NCBI GenBank assembly: GCA_029582165.1
Contig: CM055888.1
Span: forward strand, 15,243,501-15,307,500
DNA: 64,000 bases
Source: Portulaca oleracea
Lineage: Eukaryota; Streptophyta; Magnoliopsida; Caryophyllales; Portulacaceae
Direction of reading: 5' to 3'
In this document: piece after piece, positions 1 through 64,000 of the stretch
How the letters are laid out: the number at the start of each line of letters is the position of its first letter
Numbering within the stretch: position 1 is the stretch's first letter
Notes under the pieces: generated by a model
Databases searched by the model: none
What the model was told of the DNA's origin: nothing
Seen by the model: only the letters and a program-made list of their open reading frames with translations
Made by a program: the position numbers and the translations under genes

Positions 1-423
1 TTCTTGAGATAATTAGATCTTTAACCTTGACTAAATCGAAATAACCACGAAAGTAGGTGCTTGGTTAGTCTTGGCAATTCGCTCTAGTGGCAAAATCTCA
101 TTGCGAAGTACTCTATGCGATTATCGAACCTTGATTATGCAAATTAATGAAATGAAAGTTCAATCCACATCGTTGATTCGTTATTTGACTTAGGTTTCAT
201 CCCCTGAACACCTTTTTCCCTTGATTTCATCAGAATAGTTCAGTGAATATTCGTTTGTTTAGACCTTGTTTATGATTAGAGTTAGATTTAGTTGATTCAA
301 AACAAAAACCCGATCGGCTTAGCGATCAACTAGGAGGCTAGTTCAGTGCGTTGAAAGGAAAAGTCCCTGTGGGATCGACCTTGATATTTGCTACACGTAC
401 ACCCGTGCGCTTGCGGCCTATCA
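1..423 (+). repeat. 5' LTR, partial (right end only)
   Basis: This stretch is almost identical to the last 423 bases of the 3' LTR (6267-6689) and ends in TATCA directly before the primer site. The left part of the LTR is outside the window. Only a few differences are visible between the two copies, so the insertion looks fairly young. Confidence 0.93.
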
Positions 424-429
424 AGTTTT

Positions 430-448
430 TGGCGCCGTTGCCGGGGAC
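430..448 (+). promoter_or_regulatory. Primer binding site (tRNA-Asp type)
   Basis: TGGCGCCGTTGCCGGGGAC begins a few bases after the 5' LTR end. It is the usual Athila/Tat first-strand primer site, complementary to the 3' end of a plant tRNA-Asp. Confidence 0.85.
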
Positions 449-562
449 TTTGTCCCTAGCCAGCCACTGAACGAATACCCTAAGGTTGCCTATGTCTTTT
501 ATTTTCTGTTTTGATTTTCCTTGGTGTTTTGGTTTTTGTCTTGCGAGGTTTACTCTACGTGC

Positions 563-2239
563 ATGCAAAAGGCTCCACTCTTTGAGCTTGATCCTGAAAT
601 CGAAAGAACCTTTTGCTCTCGGCGAAAGAAGCAAAAGTTAGAGCACGCCCGGAGAAGACAAGAAGAGAACTCCAAGCGAAAAAACACCATGTCCGGCGGT
701 GGCGGCAGTGGAGAGCCTAGAATCACGCTTGGCTCCTATGTGATGCCAAATGTCACAAATCAACCCTCCGCCATTAATCCTTCAAGAGTGGCCTCTGACG
801 ATTTCGAGCTGAGGAGTTCACTCATCAATTTGGTGAAGGCCAACCCATTCCATGGCCTCCCAAATGAACATCCCAACCGGCATCTTCGCCTATTCAACCA
901 AGCATGTGAGACCTTTAAGGCAAATGGTGCAACGCCCGATGCAATCAAGCTGCGATTGTTTCCCTTTTCACTTGAAGGGAAGGCTTGGGAGTGGTTGGAC
1001 GCTCTTCCATCAAGCTCTGCCATCACCACTTTTGACCAACTTGCTAGCCTATTCTTGGCGAAGTACTTTCCTCCTAGCAAGTTGACGAGCCTCCGGAATC
1101 AAATCTCAACATTTGTCCAAGAGCCGGATGAGTCCCTCTATGAAGCGTGGGAGAGGTTCAAGGACCTCTTGCGTCAATGCCCCCACCATGGTTTAGAACC
1201 ATGGGTCCCGATACAAGCCTTCTACAACGGGGTGGATGACAACTTGAGGGCCAACATCTTGGCGGCGGCGGGAGGCAACATCATGTCCAAGACAGTGGCG
1301 GAACTCCAAACTTTGATTGAGGAGATGGCGATCAATAGCTACCAGTGGTCAAAGCCCCGTTCCAAGAGAACGGGAGGTAAGTATGAAGTTGATGCCATTT
1401 CTATGTTGAATGCTAAGTTGGATGCCATGACTAAGAAGATGGATATGTTGAATGTGAATGCTCCCCCTCCCCAACCATGTGCGTCGTGTCAATCATATGA
1501 GCATGAGACCTTGAATTGTCCTAGTGGGTTGGTTAGTAATGAATCGACCGAAGTGGTTAACTATGTTGGTAACCCTTCTAATAGGCAAAACTTTGACCCT
1601 TTTTCCAATACTTACAATCCCGGCTTTAGGTTCCACCCGAAATTTTCTTACCGGAACAATAACCAAATGGGTCAACCCCAAGGACAAAGACAACCCCAAG
1701 CACCTCCACCACAAGCTCCCCAAAAGCCTAACCTAGAGGCTATGATACAAGCTTTGATGTTGTCTCAACAACATCACCAACAACGGCAACTTGAGCATCA
1801 ACAAAGACAAGATGAGGTGATTAAGGCCTTAGCTACTAAAGTTGACCTTATGAGCACCCACACTCAAATGCTTGAGAATCAAATTGCCATTCAAGCTGGT
1901 ACCTCCAATAACCCTCAGGTAATGCTTCCCTGAAAGCCCGATCCTAACCCTAAGGAACAATGTAATGCCATTGTTTTGAGGAGTAGGACACAATATGAGG
2001 GACCTAGCGTGCCAAATGCCAAGCATGGGGGAGTTGTGGTTGAGAAAGAGGTTGAGAGGCCTAGTGAGAATGTTGTTGGTTTTGAAAGAGAGAAAGACCT
2101 TGAGAGTGAGCATTCAAAAGAGAACACCGAAACCCGACCTCATCTCCACCTAGAGTTTACAAACCACCGTTACCCTTTCCTCAAAGATATGCTAAGGCTA
2201 AATTTGATGCAAAATTCGGCAAGTTCTTTAATATGTTAA
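563..2239 (+). pseudogene. gag: Athila-type gag, broken by one stop and a frameshift
   Basis: Capsid/nucleocapsid protein of the Athila-like element. I start it at the ATG at 563; the frame is open further upstream but without an ATG. Residues about 129-224 form a Retrotrans_gag domain (LRLFPFSLEGKAWEWL motif). Around residues 306-319 is a zinc knuckle of exact form CX2CX4HX4C (CASC-YEHE-NC), followed by a Q/P-rich stretch and a Q/H-rich coiled segment. An in-frame TGA at 1931-1933 interrupts the frame. The same frame then continues with the family motif CNAIVLRS to a stop at 2237-2239. The true path shifts frame near 2125-2145 to join the protease. Whether the stop and shift abolish function or are recoded cannot be told. 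Confidence 0.85.
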
Positions 2240-3243
2240 AGCAATTGAATGTGAATGTGCCGTTTTTGGATGTTTTATCTCAAATGCCTTTGTATGCAAA
2301 GTTTTTGAAAGAAATCCTCTCTAAAAAGAGGAAAATTGATGAAATTGAGGAAGTCGCTTTGACTGAAGAATGTAGTTCCGTGGTTCTTAACAAGCTTACT
2401 CCTAAGCTTAAGGACCCGGGAAGCTTTAGTATTCCATGTGGCCTAGGTAGCTTAACCGTTGACCGAGCTTTGTGTGATGTGGGTTCTAGTGTAAGCTTAA
2501 TGCCCTATTCTTTGTATGAACGGTTGAACCTAGGAGAGTTGAGACCAACTACCATGTCATTGCAAATGGCGGATCGTTCTATCAAGTACCCTAAGGGTAT
2601 TTTGGAGGATTTTCCCCTTAAGGTGGGTGATTGCTATGTGCCGATTGATTTTGTCATCCTTGATATGCCCGAAGATTCCCGTACCCAAATCATTTTGGGG
2701 AGACCTTTTCTTGCTACCGTAGGGTGTGTCATAGATGTACAATGTGGAAAGATGAAGTTTAGGATAGGGGAACATGAACTTGAGTTTGATTTATTCCGTG
2801 ATGTTTTGCCACGTGGCGTTTCCCCTTGCTTTGGTGTTGATGTGTTTGGTGAGAAGGATAAGAATGTTGATGGTTTGATTTGTGAAAAGAAAGATGATTG
2901 TGTGCATGTAGTGGAGAGTGAAAAGCTTGAGAAATCTCGTGACCATTTTGTTGCAAATTCTTGTGGTTTATTTATTGATAAAGGCCATGAACTTGGCGAT
3001 GCAAGGGTGGGAATAAAAGAAATTTTGCTCCCACCTAACATCATCAAGAACGTGCCTTATGTTATTTACAAGGGTACATTAGATGAGACTTTCAGGTTTG
3101 ATGATGGAGATCCCTCCATTTTTGAAGGAGGTGAAGAGTTTGACCCAAGCTGTGGGGTCAATTTGAAGATGTTTGGAGGTACTGTGCAATGTGAAGCTCC
3201 AAAAGCCATTGGCTATGGAGTTATGGACTATTCACCAGGTTGA
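2142..3243 (+). pseudogene. Athila-type retropepsin (aspartic protease)
   Basis: Protease domain of the gag-pro polyprotein, in a different frame from gag; the first ATG in this frame is at 2233. The active-site loop is the family's ALCD-G-SVSLMPYSLYERL; here the catalytic triplet reads DVG (about residue 82 from the ATG) where relatives have DLG. The second conserved segment, ILGRPFLATVG-VIDV, follows about 75 residues later. After the protease the frame carries an acidic, Cys-containing tail (RGVSPCFGVDVFGEKDK) and stops at 3241-3243. In autonomous Athila elements RT would follow; here the frame simply ends. Role, by family: cleaves Gag in the virus-like particle. Confidence 0.82.
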
Positions 3244-3250
3244 GAGGTAC

Positions 3251-3301
3251 CCTGGTCAAGCTTAGGACGGTAAATAAGCGCTTCTTGGGAGGCAACCCAA
3301 G
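3251..3301 (+). other. Conserved post-coding motif with perfect hairpin
   Basis: Directly after the protease stop lies GGTCAAGC, then the 8-bp palindrome AAGCGCTT (3276-3283), then CTTGGG-AGGCAA-CCCAAG (3284-3301), a perfect 6-bp stem with a 6-nt loop. From memory this block recurs after the pol frame in many Athila/Tat elements. Its job is unknown; RNA structure for packaging or translation is a guess. Confidence 0.6.
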
Positions 3302-5242
3302 CTTTTTAGATTTTATTTTCATTTTTATTAGGATTTTCTAAAATTTTTCCTTATTTTTCTTCTTTTTATATTTGATTCTTCTAGATTTGTGTTTTCTTCC
3401 TTTGCTTCTCGGGTGATGTTTCGCAGTGCGGACAATGCTCGATTCAAGCATGGGGGGATTTGTGTAAACTTTTTGTGGATATGTGTGTTTTGAGTCGTTT
3501 TTATTTTTGATTTTTAACTTGTTTTGAGTCTTTTTCTTTTGTTTTATTTTTATTTTCTTTGTTTTCTAGATTTGTTTGTAGTTTTAATTTCCTCTTTTCG
3601 TAGTTCGTTTTCGTTTTCTTATTTTCTTATTTTCATTTTTAGGCTTGTAAAAAGTTTTTAAAAAAAATTGAAAAAAATCAGAAAATTAAAAAAAAAAACT
3701 GTTTGATATAAGATTTGGCGTGATAGTTTTCTTTTGACTTGATTTGATCCTGTATAGGCCGTTTGTGAAAGACTGTGAATTGACTTGAGTTGTGAAGCTA
3801 ATTGTTGTGAGAATTGTGCTAGGATAGTAAGACCGATTGCTTTTGTATCTATTGTAAGAGTGAGTTGTGCATATGCATATCTTTCAAACTGGGTAATGAT
3901 TGTTGAGCGCTACCCGTGAGTCCACATAAGCCTTAAAGAAAAGACTAATCATTTTTATTAGTCTAATTTCCATGAGTGACTCACCATTGTGGCATCCTTC
4001 TTCATTTGCTTTGCATCTCCTTGAAATTGCTATGCGTTGTACATTGACAAGATGATAGAGGCATTAGGATTTGAACCCGCAAGCCTTGACCACCCGTTTA
4101 CATCATAATATCCTTAGTTAACCCTTTCTAGCCTTGACTTTTTCTCTTCTTGAACCCATATTATGAGCCTTGGCCGATTATATATTTCCTACCCTTAAGC
4201 CATTGCTTGAAATGTGTTGAATATGAAGTTGGGTTGATTGTGGTTACTTTGGTGGTTTGGTTTGTGATGGGGATTGGTTTGAATTGTAAATATTGATTTG
4301 ATTCCCCAAATTATGTGCATTGAGGTTGTTGGTTGGAATTGGTAGCTTGCCTAGTGTGTGTTGTTTATAAGTGTGTATGTTTCATTCAAGAAGCAAGAAA
4401 AAAGAAAAAAAGGGAAAAAAAATCAGAAGAAAAAAAACAGAAAAAAGCGAAAAAGAAAAAATCGGAGAATTCCGCAGAAAAAGAAGAAAAAATGAATAAA
4501 ATGTTTGACATTGTGTTTCTTTTGTTTTGAGGCAAGTTTCCAATTGTTTGTGGGGTTGAATTGGATTGATTTTAAGTGGTGAGAGTGTATGTATGTCGAA
4601 TTGGTGTGAAATAATTTCAAGCTTTGGCTTTTAGCTCCACAATTCCCAAATATTATCCACTCCTTACCCTTAACCCTAGTCCCGTTACAACCCTTGAAAG
4701 TCCTCTTGATTGTCATTGTTGCTTTGCAAATTGCGGTGGAGAGTTGAGATTCTTAGCAAGTACGTGGTTGGTTGTGACTTTGGTTTGAGTATTTGAGCGA
4801 ACTTTCAATGATTTTTCGTATTTAAACACATGAGAGGAGTGCTTCCACATTCCCAAGAAAGTGAGTTTGCTCTTCATTCATACCTAGTTTCATGCTTAAC
4901 ATGTGCCTTCTTATCTCATTCGGTGATTAAGGGTGATTGGTTGAACTTGATGAGTACCATTCTTGAATAATTTGTCTTCATTTACTTGTGTAAATTGGCT
5001 TCTTTTTCACTCTTGGGTTGTACTTTAGATTAGATTGGGTTGATTGAATGTTCTATCATTGCCATCCTGCAGATTTGTAATTAAATAAAAATTTTCGTTT
5101 TCGTTAATTTTTACTTTTGAGTCTTTTTACTTTTGCTTTGAGTTTTTTTGAGTCTTTTTGTCCCGTTTTCTTTTATTTTCTTTCTTTTTCTTTCTTTGCC
5201 TTTTCTTTTGAGTTTGGACTTGCTTAGGGACAGGCAAGGACT
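3302..5242 (+). other. Non-coding 3' region with a second PPT-like tract
   Basis: About 1.9 kb without a credible gene. It is T-rich and pyrimidine-rich at both ends (3302-3660 and 5085-5230) with an A-rich purine run at 4395-4500. At 3445-3462 is a near copy of the real polypurine tract (AAGCATGGGGGGATTT), also placed after a GGACA word. Internal PPT-like copies occur in other gypsy elements. Confidence 0.6.
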
Positions 5243-5257
5243 AAGCATGGGGGATTT
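5243..5257 (+). promoter_or_regulatory. Polypurine tract
   Basis: AAGCATGGGGGATTT lies immediately before the 3' LTR start (TGATAAGTG). It is the expected plus-strand priming site. Confidence 0.8.
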
Positions 5258-6689
5258 TGATAAGTGTTTCTCGTATATATGAGAACTTGGTTGTTTTGAT
5301 GAGAATTTGGGGAATATTTGATTTGATTATGTTATTTTATACCCGAATTTCCCATATTACACTTGGTTTGGAGTTTGGTGAGTTTTGTAGGGAATTTGTG
5401 AAGAATCGATGTAAACCGAGCCCAAAAAGCAAGTGTAGATCCAAGTTATGAGCTTAAAGGACCAAGAAGTGAGATGTTGGATCACCCAAGCCCAAACAAT
5501 GGCCCAAAGTACTCCTAGGCCTGAAAAAGACAGTGGCACGGGTGGTGTCTGCAGTGGCACGGGTAGTGCCTATGACCAGAACGTGAAGAATTGTGTGCAG
5601 TGAAGCGACACGGGTAGTGCCTAGGGGGGCACGGTCCGTGTCACTATGAGCACGGTCCGTGCCACCCCTGGCACGGTCCGTGCCTCTCCTGTCTTTTCAT
5701 TTTCGGCGGTTTTGAGTTGATATTTGCCTATATTATGCTGATTTTCGGCCGAGTAGAGAGGAATCATTCCACCATCTTCCATTCCATGCCCTAATCATAT
5801 CCATATTCCATATTCCATCCACCATTGAAGATTGAGAGAAGATTGAAGATCGAAGAGCAACTTGAACATACTTTGAAGTGGAGGAGCAAAAGTCCTCCAT
5901 TGTTGATTCCTAGCAAGTTTGTTCTTCACTTGGGTTTATTTCTCAATCTCTCATAGATTTTCATATGCTTTCTAGAATAGACTTCAATTGCTTTGTAGTT
6001 TTAAACATGAATTGTGAGTAGTTCTTTTAGTTTAGGGGATGAACCTTTGAAGTTGCTTGATGAATTGACTTTGTTGGATTGAATAATCATGAATTTAGTT
6101 TGTTTCAATCTATTTGGTCTTTGAATTGAATTGTTATTTCTTTTGCTTGATCACCAATTGCATGTTAATAGGTTGTTGAATGAAATACCGAAAGGAGAAG
6201 TTTGATTACCCGAAACCCTAGATTGAACTAGTTAAAATTATCTAGACATAGAAGTTTTAACTAGGGTTCTTGAGATAATTAGATCTTTAACCTTGACTAA
6301 ATCGAAATAACCACGAAAGTAGGTGCTTGGTTAGTCTTGGCAATTCGCTCTAGTGGCAAAATCTCATTGTGAAGTACTCTATGCGATTATCGAACCTTGA
6401 TTGTGCAAATTAATGAAATGAAAGTTCAATCTACATCGTTGATTCGTTATTTGACTTAGGTTTCATCCCCTGAACACCTTTTTCCCTTGATTTCATCAGA
6501 ATAGTTCAGTGAATATTCGTTTGTTTAGACCTTGTTTGTGATTAGAGTTAGATTTAGTTGATTCAAAACAAAAACCCGATCGGCTTAGCGATCAACTAGG
6601 AGGCTAGTTCAGTGCGTTGAAAGGAAAAGTCCCTGTGGGATCGACCTTGATATTTGCTACACGTACACCCGTGCGCTTGCGGCCTATCA
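5258..6689 (+). repeat. 3' LTR of the Athila-type element (1432 bp)
   Basis: It begins TGATAAGTG after the polypurine tract and ends CTATCA; its last 423 bases match the 5' LTR fragment at the window start. U3 contains a palindrome cluster (5535-5684) and then a TATA-like CCTATATTATGC near 5727. The following bases GGGAT are a candidate target duplication. Confidence 0.93.
5535..5684 (+). repeat. U3 palindrome cluster, word GGCACGG-CCGTGCC
   Basis: At least six imperfect copies of one palindromic word occur in 150 bp: near 5535, 5556-5570, 5605-5621, 5628-5642, 5648-5663 and 5670-5684. The last two are nearly perfect (GGCACGGTCCGTGCC). They are irregularly spaced, so this is not a simple tandem repeat. 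Confidence 0.85.
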
Positions 6690-6694
6690 GGGAT

Positions 6695-7945
6695 GCACCC
6701 TACATCGCCAAGCATTTGGTCCCCTCTCTCCTCGCGTTACACTCATAGGGCTTCCTTGAAGTTCTTTGAGAAATACCTCACATTCCTTACCCTAGGGTAT
6801 GGAGCACGGAGATGAAAACGTCCGGTAGGCCATGTAATCCAACCATAGAAAAATCCATGAACATAGAGCGTTGGTTTAGGGTATCCCTTCATGTTGTATG
6901 TTATATGCTATGTGCTACCCCTCCCCCTTTTTCTCTTGTTTTAGAGTCGACCCTAGTTTAGAGGTTTTGTTCTAGTCCATATAAAATTCATTGGGTTGAG
7001 AAAATGATTATTTATTAATTAGAATAATTAAGTCCAAAGGCATCATGGTTAGCCCAAGTGGAAGGGCCCATTTATAATTGAATAGTGATTATCTTGATTA
7101 ATAAATAAAAATCGACTCATCTTTGATGATACTATATGGCCCTTTACAAAATTCTCCTAACAAAGGTCCAAAAAAATTAATTAAAAAAGACCAACAAAGT
7201 TAATGGATAGCGTTTTAGATTGCATAATAGTCACTAAGCTCGAGGAAATTAATTTGTCGATTTAATTAATGAGTTCACCGCATTTATGGTCGGCCCGTTG
7301 TTAGGCCCAACCATATTGGATTTGTTGATTAAACTTATAAATTAATTATGACTCGCTTGTTGTTGACTTTATTCAATCCTTTGCAATATCCATTTTCCTC
7401 GACTAAAAAAAAAGAAAAAAAATGCAAAATAAGGTAAAAAATAAAAAAGAGGATAAAAAAATGGGTCATCAGTCTTGTTAAGCATTATTATAGTCCGCAT
7501 AATAGTCATTGTGGCTTGAGCTGTGTAAGTTGCTAGTTCAAGTTACGGATTCTCCTTAAAACGGTTGGCCTATGGTTTGGGCCCATCCGAATTGAGAAAC
7601 ACTGACTTGAACCTATCAACTTATGTCCCGCTCGCTATTTGACTTTATTCGGCCCTTTATAATATTTTGTCCATAGGTTCATATAGAGTTAGATCATACA
7701 CTCCCGAAAAGTGGGTGAGTCCTTTGCGTCAGCATATATGTGTCGAGTCAGTTAGGATCATATAGGTCTTTTAGGGCATGCATGCATCGGGTAGTACGTG
7801 TCAGAGTATGTCATCGAGTGTTCTAACTTTGAATTTCCATGCAGGCATCATTGGTGATCAACTCTGAGCCCGCATTCGAGATCCACGACCTGGTCGTTTG
7901 ATTCCGAACCCACATTATAATCCATCTGCAACTAGCGACTGCATC
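6695..7945 (+). other. Leader of the Tat element, non-coding
   Basis: 1.25 kb between the inserted Athila-type element and gag. No reading frame of note. It holds repeated short phrases (GGCCCAACCAT, GCATAATAGTCA at two places) and an A-rich run near 7405-7460. No LTR end or primer site was found. Confidence 0.5.
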
Positions 7946-9433
7946 ATGTCTGGAGAGCAATTCCAAGAAGTCCCGATCCAAAACACTGAAGCCAACATCA
8001 CGAAGCATTTAGACGAGCTCTATACCAAAATGCAAGGTCTTGTGTTCGCTAATACCCTAGAGCAGGAACAGAAGATGAGCAAAAGGATGAGTGAACAACA
8101 ACAGGTAATGGATGGTATGCTACAGGCCGTCACTAAGATCAACACCAAGTTAGGGCTGAATGTTGAGGAGGATGACGAAGAAATGCAAGGATATGAGTCT
8201 GATCCTGAAATCATCAAGACATCCTCAAACTCTGGAGGAATAGGGATATCTAAGGCTAAGGTTAACACACCTGAAGTGTCAAAACCTACAAGGGACCCCG
8301 CTGTTAAAGCCCTTGAGCAGAAGCTAGAAAGTCTCACCAAAGCAATTAGTTCTGTCCCGGCCTTTGCTGAAAAATACTTGGAGGTTCCATTGCCTGTTCA
8401 GCCAACTCTAAAGATAGCTGAAAAAGTTGAAGTGCCAAATATTAGGTTCAAACCTTCTGAGAACCCTATTCATCATATTGAGGAGTTCATGAGGCTGGCA
8501 CATTTAAACCGGATTGATGTTGACTTATATTCTACCGCACGTCTTCCCATCCACTCTAGATGGTGAAGCAAAGATATGGTATCATGCATTATCCCCTCAA
8601 ATCAAAGCCAACTGGAGTGAATTGTTTAAGGATTTTATCCACCATTACACCTGCATCCAGAAGAAGCAAGCTATGGTGGATGACCTAACCGCCATGAAGC
8701 AACGAGAAGATGAGTCCTTTATGGATTACTTTGAAAGATGGCATACAAAATTGTCCCACATCAATGAGACAATTCCTCTCCGCTTGCAGTTATCTACCTT
8801 TAACCAAGGACTCAAGAGCAGTCTATCCAAACATTTGGGGTACCATGTCGTTAAAGACTTTGACTACCTAAAAGACATCTGTGTTCAACTAGAGGCGATA
8901 CACCATGATAAGACCACTTTCTTGGATGGAAAGGGTCCAGCTCCAACAGGAGGGCCACTAGTGCGGCTAGCCACCCTCCTAAGATTATGGAGACTAACTT
9001 TATCCAGCGCAAAGGGCCTTATGTGCTGAAGTACGAGACCTATACTCCATTGGATGTCCCTTACTCTCAGGCTCTCGACCGTCTGGTCAAGAAGGGTATC
9101 TTGGTTTTGCCCTTACCGAAAGAAGAGCCATAAATCAAAGGCAGAAACTGGGATGCCAACCAATTTTGCCACTATCACCGTTGCCGAGGGCATGACACTG
9201 AGAAATGTTGGACTCTCAGAAACAAAATAGAAGATTTGATTAGGGCAGGGACATTACCAATGCCAAAAGCTGCCAAGAGACCAAACAATCAAAGTAATCC
9301 TATGCCTGAGCATGCAGATGCTATTTTCTGCGGGGATTTCAGCTTCGATCCCTCTACTCTGATTGTAGAAACAGGCCAACTTGTCCCCGAAGTAGTTGGT
9401 TTTCCTGAAGGTCTTTTCATCCATGGGATTTAG
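7946..9433 (+). pseudogene. gag: Tat-type gag, frameshifted
   Basis: Structural protein of the Tat element. The first ATG is at 7946; the frame is open slightly upstream. The N-terminal 160 residues are acidic and coiled-coil-like. The Retrotrans_gag domain starts with RFKPSENPIHHIEEF, shifts frame near 8530-8560, and continues as LDGEAKIWYHALSP through FMDYFERWHTKLSH to about 8930. A second shift near 8960-9050 leads to a zinc-finger-like segment, CHYHRCRGHDTEKC (about 9170-9215), the usual Tat nucleocapsid signature. An in-frame TAG at 9431-9433 ends this open stretch although the same frame continues into the protease region. Confidence 0.82.
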
Positions 9434-10654
9434 GACATTGATGAAGATGATGAGTATGAGCATTCTGAGACAGAGTGGATGGAGAAAGATGAACCAGATG
9501 ATGTGGCATTTCTTACTCGGTCTGGCCGCCGCAACCATAGGAATACCACCACCCCAGTGACTGTTCCTAACCCAACACCAATGGTCGACAATGACAATCA
9601 GGTCTCCCCTGAAGATCCTCTTCTTTCTCAACTCAAAAAGACAAGGGCAGAAGTTACCATATGGCAACTCATATGCACATCACATGCTCATAGACAAAAG
9701 ATGTTGGATGCCCTTACACCACTTACGGTATCTCCCACAACAACTCCCGAGTCATTGGTTGCTCATGTTACTACCCAACAGGAGATGATTACTTTTGGGA
9801 TTGAAGATCTACCTCAAGGAGGAGCATCTCACAACAAAGCCCTGTATCATACAGTGCAATGCTCCAACAAAACTATCCCACTGGTTCTAATTGACAACGG
9901 TTCAGCTGTAAATGTGTGCCCTTGGAGGACGGCGTAAAAATTAGGGGTTCAACAACAACACTTGGCTCAGAACGGTGTACAACTAAGGGCATATGACAAT
10001 TCGCCTCGGAAATCAGCCGGATCTATACTGTTGTCAATCACTACCGGCAGCGTCATTCGGAATGTGGAATTTGTGGTGCTAGACATTCCAACCTCTTTCA
10101 ATTTGCTATTAGGGAGACCATGGCTTCACGAGTGTAATGCTGTAGCATCCACTCTACATCAAAAGGTGAAAATGCTGGTTCAAGATCAAGTGATCACCAT
10201 CTCAGCAGAATCTATCAATGCTGTTTTCACCCCTAAACAGTCAACTCTTGAAGTGGAGCACAACTCAATGGATGAAGGACTCCACAATTTTGAGCTTGTG
10301 GCGATGATGAGCCAGGATGAAGCACCTTTTGACTTCGATCCCTACTCAAATTCCAAGGTACATGCTATGCTCAAGAAACAAGGATATTTCCCGGGAATGC
10401 CATTGGATAAGAATCCGAAGAATAAATTTCCTCCTGTTTTGAAGACTTTCAAGCAACAGGGAAGGTTCGGCTTAGGCTACAAGCCAACTGAGAAGGAGAT
10501 CAGGCTCGCAAAGATGGCTATAACTGAACAGAAGAGGATGGATAATCCTCCCACTTTATTCCAGAGGAAGCCCTATCCACTTACTCTTAATGGGCAGTTT
10601 GTTAGGGAAGGTGATGACTTCCCCTACTATGGGTTCCCTGAGCCCTTTTACTGA
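9434..10654 (+). pseudogene. Tat-type aspartic protease region
   Basis: An acidic linker (9434-9780) leads to the retropepsin domain. The active site reads LIDNGSAVNVCP (about 9890-9925), the DNG variant usual in this clade. An in-frame TAA at 9935-9937 lies just after it. The frame resumes with LLGRPWLHECNAVAST, the second conserved protease segment, and then the linker to RT (GRFGLGYKPTEKE). The frame ends at TGA 10652-10654. Expected role: cleavage of the Gag-Pol precursor; this copy is dead. Confidence 0.8.
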
Positions 10655-12212
10655 ATAACAAGGGAATTCAAGTTGCTGGATTGGAAGTCTTAGATGATTG
10701 CTCCATTAATATGGCTACTGTCTTTGTTCCCGCTCGGGACAAACAGCCTCCATTAGAATAGACTCATCTTGCTGGGAGCAACATTTTTGGCATGATGTTT
10801 GGACAAGAAGTCGTCCAAGAGAAGTCTGAAGCTGATGTTATTATTGCTGCTTTGTCCAACCCAAGCTTCGATCCAAGTTCCATGATTAATGAAGACGGAG
10901 AAGTTAAGGCGGTCTCGTGGGTCGACGCTGAGGAGAATAATTTTGCTTTATCTGTAGGAGAGTCTGTTCCCAAGGACATAGGGTCAAGTCTTAAGGGTCC
11001 AGAGTCAAGTGAGTGTGGTCTTGAGTCTGCCGGCGATGTATTCCTTTCTGCATTCAATAAGATGAACCTTTCCCCTCTTCCTTGAACTGCTGCGCCCATA
11101 ATAATCTGGAATTTAGTGAACCCTTAAAAGAATTTTCTAATGAACATGAGCATAAAATGGCGGTGTTGAAAGACACCATCACCATAAACGTGGGCACAGA
11201 AGAGCAACCTCGGGAGTTGAAGTTAGGTAGTTCACTCACAACAGAAGAACGGGTAGCATTCACGGAGCTTCTCAAAGAGTTTGTGGACGTTTTCGCATGG
11301 TCCTACGAGGACATGCCTGGGATTGACAGGGAAATTGTGGAGAACACCATACCTTTGCTTCCTAATACAAAACTGGTTCAACAAAAGGCTAGGAGGATCA
11401 AGCCAGAATGGGCTAAGAAGATTGAGGAGGAAATAATCAAGCAGCTTAACGCTAAATTCATCAAGACAGTCCAATATCCTGAATGGATTGGTAACATTGT
11501 TCCGGTGCCCAAGAAAGATGTGTGCATGGACTTTCGAGACCTTAATAAAGCTAGTCCCAAGGATAGTTTCCCTTTACCTCACATCGATATATTAGTGGAT
11601 AACACTTGCGGACATGAACTCCTATCCTTTATGGATGGATATGCTGGTTACAACCAAATCAAAATGGCAGAAGAAGACATGGAGAAAACCTCATTCACTA
11701 CGCCATGAGGAACATACTGTTATGTGGTTATGCCTTTTGGTCTCAAAAATGCTCGAGCAACATATCAAAGAACTGCCAACACCCTACTTCATGACATGAT
11801 GCACATAGAGGTAGAGGTTTATGTGGATGACATGATTGTTAAGTCTAAAACAAGGGAGGAGCACATTCCTAACCTTAGCAAGTTCTTTCTACGACTTCGC
11901 AAATACAAGATGCGGCTTAATCCAGCAAAGTACACCTTCGGTGTTACCTCTGGGAAGCTGCTGGGTTATGTGGTTAGCCAACGAGGCATTGATGTTGACC
12001 CTTCCAAGATAAAGGCTATCCAAGAGTTGCAACCTCCCAAGACAGAAAAAGAGATCAGAGGCTTCCTAGGACGAGTTAAATATATCAGCAGGTTCATTTC
12101 AAAGCTCACCATGACTTGTGAACCTTTGTTCAAGAAATTAAAGAAAGGAAGCAAAGTAGAATGGGACGATCAATGTCAAGCGGCCTTTGACAAAATCAAG
12201 GAGTATTTATAG
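10655..12212 (+). pseudogene. Tat-type reverse transcriptase
   Basis: After a frameshift near 10655 a linker runs to 11085; another shift leads into RT proper. Visible motifs: FAWSYEDMPGID (start of RT), PVPKKD followed by MDFRDLNKASPKD, MDGYAGYNQIKM, VMPFGLKNARATYQ, the catalytic YVDDMIVKSK (codons 11820-11831), then LGYVVSQRGIDVDP and GFLGRVKYISRFI. A few residues normally found between PVPKKDG and CVDFRDLN are missing, so there is an in-frame deletion near 11517. Stops: TGA at 11706 replaces the Trp codon before GTYCYVVMPFG, and TAG at 12210 replaces a Gln codon; both fit single transitions. Confidence 0.88.
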
Positions 12213-12227
12213 CATCCTCCAATCCTC

Positions 12228-12683
12228 ATGCCACCAGTACCAGATGAGCCTCTACTCCTTTACCTTACTGTGACTAGCTCTACAATGGGGGCTACGCTAG
12301 CTCAAAAGGTTAAAGGTCAGGAGAGCGCCATCTACTACTTGAGCAAGAAGTTCTTGGACTATGAAAGTCGATACGCAGACATAGAGAAAATGGCTCTTGC
12401 ACTAGTATGGGCCACCAAGAAGTTAAGACATTACATGCTTTCACATACAGTGTATGTTATAGCTGAGAATAATCCCATCAAGTTCATCATGGAGCAACCT
12501 ACCATCAAAAACCGCATTGCTCGATGGGTGGTCATGCTTTCGGAGTTCAATCTTCAGTACCTGCCTAAGAAATCAATCAAAGGATGGGTTGTTTCAGATT
12601 TCCTAGCTGCTTCACCATCACAGGAACCTCCGAGCACTCACTTGGAATTCCAGATGAGGATGTATTCTTCACTGACGAAATAA
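12228..12683 (+). pseudogene. First RNase H domain of the Tat polyprotein
   Basis: It continues in the RT frame after the TAG at 12210. The start LLLYLTVTSSTMGATLAQ, the segment YADIEKMALALVWATKKLRHYM and the end RWVVMLSEFNLQYLPKKSIKG match the RNase H that follows gypsy RT. The first catalytic Asp of active enzymes (LY-D/L-S) is Leu-Tyr-Leu-Thr here, as in Tat elements, where this first RNase H is degenerate and the second one is thought to take over. The frame ends at TAA 12681-12683. Confidence 0.82.
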
Positions 12684-13051
12684 CATAGGAAATGTATTTC
12701 GACGGAGCTTCCAATCAAATGGGCTGCGGAGTAGGAGTACTACTAATCTCTCTAGAAGGGGCACATGTCCCTGTGTCTGTGAAGTTGGATTTTTATGCTA
12801 CTAACAACGCTGTCGAATATGAAGCATGCATCAAGGGCTTACAAGCTGCATTGACCTTGGGAATACGTCACATAAAAGTCTTCGGAGATTCTAGCCTCAT
12901 CATTAATCAGGCTAAAAATGCATGGAAGGTCCGGAATGAATGTCTTACGGTAACCAGCAGAAGCTCTTGGGACTTGCCGACCAATTCGAGGTAAATCAGC
13001 TTCCAGTACCTCTCAAGGGATCACAATGAGTTAGCTGACGCCCTAGCCAAG
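12684..13051 (+). pseudogene. Second (archaeal-type) RNase H
   Basis: After a shift at about 12690 the sequence reads MYFDGASNQMGCGVGVLL, then NNAVEYEACIKGLQAAL and KVFGDSSLIINQ. These contain the D-E-D residues of a type-I RNase H (the Asp of FDGA, the Glu of EYEA, the Asp of GDSS). This additional RNase H defines the Tat clade. Two more shifts near 12950 and 13005 are needed to reach FQYLSRDHNELADALAKL, where the last conserved His and Asp lie. Confidence 0.85.
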
Positions 13052-14339
13052 TTGTCTTCAATGATATCGATACCATCAGGCACGCTCCAATTACCAGTAG
13101 TAGTAGAACGACAGGCTGAACCTGCATATGTTTGCAACATGGAGGCACAAGAGGACGAGACTGAGGGATGGTTCCATGACATATACAATTTTCTTCGGAA
13201 AGGAGAATATCCAGCTGAGTTGGATGCTCGAGGACAGCGAGCGATTAGGTCTCTAGCAGCACAATACTGCTTGATCCAAGATCGCCTTTACAAAAAATCA
13301 CCTACGAGCATTAATTTATTATGTATCGATGCTAAGAGCGCCAAGGAGGTCATGGCTACTGTACATGGAGGAGAGTGTGGTCCCCACATGAATGGACGTA
13401 TGCTAGCGAAGAAGATTCAAAAGGCCGGTTATTTTTGGTCCACTGTGGAGGCGGATTGCTTAGAGTTTGTTGGAAAGTGTCACAAATGCCAAGAGTATGC
13501 CAACCTACAGCATCAACCCCCATCATACCTAACTACTTTGACATCTCCATAGCCGTTCTCAGTATGGGGTATCGACTTCATTGGCAAGATACACCCAACT
13601 GGAATATGAGGACATGAGTACATATTGGTCGCCATCGATTACTTCACTAAGTGGGTAGAGGCAGCCTCATTTGCCAAGCTCACGTCCAAGCAAGTGGCCA
13701 AATTCATTCTCCAAAACATCATATATCGATATGGAGTACCTCATGAGGTCATTAGTGACAATGGAAGCCATTTTCGGAAGGAAGTTTTGCTCGCCACTTA
13801 CAAAATTCAGCATCACCGATCTTCGCCATACCGACCTTAAGCTAATAGAGCCGTGGAAGCGGCCAATAAGACAGTAGCGGGAATCATCAAGAAAATGGTT
13901 GTCACTTACAAAGATTGGCCGGATAAATTAGCATTTGCCCTGTAGGGATACCGAACCTCAATACGAACATCTACAGGTGCAACACCATATTCTTTGGTAT
14001 ATGGGATGGAGGCAGTCCTACCGATAGAAGTAGCAATCCCTTCGCTACGAGTAGTAGCAGAAAGTCAACTGCCAGAAGCAGAATGGGCTCGGGCAAGGTT
14101 CGAGGAGTTAATATTAATGGATGAAAGGCGATTGAGGGCATTGCATAATGTGCACGTGTACCAAAGTAGGATCACTCGTGCTTTTAATAAGAAGGTGAAA
14201 AGTCATTCACTTCAAGTAGGTAATTTGGTGCTTAGGGAGATGAGGGCACCTATACAAGATCCAAGAGGAAAATTTGTACCTAATTGGAAGGGTCCTTACA
14301 TGATTAAGGACATTTTGCCAGGAGGAGCAGCTCGGCTTG

Positions 14340-16080
14340 TGTTTTGACCCAATTTTGTGACTAAATACTACTAAATCCTTAGGCTTTTGACTTGTTTTGT
14401 GGTTTAATTTAATAACTTTTAATACGTTTTTAGTTATTTTGTAGATTTTGGAGTTTTTACTCAAAACATGGTAAAAAGGGTCATTTTGCAGCTACTTTGG
14501 GAATCCCGAGATTTCCCGGGGCATGGTCGAGACAAAGGCGAAGGAAGCGGGAAAGCCGGACATATCGAACGGATCAAAAGATAGAGCTTCGCTGAAGTTT
14601 GCCTAGGCGTAGCCCCCGCCACGCTCAACGTAGCGGGCGCTACCCTCCCTCGCGTCCAATCGCTGTCTCACGCACCAAGCGTAGCCCCTGTCACCCTTTT
14701 TGTAGCAGGCGCTACGCCTAGAACATCATTGTGGCCGAGCTGGACCGTACCCACGGTCCTGATGACTGCACCTGCGGTGGGTGCAAAGCATGAGCAGAAA
14801 GTGAAGTGATCGAGTGAGACCGTACCCACGGTCTTGGGAGACTGCACCTACTACGATGCGAAGGAGAGAAGTTTCGCCTGACCTAAATCGCCAGACCGTA
14901 CCTACAGTCATGACACACCGTACCTACGGTGCAGCGAAGAAGAGAGAAATTTGCAGGAGTTACGTAGGACCGTAGCTACGATCCCATAGACCGTACCTAC
15001 GGTCCCCTGCAATTACGCATTTTTTCTGCTGAGTGAAGTGATGAGTTTTGAGTAACTAACTTTGCTTATATATATTGCTTTTAGGTCTTTTAGCAGAGGG
15101 AGAATTTTTTATCATATTCTATCACAATTAGCAACATTTTAGCTTTCAATTAGAGTGATTCCTTAGTGATTAGTGAGAGTTTATACTTGGATTATTGCTC
15201 TTGCACTGGATTTCATTGGATTTCTATTGAAGTTTTGAAGACTTATCTTATTATTGGAGCATTGGATTCTTATTATTCTGGAGCATCTTCCTTTGGCATC
15301 AAATTAATGAGCATTTCTTAACTCTTACCCTCTTTAGTTCATCTAATTACTCTTTAATCTATATTTTTGTTATTAGATTACTTGGTGTTTGTTGATTGTT
15401 GATTGTTGTTATTGTTGCTTTGAATATCTAGATACTCTCTTTTTAAGTATGAATGAAGTTATTATTATTGTTAGCATGTTGGATAAGATGATTAGAGGCT
15501 AGAACCCTTATGGGTTAGGGAGAAACTAAGGATGTGAATGGTGTATTTGGATTGGCAATTTTAGGAGGTAATTTGTAGTGGAATCAACTTCCAACTCCTA
15601 TTCTTCCCTCAAGTGGGATGTATTTGGGGTACGAAAGATCCCGAATACATCCAACACTTGAGTTAGAAGGTTGGAATTGGGATAGTTAGTATTCTATTCG
15701 CGAAAGTGAATAGGAGCTAACTAGAGAGTCCCGTTTCTTTAACCCTCCGGGTCCGTGGTGGGCTTGTAGGAAGTTAATCCGGATTATCCTTGAAAAGGGA
15801 AATCCGGTGGGTTTATTCTAACATGATTGTCGCTTGATTCTACTATTTTGTTGCTTTCTAGTTGCGGAACCCTTGTCCTTATTATTGTTTGTGTCCCGAA
15901 ATCTCCCGACACCCATTGTTTCCATTTGACTGAACCATAGTTGTGTTTGTTCTGTTGTCACCACAAACCTCTTGTTATCTTGTGATCCTAAACCTCACCT
16001 AAAGTCGATTAGTTCTAGCCAAGGCCCCTAGCTCTCTGAGAGAGAACGACAAAACCGAGGTCTCACAAACCACTGTTACA
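14340..16080 (+). mobile_element. Solo LTR (1741 bp) in the integrase gene
   Basis: It starts TGTGTTTTGACC and ends CACTGTTACA. It is flanked by identical 5-bp duplications GCTTG (14335-14339 and 16081-16085). It has the LTR layout: a palindrome cluster at 14607-15004 and a TATA-like GCTTATATATATTGC near 15064. No internal region is present, so it most likely arose by LTR-LTR recombination. Its U5 resembles the solo LTR at 45627-47249 at low identity. Confidence 0.92.
14607..15004 (+). repeat. U3 palindrome cluster with two words
   Basis: Two palindromic words are mixed. GTAGC...GCTAC types occur at 14608-14643 and 14680-14716. GACCGTACC-TACGGTC types occur at 14743-14758, 14818-14833, 14893-14909, 14916-14931, 14968-14983 and 14989-15004; the last is perfect (GACCGTACCTACGGTC). 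A related TGCACC-GGTGCA pair sits at 14767-14785. Confidence 0.85.
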
Positions 16081-16153
16081 GCTTGCTACTATGGATGGAG
16101 AAGATGTAATTCAGCCCACGAATTTGGATCAACTCAAGCGATACTATGCTTAA

Positions 16154-16387
16154 TATAACCAAGCAACTGGAAAACCAATTTTCAGACACTTGGGATATAT
16201 TTAATAAAGGCCCATGTATATAAGAGAAATAAAGTTTGCAAGAATACAATGATCGTGAACAATATTTCTTCTTTATTAATTGATAATGCAAGTACACTAC
16301 TTGTAACATAAGAAAATTCAAAAGACATAATTAAATGAAAGACTATTCTGGCAAAGCAGTTTCAGTTCCTTCATTTCAGTCCATCTT
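16154..16387 (+). other. Spacer between INT and the antisense gene
   Basis: 234 bp of AT-rich sequence after the INT stop; probable shared 3' UTR of the two convergent genes. Nothing else seen. Confidence 0.5.
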
Positions 16388-17855
16388 CTAATCTTGCTTC
16401 ACTTTCTCTATTTCGCCAGATGTCTCGTGGTCAGTCTCCTTGTCTCTAGGTCCGTTAAGAGTTTTCTCTTTGTCTTTGGGCTTATAGGCCCACCTACTTG
16501 GTTTTTGTACCTCCACTCTCGGACCGAGTCTATCCTTCACCGAGTCTCTCGCGCCCAGGAGGTCCTTTACCGATGTACGAGGACCCAGTCTTTCCTTTGC
16601 AGATGCTTGTCTCTTTCTCACTTCCCCACCGCGGCGAGATTCAACAGCAGCAATCAGCCATCCATGGTAGTCAGTATCGGCAATATGAGACATGTGTATC
16701 TTTGGAGGGGCTTTGAGAGTAGGCCTTCTTTCCCAGTATTTCAACCACGACTCAATCACCGAGCCTCGAAGCTTCAATTGATCAGAAGTCTCACACAGGA
16801 GCTCAGGGATGTCCTGCTTGCGACCCATCTGGTGCTTCACTCGCGCCGAAAAATAAAAGGTCATGTGCGTCAAGCCAGCGAGACACACATAAGCATTGCG
16901 GAAGTCATGGGACACATATTCGGAAATGTGCCACCATTCGATCCACCATAAGATCTCCTGAGGCTCCTTCTAGAATGCGATCCATTCTGTTACCGAGCGA
17001 AGGTCGGTATATTTCCTCTTTCTCTAACAATAGTTCGCCAACGCCAATGAAGTTCGGGATTCTTCAATGAGACCCAAGTGATCCATCAACCAGATCTGCC
17101 TAACAATTAGCTAGGGTTAGATTGCATGCCAATATCCCAAACTAACTAACTAAAAAAAAAAAAAGAACAAAACCCGCGCGGGTTTTGCAGACATCAGAGG
17201 CAGAAACCAAGTAGAGGTGAAAAGGAGAGTGAAATACCTGAAGTAGCAACGGGCTTCCTCGAAAGTCATGTTCTGGAGTCTGATCATCCAAGCCCATCAT
17301 GGTTTCCGCTAACATTAGAGGCACGAGATTGTAGCCTCGGGACATGTCGTCGACGATTTGGATCAAATTCGCCGGTCCGGTTCTTCTGTCGCCGTGATAA
17401 AAACAAAACTCGCCAAGGAGACATAATACGAGCGCTCGCACTCGTATCACAGGACTGTATTCCAAGGTATCGGGAGATTGAAAATATTCAACTATGGTTT
17501 GGAAGTGTACCTTTTCGCCGAATATTGCGCTTCTGATGACCTGAGAAGGAAGTCATAAGAGCTCCTTGTATTGCTTAGGGATGTCTGCTGGCGTTGGAGG
17601 CGACGTCGGCCGAGCAAAGTGATTTGTCCCTAGGATTGAGGACCATTCCTCCGGAAGCGGACATAACTCCTTCCACGCTAAGCGAAAGACATGCATTTTC
17701 GGATCCCAAAAAGTCTCCGCCGCACGGAGAAAATCGCTGTTAATTCTCACTTGTCGAAGACTCATCAAGCTCGTTAACTTGTATCTTCCGAGCTCTTTCT
17801 TCTCTTCTTTGGGCAAGGTGTTCATCCAAGTTGCAAGTTTCTTCTCGAATGCCAT
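16388..17855 (-). pseudogene. Antisense plant-mobile-domain-like (DUF7745-type) gene
   Basis: It lies between INT and the 3' LTR, on the opposite strand. Start: ATG at 17855. Exon 1 runs to 17238 and reads FWDPKMHVFRLAWKELCPL-EEWSSILG, then VRALVLCLLGEFCFYHGD and MLAETMMGLD. A 142-bp GT-AG intron (17096-17237; CAG|GTATTT and GCAG|ATC) joins in frame to exon 2 (WLMDHLGLIEES, then YVCLAGLTHMTFYFSARV and QMGRKQDIPE). The C-terminal tail is charged and low in complexity. This order matches the DUF7745/plant mobile domain family by my recollection. Stops: TGA 17553-17555 in exon 1 and two TAG in exon 2, so this copy is dead. Antisense ORFs at this spot are known in Tat elements; their role is not established. 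Confidence 0.72.
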
Positions 17856-18173
17856 GAGAACCGGCAAGTTTTCTTTGAGTTTTAGGAGAATATGTGATGA
17901 AGGCTTGGAAGTAGTGATGAGTAGTGATGATTATATGCATAACATGGAGTATTTATACACCTCCATTTATGATCAAAAATGGAGAAAATGCAACCAGCAA
18001 CGATCACATAGTCGTTGCCCTCCATATCCCATGATTTTAGCTTATTTGCAACGGCTAGAAAAAAAAAAGCAATATCAAAACACGCGCAGGTTTTGATGTG
18101 TCCAAATCCACGCGCGCGCCTGTCCAAGCCAAGGCCCAGAGCCTGCTGAAGAGAAAACCCGCGTGGGTTTTCT
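17168..18173 (+). repeat. LTR-type palindromes inside the Tat internal region
   Basis: Three palindromes of the AAAACCC-GGGTTTT type occur away from the LTR: 17168-17187 (in the intron of the antisense gene), 18074-18097 (arms ATCAAAAC/GTTTTGAT) and 18152-18173 (arms AGAAAACCC/GGGTTTTCT, loop GCGT). The same word fills the 3' LTR of this element at 19408-20596. Confidence 0.85.
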
Positions 18174-18655
18174 GTTGATATGGGCTGCCTCCATTCAGCC
18201 CACCTATTCCTGATTGTAATTGGGCCCGAGAATTAATTTGGCCCGTTCTTGCATTTTTAATGTTTCGGATCATTACCCAATGATGCTCGGTTCTTAAATT
18301 TTTGCTCGAGTCTACTCTAACACTTAAGTTTTTGTTTTCTTTTGTTTTCTTTTCTTTTTGGGGAAGCGGGATTAAGTTGGGATTAATCCCGTCATGTAGA
18401 AAATCTTTCAGATGAGCATTAATAAAATAAAGTCGTGCATTCACCGAGTTTTACATATAAAATAAGAAATAAAATTCATAAAGAGTCTTGCATTAAAATA
18501 ATAAAAAAAAAGTACAAATTAGTCCTGCATAACAAAAAAAAAAGTCTAGAAATGTGCATAGAGTTAAGTTGTCAAAGGGTTCCCAAGATTCAGGTAAAAA
18601 ATCTGAACTCATTTGCATTTGCGAAAACTAATACTTACTTTTCTGATGATTTTCA
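18174..18655 (+). other. AT-rich spacer in the Tat 3' region
   Basis: Upstream of the antisense gene. Several short A-runs, no gene-like frame; it probably holds the promoter of the antisense gene, but no clear element can be named. Confidence 0.4.
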
Positions 18656-19205
18656 GGTTGCCACAGAAAAGAGCACCATCATCTGGTCGCCGCCAAAAGG
18701 GACCATCCATCGTCAGGTTGTCGTATAAAAGAGCACCATCATCGGGTCGCCGCTAAAAAGGGACCATCCGTCATCCGGTTGCCGTATAAAAGAGCACCAT
18801 CAGCGACAGTCATCCAACGGTTGCCACCTAAAGGCCTCCAACGATGTCGTCAACGACAGTTATCCAACCGTTGCCACCTAAAGGCCTCCAACGATGTCGT
18901 CAGCAACAGTCGTCCAACGGGTTCCACATAAAGGACTCTGACGATGTTAGCAACATCAGTCATTCAAACAGATTCCACTTAAAGGTCTCCAAACGACATT
19001 CTTAGCATCGGTCGTCCAACGGTTACCACCTAAAGGTTACCGACGATCTCTTCATCAGCAGCAGTCGTTCAAACGGGTTCCACTTAAAGGTCTCCAAACG
19101 ACATCCTTAGCATCAGTCGTCAAATGGTTGCTACCTAAAGGTTATCGACGACACCATCAGCAGCAACGTCACCTGGTCGCCATGTAAAAGAGCACTACCA
19201 GCGTC
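18656..19205 (+). repeat. Degenerate tandem repeats in the 3' UTR of the Tat element
   Basis: Two related units. Unit A (about 64 bp; GTCGCCGC-AAAAGGGACCATC, then GTATAAAAGAGCACCATCA) is repeated at 18656-18800 and comes back at about 19170. Unit B (about 52-60 bp; GTTGCCACCTAAAGG-CTCCAACGA) fills 18800-19160 in about seven diverged copies. Such arrays just before the 3' LTR are known in Tat elements and can seed satellites. Confidence 0.8.
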
Positions 19206-19221
19206 AAGACAGACATCAAGT

Positions 19222-19261
19222 CTACTTTGACCTTAGTCCTATTCGGACTCTATCAAAGTAG
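19222..19261 (+). other. Two-step hairpin just upstream of the 3' LTR
   Basis: The outer stem is CTACTTTGA (19222-19230) with TCAAAGTAG (19253-19261). The inner stem is AGTCC (19235-19239) with GGACT (19245-19249), loop TATTC. It ends nine bases before the LTR. The right arm overlaps the weak purine tract AAAGTAGAGG that may act as PPT. Confidence 0.65.
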
Positions 19262-19269
19262 AGGCTCTC

Positions 19270-20854
19270 TGTAGACACCGGGATTTACACCGATATAATC
19301 CCAACATATCAAGAGTTTAAATGAAACATCTGGGTCGGATACATCATTGGGCCAATGTAACAAGCAAAGCAAACAAAAACAAGTTTAAGGTGGCCCACTA
19401 TCAAGAACAAAACCCGCACGGGTTTTGATTAAGGAGGCGGCCCAGAACCAGAACAGGCCCAAGGTGCGCCCCAGCCCAGAGGCTTCAAAACCCGTGCGGG
19501 TTTTGTTTTACCTAAGCGCGTCGTTTTGGCTCCGTCCACGTCAGCGATCCGTGCCTGGATATTATAAAACCCGCGCGGGTTTTAATTTCCAGAAGTTGGC
19601 GCCAACATCTTTGATCATCCTTGATTTTAGCCCACATGGTTTGACCTTCTGCCTTGACCTCCCATAACCCGCACGGGTTTTGATCTTTCATTGAGATGGA
19701 GAGCATGATCCTAGGGATGTGTCTCCCTCCATTTCCCTCCAAATCCCTCACCTCATCACCTATAAATACCCCCTCATAATCACTCTCATTTCATCAACAA
19801 TCATCCTCTATCACCCTTATTCTACCAAATTTCCACCAACTATTATCATCATCCTACCTACACTCTCTTAAACTCTCTCTATTATCCATTCTCTTATTAT
19901 TATCCTCTTACTCTACCAAATTCTCATCACATCATTATCCATATATCACCCTTCTATCATCCTCATACTTATCCTTTCATCCTCCAAGTCAAAGGAAGTC
20001 AAGATTTTGATCGGTGCATTCGGATTCCTAAACCAACGAGGTTCGCCCTATGTTTCTTTCGTTATTTTAATTATGTAATTCGTATTTCATTTCCATTACT
20101 TGTGCATATTTTGTAAATAAAAACCTTGTTTTATAATGCAGGTTAAGAATATAAAGTTGCGAAATTAATTAAACTTCTCCCCGCTCTATTTTCATTTTAA
20201 TGTCGATTTTAGTAGAGTCTGTTTTCTAACAGGCGAATTCGAGAATTCTTAAAATTCTCGAATTCGTAACCTTACCCCCGAACTTAGAGTCGGATTTCGT
20301 AGACCGGATTTATTCTTAATTTTATGGTTTGTCGGTTCCTTAAATCTACTGGCGACTCTTATTTCTTTTATAACCCATTTAATTATTTTAAACATACGGA
20401 TTTACACCAAAATACTTAAAAAATCATTTAGTATTTTTTGTATATTAATCCAAGGCTAAAACTGAGAGAAAAAGGGTCTAAAATTGATAAAACCCTCGCG
20501 GGTTTTATCAATTTCAGCCCATGTTCTCTGGCCAAAAGAAAAGCACGATCTAGCCCATGGACAATTAAAACCCGTGCGGGTTTTAGCTGTCCATGGCGAC
20601 CCGTTTGCTTTCTGTTGGGCCTAGATCTGATATTCGGGTCAAAACTGAATTATTTTAAATTATTTCGATGTAATTTCGAATATTTAAATAATAAAAATTT
20701 ATTTGTAAAATAAATAAAATTTCACCACCCCGAAAATGAATTTCATAAAATAAAAATATCCTTATTTAAGGATTAAGCAACCTTAGTCGGCTCCCGATCG
20801 TTTAGTTAGTGCATCGCGGAGAAAAGGGGTGCACCCTTTTCCCGGGGTCCTACA
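19270..20854 (+). repeat. LTR of the TGTAGACACC family (3' LTR of the Tat element)
   Basis: It starts TGTAGACACCGGG and ends GGGGTCCTACA. The TATA box is CCTATAAATACCCC near 19758. It is homologous end to end with the minus-strand LTR at 61104-62656 (shared ends, CTTCTCCCCGCT, GAATTCGAGAATTCTT, GGCGAATTCG). The flanks show no matching 5-bp duplication (CTCTC and ACTCC), which fits a 3' LTR rather than a solo LTR. The link to the Tat element rests on position and on the shared palindrome word. Confidence 0.8.
19408..20596 (+). repeat. Palindromes of the AAAACCC-GGGTTTT word in the LTR
   Basis: Upstream of the TATA box: 19408-19427, 19486-19505, 19565-19584, 19664-19682. Downstream (U5): 20481-20514, with perfect 15-bp arms AAATTGATAAAACCC and loop TCGC; and 20555-20596, where arms CCATGGACA/TGTCCATGG enclose AAAACCC-GGGTTTT. 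All have a 4-nt centre. Confidence 0.9.
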
Positions 20855-21143
20855 ACTCCCTCCCGTTGATTTGTATACCCAATCTCCATTTACAAGTCAA
20901 TGGGAGGAATCACTTGTCATATCCCCTTTTAAGGTGCCTAGAAAAGTTGTGTGCATTCCTGTAGTCCATCAATTCTATGACTTTTCTAAGGGTTTCGATA
21001 AACTGTTGAGAGCACTAACATTTACTGATGTACTATTGAGATTGTGCTCTTATGTTCACCATTCCAAGATGCATTCACGAATGCATGATTTGTTACTACG
21101 GGCATTGAATGGTTCTGACATGGTGCCCGACGTCTTGAGGTGA
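20855..21143 (+). pseudogene. C-terminal fragment of an unidentified retroelement protein
   Basis: A frame of about 95 codons is open from the edge of the Tat LTR to TGA 21141-21143 (VDLYTQSPFTSQWEESLV ... MVPDVLR). I do not recognise it. Its place just before the 3' UTR of the interrupted element suggests the end of its last protein. It could also be a chance frame. Confidence 0.35.
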
Positions 21144-22821
21144 GATGGAGTGGCTGATGCTCCATAGATGGTTTTATTATTCTGAGATTTCATTGTTTAG
21201 GTACAATTAGTACCCAACTAGGTAATATCCTTCCTTTCCTTTTTTTTAATATGGTTAGTGAGTAGTTTATTTTATTTTTCTTTATTTTTCTTGGTGTGTT
21301 TCTTGATTTTCTTTGGTGTGCTTGATTACTTCTATTTCAATGAGGACACTGTTGGCCTTTTTGTGTGAGAGTGGGGCGGCATGCATGCTGGCTGGTGTTT
21401 TTCCTTTTCTTTTGTGTGCTTTTTCTTTTGTGTGATGTCGCCTTATTCACAATGAGGACATTGTAGAGTTTTTGTGTGGGAGTGGAGTGGCATAAGTGCC
21501 TTACCAATTTTTGGAAGAGAAACAACTTTACTTATTAATGAAATTAGGTGAAATTTTTAAAATTTTTATCGGCTAAGGGTAGTTTGTATGTATGGTTGTG
21601 TCGTTGATTGCTAGAATAATGCAATTGCTTAGTTAGGAATAGTTAGTGAATGCTTGATAGGCTTTAGGCTTGATTGTTGCTTTACCTAAACATAATAACC
21701 TCACCTGTATTTGCAACCATGTGGTATCCTTAGAAATTCACTTCTTGGTTGGTTAATGTGATGGTTTTGGTTTAGGAGGAAAGTTTTAGCTTCTTGAATA
21801 TCCATGCTCTGAATAGAGAGAAAAAAAAACTAAAAATTGGAAAATAAATAAAAGTTAGTACACCTACACGAGTTGGTATGAGTGATACTGCGCTCTTACC
21901 CCTTAAGCACTTCGTTTGTGTATGGAGTAGCCCTTGTTGGAAGGGTAGACCCCTTTTTGGGCCGTGCAACTCCCGAAAACACTAACACAATAATAAAGAA
22001 ATATGAAAATGTTGGTTCACCTACATAGATCGGTGTGAGTGGTGCGGCGCTCACGCACCTTAAGCACCTTGTTTGTGAATGGAAAAGATCTATGTTGGAA
22101 GAGTAGACCCCTTTCAGGGCCGTTCAATTCTCGAAAAAACCCAACACCAAAAAAAGGGTAATTGCAATAAGTGCGGAACTAATCTCTATGTAACCTGCGA
22201 CCCTCACCAAGCCAAGGGCGACACAAAATAGGGAGAGGAACTGCCTTTAATTCCTAAAATAAATCGAGCATGGGTGTTTGAGTAGTTAATCCTAACCAAC
22301 TGAACCTTAACTTAAACAAAAACGAGCCAAGAAGCACTGCACTTGAGCACAAGGAACCCATCAAGTTGATGCATGAGCGAGGTGAAAAATGTGAAGTCTA
22401 GTAACAGTTTTGCAAGTTGCCTTGATAGTGCTTATTAACTGTTCTGAGTTGAGTGAATGCATTGTTTGAGTAGTCAGCTTCGCGACCGTGTGTTTGAACC
22501 TCCTTTATGCTAATCCTCTTGTCTCAATTTAGCCTCTTTTATTTCATAAAGTGTTTCTCCTCCGTTCTTTTCTTTAGTTTTGAGTCTTCTTTCTTTTCTT
22601 TTCTTTTCTTTTTGTTTTCTTTTTCTTTGGCTTTTGTGGGTATAGTTTCTATAAATCCTCACGAGACCTTCCTCGCCCACTCGGGCTGCCAAAGGGTTTA
22701 AAGGGCTTGTTGCATATGCTAAATGCAACCGTGATTCCTATGAAAGTGAGTTAGGGTAGTTAGTTTCTTTTTCTTTTTGTTTTAGTTTGCTCGGGGCGAG
22801 CAAACCCTTGTGTGGGAGTGT
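21144..22821 (+). other. 3' UTR with duplicated PPT-like blocks and a 157-bp tandem duplication
   Basis: CAATGAGGACA-TTG followed by GTGTG-GAGTGG-GGCAT occurs at 21339-21385 and again at 21450-21494 (112 bp apart). A second duplication has copies starting at 21854 and 22011 (TTCACCTACA, CTTAAGCACCTTGTTTGTG, AGGGTAGACCCCTTT). The likely real PPT is TTGTGTGGGAGTG at 22808-22820. Confidence 0.6.
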
Positions 22822-24062
22822 TGTTCGGTCTCGTTTCGAGCCGAATTTATATCATTTTATAAAGTGTTTTGCTTGTTTTATCCCCTTAATTATATATTAG
22901 TTATAATGATTTTATGTTTTTCTAGGACAATCGAGAGTTAGAAGAAAATTCGAGCCAAAACGCCTTAAAATGCTCAAAGCAGGCAGTGTAGCGCCCGCGA
23001 CAGCTGGGCAGAACTAGGTCACGCCCGCGACCTGGGCGTCGCGCCTATGACAGACAGCAAGAAAAGATGCACTGGAACACAGCAAAGGGTCGCGCCCGCT
23101 ACAGAAGCATCGCACTCGCGACGTGCCGGCCAGAAGAGGGTCGCACCCGAGACACGTCCTGTTCACGCCCGCGAAGACGGTGAAGAAAAATTTTCGAGAA
23201 ATTGTCGCGCCCGCGACGGAATTTGTAGCACCCACGACTATCTGAAGCGAGAACTGACGAAAACTGGGCAGAAGAGGGTCGCGCCCGCGACCCTATGTGT
23301 CCCACTCGCGACGACGGCTGGGATCCGGAAATAAAGCGCGCGGCGGCTATGCTAGGGTTTGGAGAGTAATTTATTATTTCCCTTCTTATTTTCTTTCATT
23401 ATATAAACACTATTACACTATCATTAGAAAGTAAAAAAATTTTGTTAGTTTTATCATTAGTTTTTACTTAGGTTTTAGAATTAGTCTCCTAGGTTTAATT
23501 TCAGATGAAGCTTTCTTAATGTTTTCTTTAGTTTTCGATTGTAATTCAATTCTTCCAAGATCAATGAAATTCTTTTCTTCAAGTTCTTTTTTTCTTTCAA
23601 TTCTTGTCTTTCAATTTCATTAGTATTAGTTCCACAAAAATCCAATTTTTAGTGAAGAGGAGGATTAAGGTTCCTCGAATTCTCCCTTCAGGTGAGGATT
23701 CGAGCAGTCTTAGTAATCCAAATCACGCTTTTTCTTGTTTGTTCGAGGGAAGATTCGTCATTAAAGATTCAAGATTTCAAGATTCAAGATTAGCATAATG
23801 CATTCTAGGTATAATTTCGTTTCCTTAATTTCAGTATTAAATTAAGTTTTAACATTCTTCGCTCTTGAGTGTTTTTAATGGCTTTCTTGATTATGTTCTT
23901 GCTTTCTAGTTCAGTTTCTTTAGTTAGGTTTTGATTTCTTGTTCTTGTTTTCAATTCATAATTAGTTTAGTTTAATTATTTACTGCTTCCTGCAATTTGA
24001 AACCCTTACCAAACCAATTTCCTGAAAACCTAACACACCATCCCTGAGGTACGACAACCCTA
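22822..24062 (+). repeat. LTR of the Athila-like element, right end uncertain
   Basis: It starts TGTTCGGTCTCG after the PPT. A TATA-like TTATATAAACAC lies near 23398. R/U5 shows CATCCCTGAGGTACGACAACCC near 24030-24055. The terminal CA cannot be placed; the sequence then becomes the leader of a minus-strand Copia-type element. Confidence 0.65.
22988..23322 (+). repeat. U3 palindrome cluster, word GTCGCGCCCGCGAC
   Basis: About ten copies, for example 22988-23001, 23017-23030, 23038-23051, 23089-23102, 23205-23218 and 23278-23291. Some are perfect 6-bp-arm palindromes; others differ at one or two bases (GTCACGCCCGCGAC, GTCGCACCCGAGAC). Confidence 0.85.
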
Positions 24063-25417
24063 CTTTTTACCCCAAAATCTAAAACCGAACACGAACCTAT
24101 GGATATGGCAACCATTGCCACCACGAAAGCTTTCTTCATATCATATGGAAAACCCATATGTGATCACAAAGGAGACAAGCAACACAAACATCCAAAACCA
24201 ATATCCAATCAATCAAAGCCAAGGTTCAACCATAACAAGATCATTATATTTAATAATTAAGGTTAGCCAACATATCATGCCAAATTAACAAATAATCTAG
24301 CATGCATACATCCTAATAGATCATATCTATCATGATTATAGCATAAAAGGCATAAACAAGTAATCTAGCAAGGCTATCTAAACATGATTCAACAATTGAA
24401 ACATATAAGAGAGATAGGTAAAACATAAGCATGCTATTGTGGCTCTAATACAACTGATGGGTTAGGATGTTCTAGACCTATCTAGGCCAAGAGAAGAGTT
24501 GGGCCCGATCTAATCGGGACCACCCCGATTAGGGGCGGAAAAGAATCCTAACTATTAGGATTCCCACCTAATCTAAACTAAACTAACCCAAAACAATAAA
24601 TAACAGAATTGAAAAGGCAGGGGCTTAGTATTACCTCAGGTTTCTCAAATAGAAACGCCTCGGTCGGCCTTGTACTCTTGAACGCGCCGGTTCCAAAGGG
24701 ACTTCGAGTAGAAGATTCCAAAATAGAAAACCTCCACAAAAGGTCCACGCAGCACCTTTTGGTATGGCTACTAGACGGATTCAACCCCGGTCAAACCGAG
24801 ATCAAAAGAGTATGTTTGACCGTATCTAATACAGTCTATCCTTCCTTACTTAGGGCGATTTCCAGAAATCACCCCGAGACTCCTAAAACCAAGAGCTTCC
24901 AAATGAAAGCTTTTCTTGGTATCCCATAAATCTCAAATATAGAGACTAGCATTTATAAATAGCAACTTGGGATGGATGGACAAATTTTTTATCCAAAAGG
25001 GGCCCCTTCATATAGGGGATAGGGAGGGGTTTCATTTCCGATGTGGCACGCACATGCTGGGCATCGCCACAGACCGTGGTAGCCCACTACGGGCCATGGT
25101 GAGGTGCAGATCCAAATTTGTAACCCAGGAAGGCACCACAGACCGTGGTGGCCCTTGCCACCCTCCGTGGTGTTCCCTTTTTGCCCCCTAGGGGTTTTTG
25201 GCCTCCATGATTCAATACCTTATTAATCCGGCTCTCTTTCTAACATACTCTTGCCTTAGGGGTACTGGCTTGTGTGATCCTGTGAAACGAACTAGTACGG
25301 TTGTGATTGAACTGTTCAATCACTGGTTAAGAGACCTTCTAGCAAAGACATCAACCACCGTGCCACGTTGGCTTGGATACTCTGTTGAATTTGAACATTG
25401 TCGGGAGACTCCCAACA
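24063..25417 (-). mobile_element. 5' end of a Copia-type element, minus strand (LTR 25417-24455 plus leader)
   Basis: On the minus strand the LTR starts TGTTGGGAGTCTCCCGAC and ends TAACCCATCA. A degraded initiator-tRNA-Met primer site follows (24453-24441: TTGTATTAGAGCC for TGGTATCAGAGCC). A TATA-like CTATTTATAAATGC lies near 24952. About 390 bp of leader remain before the element meets the gypsy LTR. No gag was identified. Confidence 0.7.
25066..25172 (-). repeat. U3 palindrome cluster, word CACCACAGACCGTGGTG
   Basis: Copies at 25066-25080, 25132-25153 and 25157-25172 plus a weaker one at 25083-25100 (CCACTACGGGCCATGGTG). They lie 245-350 bp from the LTR start and upstream of the TATA box. 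Confidence 0.8.
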
Positions 25418-26198
25418 CATAGTAAGAGTTTATTTTATGCTTTGAATGATTCATAACATGGTATTGTTATTTTAATATACCTATCATGCTCATTCACAAG
25501 TGTCACATAGAATCGCATGTTTAGGGTAATAAAATGAGCTCTCAAAGAATTTGAACATATGATTGCTCACTCTAACGAACACCACTTGGATTCTGGTAGT
25601 CTCGCTAAAGCGAGTCATCCCATAGATCGTTAACAAGTCGGGTGGGAGTTAGCTTTGTTCATAATGGCAAGCAAAAGGGTTTTGAGTCATGAGTAACGGA
25701 AAAAGGTTTTGTATACGATACACTCCTCTTGCCAAGAGTCGTTTGGAGCAATTGATCATGAGATGATCTTGCAAAGGTGATTGAGCGCAAGTTTTTCTAG
25801 GCCAAAGTCCGTTTAAGTTCATGAGCCTTGTGGGTTATGGTTTCGTTAAAACACTAATGAGAGTTATATGTGTTTTAATTTCAATTTAAATGGTTTAAAA
25901 TTAGTCTAATAATGAATAAAATCTAAAATGAACCGTTTTCCATGTGTGGAATCCAACATGTCCAACTTCTCTTACATCGTCTACCTCAAATATTATAGCT
26001 CACCACCAGTAATCTGTAGAGGACCGCATTGGGGGTTGGGGGAGGGGGGGGTGGGAGGGGATGTCAAATTACTCGTGATAAACATGACTCATCAACCCCA
26101 CTATTCTCACTTAATGAAAATTTTTTGCTTCGGGTGGGAAGGTTGGATGATGAAAGTGATTGGCACTTGGCCACCATCTCTTTGGTGAAAAAGTCAAT
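25418..26198. other. Unassigned spacer
   Basis: No gene-like frame. It may include more retroelement debris. CTCGCT-AA-AGCGAG at 25601-25614 is a lone perfect palindrome. A G-rich run (26031-26063) has at least four runs of three or more G. Confidence 0.4.
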
Positions 26199-26611
26199 AG
26201 ATATATAAGAGAAATACTAGGTTCTAAAATCCTCAACTTTAAGGGGTGTTTATCATAATATCTCAAATTTCACATTCGATACATAGCGGCCTGACCTCGG
26301 AGGGGGGGGGGTGATATTATCTGTAGCGCACCACTGAGTTAACATCAATTAAACTCGCTTGTTCTGTGATGTGACAGTTATTTTAGGGTGATGTAAAATG
26401 GAAGTGTATCTAACCCAAAAAAATAACTAACACATCAAAGAATAATCTGAGTTTAATTGATGTTAGCTAAGTGATGGACTGCTGACAAATAACACCCCAA
26501 AGATTTGGCCGCTATTAGTCAAATATAAAATTTGGTATATTATGATGAAATAATTTCCGTAATTTTGAAATTTCAGAAACTAATATTCCTATAAAAATAA
26601 TATATAAATAT
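26199..26611. mobile_element. Foldback MITE with arms of about 190 bp
   Basis: The left half and the reverse complement of the right half align along their length: AGAAATACTAG/AGGAATATTAG, CATCATAATAT, TAGCGGCC, AACATCAATTAAACTC, GTGATGTG. The arms have diverged and the loop is short (near 26400). No ORF. The class cannot be assigned from the ends. Confidence 0.75.
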
Positions 26612-27815
26612 ACTATAGATCATGCCATCATAGTATATATATTTTTTCTTAGTTGCATGATATACACGGCCTTTAAATTAAATAACATCTAAGATTAAAA
26701 GAAATACTACTTATTAGAAAGAAACAATTGCCTTGAAAAATAAAGAGAATGAGAGATAATACAATGTTGTTCTGCTTTTAGGAAAAATTAAACAATTGCC
26801 TTGAAAAATAACGTGAGGTGAAACCTTACTCATTTGTTAGCTATATCAAAGGATTTTAATATTTTTAGGAAAGGTAGATATGTTCTGCTTTAATTTGGGA
26901 TTACTTGGGTGTATATCTTAATCGGGTCACTTTTCATGTCACAATTCAGATTATTTTCGAGTTCAAATTTCTTTGTATTTGGATCGAAATCAGATCATCC
27001 ATTCGGACGTTGTTTGGGGTTCGGTTTTTCCGTCTCAGATTTTAGGACTCGTTGTAATTTTGCCAAGTCTAACTTTAATGGCCACATATATTGCAACAAA
27101 TTGCTCCACTCGAACGAACAAATCTCATGCAACGTATTTAGTGTAATGAGTTAGCAAATTTTCAACAAACAGGTGCAAATGAGCACCAACAAGAGTTAGC
27201 TAGGTTTAACCATTTCAATTCGCATGTGCGTATATTTTCTTTTCTTCGTGAGGATCTTATTGGTGAATGTCAGGAGTGATGTCTTACACATGAGTTAAAG
27301 TCAAGGATTTTGTCGGTGGTCATATATTTCATCCATCTCTTTCTTGGTATTTACAGTGATTGTCAATAACTATCATAGGCAAAACAAGTTTTATTCGTAC
27401 AGGTGTTAAGTTTTATTTTGACTATTAATTTTTTTATTTATCATAAAATTATAAAATATATTTTAAAAATTTTATTTTGTTTACAAACTTTAAAATAATA
27501 TTTTGCAAAATATGCTTTTACTAGGCTAAAACTTATAGTTAAGATATTAAATTTTATAAAAATTTAAGTAAAAAATATATTTTATAATATTGTACTGAAT
27601 AAGAAAAATTTTGAAATAAAAGTTGACAACTTGATAGGTGAAATTAATTTATTTTTATGTGGTGATTGTCATGGTTGACAGTCATTATTTACGGTTGGGG
27701 TTTTAGCAAAATACTAATAGACAAGGAATTTATTTTATGAACTCTTTTCTTTCCACACGTTAGTCAAACTTTGAAAATTTTGATCATTACTTTTTCAAAA
27801 TTATATAAAATTTTA
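26612..27815. other. AT-rich spacer
   Basis: No gene, RNA or clear repeat seen in 1.2 kb. CAATTGCCTTGAAAAATAA occurs twice (26727 and 26789). Confidence 0.4.
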
Positions 27816-28131
27816 GGCCATGTTCTTTAAAGTGATTTGGTTGAGTTAGGATTGATAAGGTAAAGAGAGGAAAGGAAAGGAAATGTTAGGATTTGTTAGA
27901 GTTAGTTGTGGGGTGGAAATATTTTATTAATAAAATTTGAATGTTTTTGGGAAATAAATGTAAAGTGTTGGAAAAAGTGGAATGGTTTAATTATTAAAAC
28001 AATATTATTTCAATTATTTTTTTATTAAAATTTGAGTTTGGTTTGAGCATTTTTTTAGGGAGTTGGATAAAATAAGGCAAGGTAAGGTTGAGTTAAGTTA
28101 AATCTAATTTACTAGTCTAAAGAATAGGGTC
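27816..28131. mobile_element. hAT-like MITE, family 1, complete copy
   Basis: The ends are imperfect inverted repeats (GGCCATGTTCTTTA and, reversed, GACCCTATTCTTTA). The interior (GGTAAAGAGAGGAAAGG, TGGAAAAAGTGGAATGG) is shared with 30362-31461 and, reversed, with 57745-57833. TA at 28003-28004 corresponds to the Stowaway site used in the second copy. Confidence 0.7.
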
Positions 28132-28454
28132 AGTATACGAAACTATGATCATCTCTTGAATCTTTATTAATTAATTTAAGGTTTGGAAATTAGTTTTTAA
28201 ACAATGTACCTTCAACTTAAATACTTAATAGACATTAATTTTTCATGTATTTCAAACATATTCAGGAATATATCTAATATGTTTGCCCTCATTAATTATA
28301 ACCCTTAAGCCAAAATTTTATGCACTTATGATGCTAACAAAAGGGTACACAAAATACATTTATAGTTGTTATTCTTCGTTGAAAAGCAACGTTATAGAAG
28401 AAGCTTAAGACAAAGAGAAGGAACAAAATTAGATAAAACAAACATGTACAAAAA
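28132..28454. other. AT-rich spacer
   Basis: No gene or clear repeat seen. Confidence 0.4.
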
Positions 28455-29190
28455 AAATAGATGAACTAAGGTTGTGTTTGGTTGGAAGGAAATGATTTCG
28501 GAGGAAATCGATTTTCATATTAAATTTTTTTTTGTTTTTGGTCGGAGACAAATCATTTTTCGGAAAATGACCATGCATGTCGACATAAGTAGCAATATAT
28601 GTTACACATGAAAATATTTGGAGCTCAAAATTCATATTTGAGCTTTTCTTAATCATTTCTATATATAGTATTGTAAAGTTTCGTGACAAACTGAAAAAAT
28701 TGAATTTTACTCTTAAGTTTCAGTCATATTTAACTGCAAAAAAATGTCGACAAAAGTAGCAATATATGTTACAAATGAAAATATTTAAAGCTCCAAAATT
28801 TGTATTTGAGTTTTTCTTAGTCCATACTATCAAATCATAAAGTTTCGATACAAACAGTTCAGTTTGAATTTTTTAAGGTCTCAGTTAGTTTTAGCGGCAA
28901 AAAGTTCTGGTTTATGTCGGGATAAATGTTATCAGATAAAAACGTTTTGAGCTAAAAATTTGTATTTGAGCTTTTTTAATCAATTCTATAGTATTACAAA
29001 ATTTCGACCAAAACCGTTAATGTTGGATTTCACCCTCAAATTCCAATTATATTTAGTAGTGAAAATCGATTAAATAATCAAGGTGAAAAATATTTTTTCT
29101 AAGTTGAACAAAAGAAGTCAATTTACTTCCTCTAGGGAGAAATGATTTACAAAACTTTTTTTTTTGTACCAAATACACTCTAAATATTGC
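28455..29190. mobile_element. Non-autonomous TIR element with three internal 165-bp repeats
   Basis: Ends: GGTTGTGTTTGGTTGG on the left and, reversed, AGAGTGTATTTGGTAC on the right. The interior is three diverged tandem copies starting near 28578, 28745 and 28908 (AGTAGCAATATATGTTAC, TTTGTATTTGAGCTTTT, ACAAAGTTTCGA). No coding potential. Confidence 0.6.
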
Positions 29191-29342
29191 AACCATAAAC
29201 ACATAAAAGAATAAAAATAAATTAAAACCCACAAAAAATTACAGTAGATTGGAAATTCAGTGTCTTGCGGTGACTTTATTTTATACAATTATAATTATTT
29301 ATATAAATTGACCAATCAAAATAATATAATTTTGAAGTACAC

Positions 29343-29420
<78 letters not shown>

Positions 29421-29709
29421 GCATCCTTATTTAGGGTTTTTAGTCTCTTTTTAGAGTTTTTGTTCAGTTGGTGTGGTCTAATACGTTGGATGAATATCGA
29501 CTTTCAAGCACGGGTTGTGAGGTTCTCCATCAATGGTAAAAATGCAAAGTTATCGAAGAAATCGGAGCCGAACACGTCAGTAAGATTAGTATTAGTTATT
29601 TGAAAGTTGAATTTCATGTCTATGTTTTAGATCTACAATTGTTCAATCACGATTTTCATTGTAAGTGCCGTATGACTTGCTATTAATGAAATCGTTTTGT
29701 TTGGTTTCA
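29191..29709. other. Spacer around the AT microsatellite
   Basis: No gene seen. After the AT run, 29420-29700 has normal composition but no recognisable feature. Confidence 0.4.
29347..29418. repeat. (AT)n microsatellite
   Basis: About 36 uninterrupted AT units; a shorter AT run lies at 29942-29956. Confidence 0.95.
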
Positions 29710-29927
29710 AAAAAAAAATATGAGAAGGACATTTTGGTGAAGGTGAGAAGGGATGGCAGAGATGGACATCGTATAATGCAGAGATAGACATGAAGTTTGT
29801 ATGGATAGTTGATGTCTCCTTGATGTTCACCATGCAAATTTGATGTCCATCTCTGCGATATACGATGTCCATCTCTGCGATATTTGATGTTCATCCCTTT
29901 TCACCTTATCATCAAAATACCCTTCTC
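29710..29927. mobile_element. Foldback MITE (about 218 bp)
   Basis: The left arm begins ATATGAGAAGGACATTTTGG; the reversed right arm begins ATATGAGAAGGGTATTTTGA. Both continue with AGAAGGGATG or AAAAGGGATG and GCAGAGATGGACATCGTAT. The right arm holds an extra copy of the GCAGAGATGGACATC unit. Apparent frames on both strands are side effects of the hairpin. Confidence 0.75.
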
Positions 29928-30361
29928 ATATTATCTGTTCCATATATATATATATGATTATATAATTTTACATTTATCAATGAAAATCATATATTTGACC
30001 TTAATTGTCATAAAAAAAATCATAAATGTAATCTATAGAAAGATAATTAGAAAATTATAATATTTTTATCTAAAAAATATATCAAAATAACTCATACCAT
30101 ATAATACTCAATTATATGAGTAATTTAAATGTTAAGTGTTACTAATTCTAATCATTACTCATCAACAATAAATTACTTGTCATAAATAAATGGAGAAGAG
30201 AATGTTGTTAATTAATTGCATAGCCACTATATTTTAATTAAAAAATATATTGTAATTAAATATGAGATATATATTCTACCAGAGGTTTTTGTGATTAATT
30301 TGGCCTATAATTTACAAGAAAGTCTCAATGGAACACTTATATTGGATATTAGTGAACTACA
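29928..30361. other. AT-rich spacer
   Basis: No gene or repeat seen beyond short AT runs. Confidence 0.4.
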
Positions 30362-30573
30362 GTACTGTTGTTAGGTTCAGGTTTGGTTGGTGAGGTAAGG
30401 AGAGGCAAGGAAACAATATGATAAGATTTGCTTGAGTTAAGTTAGTTGTTTGGTTGAAATATTTTCATTAATAAAATTTGAATATTTTGGGGAAAATAAA
30501 AGAAAAAGTTATAGGCGTTGGAACAAGTGGAATGGTTCAATGATTAAAATAATACTCCCTCCGTTCCTTAATA

Positions 30574-30830
30574 CTCCCTCCGTTCCATATTAACTGTCGT
30601 CTTTGGAAATTGTGCAGTCAAATTTTAAAAATTTTGACCATAAATTTCTCAATATATACAATGAGTTGCCATATAAAATTACCACCATTAGATTCGTGAC
30701 GAAAAATATTATCATAAAAGTATAATATTGTAATTGTTAATAATGTATTATATAAGAAATTATCAAACAAATAGTAACATTGGAGACCGTAAAAGTCAAA
30801 ATTATGACAATTAATATGGAACGGAGGGAG
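30574..30830. mobile_element. Stowaway MITE (inner 1, 257 bp)
   Basis: CTCCCTCCGTTCCATATTAA at the left end and its reverse complement at the right, with TA duplications (30572-30573, 30831-30832). The same family as the truncated copy at 59974-60215. Confidence 0.88.
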
Positions 30831-30943
30831 TAATTGTCACTATTAGAATTTTGGGAAGATTTTGAGATAATGGTATTGGGAATGATAATTGTATTGGAAA
30901 TTGTAAAAGTAAGATTTAAATCTCTATTTTAGTTATAGTTGTA

Positions 30944-31177
30944 CTACCTCCGTTTTGTTTTATCTGTCGCCTAGGGAATTGTTGCAAAAACTTTGACCGT
31001 TAATATCTTAATTTGTATAATGATTCATCATACAAAATTAATATCATTAGATTCGTAATAAAAAATACTATTAAAAAAATAATATTATATTTTTCTATAA
31101 AAGTTTTATATTAGAAATTATTGATTAAAAATTGGCACAAAAAACCGTAAATGACAGATAAAAAAGAACGGAGGGAG
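30944..31177. mobile_element. Stowaway MITE (inner 2, 234 bp)
   Basis: CTACCTCCGTTTTGTTTTAT on the left; reversed right end CTCCCTCCGTTCTTTTTTAT; TA duplications at 30942-30943 and 31178-31179. Confidence 0.85.
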
Positions 31178-31689
31178 TATTGAAAATTATAAAAGTAAGA
31201 GATGAATTTGAAAAATTATCATTAATGTTGCATTGAAATTGTAAAGTGACAGATATTATGGAAAACAAAAATTTGATCAAAGTGATAGATATTGAGGAAT
31301 GGAGGGAGTACTATTTCAATTGCTTTTTGATTAAAATTTTGTGTTTGGTTTGAGTGTTTTTTAGAGAGTTGTATAAGATAATTAAGGTAAGGTAAGTTAA
31401 GTTAAGGATAAGTTTAGTTAATTTAAGTTATATCTAACTTATTATGCAAAAGAACAGCACCGTACCTCCTTCTAATTTGTATATTTCATCATTCATTTTT
31501 TTTGGGCATTGCTTAACGTCGCCACCCTTTTTACTATTGTCGCCCCCCCAAAAGACGTTTTTGCCCCTCATATTATTATCTCTCCCCTCCCACTCACCTC
31601 ACTCTCCTCCCACTCTCTTCACTCTCCTCTCACTCTCCACTATCATTTTCTCTCTAAAAATTTAATTTGTTTTTGAAATTTCACCTAAA

Positions 31690-34600
31690 ATGTCAAGAGA
31701 AGCTGATAATTCAAGTGAAGGAGAAGAGGTAAGTTTGTAAATTTCAATTTTGAAAAAAAATAACAAAAAATTTTGATTTTGAAGCCGGTGCCAGCGCCGA
31801 TCATGTGGCGGCTTAGCGCTAAGATCTTGGCGCCATGGCGGTGCAGTGCCGCCAAGATCTTGGCGTGGCTGCGCCATGGGCAAATCATGCAGCCCCGACT
31901 TCCCGTAATTTTAATTTTTTTTTCAAAATATTTATAAAATATTAATAATATTATTTATGTAAAAAATATTATTTATTTATTTATATTAATATTATTAAGA
32001 TAATCAATGTCGTTAATTATAATTGTTATGTTAATTATGTTAAACTTATGTCAAAACATATTATTATAAATAAGTTGTTTATAAGTGTTGTTATTATTAT
32101 TATAGTATGTTAATTATGCTAATTATTATTGTTAATATTATTATGTATTTATTTATATTATTATTATTAATGATATCAAAGTTGTTAATTATAATTGTCA
32201 ATTAATATTATTATTACAAGTTGTTTATAAGTGTAGTTATTAATATTATTAAGTGTTGTTAAAATTATTATTTATTTATTTAATGTTGTTAATTGTTTGC
32301 AGGTTTTTTTGGAGGACTTTGGCGGGGACGGCGTTGATTATTCCACTCAGTTTGTAACTCAAAATATTTTTGACAGTATTGACGCCTTGCAAGAATGGGC
32401 TAATGGAGTTGCTGCGGGAATAGGTTTTAGGTTTGTACGGGCTTCGTACAAGAGAAAAGATGCGGAGAGTCCGTTAAGGTGTTACTTGAAGTGTTGGAGG
32501 TATGGAAAATATCATGGGAAATTGAATAATCTCGATGATGCGACTCGTCGGAGAACGTCAACGAAGGCGTGCCAATGTAAATTCGTCATTGTTGCGTGGA
32601 CTCGCAACGAAACGGAATGGCGAGTTCGTGTGTGCGACGGTGACCGGGCGAAACACAATCATGCCTTCATCGTGTACGAGGAAGGGCATCGTCACGGACA
32701 TCCATTAACATCTGAAATGAAAGAACATGTCCGGGATATGACCAACACGGGGTGCACACCGGCCACGATCCAAACGTCGTTGAAGATTAGGTTCCCTGCC
32801 TCTGCGATAAACGTGAAGCAAGTGTACAATGAGCGGGAAAAGTTGCGAACCGAGGAAATGGATGGTAGGACAGCTGTGGGACAATGTCTACACATGGCGA
32901 AACTCGGCGGGTACATCTCATTTGTTGATTATGATGATGATGGCGAGCTTCGTCAGGTTTTTTTATGTCATCCTTACTCATTGAAGTTGTTACGTACGTA
33001 CCCGAATGTCATTCTCATTGACACTACGTATAAGACAAATAAGGCAAAGTGGCCTTTATGTGAGCTGGTAGGCGTGACACCGACAAACCGCAACTTCCAG
33101 ATTGCTTACTCGTTCATGCGGGACGAGAAGATGGAATCATATGAGTGGCTGATGTGGAGGGTGCATGAATTGTTGGGTCCTGATGTTATTCCATCCGTGT
33201 TTGTGACTGACAAACTGGATGCTTTGTTGGGGGCGGTTGCCAAGGTTTACCCAAATTCGCACCAACTTTTGTGCGTGTGGCATACTGGGAATGATGTCGA
33301 GAACAAAGTAAACAAACTCACTGGGGGCCCTAAGCTCGGACTCGGGCTTCATTTCAGACATCATTTCTGGAACGGCATTGTACATGCGAAGACTGTTGGA
33401 GATTTCAAGGTGAAGTGGAACGACGTTGTTAACGCGTGGATTGGGCAAAACAAACCGATAGTGGAGTATACATCGGGGCGTGAGTCATAAAGAAAAATTT
33501 GTTTGTGCTTGGACCGACAATGTACCTCACATGGGGAACACAGCGACTTCTAGAGTTGAGAGCCAGCATTCTTCACTGAAGTACTATATCGGCAGTTCCA
33601 GAGGCAACTTCGATCGTGTGTTTGCGAAGATTCACCATCACTTGGAGAATCAACATACAGAGATTAAATGGGAGCTTGAACAGTCAAGGAGCACGCACAG
33701 GCATTTAGGTCACTCTCATTTCTTTAAGAATTTGCACGGAAAAGTATCTCATCACGCATTGGACCTTTTGTCGTATGAGTTCAATACGATGCTGGCGATG
33801 ACGTATGAAGGAGAATGTTTCTTATGCGATCACCTGGTGTCGAGAACCCACCTCCTCCCGTGCGCGTGTTCTATGATGGAAGTTTACGCAGCTGGAGAGC
33901 CAATTCCGCTGACACGGATAAATATGTTTTGGAGACAACTGACAGTGATTGGCGATGGTGAAACTCCTTGCTCAAATGATGTTCCATCAGGTACTGACTT
34001 AGAACAATTTGAGGCATATGCTAAACAGGTTCGGGAGAGTGACCCAGCAGTTGTACGACACGTAAACAGTGTCCTTGATGGAGAGTTGAATCCCGAGAGT
34101 CAGTATATTCCTGATCCACAGACAAGCCCCCCACGCCCCGGGAGACCAAAGACTTCAAAATCAACGCGACGCAACCCCAGTGCGTTTGAGTACGGACGAA
34201 CATCGGGACGGGGTATCAAGACTACAACGAACTCCTCGAAGAAAAAGGGAACTAGTTCTTCATCAGTTGGGATGGGTTCAACAGGTGTGCATATCTTAAA
34301 TTTTATAGCCGGTGTTTAGGGTTTTCATAATGACTACATATTGTTGTTTATAACTTAAGATAATATGGTGCGCAGGTATCAACCGGATGTCTCAAGATCC
34401 GTTCCCGTTCGAGGACGCTTTGCCACATTTCATTATGCCATACGTCGTTGGATGGACGGATGTTCTCGGTGATGGCAACTATGGGTTCAGATGCGTAGCC
34501 GAGGCATGTTACGGGGATGAGAAATTGTGGTCAACTGCTAGGTGGTCAATGGGCATTGAGTTGCAGGCGTGTGAAGATGCATATGTTAATGCGTTTTTTA

Positions 34601-35017
34601 ACAGCAAGGAGATGTTCCTTGAATCCTTCAGAAGGATACAAGGCCACTTGGAAGGGCCAGCCCCCGTATGAACATTGGAAGTCTGCTCCAAATGATTTAT
34701 TTCCAGCTGCGACAGTGACGAATATGATGTGGATCTTCTTGTCAACAACTACTGGTCCACGATCGCAGACAGCTGAGCTATGCATATCAATATTACCCAT
34801 ACGAGGTGGGCCTAGACGTACGACACCAAAGAAAGTTCAGGGAATTGTGCGAGTCAACAACCACTTCATGCTTATCCATCTACGGGATGACTGCCCTCTA
34901 CCGCCGATTCATATTGGATGGCAAGCAGCTAGAGACGTATCTGTTCAAGGTTGGGATGAGCCTTTCCAGGCTCGTATTGATAGATGGCAGGCTATTAGGG
35001 CCGCTCAACGCCAATGA
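31690..35017 (+). pseudogene. MULE transposase fused to an OTU-type protease domain, two frameshifts
   Basis: Predicted exons: 31690-31728 (MSREADNSSEGEE, donor GTAAGT), 32303-34284 (acceptor TTTGCAG), 34376-35017. Exon 2 begins with a FAR1/WRKY-GCM1-like zinc segment (CYLKC, KACQCKF, HNH). The MULE DDE core follows: LIDTTYKTN, VFVTDKLDAL, LLCVWH and SRVESQHSSLK. A SWIM-like end reads CFLCDHLVSRTHLLPCAC. Exon 3 is OTU-like: WTDVLGDGNYGFRCVAEACYG, then VNNHFMLIHLRDD. Where active OTU enzymes have DGNC the codon is TAT (34480-34482), so the catalytic Cys is Tyr. A frameshift near 33478 lies between the second Asp and the Glu of the DDE set. Another at 34661-34665 fits one extra C in a C-run. 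Stop TGA 35015-35017. It would bind the TIRs and cut the element out; the OTU role in MULEs is not known. Confidence 0.82.
31790..31885 (+). repeat. GC-rich palindromes in intron 1 of the transposase gene
   Basis: An island of high GC in an AT-rich intron. The main stem is AAGATCTTGGCG (31821-31832) with CGCCAAGATCTT (31850-31861). Further GGCGCCATGG and GCGCCATGG words repeat to 31880. Confidence 0.85.
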
Positions 35018-35250
35018 TGGCTATAGTTGTATCATTGTCTTTATATGAATTGCTAATTATATTTATATTGGAACTCATGCAGTTAATTGGAACGTAACAC
35101 AAATTAACACAAATTAACATAAATTAACACAAATTACCATCGAAACGCAATGTCACGGTTGATACAACACAAAATCAGTTAATCAGTTCAACACAAATGA
35201 ACACTAAGTTTAGGGAATATTAAAAACAATGAAATTGGGGCAAACTGACG
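35018..35250. other. Gap between the two convergent MULE genes
   Basis: The shared 3' UTR zone. It contains a short tandem of AATTAACACAA units (35096-35140). Confidence 0.6.
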
Positions 35251-37320
35251 CTACTCCTCCTGGTCATCATCATCTTCCGGCTCGGGGACCTCGATATGCA
35301 TCTGACGGCACCAACGCCTGTGCAAGTCGACCATCTCATCATACCACTCACGACTCACTGTCACTGTCTCTTCGTCCGGTTGGGGTGGGTGTCTCCCTTG
35401 TTCCAATAGTCCGGCATAGATGTAGGACCACTTTCATAAAAAATAAAAACACAAAATAAAGAAGTTAGACCAAACATTATATCAACCATCCTAAAATCAG
35501 ATAAACAAAATATTAAATTATGCTAAGGGGTTTAGGGTACCTGTTCGGGCGACGGTTGATCATCGACTGTCGATTGGCTGGCAGAGGCGTTGTTTATCAA
35601 AAACTTGTGTGAATGTGCCGCAAACCAATCGGTGTAAGCGACATCCGATTCCCACGGCACATGTTTCGTGCGGGCCACATCACTCACTGACATTTTGCTG
35701 CATATCGAAAACCCCGCCCAGTCAGCGCTGACGTTAGCATCGACAAATTCCACTTTGTAGGGGCCCTTCGCTGGTCGTTCAGCGCTCTTCGGTACCGACA
35801 ATCTGCGTGGGATATGTTGTAGGTGCCCTAACTGACGGACGACGCGATCGGGCATGTACAGCTCAGTGTAGTCGTATGCACGAATGCCGCCCCTGTATAA
35901 CGTCCTGCTGCATGACTTGTACGGGGCAGGACCGTACGGGGCCCAACTCACACGATCCGCTGTCAACGCATCCAAGGAGGCCCTCAACTGTCGTAGGCGC
36001 TGCACCGAACTCGGCTGGCGGATCGGGAACCACCTGCTTGCGCGAGGCCCATTAACCGGCTGCTCCACGTGTGGCCTGAAATCAGGAAAGTACTCGTAGA
36101 TCCAGGCCTGCAAAAGGGTCAAACACCCGGCCATCTTGGCTGTCCCGGCCCTGCTCGCCATCCCTAACTGGCGGTAAAGGAACGCCAAGGTCACCGTACC
36201 CCAAGCAATGCGATCAACGATAACGTCGATAGGCCACGGATGCGGCCTGATTCTATCCCTCGATTTGTCCACGAGAATAGTGTTTCCCAACATGCTCAAC
36301 AACCACGCCCTTATCCTATGGGGAATGGGAAAACTGGTCGATACACTAATCGACCTCAAATGGGAGTCAGCTATGCCACCCTTATCGTAAATGTTCTCAG
36401 CCTTCAGCTCCGCCATTCCTTTTTCAAAAATCATGGGCACGTACTGGTTAACCACTTCCCGAGGAAGTCCTTCAGGCATAAGACCATCAACCGCAATACC
36501 CAATATATGATGCACATCATGCAACATGATCGTCATTTCACCGAAGGGAAGGTGAAATGTGTTTGTGTCGGGTTGCCACCTCTCAACGAACGCCGAGATC
36601 AACGTCATATCGATGTGGTCGTACATCAACTCCATTAAACTGGTTATTTGGATCCTTCCCAATGTAGCCTGGCATGCGGGATCCATCCTGGAATGTACTT
36701 CCCTCAATTCCCTCAACGCATTCTTCTTCGTCACACAATCAAGAACAACATTGGGCGAACGCTCGCGACCCTCCCATATTACCCGAGCAATGTGACCTCC
36801 AAAGCTCGGTATAGCGAGGAATGCGAGTCCCCGCACGCGTTACCTTCAATGATCCAAGAGTTGTCGCCGCTTCGCCTCCTCTTTTGATATAAGCTACTGG
36901 ACCCAGCTTCACGATGGCGAGCGCTCCTGCCCGCTTTGTCCGAATTGGGGCAAACTTCCCCGCTGCATCCCTCATCGGCATGAAACCTGTTGGCCTGGAA
37001 ACTCTCCCACTAGGTTGCGCGACTGAAGTCGGGATCATCTGCGTCTCGGGCTCCCCTGTATCATCGTCCCCCGATGTTTCAGAGCCGGTTGACTCATCCA
37101 TGGCCTGGTTGAGATGGTCAACGAAATCTCGCGTTGTCTGACTCCCCGTGTCCTCGGGCTGGCCGCCCGCTGCATCACCTGCATCCGTACCACGACCAGC
37201 ACGGCGAGTTGACGCAGTCACATTGCGTCTGTGGGGGTCCCCAGACTCACCCCCCCTCCAACCACTTACAAGTCGATTTGCCCGGTCCAGAAGTCTTCCA
37301 CCCTTGCCCTTCCCTACCAT
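35251..37320 (-). pseudogene. Plant mobile domain (PMD, MAIN/MAIL-like) gene carried by the MULE
   Basis: On the minus strand: ATG at 37320, main exon to 35541, intron 35431-35540 (CAG|GTACCC ... AAAG|TGG), last exon 35430-35251 ending TAG with an acidic tail (PEPEDDDDQEE). A 5' UTR intron is likely, since TTTTGCAG lies just before the ATG. The N-terminal 150 residues are Gly/Arg/Thr-rich and disordered. The PMD core is clear: LISAFVERWQPDTNTFHLPF, GEMTIMLHDVHHILGIAVDG, then the HRIRAWLLSMLGNTI and LLQAWIYEYFP segments. The family includes the nuclear proteins MAIN and MAIL1, which act with phosphatase PP7L in silencing and gene regulation; many copies reside in transposons. One frameshift near 36836-36847 separates the N-terminal part from the core; otherwise the frame is open. 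Confidence 0.85.
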
Positions 37321-37917
37321 TTTAGATCACCTGCAAAATGAAGACATACATTAACATAAATCCACTTTCCTAAGCTACCATCACAAATAACTAACCATCA
37401 CAAATATCCCTAAACTTAATCCTACATCAAAATTACAATTTTCATATTAATATAATTTTCTAACACAATTAATCACTAATATAATTTTCTAACACAATTA
37501 ATCAATAATATTAACACATGCTTAATCACTAATATTAACGCATCAAACATTAACAACGAATCACTAATCACTAATAATTGTCATATTAATATAATTTTCA
37601 TAACACAATATAAATAATACTAATATAATTAATCATTAATAATTATCATATTAACACATGATTAACAATAAGATTAATAATAACAATATTAATAAATATT
37701 ATATTTACTAATAACAATAATAATACCAGTAAAAATAATACGTATTTTTTAATTATTATTTAACAATAATAATATTATTAAAATTAACAATAATACTAAT
37801 AATATTAATAACAATAATAATATTAAAAAACTTAACAATAATAATATTAATAAACACATAAAATTAATAATATTAATAAAAAAATATTTTTAAAAAAAAA
37901 ATTAAAAAAATTCCGGG
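37321..37917 (-). other. AT-rich 5' region of the PMD gene
   Basis: Mostly ATTAATAATA-type low-complexity sequence; probable intron. A matching low-complexity stretch (31900-32290) lies in the first intron of the transposase gene. Confidence 0.6.
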
Positions 37918-38123
37918 GGACGGTTGCCGCGCGAAACGCACGGCAAGCCGCCGCCGGTGCGGCACCCATATCCCAGCAACAAAAAACAAAAAAAAAATAA
38001 AAATTTCAAGGACGGCTGCCGCGCGAAATGCACGGCAAGCCGCCGCCGGTGCGGCGCGACCTTGCCGGGATCTGGGTGCCGCACCGGCGGCGGCTTGCCG
38101 TGCGTTTCGCGCGGCAGCCGTCC
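37918..38123 (-). repeat. Three copies of a 46-bp GC-rich unit, two forming a long hairpin
   Basis: Copy A 37918-37963 and copy B 38010-38055 are direct repeats; copy C 38078-38123 is inverted. B and C pair over 46 bp with one T/G-type mismatch, loop 22 bp. Each unit is itself rich in GC palindromes (GCCGCCGCCGGTGCGGC). The block sits in the probable 5' intron of the PMD gene, in AT-rich surroundings. Confidence 0.92.
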
Positions 38124-38393
38124 CGACAGTTTTTTTTTATTTTTTTTCGTTTTTCTTCAAATTACAAAACTACAAAATATAAAACCACAAATTCAAAACA
38201 CAAATTCGAAACATACCTCAATTTCGTCGATTCAATCCCGGTATGTGGTGGTCGATGGTTGAGAGCGTTTTCTAGAGAGATAAAGTAGAGAGAGAGTGAA
38301 GAGTGAAGTTATGAGGTTCAAGGGCGTGGGTTGGAAATATTATGCGAAAGGTGGGCGACAATAGTAAAATGGGGGGCGGCGATAAGCAAACGG

Positions 38394-39071
38394 TTTTTTT
38401 TTTTTTTTTTATATATACATGAAATGAAGGGGAAAAACCAAATAATTGAGGAACTACATTGAAATATATGTCTATGTGAGGTAAAAAAGATTTTAATGTA
38501 CTTTAGAAATTTACAGAAAAATTGAAAAATTGAAATATTTAGAAAAGAAAATAATTTTCAAGTACTTATTTTTAGTACATTGCTCTAATGTTCACAAATA
38601 TTGTTGCACATAATTATAAAATTAATCAATAAAAAATATACCATCTAAAAGCACACTTAAATAACAAAAACTCTATTTGTACAGAATTTTGTGCACAGAA
38701 ATCATACAGAATTGTTAAATAAGCAATTTAGTCTCTTTTTAAATATTAATTGTAACATAATTTAGTTTAAAAAGGAAGAAAAAACCTAGAAACTCAACTA
38801 GCCCACCCCTTTGCAAATTTCAGGTCAAATAAATGAATCGACAAACATAATTATTCCAGGAAAGGTCGAACTCAACAACCCAATCAAGAGTTGTCCCCTC
38901 CCCTTTCAATCTCATCCTATAGCTGCATAGATAATGAGATTTCCATAGAATCAAAGAAAGGCAATACTATTTTTGAGCCAAAATTGCTACTAAACTACTA
39001 GCAAAGGTAAGACAAAATAGCAAATAGGCGGCGAGCAGCATGGAAAGAAAACAATTTTTCCAATTTTAATA
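38394..39071. other. T-run and AT-rich spacer
   Basis: No gene seen. A 17-T run (38394-38410) follows the MULE end. Confidence 0.5.
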
Positions 39072-39320
39072 CTACCTTCGTCTCTGATTAATTGTCTTTG
39101 AAACTACTTTTATGAGATCAAGAAATATAGAGAATTGGGCAAAAAATTTATACATTGTCCAAAATGTCCTTGAAAATATCCTTGGAAAGGTGCAAAAAGT
39201 ATATTTATAAGGGATAGAATGAGAATTATAGTTATTGGAAATATAAATGTTAGGTAATTGGACAAATAAAAAGGAACAGAATAATTTGTTAATTGGACAA
39301 TTAAAAAGGGACAGAGGTAG
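39072..39320. mobile_element. Stowaway MITE (249 bp)
   Basis: CTACCTTCGTCTCTGATTAA on the left and, reversed, CTACCTCTGTCCCTTTTTAA on the right, flanked by TA. Confidence 0.83.
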
Positions 39321-39724
39321 TACATAACAATCTTGGATTCATCAGCCTTGACATGGAAATTTTAACATCTTAATGAATTCATCAGCTCTGGCATCAACAT
39401 TTTCATATCATTTACTATGAATGTTATCATTATAATTTTGCTGCCATTGTTGAGTATTTCATCAAACTCACTCTATCCTTGACTGCAGTCTTCTGTTTGA
39501 GCTTCTTCCATGGTGAAAATACATGCCCGGAAAATTTGTGATTTTGCAGATGGAAGGTAGAAAGTTTAGTTGGAAATACATATTTGTTTCTTAAATTTGT
39601 GGAAAAGCCTGGAAACAAGAAACGAGTTTTACCATTTACCCTTTTTTTTTAACTAAATTATATTATGTCTAACCAGGGCTAAATTTCTAACTTGGGAATT
39701 TTGTATGAATTATGTGGCACAAAA

Positions 39725-40505
39725 TGTTGGGAAAATGATGTTTGACCGACTTGAATATTCATCATCTTCACTTGGCTTGACTTCTTGATCTTTTTGCGGT
39801 ATGTATGACAAGATAGAGATATGACTTAATAACCAACTGCTTAACTTGTTTAGATATTGCTAAGAGTCATGGACAAATACATTTTCCTTAAGAACTATTT
39901 ACTATACCGTAAATGATCCGAGGGATAAAACTTAGCTCTTGTTGCACTCAAGACATAGGTTTCTCACTTGATTCTCTCAAGTATAGCTGCAGTCTATATT
40001 TTAGAGGATGTGATTATAGAATAGAATAGAAGCTTGTGATGATCTCAAATGGCTTGGGAATGTCTCCTATTTATAGGAGACTTCCACACCTAATCCAACC
40101 CTAATTACACCCCTTATTCAAAGGCATAATTAAGGTCCTTAATGATGGATTATGACCTTGACTTGGTCAACTAATATAGCTGTTGGAATACATATAATAT
40201 CGGACTTAATATTGATATCATACACTTAATACATAAGATTATATAGCCGTTAACCATTAAAATAGATTCTGGGTTCCAACACGGTCCGTGTTGGATGCAA
40301 CATGACCCGTGTTGTTTCAACACGACCCGTGTTGAGCCCAGGAATGTTTTCTTTGCTCTCTGGAGACCAACACGACTCGCGTTGGTCCCAGACTCACCCG
40401 TGTTGATCATATTCTTGACGTTTCACTTGTATATGATCCTTGTACTTGATACATATAGTTCTTTAGGCTATATAATTATCTTATACTCTTGAAATATTTC
40501 CAACA
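39725..40505 (-). repeat. 3' LTR of the non-coding element
   Basis: Bounded by TGTTGG and CCAACA. It contains the palindrome cluster at 40276-40408 and the palindromic TATA region at 40062-40081. Confidence 0.92.
40276..40408 (-). repeat. U3 palindromes, word CAACACGACCCGTGTTG (3' LTR)
   Basis: Four to five copies, for example CCAACACGGTCCGTGTTGG at 40276-40294. The same set recurs in the 5' LTR. Confidence 0.88.
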
Positions 40506-43500
40506 ATCCCCCGCTATTTCAAGAGTATATAAAACCCTTGAAATAACTTTACTTTAAGGAGTTAACACCCCCGCCATTTGAGATATACCTTAACTTGTAA
40601 TCACATGAGAAACCCACAGACATATGCATAATGAAAAGTAGATTGCTCTTTGAACTTTTCACTTAGTATATATAAGCCAAAATTGAATCCAAAACACAAA
40701 GTAGACATGTCTTTGAACTTTGGATTTATATTGATCAACTATACTCGTAATACACATACGTTTGTTTTTAAATCTTAAGTGCTAAAACTTTGACACTATT
40801 ATCCGGCCTTGTGTCCTTATCCTTAGTAAGTATTTCGGAACTTTAGCCCATAGTTCCTTTATGCGGCCACACATTATACTTACATAGGTAAACTTTGTAA
40901 TATACTGCCCCTGTAATTAGGCTTTCCACAAAGTCTATTAAGAGTGTCACCACTCAACCTCTTGTCATTACAGATATTAAGCATCACTTAACCTGAGATG
41001 TATAAAATCGATGCTTCCTACTACTTTCGACAACTCCGTACTCATTTGAACTTTAGAAATTGGTGGTATTCCAATTCATAAAGTTGAGTCATTGTTGTGA
41101 AGTAGTAGATATTTAGGCTACTTAACCCATCTCTAACAACAAGGTCCACTAGATATATAATTATATCTTTACCATGGCCTTAATAAGAATATCTTCATCA
41201 TAACATGAACAAACCATCATATTATTTTTCGGATATAATCACACTATACCGTGTGTAAACTTGATATGAATCCTCTTATATGTTTATCATCCAAAAACCA
41301 TGGATACAAACTTGTGAACAAAATAACCTCGCACTTGATAAACCACTTAACCTTTGATTTATATGGAATTGAATTTCCAACTTATATGTAATTAAACCAT
41401 TACATCTCAATCCTTTGCTATATACTTGAGCTTATAACTATAGCTTATTGAATAAACAATGGTTCATAATCATGAATGATTATCTTTAGAGTTGTAGAGT
41501 ATACTACCAAGTGTATGATTAAACCATCACATTACCATGGTTGTATTCTCTCATTTTATGTTTAAGTCCACCCTTCAAAGCATATAGCTATGAAGACTTA
41601 AACATAATACTTAAACTTTTTCATTTCCAAATCCATTGATATGGATATATCATCATGAATTTAGAATAATCAAATGTATAAAAATTATACACTTCTTATG
41701 TAGCAAATAAACTTAATATATGCATGCTCAACTTATGCAAATAATATAGACCATTCTCAATCATGATTATCCAGAAACCTAGATCATAAATTAAACTTTA
41801 TGAATTTGTAAAACCTCAAAAAATAACCATTTCCATAATCATGAATTATAGCCTATCACAAGTATGCATAATTCCTTATGAAACCTTCCTATTACATGCT
41901 CTTATAAACTTGAAAATTTAAACAAGGACAAATATGTATTCAACTTATATTTATGAATACACTAAAAACACATGAGTAATCATGATCAATCTTATACTTA
42001 TCTAATCATGTTTGATGCTTTTATATGTCATTACTTAATGAATACATATATGTAAACATATACATATTGACACATAAACCATACAAAAGTATGAAATCTT
42101 CTCATATATCTTACGCAATCCATTCACTTATTTCATAAAGAAATTTATCTTATAATGAACTTGAATAAAATCTTAATAAACTCTTATCATATTAAAATAT
42201 GATTGAATAACATGAGAATATAACAATGAAACATATAGATAAACTTATATCCATGTCACTTATGAATAACTTGCATTACCTAACAACATAGTAGCAAGTA
42301 CATGACTTACAACTACTTAAATTAGCATGTAGTAAAATTGGTGATACTTAAGTTTACTAGCATGATCAAACTTGTAGACACAATATTAGTGAATAAAAAT
42401 CCACTCATATTTCCTTGTCAAGAATAAAGCATGTTCTTGTCTACTTATATTTCCATGAATTAACAATTATGATTCTACATACTCATATAATCACATGAAT
42501 CAATTTTGCACTTAAAAAATTAAGCAAAATTGCCTAAAACACTTATAGGATCAAGTGATTATTCTTAAACTTGTCATGCCATAAACAACATAGAGTCTAT
42601 ACTTATTTTAATCAAACAAACCAAAACTTATGTCTTCTTGGAATGCTTGAATAAATCATAAAACTCTATAAACATTCATAAACATGAATCACATGGCAAG
42701 ATACTTGTAAATATGCATGAAAGTCAATACTTAAATAAATTTCATACTTGACTCAAAACTTAGTACAAAGACTTAAGAACACATAAGAAATTTCCTTTGC
42801 ATAATTAGCTAAGAAAATTAGCCAAATAATCTTATAGATTCAACTTGTTAGAAATAATCATGAGTCCTTACTTATGCAACATCTTATAAGCATAGAAAGC
42901 TTTCTTATCAAATTTATACATATCGTGAATTCACATACTTGAATCCATATTATGTATACTTAATAATATTTTGAAATAGCCTAGACAACTTGTGTGTATG
43001 TACCTTAAATTTATACATACCATTAATCATATAAACATGATTAATCCTTTGTCTTTCTTATCAACTTGTGTACTCTTAAATTTCCAATATCTAGGAAATT
43101 ATATTAGCCATTTACAAACTTGTACAAAATAAATTACATATGATTTCTCATATATAATTACTTATATGGCTTCTTGTACACAAACTTGCTATTTCATCTT
43201 AATAACCATATAATGTTGCCAAGTAACTTATCAACATATATAATCACATATATATGTACTTGTAAAATAATGATAATAATAACTTATTATGCTTTCCTTA
43301 TTACAATACTTATAAGCATACTAAAAATATACTCATGATAATAATAGAAATTTGAACCTTGATGCACACATAACTTATAGTGGATTTCTCAAAAACTTAA
43401 ATCAATAAACAAGCCACTTGTATGCATTCAAATAATTTCTCATAAAAATTATACTTATATGCAAAGCCTATCTTAATAACAAATTCATATTTGACTTTCA

Positions 43501-44675
43501 ATTGCATAAACTCATTATAATAATCAAGAATAGAATCATAAACTTGAGATAACCAAATAGAATTTCATGGCAACTTATAAATTAGAAACATAATACTTTT
43601 ACCAATATTTATATTCTATTTTCATGCTTCAAACTTAAATATAAAATTAACTTGTTAATCATGCTATTAAACAATACTTGAATAACAATAGGCAAAACAA
43701 TAAGCATGAAATCACTCATACCTATCACTTATAAACATGGAACAAGATTTTCAATCATGATATTAATAAAAGGTCTAATCAAATTTGTACTCATCCTTCA
43801 TATTAATATCAAAAAACAATAGGCGGAATAAACTTGAACATGTGAATAAACATGGAAAAAATTCAGCTTATAAGAAGCAAAATATAATCTTGCTACAATG
43901 AATTTCCACATTAAACACCTTAAAAACTTGTAACCTAAAACATCAAACCAAGGAATATTTTAATGACAATAATCTCATCCTTATTACTAGTATGAAACTT
44001 CCATGTAACTTAATATCATAGCCAACTTAAAACATATGGCTAAAATAAATTTGTAACTTATGTAGGTGTTCAATGGTGCACTTAATAATATATAAATAAA
44101 TAAATATTTACTTTGACTTTTCCTTGCACCATCCTCCAACAACTACCTTTATCATGAAATTTCAATACTCTTATCCTTAATGGCAATTCTTATAAACCAA
44201 TTAAGCATGTCAAAGGTAGTAAAACACATTCATTGGTATTAACTTGATAATATTAAGAGGCAACTTAAACATGGTCAATGTACATGCATATAACCCCCAA
44301 ATAAACAACAATTTAATTCCCTTCGACCTTCTTTATCCTTGTAAATGACTTTGTTATTATCTTGCCCTTAATCCATGTAAACCTCATTGCATAATAACGC
44401 AACAATTCCCATCATGAACATCAAGATCTTGTACTTGTATTGTCATTCTAGTGTATCAATTTCTCATCTATATCAAACACATATAGATAAACAAATGATT
44501 AATAAACTTTTAATCATTAAACTTGTTCAATAAAACTTAATAAACTTATAAGAAAATTGGTACTAATAAACTTGTAAAATATAAATTACTTATCTTTGTA
44601 ATCCCTCTTGAATCTTGGATGTCCCATGTACTCTTAGCCTCCTCCAATCTTGTCTCGTAAAATAGTTCTTAAGAT
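40506..44675 (-). other. Interior of the non-coding element
   Basis: 4.2 kb without a frame of note on either strand. On the plus strand it is poor in G and filled with short recurring words (ACTTGTA, ACTTATA, ATCATGA, CATAAAC) every few tens of bases from about 41200 on. The first 600 bp (40550-41170) have a more ordinary composition. No similarity to gag or pol could be seen. Confidence 0.7.
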
Positions 44676-45456
44676 TGTTGGGAAAATGATGTTTGACCGA
44701 CTTGAATATTCATCATCTTCACTTGGCTTGACATCTTGATCTTCTTGCGGTATGTATGACAAGATGGAGATATGACTTAATAACCAAATGGTTAACTTGT
44801 TTGGATATTGCTAAGAGTCATGGACAAATACATTTTCCTTAAGAACTATTTACTATACCGTAAATGATCCGAGGGATAAAACTTAGCTCTTGTTGCACTC
44901 AAGACATAGGTTTCTCACTTGATTCTCTCAAGTATAGCTGCAGTCTATATTTTAGAGGATGTGATTATAGAATAGAATAGAAGCTTGTGATGATCTCAAA
45001 TGGCTTGGGAATGTCTCCTATTTATAGGAGACTTCCACACCTAATCCAACCCTAATTACACCCCTTAGTCAAAGGCATAATTAAGGTATTTAATGATGGA
45101 TTATGACCTTGACTTGGTCAACTAATATAGTTGTTGGAATACTTATAATATCGGACTTAATATTGATATCATACACTTAATACATAAGATTACATAGCCG
45201 TTAACCATTAAAACAGATTCTAGGTTCCAACACGGTCCATGTTGGATGCAACACGACCCGTGTTGTTCCAACATGACCCGTGTTGAGCCCAGGAATGTTT
45301 TCTTTGCTCTCTGGAGACCAACACGACTCGTGTTGGTCCCAGACTCACCCGTGTTGATCATATTCTTGACGTTTCACTTGTATATGATCCTTGTACTTGA
45401 TATATATAATTCTTTAGGCTATATAATTATCTTATACTCTTGAAATATTTCCAACA
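44676..45456 (-). repeat. 5' LTR of the non-coding element
   Basis: Nearly identical to 39725-40505. The TATA box lies at about 45022 within the 20-bp palindrome GTCTCCTATTTATAGGAGAC (45014-45033). Confidence 0.92.
45227..45358 (-). repeat. U3 palindromes, word CAACACGACCCGTGTTG (5' LTR)
   Basis: The same palindrome set as in the other LTR, 100-230 bp from the LTR start and upstream of the TATA box. A few single-base differences break individual arms. Confidence 0.88.
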
Positions 45457-45626
45457 CAAAATTCTGTGCAAATAGAGTTTTTGTTTTAAATAATAATTAA
45501 ATTCTTTCAGAATAATATGTATGTATATGAATAAAATACAACTCATCTAGATTGAAGAAAAATTTCTAAAAACTATGGTTAAGTGCTCTTAGGTGGGGGG
45601 GAGGTCAGTAGTCATGAGATGAGTGA

Positions 45627-47249
45627 TGTTTAGGCTCGATTTTGTGCCTAAATGTTACTCTTTTCACTTAGAATTTTAGTTCGTCTCCTTTCCTAATAAA
45701 TGTTTCTTATTCATGTTTTTACTAGTTTTGCGCAGGTTAGTTTGGGATCATAACACGGGAAACTCTGAGTTCGTTGGTATCTAGAGTCCCTTCTCAAAAT
45801 TTCAAGGAAGCCGCCTCGGGACCCCGGAAGATAGCCCTCATCCCCAAGGCCAAAAGAAGTCAAGGAAATCCCCAGGAGGTCACGGGCGTAACCCCATTAT
45901 GTAGCGACCGTGACCAAGGGGGAGGATTCAAGCAAAAAGGCCAAGGCAAGGAGGTCACGGGCGTGACCCCCATTTGTAGCGCCTATGACCAATTTAGGGG
46001 AATTTATGGTCAAAAAGCCGAGAGAGGTCACGATCGTTACCCTCAAGGGTAGCGCCCGTGACGCCACTGAAGAAATTTCTGAGAGAGCTGATTTCTAGGA
46101 GGTAGCGGGCATGACGTCTGGAGGTAGCACCCGCTACCACAGCGAAGAATCCAATTCTGCGGACTGAAATCGCCTCGTCATGGGCGTGACAACCAGGGAT
46201 AGCACCCGTGACGACCCTGACTTACGTAATTTTAGGGGATAAAACGACTATGTTTTGTGTAAATTTTCCCTAATGTATATAAACTCGTTCCAAATCTAAA
46301 CCTAGCAAATTTTCGTTACTGTTCTTTTTTCCTTTTTGGGAGCTACTTAGCGCTTTTCCCTAGGCAGATTCTCTCTTCATTTACTCTTAAACACTTCCGT
46401 TATTGTATTTGGTTTTGGATTATTGCAATCAAGGAGCATTTAATTTGAAGACTTATTATTCAAGCTTTGGATTTCTTCTTTTTATTATTATCATCCTAGT
46501 TCTTATTTTGGTAAATCTCTTTCCTTCTCTTATTACTTGTCTTAATTGGTTCTTTTGTGATTAATCTTGTTGTGTTTCTTTCCTTAGTATCATGTTTAGG
46601 TTCCTTGCTCTAGGTTTATTAGTTTTAATGTTTGTTAGCATGATTAGTGGCTAGTTCTTTTAGGGTTTAGGGGGAGGTTTAGCCCCTAATGGGATCCATT
46701 TTCTAAGGTTGGGTCTAGTTAAGGCATTAGGCCATGTTCTATGAGGTTTTCATCCAAAAACTCTCTTGATTGTGGGGTTTAGTATGTAGTGGAAACCCGC
46801 TAAACCTACTTAAACACGATCCCTAGGGTGATTGGATGGATATTCGAACAACTCCTCATTCATTTAGTGGACAAGTTCGGATAGAGTGATTTGCATTTTA
46901 AGCCCTTTAGGTGAGTCTTGTTTCATTTAGTGGACGAGCGTCTAGGGCTAAATTCGGGTATACCTCGGGAGAGGCCCTGGAGTGGCCTTTTCATTGCAAT
47001 AACTCAACTTCTATCTCGGTTTAGTGTCATAATTAGAACCTCCTTGTGCTAGGGTGACTATTAGGAAGCGAAAATCGACCCCTGGGCCCCTTTTTCTCTG
47101 GTTTTTTCTGTTAGTCTGTCTTTATTCTCTTCATCATTTCATAATCATCTTTTTACCTTAAACTAGACAAAGTAGTGAAAGTTTTGATTAAAAGAATCTT
47201 GTTCCCTGTGGATACGATAAACAACCTCGGCTATATTATAGCACGAACA
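45627..47249 (+). mobile_element. Solo LTR (1623 bp)
   Basis: It starts TGTTTAGGCTCG, ends GCACGAACA, and is flanked by AGTGA on both sides (45622-45626, 47250-47254). TATA-like GTATATAAACTCG near 46271. CCCTGTGGATACGA near the end is typical of gypsy R/U5. Its framework is weakly similar to the solo LTR at 14340-16080 (GTTAGCATGATTAG-GGCTAG). Confidence 0.9.
45878..46214 (+). repeat. U3 palindrome cluster, word GGTCACGGGCGTGACC
   Basis: About nine copies or half-copies, including a perfect GGTCACGGGCGTGACC at about 45954 and GTAGC-type variants (GGTAGCACCCGCTACC). Confidence 0.85.
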
Positions 47250-47290
47250 AGTGACCTCCTAGAAAATCTGCAAAGAAAGATTGAAATATA

Positions 47291-47570
47291 CTCCCTCATT
47301 CCTATGTTATCTGTCACTTTCACTAACTTTTTTTCCCATAATATACGTCAGCTTATAATTTCAATATCACATTAATTACTAATTGATTAAATTAACCTTA
47401 TTAATTACATCTTTTCTTCGATTTTTCTTTTTTATTCGCCATTTTTCTTTGTTATTCATCATTTTATTCACATTTTTCTCATTTCAAAGGATGAAATTTA
47501 ATGTAAATGGGAAGCTTTCTTGGTTTTGTGAATTATGTGCTAAGTGACACATAATTTGAGAACAAGGGAG
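47291..47570. mobile_element. Stowaway MITE (280 bp)
   Basis: CTCCCTCATTCCTATGTTAT on the left; reversed right end CTCCCTTGTTCTCAAATTAT; TA on both sides. Confidence 0.8.
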
Positions 47571-47737
47571 TAGGAATATTGAAAATTATTTTTCCAAATC
47601 CATATGCAATAATGCACACTGCATTTATTTGTGTAGCAATTATTGCATTGGTCACACTTGTTGATGTTAGTTATCTAAGTATTCCCACCACTTAGGTAAG
47701 CGTAGCGAGCAACCTTCTCTCAACTCATATTTGTGGT

Positions 47738-48463
47738 TGTTAGGATCAGATTCAGATCTGTTGCCAGTTGTTAGCCACTTGTTAGGGTGTAAAATAGAGC
47801 AATATATGCAGCGGAAGGAAATTTAGGATGATTAAAAAATCGAGGATAATAATAGACAAAGGCAGGAATAAAGATAAAGGGAGAGACAATATTTTTACGT
47901 GGAAACTCAAATCGGGAAAAAAACCACGGGCAGCAATCAGTATCCACTAGTAGAAAAGGAGATATTACAAGAGGTAAAATTTAATCTCTCATACACTCTC
48001 ACAACCTAGAGATGAGTAGGATGAAGATGTGGAAATAACACTGGACCTCCCTCATGGGGAGTTTTGAAGGCTCTCACATCGGCTACGTCTGCCACTCATA
48101 TGGTGGAGATACATGTATAACATTTATACTAATGGTGAGAGAAGGAAACTAGGTTAGAAAACAATAACCTAAGACAACCCTAGCCACTAGCTATCGAGCT
48201 TCATGAGCGGCGGCCCAACAACACGGATGAAGGCCAGCCTTGGCGCTGGTAGCGCCTAAGAGGGTGCTGGCTGCGTCTTCGATCTCATGGCTACTCTGTT
48301 AGACGCTGGCAATGTCCGAATGAGGGAGTAGCGTCTCAAGTTGATAAGCACCGGTGGTGGGCGCTGGTAGCGTCGTGTTTCGCCGTTGTTCGCATATGTG
48401 TTACTGCTTCTTCTTCTCTTGTTCTGGACCCACCAAGGATCCAATGGGCCACAAAACCCAACA
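47738..48463 (-). mobile_element. Solo LTR (726 bp), family shared with 57880-58533
   Basis: In minus orientation it starts TGTTGGGTTTTGTGGCCC and ends ATCCTAACA. The flanks GTGGT and ATGGT agree at 4 of 5 bases. TATA-like AGTATAAATG near 48131. GCAGCGGAAGG and CGTGG-AAC in R/U5 resemble Copia-type LTRs. It shares long stretches with 57880-58533 (CATGTATAA-ATTTATACTAATG, GAGAAGGAAACTAGGTTA). Confidence 0.75.
48242..48375 (-). repeat. U3 palindromes, word GGCGCTGGTAGCGCC
   Basis: A perfect copy at 48242-48256; weaker ones near 48267, 48303-48335 and 48360-48375. The same word is used in the related LTR at 58382-58531. Confidence 0.82.
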
Positions 48464-48684
48464 ATGGTTAATGAATGTGGCACAACACCTTCTTTCCCTG
48501 TAGTGTATAAGACACTACTCTTAGTGCTAACTAGAGAATGAAACAAAGCCAATTATAGAATCACTAGGATATTAATCAGATTCAATGAAACTCAAGAAAA
48601 TATTGTGAATTCGCTTGGGATTATCAACCATCTAAACATCTGGCTACTTGAGTTTTTATTTAAGTAGGCCATGATATATATTCA

Positions 48685-48881
48685 GCCCTGTTCTTTGGAT
48701 TTGTTAAAATCAGGTTTGGATGGATTGGATTGGATTGGATTGGATAAGTTGTGATGCATTGTAGGGGAATTGTATTTTTAGAGAGGATGTTCTTTTCGGG
48801 AATTGTGTAAGGTTTAGATAAGTTTAGATAGGTTTGGATTGAAGTGGATTGGATAGTTGAACCAATCCAAAGAACAGGGTC
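48685..48881. mobile_element. hAT-like MITE, family 2 (about 197 bp)
   Basis: Terminal repeats CCCTGTTCTTTGGATT and its exact reverse complement AATCCAAAGAACAGGG. A TGGAT tandem (48719-48745) lies inside. Confidence 0.8.
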
Positions 48882-49127
48882 GAACTTTTCTTCCCAGATT
48901 ATAGAGCAAGCACAATAGACTAATTGATATGGCAACCAATAACATACATATTAAACTAGGTCCAATGGAGACCCTTGTAACAACTAACAACGGTGTCATG
49001 TGCCCATGCTCAATCCTGGGGTAGGTTAGAGGGGCGATCGTTCAAGGTTCACGATTTTAAAAAATAAATTGTCTTGGTTTAAGTATTTGATCGAGAATAT
49101 AAATAGTAGTATTAAAATATTTAATAT
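48882..49127. other. Spacer
   Basis: No gene or repeat seen. Confidence 0.4.
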
Positions 49128-49237
49128 CACAACAAGAAAATTACTTTGGACAATAAAATTTCTTTTTTACCTTAGTCCAATTTTTGTTGCCCTTTACCAT
49201 AGTGCTACAAAAATAAATTGTCACGATTAGGTAGTTT

Positions 49238-49445
49238 TGTAAAAGGAAGAGAGAAATTGGGGAAGAATGATGTTTGTTATTGTCAGAATGAATAATCAGT
49301 TGTACAAGATAGTAAGCTAAATATATATACAAGGAGCACCAACAAATCCTATAACCGACTCAAGGTGAGATAGCAAAGTAGGTAGGTGCACATTATTGGT
49401 ATACAGCTAGCATATAGCTGGACTACAAAATAAATATCCTTAACA
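49238..49445 (-). repeat. 3' LTR of the Copia element
   Basis: 208 bp, TGTTAAGG...TTTTACA in sense orientation. It has a single U3 palindrome (CAGCTAGCATATAGCTG, about 49405-49421) and a TATA-like run upstream of the end. Confidence 0.9.
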
Positions 49446-50850
49446 TCCCCCCCCCCCCCAAGTTGGATTTGGGGGAGAAGCCAACAAACCCATCCTTGAA
49501 GCAAGATAGTTGTGAGCCACTTCCCCAAGAGGCTTGGTTAAAATGTCAGTTATTTGCTCCTTTGTGTGAACGTGTGAGAGTCGAAGAAAACCTTCAATGA
49601 GCTTGTCACGAGTGTAGTTACAGTCGATATTGAAGTGCTTGGTACGTTTGTGAAAAACCGGATTGGAAGCAATGTGTATGGCCGCCTTGTTGTCACATAA
49701 TACCTCAATAGGCAAAGGAAAAGGAATGTGAAGATCCCGAAGCAGCTGAGCAACCCATTCCAACTACGACGTAGTAGCTGACATGGCCCGATATTCGGCC
49801 TCAGCCGAAGATTTGGGGACCGTCTTTTGTTTCTTAGTCTTCTAGGAGACCAAATGATCACCAAGGAAGACACAATAACCAGTGAGAGAGCGGGCGATCA
49901 TGTGGTAGTCACCACAGTCCGCATCACAATACGCCAGAATGGTGAAGGGAGAGTCCTTCCGAAAGAAAAGAACTTTGTGAATAGTGCCCTTCAAATAACG
50001 TAATACATGGAGAGCGGCCTAATAATGGGGGACCCGAGGTGGTTGGACAAATTGACTCAGGCGTTGTGTCGCATAGGAAATATCGGGTCTGGTAATAGTG
50101 AGATAAAGGAGGCGACCAACAATTCGCCTATAAGATTTTGGATCATCAAGAAGTTCCCCAGTCTCATTATCAAGCTATCCTCGGGAAAGAGGGAAATTGG
50201 CAGACTTAGAGCCAGTGAGTCCGGCATCGTGAAGAATATCAAGCACATACTGCCTCTGATTGAGGAAAGTGCCTGTATCAGAACGAGATATCTCAATACC
50301 AAGAAAATACCTTGCAAGGCCGAGGTCCTTGATAGTGTATGCTTGATGAAGCTGGCATTTCATGGCAGATATAGTTGGCTCATCATCCCCAGTAATTAAT
50401 AAGTCATCAACGTAGACTAAGATGTGGGTGAAACGTCCCAGATTTTCACGGGTAAAGAGGGAATAATCATATTTGGATTGAATAAAACCATGTTATTTCA
50501 GGATTTGGTGAGCTCCAAATTCCATTGACGAGAAGCCTGTTTCAACCCATACAAGGAACGCTCCAATTTACAAACATGACCGGAAGAGGCCTTAGTATAC
50601 CCTTGAGGAGTTTGCATATAAACTTCTTCTTCGATGAACCCATGAAGAAAAGCGTTGTTAATATCAAGTTGGTGCAATGGCCATCCCATAGAGGTGGCAA
50701 TAGAGATGAAAACTTGAATCGTAGGCAATTTGGCAACCGGTGAAAAAGTGTGTTTGTAGTCTCGATCTTTGACTTGTTCAAATCCACGAATAACCAGTCG
50801 TGCTTTATAGCGCTCAATAGAACCATCCGGCCGAAATTAAACCTTGTATA
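49440..50850 (-). pseudogene. Copia RT and RNase H, decayed
   Basis: RT motifs on the minus strand: YKARLVIRGFEQV-DRDY, WPLHQLDINNAFLHG, LERSLYGLKQASRQW, the catalytic THILVYVDDLLIT (about 50418-50385), IKDLGLARYFLGIEIS. RNase H: KSSAEAEYRAM, VLCDNKAAIHIASNPVFH-RTKH and LTKPLG; the frame runs into the LTR through the purine tract. Stops and shifts break it at 50834, near 50497, near 50380, near 50174, at 49842 and near 49765. Confidence 0.88.
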
Positions 50851-51409
50851 CCCACTTGGAAGTGAGCAACTCTTTTCCGAGCGGCAATTGGGTCAAAACC
50901 CATGTATTGTTAGATTCCAAGGTCTCTAACTCCTTCATGGCAACCACACATTCGGGGATGGTACATGCTTGTTGATATGAATAGGGCTCAGAAACATGCA
51001 TGGTGCTCAGTAGAGAATGGAAAAATTTACTAGAATAGTGTGAAAAAGAGGCAGAATCAAAAAGAGGACAACTACCAGAGGTCATGAAGCCCTGTAGCTG
51101 AGAAGTTTCACTTCGATAATGAGATGGCTGAACAAAATCTTTGAGCCATGAAGGAAGGGCACTGACTCTCTGAGATCTTCGAGCAAGAGGAGTGGGCAAT
51201 TCTTTAGTGTTGAGAGGTGAGCCAGCCATGATTGAAGTAGGCACACTGTGTTCCATAGGGTGAAGACCAACCGAGCCAAGACCATTAAAGTGCAACTGGC
51301 CAGTGGACCGAGTAGCACTTTCTTCCTGAGTAGAATTAACATGTGAATCTGATGGGATCCTAGGTGCAATATCAAGACCAACCGAGTCGAGATACACACC
51401 ATGTTGAGG

Positions 51410-52836
51410 TCACAAACCATAATCACTGGTAACCTCAGGTTGGGAAACAACCGACACATATTGCTTGAGGGGAAACTCATGTTCCCTAAAAATCACATCG
51501 CGACTGTGAAAAACTTTCCTCTCTCCTAGATCATACACCTTATACCCCTTGACTCCAAAAGTGTATCCTAGCAAGACACCCCTAGTGGCTCGTGCGTCAA
51601 ATTTGTCACGTCGTTCTGTATTAACCGCATAACAAATGCAACCGATCACTCTCAAATCGCCATTGTCAGGCTTTCGGCCAAACAAAACTTCAGAAGGGCT
51701 TCGCCACTTAAGAGTCTCCATGGGCAGTCGATTGATAATGTGGGTGGCTGCAAGCACACACTCCCCCCAGAGATATTTAGGAAGGTTTGCTTGAAATCGA
51801 ATGGCCCGAGAAACTCCAAGGAGATGTTAGTGTTTTCTCTCAACCACCCCATTTTGTTGAGGAGTCCTGGCCACTGATCTCTGATGAACAACACCCTTGG
51901 AAGTGAAAAATTGGGAACAAGTGCTTTGAATAAATTCATCGTCAAATCGCACTGTCTTGACAGCAGCCTGGAAATGATTCTCAACAAGGTAGAAAAAATT
52001 TTCAATAGCACCAAAAACTTGAGTTTTATTTCTCAACAATTGTGTCCAAGTACAACAGGAAAAATCATCTACAATGGTCAAAAAATAATTAGCACCATCT
52101 TGATTAGCAACCTTGTAGGGACCCCAGAGATCCATGTGAATCAATTGGAAAGCAGAGACAGTCTTTATAAAACTTCTATCAAACGATAACCTATGAGCTT
52201 TTGTTAAAATGGAAGTCTCATACTCGAGTTGCTTATTTGTAAAACCACTGAATTCTAACATGTGTTTCGTCTTGGACAATGACATATAACCTAACCGTGC
52301 ATGTAAAATCTCACAAGAGGGAGAAACATGAGTAGTAGTAGCAGCAAGATCAATAGATTGCTTAGAATTTCCTTCATAGACATTATTCATGACCTGGTGC
52401 TTGGCACAAGACTGCATCCTATATAGCCATGCTGTTACGGGAGCCACAACCACCTTCTTACTACTTAAAAGGTCCTGGAAAATGCACTTGTCAGGATATA
52501 ATCGGATGCACAAACTCTGATCGTTCAACAACTTTATCACAGACAATAGATTGTATTTGAAATCCGGAATATAAAGAGCTTTGTGCAAAGTTATTCTAGG
52601 AGTAATGTGTACGGTTCTTGCCATGGTGACTGTCTTAACAGTACCGTCAGGCATGACAACATGGATTGATTGTGGCAGAGGTGCTATCTCGTTAAAAAGA
52701 TCAAGGTCGTGGGTCATGTGGTCACTTCCTCCGGTATCAACAATCCAATCAGAAGTATTCGTGCTAGCAGCGCAACAAGAGCTAAAGGTTGCAATAGTAG
52801 ATATGTTACCTGCAAATTGAGCAAATTGTCCAGTTT
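51410..52836 (-). pseudogene. Copia protease and integrase, decayed
   Basis: The protease active site WIVDTGGSDHMTHD lies about 52755-52705. INT: HARLGYMSLSKTKHM followed by a zinc pair that has lost both Cys (YETSILTKAHRL where relatives have CETC). The catalytic residues IHMDLWGP, VRFDDEF and QQNGVVERKH are present. A stop at about 51826 precedes the core's end (NRLPMETLKWRSPSEVLFG, GCICYAV, RGVLLGY). The segment 51397-50837 is the linker to RT (TSKWVYKV). Confidence 0.87.
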
Positions 52837-53029
52837 AATCTGACTAAGCATCAGAATGCTTTCCCTTGCCTTTGGCAAGCTTCATTGCCTCAAGTGCAAT
52901 AACTTCTGTGAATCTACTGTCAAAAGGATAATCACCATGCTTACCAACATTAGGATCATCACAATTATGCAAAGGAGTATCCTACTCAGCTGCAGAGGTA
53001 TGAATATTTGCTGCTACTCTCGGCACTTT

Positions 53030-53979
53030 CTTCTTTTACCCATACCAGTCAGGATATCCATTTAACTTGAAACATTGATCCCTTTCATGCCCCGGCCGCT
53101 GACAATAATCACAAAATTTGTTGTTCTTGTTGTGCTTCTTTGGATCCTTCCTCCCTTTGCTCATAGGTCTGACAGTTGCAAGTGCAGTGAAGTTCATCTC
53201 ATTCTCCATATCTGGCACTTGTTTAGGAGCACAAGCAGCGATTTCCTACTGGCATGAATGCTGCCAGACACTTGCTTCTGACATTCTGCACGTTGAATGA
53301 GAGAAAACGCCTTGTTTACGGTTGGTAGAGGTTCCATCACGAGGATTTGACCTCGTACCGCATCATAATCGTCATTAAGATGCATCAGAAACTGTAACAA
53401 TCTCCTTTGTTGTTCCAATCTAGCAGTCTCCTTGCCATGAGGACAAGCAACTGGACAAGCACAAACGGGAATCGGCGCCATTGCACTCAATTCGTCCCAT
53501 AATTGCTTCAATCTGGTGTAGTAAACGGCAACCGAGTTGTTTCCTTGATACAACTCACCAATCTCCTTCTCCAATTGATACAACATAGGGCCATCACTTT
53601 GACTAAAACGCTCAGTCAATTCTTCCCATAGTTCTTGCGCTGAATCCACATAGAGAAAGGATTATACTAGATCAACAATCATGGAGTTCAAGAGCCAACT
53701 TATCACCATGCTATCACATTTAATCCACTACTCTAATTGATCTGCTGTATAGTTAAATCATTTGCAATCACCAGTGATGAACCCTAGCTTGACCTTAGTT
53801 CGAAGCGCAATCTTCACCGAACGACTCCACTTTTCGAAATTTAGGCCACTCAATTTGATATTGATGATTTGTAATCCTGAATAATCTGAACTCTGAAGAA
53901 AGAGTGGATCGTTGTTGTAAAAGATCACATTCATCTGAACTTCTCCGCTGACTTCAGAATTCACGTCTTCGCCGGACAT
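53030..53979 (-). pseudogene. gag: Copia gag, broken
   Basis: The N-terminal part (ATG 53979) reads LSGLNFEKWSRSVKIALRTK-KLGFI, the UBN2_3/gag_3 type of Copia Gag. After stops near 53757-53650 it resumes with ELWEELTERFSQSD, LYQLEKEIGELYQGNNSVAVYYTRL and FLMHLNDDYDAVRGQIL. In another frame a zinc knuckle CDYCQRPGHERDQC (about 53115-53070) follows. Confidence 0.86.
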
Positions 53980-54142
53980 GGAGATTTCTCATAATAGAGG
54001 CAAATTCAAGAAATCAGTTAAAGGAGAGAGTATCGATCAAACAAAGAATCAATCGGATGAACAATAGTTCGAATCCAGATTGAAAGATGGAAAAAAAATA
54101 ATAATCGCAGGCAAACAAACCTAGCACTCTGATACCATACCA

Positions 54143-54349
54143 TGTAAAAGGAAGAGAGAAATTGGGGAAGAATGATGTTTGTTATTTTCAGAATGAATAA
54201 TCAGTTGTACAAGATAGTAAGCTAAATATATATACAAGGAGTACCACAAATCCGATAACTGACTCAAGGTGAGACAACAAAGTAGGTCGGTGCACATTAT
54301 TGGTATACAGCTGGCATATAGCTGAACTAAAAAATAAATATCCTTAACA
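54143..54349 (-). repeat. 5' LTR of the Copia element
   Basis: 207 bp, about 13 differences plus small indels from the 3' LTR by eye. Confidence 0.9.
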
Positions 54350-54642
54350 AGTTTTATGCTCAAAGCACAAAATTCGGGCTACAAATTAGTAAAAATGGTA
54401 GCATAAGTTAGTTGTGGTGGGAAACCAAATTTTTTTGTTGCCTTAGTAACTTTAGACAACCATTTTTCTTTAAATTGTTGCCCAATCTATATCAATTGCA
54501 ACAAAATAAAGTTTTGTTGCCACATATAATGTAATTAACCACAAAATTATTTGGTTTCCCTAATTTAAATTAATGCAATAATAATTTTTTTATTGCCCAA
54601 ACTACTCTAAATTTGTTGCCTAAATATATGTTTCTTGTTGTG

Positions 54643-55172
54643 TATGTTATGCAAACAAAATAAGGAGTGAGGGAGAAGCAATTCATATTTTACTTTGTCA
54701 AAAAAGAGAGAGATATATAGAGAAGGGCAATTGAAGAGTCAACATATCAATTATTATTTATCTTTACTACGCATCATTGGACATAGAAGAGTCATATTTT
54801 ATATCTATGTATTGCAAAAAAAGATAATTTTTCACGAATACACATTTAACTAAATTCTTAACATGGTTGTTTATAAATAATGACATACTTTTCAAATCAC
54901 CTCAATCTGAAAATGGATACACTATATTATCTGAGAGTCGAAAAATATCATAACCGCACCTGCATGTGCCGCCTAATAAATCTTAGGTAGCCAATGGACG
55001 AGATGTACAACAAGCATGCATTCAATGTGCAACCTCGTGCACTATGTCGATAATATCTAATATAGTGCTCATTGTCAAATGTCCAAGTGACCCCGCTACA
55101 TTCTTGAATTCCGAGGAATTTGCTTGTAAGTCACCATCTAACAACCACAATGAGATTGCATATAAATATGTA
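54643..55172. other. AT-rich spacer
   Basis: No gene or repeat seen. Confidence 0.4.
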
Positions 55173-55386
55173 CTCCCTCCGTCCCAAATTAATTCACACT
55201 CTGACTAAATTTTGACCATTAATTTCTCACAAATTATAATGAGTTACAATATGAAATTACTGTCATTAGAAAGATACTTTACTAAAAATTACAATGGAGA
55301 TAATTTCTTATTTAACTCATCGTAATTTATGAGTAATCAACGGTGAAAATTTAGTCAAAATGTCAATTAATTTGGGATGAAGGGAG
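55173..55386. mobile_element. Stowaway MITE (214 bp)
   Basis: CTCCCTCCGTCCCAAATTAA on the left; reversed right end CTCCCTTCATCCCAAATTAA; TA on both sides. Confidence 0.87.
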
Positions 55387-56823
55387 TATTATATTCGTCC
55401 CATCTTCTTTGTCATCCTAACTAAATTTAGAAAATTAATATATATTGGAAATGATGTAAAAAAATATGTAACTTACCCGAATTACCCTACATTAATCTAT
55501 AAATATATAAAACTAATATATTCGGAATTTGAAATACTCAACCTAGAGTGATTGTAGGGGTTATTGGCCAATCATATGAAAGAAAAAAAAAATTCGATTT
55601 AAAAATACAGTAAATAATTCCCGCTCATGAAATAATAATAAAAAAAAAATTTAAAAATAAACAAGAAGTTTAATCAGATTAGGAACCTATCTTATCTAAT
55701 TAAGATTCTACCTCCTAACCCAATTAGAAGTCTAACTTCCTCTCACGTCCCAACACCCACCCAAATCTAATCAGGAGTCTACCTCCCAACCTAATATAGA
55801 CACATTCAAATATCTTTTATTCTCTTCCAATTTGTCAACTATCAATGTTTGAAGCAACCATTGAATTCTGGGCAAACTTACAAATACAAACAGGTTAATT
55901 TTCTTTTAATCTTATTTATAAGTTACAATAACATCTACTATGTATTTCTTTATCACAAACCAAAGTTTCTTATTCATAATCAATATATTTACGTTCAATT
56001 TTCCTTAACCGAGTTTAAAGTATTCACATGTAACTCAGTAAGAATATTAATGTACACATCAATTTATTATTCCACATATCGATTTATTTATGAGTTATGA
56101 CATTCAAATCCTGCTTAAGTTTATTCTATGCGTCAATTTATTTATCTCAACATTTTCTTTAACACAAACTCAATTTTCTCATTCATAAAGCACCGGCGAG
56201 ACATCAAGAATCGCAAATTCGTTTACATCTTCAGCAGATAAGATTTGCGGGTCAAACTATTATCACCAAGTAAGTCTTCCTACATCTTCCCTTTTCTTAT
56301 TTTACTGCTATCACTATCAATATTATTGCACACATCAACCCAGTTTGTTTTATTCGACTTCCATCCTTTTATTATCAACACTTTTTATTATAGTTTCATC
56401 CTTATATTTATTCCACTGCCTCAAAATAGTGTTGTCAATATTTAATCATATAAACTTACCATGTGTGCAAGATATATTTGTCAATATCAATCCGTGGATG
56501 CCTTTGCAATGCACAAATCTGATTCATCATCAAAATATATCTATGTTTGGCAAGTTAATAGATATATCTAAAATCTATTAATATATAAAAGTAATATCTT
56601 TTAATTTTGAAATAATCAAACCGAAGTGAATGTAGGATGTCTCAACCAATAAAATTACAGATAAAGAAAAGTGTGACAACTACTCTTCCCACCTATCTAT
56701 AACTGAGCAGTTACAAAAAGAAACTCACAAGATCATGACTCCTAATTTCTCTCTCCTTATCTAGAAACTGATTGTTATCATTAACAACAACAATCATAAA
56801 GATCACATCTGTAACATCCTATG
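55387..56823. other. AT-rich spacer
   Basis: No convincing gene. CTATTAATATATAAAAGTAAT at 56575 and a similar phrase near 55496 recall the start of some plant Helitrons, but no 3' end could be paired. Confidence 0.35.
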
Positions 56824-57353
56824 TAGATCTGTCAATATGGGCGGACGGGCGGGTTACGGGTCAGTCATATATCGGGTACAGCTAAATACGGGTCAGGTGT
56901 ATTTCAGGTTCGGGTAAATGCAGGCGGTGTATTCTGGTTTTGGGTCAACCCAACATGTTATGATTGCGACCTTTTTCAGCTTCTTCTTTTAAAAAATTTA
57001 TCTTTAAATATTATTTTTGGTACAATATACATAATAAAATACTATTATCTTCTAATACCGATAGATTGTTGTCAATGTTTCAACTTAAAATAAAGAAATA
57101 ACATATGAATGAGTTGCAGTTGTTGTTTAATAGTCATGAATTCCAATGAAAAGTCACAAAGTTTAAGAGATTTGAACGTAGAAAAAAAACGTTTTCGGGT
57201 CAAACGGGCGAGTCGAGTTTGACCCGCTAATTTGCGGGTTTTTTCGGGTTCAGTATATTTCGGGTTTGGGTCAAGAAAATCATGTTCAAAACCCACAAAT
57301 TTTGGACAGGTTTGGGTAGGGTTTACGGGTCGGGTCAAAGATTGACAGGTCTA
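56824..57353. mobile_element. TIR element with many CGGGT(C) motifs
   Basis: Ends TAGATCTGTCAAT and, reversed, TAGACCTGTCAAT. Both subterminal zones (56840-56950 and 57190-57345) are packed with CGGGT, GGGTC and TTTCGGGT words. AT-rich centre, no ORF. A hAT-type MITE is likely. Confidence 0.65.
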
Positions 57354-57744
57354 AATTCCTATGTATAACTAACCTCTTTAGTTAATTAGAATATTCAATT
57401 AAATTAAGCAGATATATTTGAAATATACGCAATATATTTTTGCTTGCGAAGTTGAAGTTCAACCCTAATATTATCAAGTTATTTTATTGACGTTTGCATA
57501 TTTTATTTTTTTCTTACAAATGTAAGAGTTTAATAATAGAAGCACCAACATTACTCCAGGAGAAATTACTCAATTTCCAAGTAGAATTCTTCGAACCTAA
57601 AATCCAGCCACGAGAGTGAATTACGGAGAAACTGACCAGTGACGTAGAAAAATAAAGGTTACAATTTTTGTTCCCGCCCATGAAATATTCAGGTCTTATT
57701 TGATTTATCAATGACTCTTCACACCAACTAAAAAGCATTCTAAC

Positions 57745-57833
57745 TAATGTTATTTTATTTTATTTTCCTTATCTTTCATTTCCTTACCAACCTTACTTTA
57801 CCTAACTTATTCATATCACTCTAAAGAACAAGG
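57745..57833. mobile_element. Fragment of MITE family 1
   Basis: It matches the reverse complement of the left end of 27816-28131 (ATTTCCTTACC-ACC, CACTCTAAAGAACAAGG). Confidence 0.55.
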
Positions 57834-57879
57834 TTGTAGTTTAGTTTTTTAAAATTTTCCTTCTTTAACCCAATGTTCT

Positions 57880-58533
57880 TGTTAGAGAAAATAACAAGGC
57901 AACAGCGGAAGGGAAATATATAATAAATTGAGATGACGGAAATTACGACGAAATTCATGAATGAAAATAAGCGATGAGACAACACCAGGTATACGTGGGA
58001 AACCGAAGAACTCGGAGAAAAACCTACGGACGGCGACAGCCAGAAAACAATCCACTATGAGAAAGGAGGAGTATAACCCAATCAATATCACAGGGTGTGA
58101 TGCGATCTACAATAGAGGAGATTACAACACAAATCTCTCTCACTCACAACTCACAATCTTTCTCTCTCGGGATACACTTGGGAAAATATTGGTGAGACAA
58201 ATTTCTCTCTCAATATTTTCTTCCTCTCTGACTCTCTATAACTCGATCATTGTTCACTGTGATTATGGTGGAGGTACATGTATAATATTTATACTAATGA
58301 TGAGAGAAGGAAACTAGGTTAAACTACAAATAACCTAAATAATAAAAAGGAAAAACCCGCCGCAACCAAAAGTTGGCCAAGAGGCGCTGGCAGCGCCTAG
58401 AGGGCGCTGGCCGTGTCTTCAAATTCCGCCTTTCTGTGCTAGCCGCTGGCAGCGGACAAGGGGAGAGACCAGCGACTGGTCTTCTCCGTCTCCGCAACAT
58501 GACCGCTGGTAATGTCGGACCTGCCGCTGGACA
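57880..58533 (-). repeat. LTR, partial, same family as 47738-48463
   Basis: It shares the GCAGCGGAAGG/CGTGG-AAC region, the TATA region and the GGCGCTGG palindrome word with 47738-48463. No matching flanking duplication was found, so the distal end may be lost. Confidence 0.65.
58382..58531 (-). repeat. U3 palindromes, word AGGCGCTGGCAGCGCCT
   Basis: A perfect copy at 58382-58398, then degenerate ones at 58402-58416, 58443-58458 and 58500-58531. Confidence 0.8.
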
Positions 58534-59257
58534 ATAAGATCAAAGAATTGTGATGGTACATTTGCATTCTCTAAATTGGTCAAGGACACTTAATGATACA
58601 CCATATGAAGCTTCCTATCTATAAGTGTCTATTTCTGAGTTATTTCATCTTAATATTTAATTTTGGATATTTGAGGGTGGTAGATTTAAAGGATCATAAA
58701 GTACATGTGTATGTTAACTATTCCTGAGATAATGAATCTAGTTATAATTTTTATAGCTATCCAAAATCTGCACATTTTTTTACCACTTCTCTCTGTTTTT
58801 TTTTTGGGTCTTATGATCAGTTTATATATTTGCAGAAATAAAAATATGGGAGCATCTTTGTCCAAGTTTTGAGCATCCTACTGAAGATTCCAACAAACAT
58901 CTTAACAATTTTTGTGATAGGCCTAGGTTGAGTCATTTTAGTTTGCAATAATCTTTTGGGTTGGTTTACTCTTATTAGGTATTCGACACAATTGGCTTGA
59001 CGTCGCGTTTTTTTATTCTATATGCTATATTACAATATTGGTTACACTTTCTTTTCCGTGGGGGCAGAGATAACAGTCAGATATGAATCCGAAATGAATC
59101 CGTTTCGATCCGAAGCAGAAAAATCTCACCCAAGTCCGACAAAAAAAAAAATAGTAATCTATACTTATTCTTTAATTTAACTTTCATTCAACTTATGTTG
59201 TTGTACAATATTCCTCGGTCATCAACATTTTATTCATAATTTCACACAATACAAGTT
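58534..59257. other. Spacer
   Basis: No gene or repeat seen. Confidence 0.4.
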
Positions 59258-59725
59258 TGAAATATCAATTTAGTTACAAATGTGTTGTTTTAGGAAGAGA
59301 TATGTATAAGTTGTTTTGTATTTTGCATCATAATAATATTATGTTATCTTTTTATTTGATGATACTATTTATGTCTTTTTCTGCATTATAATTTGTTTGC
59401 ATATTTATTGTTACACGCATTGCAAGTAAGGTAGGTAATATGTTATATTGTGCATCACACGAGTTTCTTTTATAATTTTTATGTACATTTTTGAAATATC
59501 AATTTAGTTACACATGTGTTGTTTTAGGAAGAGATGTATATAAGTTGTTTTGTATTTTGCATCGTAATAATAATATGTTATCTTTTTATTTGATGATACT
59601 ATTTATGTCTTTTTTTGCTTTATAATTTGTTTGCATATTTATTGTTACACGCATTGCAATTAAGGTATGCAATATATTATATTGTGCATCGAACGAGTTT
59701 CTTTTATATTTTGTATGTTCATTTA
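59258..59725. repeat. Tandem duplication, 234-bp period
   Basis: Copies start at 59258 and 59492 (TGAAATATCAATTTAGTTAC) and are about 90% alike by eye. Each ends near a GTGCATC-ACGAGTTT phrase that recurs at 59767. Confidence 0.88.
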
Positions 59726-59973
59726 TATAGTTGTTTTTTAATTATCCATTATTTAGTTTTTCATAAACCTGTGCATCACACGGGTTTAACCTTACTTGAG
59801 AATAATAGTTATTGGATGTGTAAAAAGTTATAGATAGATTTATTAATTACGGGTAAAAAAAAATGATAGTCATTGGAATTGTAAATGTGACAAACAAATT
59901 GGGACAAAGGAGTTAGTTAAAATAACAAACATTTTGGGATGGAGGTAGTACTCAATATCATGTTTATTTTCTA

Positions 59974-60215
59974 CTGCCTCTATTCCGTATCAATTGTCGT
60001 CTTCGAAAATCGTACAATCAAATTTTAAAAATTTTAACCATAAATTTATCAATATATACAATGAGTTGCTATATAAAATTACTACCATTAGATTTATAAT
60101 GAAAAATACTATCATGAAAGTATAATATTGCAATTGTAATAAGATATTATATGATAAATTATAATCAATCAAAGAATGACATTGAAAAACGTGAAAGTCA
60201 AATTAATCTGAACTT
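59974..60215. mobile_element. Stowaway MITE, right end lost
   Basis: Homologous to the Stowaway at 30574-30830 from CTGCCTCTATTCCGTAT on, but without the right terminal repeat. Confidence 0.75.
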
Positions 60216-60265
60216 TAAAAATACCATGGAATAATCTACACTTCAAGGCTCTTGGATCATTGTAA

Positions 60266-60284
60266 TACACACACACACACACAC
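60266..60284. repeat. (AC)n microsatellite
   Basis: About nine AC units downstream of the LINE 3' end. Confidence 0.9.
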
Positions 60285-60426
60285 ATATATTTGGATAAAT
60301 TGATGAGATTTTCCATAAACAATACCAAGTACATGATACTCGGGCATACTCGAGGGGTCAAACAATAGAACCGACCCAAGGTTAAAACACTAAATCAATG
60401 CGAAATAAATAAAAACAAACAAAAAG

Positions 60427-61103
60427 TCACCACAAGCTTTTGTAAAGCCTCAAATTAACATCTGATTTAATCAGATTACTCACAGTTGCTGGATCTCTTA
60501 TGATGTTTGGGTGAACTCTTCTGTTCCTTTCTCCCCATATATGGTAGATAGTAATAGTCAGCACCAATCTCTTCTGTTTCTCCCTGTAACCAGCAGGCGG
60601 CCAATCTATGTTCGACCACTTTTCCCAGTTAGGAAGCTTATCAAACAAATATTATCAAACTTCATTCCCTACCTGAACTGTGAATGTGCATTAAAAAAAT
60701 AGATGGGAATTCTATTCAATACCTTCTTGGCATAAGAAGCATCTGTTGGCCAAAGAAACTCCAAATCTCTGCACCCTATACAGTGTAACTAGCCTCCCAT
60801 CAATTGCTAGCTAAGCTACAAATGAGCATTTTGGGATGTGAGGATTAGTCCATATCAGATTATGCCAATGGACATTATCCTTTCCTTCTTTTACAAACGC
60901 ATACCCAATCTTAATCTCATAAGTCTTCCCCAAAGCAATCAAACTCTCAAATAAGGGTTTTAAGCGATCTTTTGGTTTTATCAGTCTGCGCCAGTACCAA
61001 CTGGCATTTTCCTTCACAGTGCAATCAATGATTGAGCAGTTTTTTCATATAAATGTGATGAATCCAACGAATCCAAAGGGATTCCTTGTTGCTCAGTAGC
61101 TGC
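60427..61103 (-). pseudogene. C-terminal (zf-RVT) part of LINE ORF2
   Basis: It contains ESLWIRWIHHIYMKK, SWYWRRLIKPK, VHWHNLIWTNPHIPKCSFVA and a C-terminal IYHIWGERNRRVHPN, the usual order downstream of L1 RT in plants. Several shifts and stops break it (TGA near 61030, stops near 60800 and 60660). Confidence 0.8.
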
Positions 61104-62656
61104 TGTAGGACCCCGGAAAAACCACGTTTTTGATGAGTGTGCTACTTAGTGATCGGGAGCCAACTAAGGTTGTTTAATCCTTAAATAAGGATATTTTTAT
61201 TTTATAAAACATTTTCGAGATGAGAGACTTTTATTCATTTACGAACCTATTTTTATCATTAAAATACCCGAAATTACACAAAAATATTTTACTAATGACC
61301 TAACACCGACCCATTTACAAATCTGGGCCAGAGAGAAGGCACCTGGACTGCCAGGGAGTGCCATAGGTCGCATGACCTATGACAGTCCCATGACTGGGCC
61401 TATCCCTCGACCTAGAGAACAAATGGATAGAAATTAGCATAGGCCATGTGGCCTATGCTAATTTTTGTGCCCTTTTCTCAAGCTAGCCTCAGATTTATAC
61501 AATGAAAGTGCTAAATCATTTATAAGTATTTTTATGCAATAACGTGTATATTTAATAATTAAAAAGGTTATAAAGAAGAGTCACCAACCGATTTAAGGAA
61601 ATCGAAAAACCCAAAACGAAATAAAAATAACTATGGTCTATGAACTCGAATTCCGAATTCGGGGGCAAGATTATGAATTCGAGAATTAAAGAATTCTCGA
61701 ATCCGCCTGTTTGAAAACCGACTCTACTAGAAACGAACTTGAAATGAAATGAGCGGGGAGAAGTATAATAAATTTCACAAAATTAATATTCCGAACATGC
61801 AAGGATTAAAATATGAAGTTTTTACAAAATAATGTACATGTAAGCCAACTTAAAGAATAAAAATTACATGATTGGAATATAAAAGATGCAGAACCTCACT
61901 TTAAGCAAAAGATCGATCTCCTTATAACGAACGATGTTGAATTAGAACCTTGGATGAAATGATGGATGTTTGATGATAGTGAGAATTGTAGTGTATGGAT
62001 GATAGGATGATGATGGCTAGGATGATTATGGGAGAGAATGTGAGAGAGGATGATAGTAAGTGATGAGAGTTGATGGGGAAAGATGATGAGAAAAGTTGAT
62101 AGGATTAGTTGATGACAGTTGTTGATGAAATGAATGGAGAGGTGGGGGTACTTATAGGTGAAGGATGAAGGGATGAAGATGGAAGGGTGAGGGACATGAT
62201 CCAAAGATCATGCCTCACCATGCAACATCATAGGTCACATGGCCTATGATGATTTTCTGGTCAAACAGAGTCAATCATAAGGGCTGTGATCAAGGAATTG
62301 GCTGGGGAGATTTCTGCCGCCAAAATCAAATTATATTGCATAGGTCAGGCGGCCTATGCCGTGCAATCACACGGATTTCTGACGTGGACACTGGCAGCGG
62401 GCTGGGTTTTCAACAGTGTAGGCTAGGCGGCCTACGCTTCACATTTCTGGGCCGGATTTGCTAGCTGGGTCAAGCTGGGAGGCGTTGTAGGCTATGCGGC
62501 TTACGCCTTTTAAACTCGGACTTGGCTTGTTTGATGGGCCTGTCTCGATAGCATCGTAGGCCCGATGGCCTATGCTGGTTCTTGGACCATGATTTGCTGG
62601 GTTTTGGCAGGTCGAGTTTGATTTCCGAATTGTCGGTTCAAATCCTGGTGTCTACA
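61104..62656 (-). mobile_element. Solo LTR (1553 bp) of the TGTAGACACC family inside the LINE
   Basis: Sense (minus) ends TGTAGACACCAGG and CGGGGTCCTACA. The flanks GCTGC (61099-61103) and GCTTC (62657-62661) agree at 4 of 5 bases. TATA region CCTATAAGTACCCCC near 62150. Homologous along its length with 19270-20854. Confidence 0.88.
61362..62576 (-). repeat. Palindromes of the CATAGGCC-GGCCTATG word in the LTR
   Basis: 61362-61381; 61431-61464 (perfect 15-bp arms AAATTAGCATAGGCC, loop ATGT); 62226-62251; 62338-62359; 62416-62439; 62480-62508; 62551-62576. Nearly all have a 4-nt centre. Several arm mismatches are of the T/G wobble type. Confidence 0.9.
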
Positions 62657-63850
62657 GCTTCCATATAAGATTTCCGATGGTTGTCGTATTCTTTGCTTGA
62701 GCATCTCTGATGTTCAGCCCACCTTCTCTTCTGAAGAAACAATTAACATGTACTCCAAGAAATGGGGGAAAGTTCTCGTGTCAGAGCCCCATAGAAAACC
62801 CCTGCATATCTTCTCAATTAATGCTATGACATTTTTTGGGATTATGAATATTTGCGCCTAAAAAGTACGAATAGACATCAAAATGTTATTTGTAAGTTTG
62901 ATTCTTCCTGCATATATCAGCTTACGCACTTCCCAACCTTGCAAACGTTTTGTCATTTTTTCTATTAACACTGCGCAATCATGTCTATCTAACCGAAATG
63001 GTTTAATCGGAACACCTAAGTACCTGAATGGCAAGTGCCCCTCCTTCAAGCCTAGAATCTTCATAATCTTTTTTTTTTCCCTACAGCATCCACATTAGCA
63101 AAAATCACATCAGACTTCAACTTGTTTGGATACAATCCAGTAGCTGACGAGAAGTGCTCTAGAGCATTAGACAGTAGGATAACACTCTATAAATTTCCAT
63201 AGCAAAACATAAGAAGGTCGTCGGCAAAGCAAAGATGGGTGAGTTGTAATTTCGCACATAACTGATGGAATCTGAACTCAAGCATCTTTATTTCATTTCT
63301 AATGGATCTGTCAAGGCAATCCATAATCAAAACAAATAAGAGTGGGGATATCGAGTCACCTTGGCGAAGACCACAGCCACTTTTGAAGTAACCATAGGTA
63401 GATCCATTGAAACCCACCGAAAACTTTGCTGAGGTAACGCAAGTCATTATGAGGTCCACAAACTTCCAAGGGAAGTTTATTGCCAAGAAAAAATTACTCA
63501 GAAAACCCCAGTCAACTGTATCGTACGCCTTCTGAATGTCAACCTTAAGCAAGCAACTCGATTGTGCTCCCTTTCTGTTATAAAATCGAACTAGATCCTC
63601 AGCTATAAGTATGTTGTGAAGGATAGAACGACCTTCAACAAACGATGCTTGGGAAGTATCAATGAGATCAGGTAAAACCTTCTAAAGCCTTGTGCAAAGA
63701 ATCTTTGTGATGGCCTTGTAGATTATATTACAACAAGCAATAGGCCTCAAATCTCCAACCCCAGCAGGACTGTTTACTTTTGGGATCATAGTTAATAAAG
63801 TATTGTTGATCTCTCCAAGTATCTTGCCTGTCTCTAAAACACTTTTAACT
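62657..63850 (-). pseudogene. Reverse transcriptase part of LINE ORF2
   Basis: LLTMIPKVNSPAGVGDLRPI-CCN, SQASFVEGRSI-HNILIAEDLV, LLKVDIQKAYDTVDW (motif A), GLRQGDSISPLLF (motif B), CFADDLLMFCYGN (catalytic), then LPFRYLGVPI and WEVRKLIYAGRIKL. In-frame stops at about 63684 and 63187 and later shifts show it is dead. Confidence 0.88.
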
Positions 63851-64000
63851 CACTACTAAAAATATGTGTATTACCAACCAATATTTCCAACCAATTTCAA
63901 ATGGTTGGAAAAACCAACCATTTTAGCAACTATTTAATATTCCAACTATTTTTCAAAAATTTTTGTGGGAAAAATGTTTGGAAATTCCAACCAACTTTGC
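63851..64000 (+). mobile_element. Left end of a CACTA element (continues past the window)
   Basis: It starts CACTACTAAAAATATGTGTA, a CACTA-type terminus, and goes straight into subterminal repeats of CCAACCA in both orientations (ACCAACCAATATTTCC, AAATGGTTGGAAA). It cuts off the LINE. Confidence 0.8.

Follow-up and report, generated by a model that had tools for sequence, protein, structure and literature searches.

Palindromic words at fixed sites in the LTRs and antisense-gene regions of a Tat/Retand-like retrotransposon family of Portulaca oleracea: putative operators of an element-encoded DNA-binding protein

Two homologous LTRs in a stretch of 64,000 nucleotides of the Portulaca oleracea genome (contig CM055888.1; hereafter the window) carry groups of short palindromes upstream of the TATA box and in U5, and the two LTRs spell these palindromes with different words. 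The locus raises the question of how many separate half-sites come to carry one word, and how that word changes between elements. A sequence-only reading of the window proposed that the word is homogenised within an element and replaced as a set between elements. In this paper we compare the sites across related LTRs and internal regions, and we favour another answer, which we consider somewhat probable from the sequence comparisons: that the palindromes are operators which drift together with a VANC-like DNA-binding protein encoded by the element. The LTRs and the element to which one of them belongs are as follows.

19270..20854, plus strand: WA, of the AAAACCC word class; 3' LTR of a Tat/Retand-like Ty3/gypsy element
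61104..62656, minus strand: WB, a solo-like LTR of the CRTAGGYC word class, no internal region seen here
7775..14338, plus strand: what is left of gag-pol in the WA element, with broken frames (tblastn against L036)

Both LTRs lie where the sequence-only reading had placed them and align along their whole length as homologues, 891 of 1459 aligned columns being identical, and the palindrome flanks that it quoted were found in both. WA is regarded as a 3' LTR because the PPT-like stretch CAAAGTAGAGGCTCTC immediately precedes it and because gag-pol remains, an antisense gene, and a 5' LTR partner (L046:2164-3749, left of the window, 95.4% identity) with a TSD (GCTCC/ACTCC, 4 of 5 bases matching) lie to its left. 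WB, with flanks GAAGC/GCAGC (4 of 5 matching), looks like a solo LTR. By tblastn, the gag, protease, pol and integrase of the WA element are 81-89% identical to those of L036, with one 38-aa pol piece at 79%, and its gag-pol frames contain stop codons. A second RNase H-like domain in pol is a hallmark of Tat elements. Profile searches identified RVT_1, RT_RNaseH and RVT_3 in L036:6175-8502 and rve in L036:8481-9659, a pol domain content by which the family classifies as Ty3/gypsy and Tat/Retand-like. One 35-base framework pattern has 5,807 matches with up to 3 mismatches in the 1.13-Gb genome. A second LTR retroelement (Retrotrans_gag; end repeats 99% alike) occupies window positions 1-6566, apparently between the PBS and gag of the WA element, and a 105-bp tandem pair, 84% alike, lies just 5' of the WA LTR (window 18951-19160), resembling the tandem arrays reported between pol and the 3' LTR of Retand.

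The palindromes of the two LTRs, which are listed without a strand, and the sense TATA box of WA are located at these positions.

19409..19426: WA palindrome U3a, AAAACCC-GCAC-GGGTTTT
19487..19504: WA palindrome U3b, 78 bp from U3a
19566..19583: WA palindrome U3c, 79 bp from U3b
19664..19681: WA palindrome U3d, one mismatch
19757..19770, plus strand: sense TATA box CACCTATAAATACC in WA
20489..20506: WA palindrome U5a, core of a long hairpin that RNA could form
20567..20584: WA palindrome U5b, at the core of a hairpin that covaries; distance to U5a 78 bp
61362..61381: WB palindrome U5b
61438..61457: WB palindrome U5a
62229..62248: WB palindrome U3d
62339..62358: WB palindrome U3c
62417..62436: WB palindrome U3b, two mismatches
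62486..62505: WB palindrome U3a, three mismatches
62555..62574: WB seventh U3 palindrome, outermost

In each palindrome a pair of arms, each about 8 bp long, encloses a 4-bp centre whose sequence is free. WA contains five exact AAAACCC-N4-GGGTTTT sites and one with a mismatch, and WB contains seven sites of the CRTAGGYC-N4-GRCCTAYG type, two of which have mismatches. Alignments of 32, and then of 61, LTRs place the palindromes at matching framework positions, as had been claimed, with up to six shared sites (U3a-d upstream of the TATA box, and U5a-b); U3d is absent from many AAAACCC LTRs, and WB has its additional seventh site. TATA[AT]A is present at the sense TATA position in 47 of 59 LTRs. 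The palindromic arms of the words first read from the window were correct, but the arms are not contiguous, being parted by the free centre, and the contiguous word CATAGGCCGGCCTATG has zero matches in the whole genome. Likewise, the single word ascribed to WB holds as a common form, CRTAGGYC, but not as a fixed string, as CATAGGCC, CGTAGGCC and CATAGGTC half-sites are mixed in it. Both words occur in the genome beyond chance by reversed-pattern controls: AAAACCC-N4-GGGTTTT has 13,382 matches versus 26 for the pattern read backwards, and CRTAGGYC-N4-GRCCTAYG has 957 versus 4. Many palindromes are decayed in single copies, and the intact set is not universal; a mononucleotide shuffle test (p < 0.05, 32 LTRs) was passed by U3a in 14/30, U3b in 9/30, U3c in 13/29, U3d in 5/19, U5a in 23/32 and U5b in 25/32.

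Adjacent sites in the LTR are separated by about 78 bp, with spacings of 76-80 bp for U3b-c in 34 of 39 scored LTRs, for U5a-b in 44 of 48 and for U3a-b in 23 of 35; the exceptions are U3a-b in the CATAGG class (67-70 bp) and U3c-d (96-111 bp). A test of the spacing list for helical phasing yielded no specific period, and so we make no claim of phasing. The asymmetric centres are generally reversed in orientation between U3 and U5b: U3 has 118 GCnn versus 19 nnGC centres (24 both, 46 other) and U5b has 27 nnGC versus 2 GCnn, U5a being mixed (21 versus 18). Five LTRs (L002, L052, L057, L059 and L060) have GCCT at most U3 centres and its reverse complement, AGGC, at most U5 centres. The idea that every site faces its promoter breaks down at the PMD gene. 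The stem-nesting, arm/centre/flank, outer-stem and spacing analyses used sites with at least 6 of 8 positions paired, and the centre-orientation counts and tree words used those with at least 5 of 8.

Other features of the LTRs were noted. A third palindrome, GAATTCGAGAATT..AATTCTCGAATTC in WA (window 20233-20267, and 61675-61704 on the minus strand), is conserved from one word class to another, has a strong predicted hairpin and does not shift with the word. Conserved CCACGTCA and GGCGCCAAA columns, which we take to resemble bZIP and E2F sites, stand on both sides of U3c at about LTR positions 266-340 (window 19536-19610). An antisense TATAAA is found in the middle of 46 of 59 LTRs, which as a signal is suggestive only, background windows having a mean of 11% and a maximum of 78%.

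In a tree of 60 LTRs built from the framework with the palindromes masked, the words form a series, AAAACCC, AAAAGCC, AAAGGCC and CATAGGCC, with mixed intermediates; the tree is midpoint-rooted and gives no direction of word change. The series (word classes and INTERMEDIATES) starts with AAAACCC with centre GCRC, followed by a clade whose centre is GCCT in U3 and the reverse complement, AGGC, in U5, and the far end is the WB clade with CRTAGGYC. Five LTRs lie between the classes on the tree, often with mixed words: L018 (AAAACCC, except AAAAGCC at U5a), L050 (AAAAGCC, CAAAGGC), L007 (CAAAAGCC, CAAAGGCC, CGTAGG), and L008 and L001 (AAAGGTC, GCAAGGCC). The branches joining them to the rest of that side have support of 0.96 for L018, 0.99 for L050, 0.79 for L007 and 1.0 for the L008/L001 pair, and the branch joining L008 to L001 has 0.29. 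When each site with 6 of 8 positions paired was assigned its nearest word, the class word was found at 134 of 136 sites in the AAAACCC class (30 LTRs), at 41 of 43 in the GCCT class (eight LTRs) and at 78 of 79 in the CATAGG class (17 LTRs), counts that are partly circular because the classes were assigned from the tree and the words and only well-paired sites were scored. The 19 scored sites of the five intermediate LTRs comprise 8 mid, 5 CATAGG, 5 AAAACCC and 1 with none of these. The sample is non-random: most LTRs of the AAAACCC and GCCT classes come from contig C1, where they match the framework exactly or nearly so, 14 LTRs of the CATAGG class were chosen as long matches among 73 BLAST rows with WB, several LTRs are pairs from one element, and six partial LTRs were left out before the 61-LTR alignment and L055 after it.

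One word thus dominates each LTR, as the sequence-only reading had it, but not strictly, the intermediates being mixed. The series with its extant intermediates indicates that the words changed stepwise and were not replaced as a set; mixed words and stepwise drift, which that reading had named as evidence against itself, are what L018, L050, L007, L001 and L008 display. About twelve half-sites per LTR underwent the same word changes.

Short inverted repeats can template each other, and gene conversion or template switching might copy one palindrome's word over the others. Different sites within one LTR do agree in their arms (0.89-0.93 in the AAAACCC class, 0.79 in the CATAGG class), and the same site compared between these classes agrees at only 0.44-0.47. 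Agreement in the CATAGG class, however, is confined to the arms: its centres keep the identity of the site (0.64 agreement by site versus 0.42 within the LTR), and the 10-bp flanks of different sites within one LTR agree at 0.26-0.29. Centres of the AAAACCC class differ little in this respect (0.72 by site, 0.65 within the LTR). Seven presumed 5'/3' LTR pairs, of which the WA pair was TSD-checked and the other six were paired by proximity, orientation and identity, also fail to retain arm identity as copying predicts; pooled, they differ at 35 of 550 arm positions (6.4%) and at 3.5% of the framework, with arm divergence above that of the framework in five pairs and below it in two. The word is, moreover, common to sites several kb apart. 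These comparisons lend no support to copying within the element, and we regard mutational homogenisation as very improbable. The account that remains is that many half-sites changed step by step in parallel, which suggests that one reader acts on all of them in trans and speaks against copying. The ratio of arm to framework divergence between elements of the same class is 0.65-0.82, rising to 1.61 for AAAACCC versus CATAGG, and the contrast with the LTR pairs indicates that words are maintained in transposing lineages and decay in stationary copies; faster decay of the arms after insertion is partly expected because they are CpG-rich.

The same words occur inside the elements. In the window, the relevant features lie between the gag-pol remains and WA.

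17148..17864, minus strand: antisense gene of DUF7745 type in the WA element; its ATG is at 17855 and its first open stretch ends at 17556
17950..17957, minus strand: antisense-gene TATA box TATAAATA, conserved in four elements
18077..18094: putative operator with two mismatches, 135 bp upstream of this TATA box
18154..18171: exact putative operator, 212 bp upstream of this TATA box
17169..17186: exact putative operator, about 770 bp downstream of this TATA box

Internal regions were scanned with each word, allowing up to 2 mismatches; shuffled sequence gives an expectation of 0 to 0.4 sites per region. Every element examined has its own word in the antisense-gene region, with 3 sites in the window element, 9 in L037, 5 in L035, 5 and 2 in C23 and 3 (mid word) in L084. 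L085, which was fetched to test the expectation for the GCCT class, has 5 internal sites, four of them with centre GCCT. The scan found zero CRTAGGYC sites in AAAACCC elements and zero AAAACCC sites in C23 or L084; L084 has one CRTAGGYC match with 2 mismatches at a mid-word site, and the AAAAGCC pattern, which is one step from both main words, also matches AAAACCC and C23 sites with 2 mismatches. No internal sites were found by the word scan in L036, L038 and L082 (gag-pol) or in L031 and L032, elements without antisense ORFs, and L034 has one, at the end of an antisense gene.

The positions of the internal sites are also repeated between elements. In the window element, L037 and L035, sites lie 135-138 and 212-216 bp upstream of the conserved TATA of the DUF7745-type gene, which is itself 84-95 bp upstream of the ATG; in C23 the corresponding sites, at 142 and 306 bp, are weak, with 2 mismatches each. 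In L037 a second antisense TATA precedes the PMD reading frame by about 0.9 kb and presumably drives that gene; the first site is 211-258 bp upstream of this TATA in L037, L035, L084, L085 and C23. Most spacings between adjacent internal sites are 74-83 bp, but values of 64, 66, 89 and 126 bp also occur.

Many LTRs use host factors, and the words could be host transcription factor sites, the lineages having switched between family members of different specificity. The location of the sites upstream of TATA boxes would suit such a factor, and one host-type motif, close to U3c, is also weaker in one class than in another: 20 of 30 AAAACCC LTRs have an exact GGCGCCAAA, as against 1 of 17 CATAGG LTRs. 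This weakens the control argument that host motifs do not shift. The CCACGTCA framework columns, however, are conserved across classes in most of 59 LTRs (a free scan for CCACGTCA over about 1,150 bp, with up to 1 mismatch, matched 53 of 60 and is non-discriminating, chance matches being frequent). Stepwise words at every site, with extant intermediates, fit better with a reader that changes with the element, and candidate readers are encoded beside the putative operators. We consider a host factor unlikely.

RNA structure might also force a shared word, through hairpins in the U5 leader or pairing of U5 with U3 in genomic RNA. The U5a and U5b palindromes do extend into long stems, with outer stems paired at 0.74 and 0.72, respectively, versus 0.29-0.53 when slid, whereas the symmetry of U3a and U3c stops at the edge of the word and the same pairing test found no outer stem at either. 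Covariation in U5b is 0.543 versus 0.256 when shuffled (0 of 500 as high) and at most 0.157 when slid, and its double-change cells number 184 versus 72.5. Two measures do not discriminate: U5b pairs in which both sides changed number 15 versus 13.2, a count reached in 80 of 500 shuffles, and the outer-stem positions with double-change types are likewise uninformative. G-U cells exceed A-C cells in the U5b outer stem (73 versus 32), but not in that of U5a (27 versus 42), and the relation is reversed in the U3a word (10 versus 34), so that a sense-strand RNA stem is supported only for U5b. Within CRTAGGYC, both arms agree at position -7 in 31/31 U5 and 40/48 U3 sites, as pairing would require, but at the Y position (-2) they differ in 14/31 U5 and at least 17/48 U3 sites. 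RNA structure would also leave the same word at the antisense-gene regions unaccounted for. As the sole cause of the shared word it appears improbable, more so than a host factor, although the U5 copies likely have a second, RNA role beside that of operators.

Palindrome-rich LTR regions of maize Sireviruses were reportedly described by Bousios in 2016 as hotspots of siRNAs and sequence evolution, with siRNA escape as the proposed cause. If the palindromes here were hairpin sources of small RNAs, or decoys, the words might likewise change to escape siRNAs, and the U5 hairpins do fold strongly (z -3.4 to -7.2). Such escape needs neither one word at every site nor set distances upstream of antisense TATA boxes, and we give this explanation very little credence.

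Candidates for a reader are found among the antisense genes. The retrotransposon PMD (PF10536) scores 55.2 bits in L037 and 35.5 in L035, against a Pfam gathering cut-off of 34.9, and the copies of C23 and L084 have one stop each. No PMD match was found in the window's own WA element, where the DUF7745-type gene stands alone (PF24924, E 1.6e-4, under the curated cut-off). Elsewhere in the window (32237-36839), a MULE transposase domain (PF10551, 5.6e-22) adjoins a PMD frame on the opposite strand, open for 435 aa. The structure model of this MULE-adjacent PMD matches DNA-bound VANC21, which, together with its place beside the MULE, indicates a VANDAL-like arrangement. It shares 22% identity with the retrotransposon PMD over 141 aligned columns, a similarity in sequence by which the two appear to be related. 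The model of the DUF7745-type family was unusable (pLDDT 41.9), and a search of solved structures by sequence gave no relevant match. GC-rich inverted repeats near the MULE (window 37892-38152; arms 75-86 nt, 85-88% complementary) are possibly the MULE end or another element.

We propose that the palindrome, a pair of opposed half-sites each about 8 bp long with 4 bp between them, would be read as DNA by a protein that binds it as a dimer. The reader would most likely be a product of the element's own antisense genes, of PMD and/or DUF7745 type; either could encode it, and binding of the word by the retrotransposon PMD is suggested by analogy with VANC. The putative operators stand at three putative promoter regions, those of the sense LTR (with the U5 group), the DUF7745-type gene and the PMD gene, if the TATA boxes there mark promoters. 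The reader would bind copies of its own lineage only, opening or activating their promoters, including that of its own gene; whether by anti-silencing or activation, this effect is modelled on that of VANC proteins, whose binding to their motif is followed by loss of DNA methylation. The reader would also act in trans on non-autonomous derivatives whose LTRs retain the word. As the specificity of the reader drifts, selection on copies that still transpose would draw all half-sites along, and one word per lineage, differing lineages and intermediates would follow. The observations that bear on this proposal directly are the homology of the sites, the word classes and intermediates, the own word at antisense-gene regions, decay after insertion, and the PMD-VANC21 fold match.

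Several findings count against reading the palindromes as operators. The folded PMD comes from the MULE-adjacent gene and not from the retrotransposon, the covarying outer stems of the U5 sites are superfluous for operators, and the VANC21 target YAGTATTAY, as given in the available part of PMC5735166, is not of palindromic form. The stops in the PMD copies of C23 and L084, the lack of a PMD match in the WA element, the C23 sites at the DUF7745-type gene, the shorter U3a-b spacing of the CATAGG class, and the two of seven LTR pairs whose arms are less diverged than the framework also fit poorly. Antisense ORFs diverge faster than pol, which may be general rather than linked to a reader. A broader proposal, that the PMDs of Tat/Retand-like elements are their VANC, that is, sequence-specific anti-silencing or activating factors which read the palindrome of the lineage, and that a near-complete walk between AAAACCC and CATAGGCC has been kept in readers and operators alike, is made tentatively, as we hold it to fall just short of probable.

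Parts of this arrangement are already known. According to the available text of PMC2829016, Sirevirus RM boxes are palindromic, lie several per LTR upstream of the TATA box and are element-specific in sequence, with a CGG-CCG core common to most and, in some elements, boxes near the env gene. The multiple, element-specific palindromes upstream of the LTR TATA described here are alike in these respects. Sireviruses, however, are Ty1/copia elements (PMC2829016), and the present element is not, because its integrase follows RT and RNase H, as in Ty3/gypsy; moreover, homologous sites are here traced through word change, U5 and the antisense-gene regions have sites as well, and there is a candidate reader, all of which sets these palindromes apart from RM boxes as far as that text describes them. 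Retand elements, in the available part of PMC11963269, have a long region between pol and the 3' LTR with antisense genes, the TRP28 (PF04195) antisense domain being present in 97% of clusters and a regulatory DNA-binding role being suggested for it; that part mentions no palindromic operators. Antisense ORFs are likewise present between pol and the 3' LTR here, but they are of PMD and DUF7745 type, and TRP28 had no match in the portion of the broken aORF pieces that was scanned. The Arabidopsis proteins MAIN and MAIL1 are PMD proteins, and the promoter motif 'DOWN' is enriched in genes that need them; they are host proteins that act with PP7L, whereas the PMD here is transposon-borne, and the available part of PMC7156037 reports no direct DNA binding by them. 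For the palindrome words, the walk between words and the putative operators at antisense genes we found no report: a literature search, with subscription papers and preprints outside its scope, returned no paper containing any of five forms of the AAAACCC word, and none of the matches listed (titles and abstract starts, LTR palindrome, PMD and VANC literature) reports them.

The closest parallel is with VANC proteins and their target motifs in the VANDAL transposons of Arabidopsis, for which coevolution was proposed and where the VANC21 motif is YAGTATTAY (PMC5735166, in the part available). In both systems a short motif is repeated in non-coding DNA of the element and differs between related families, and the candidate reader here comes from a protein family that is predicted, from the structure model, to have the VANC21 fold. 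The host of the motif is here an LTR retrotransposon and not a VANDAL-type MULE, and the motif, a palindrome around a free centre of 4 bp, occupies fixed sites in the LTR and the antisense-gene regions rather than being spread by tandem repeats, with a reader that is still a candidate. By this analogy the system would work like VANC-type self-recognition but is not VANDAL. It bears on two standing questions, what antisense genes do in plant Ty3/gypsy elements and what PMDs do biochemically, and a word that can be read from sequence, an adjacent candidate reader and living intermediates make it a testable system for the joint change of specificity and half-sites. If the proposal is true, domesticated PMD genes such as MAIN and MAIL1 descend from transposon-borne DNA readers, and VANC-type self-recognition extends from DNA transposons to LTR retrotransposons.
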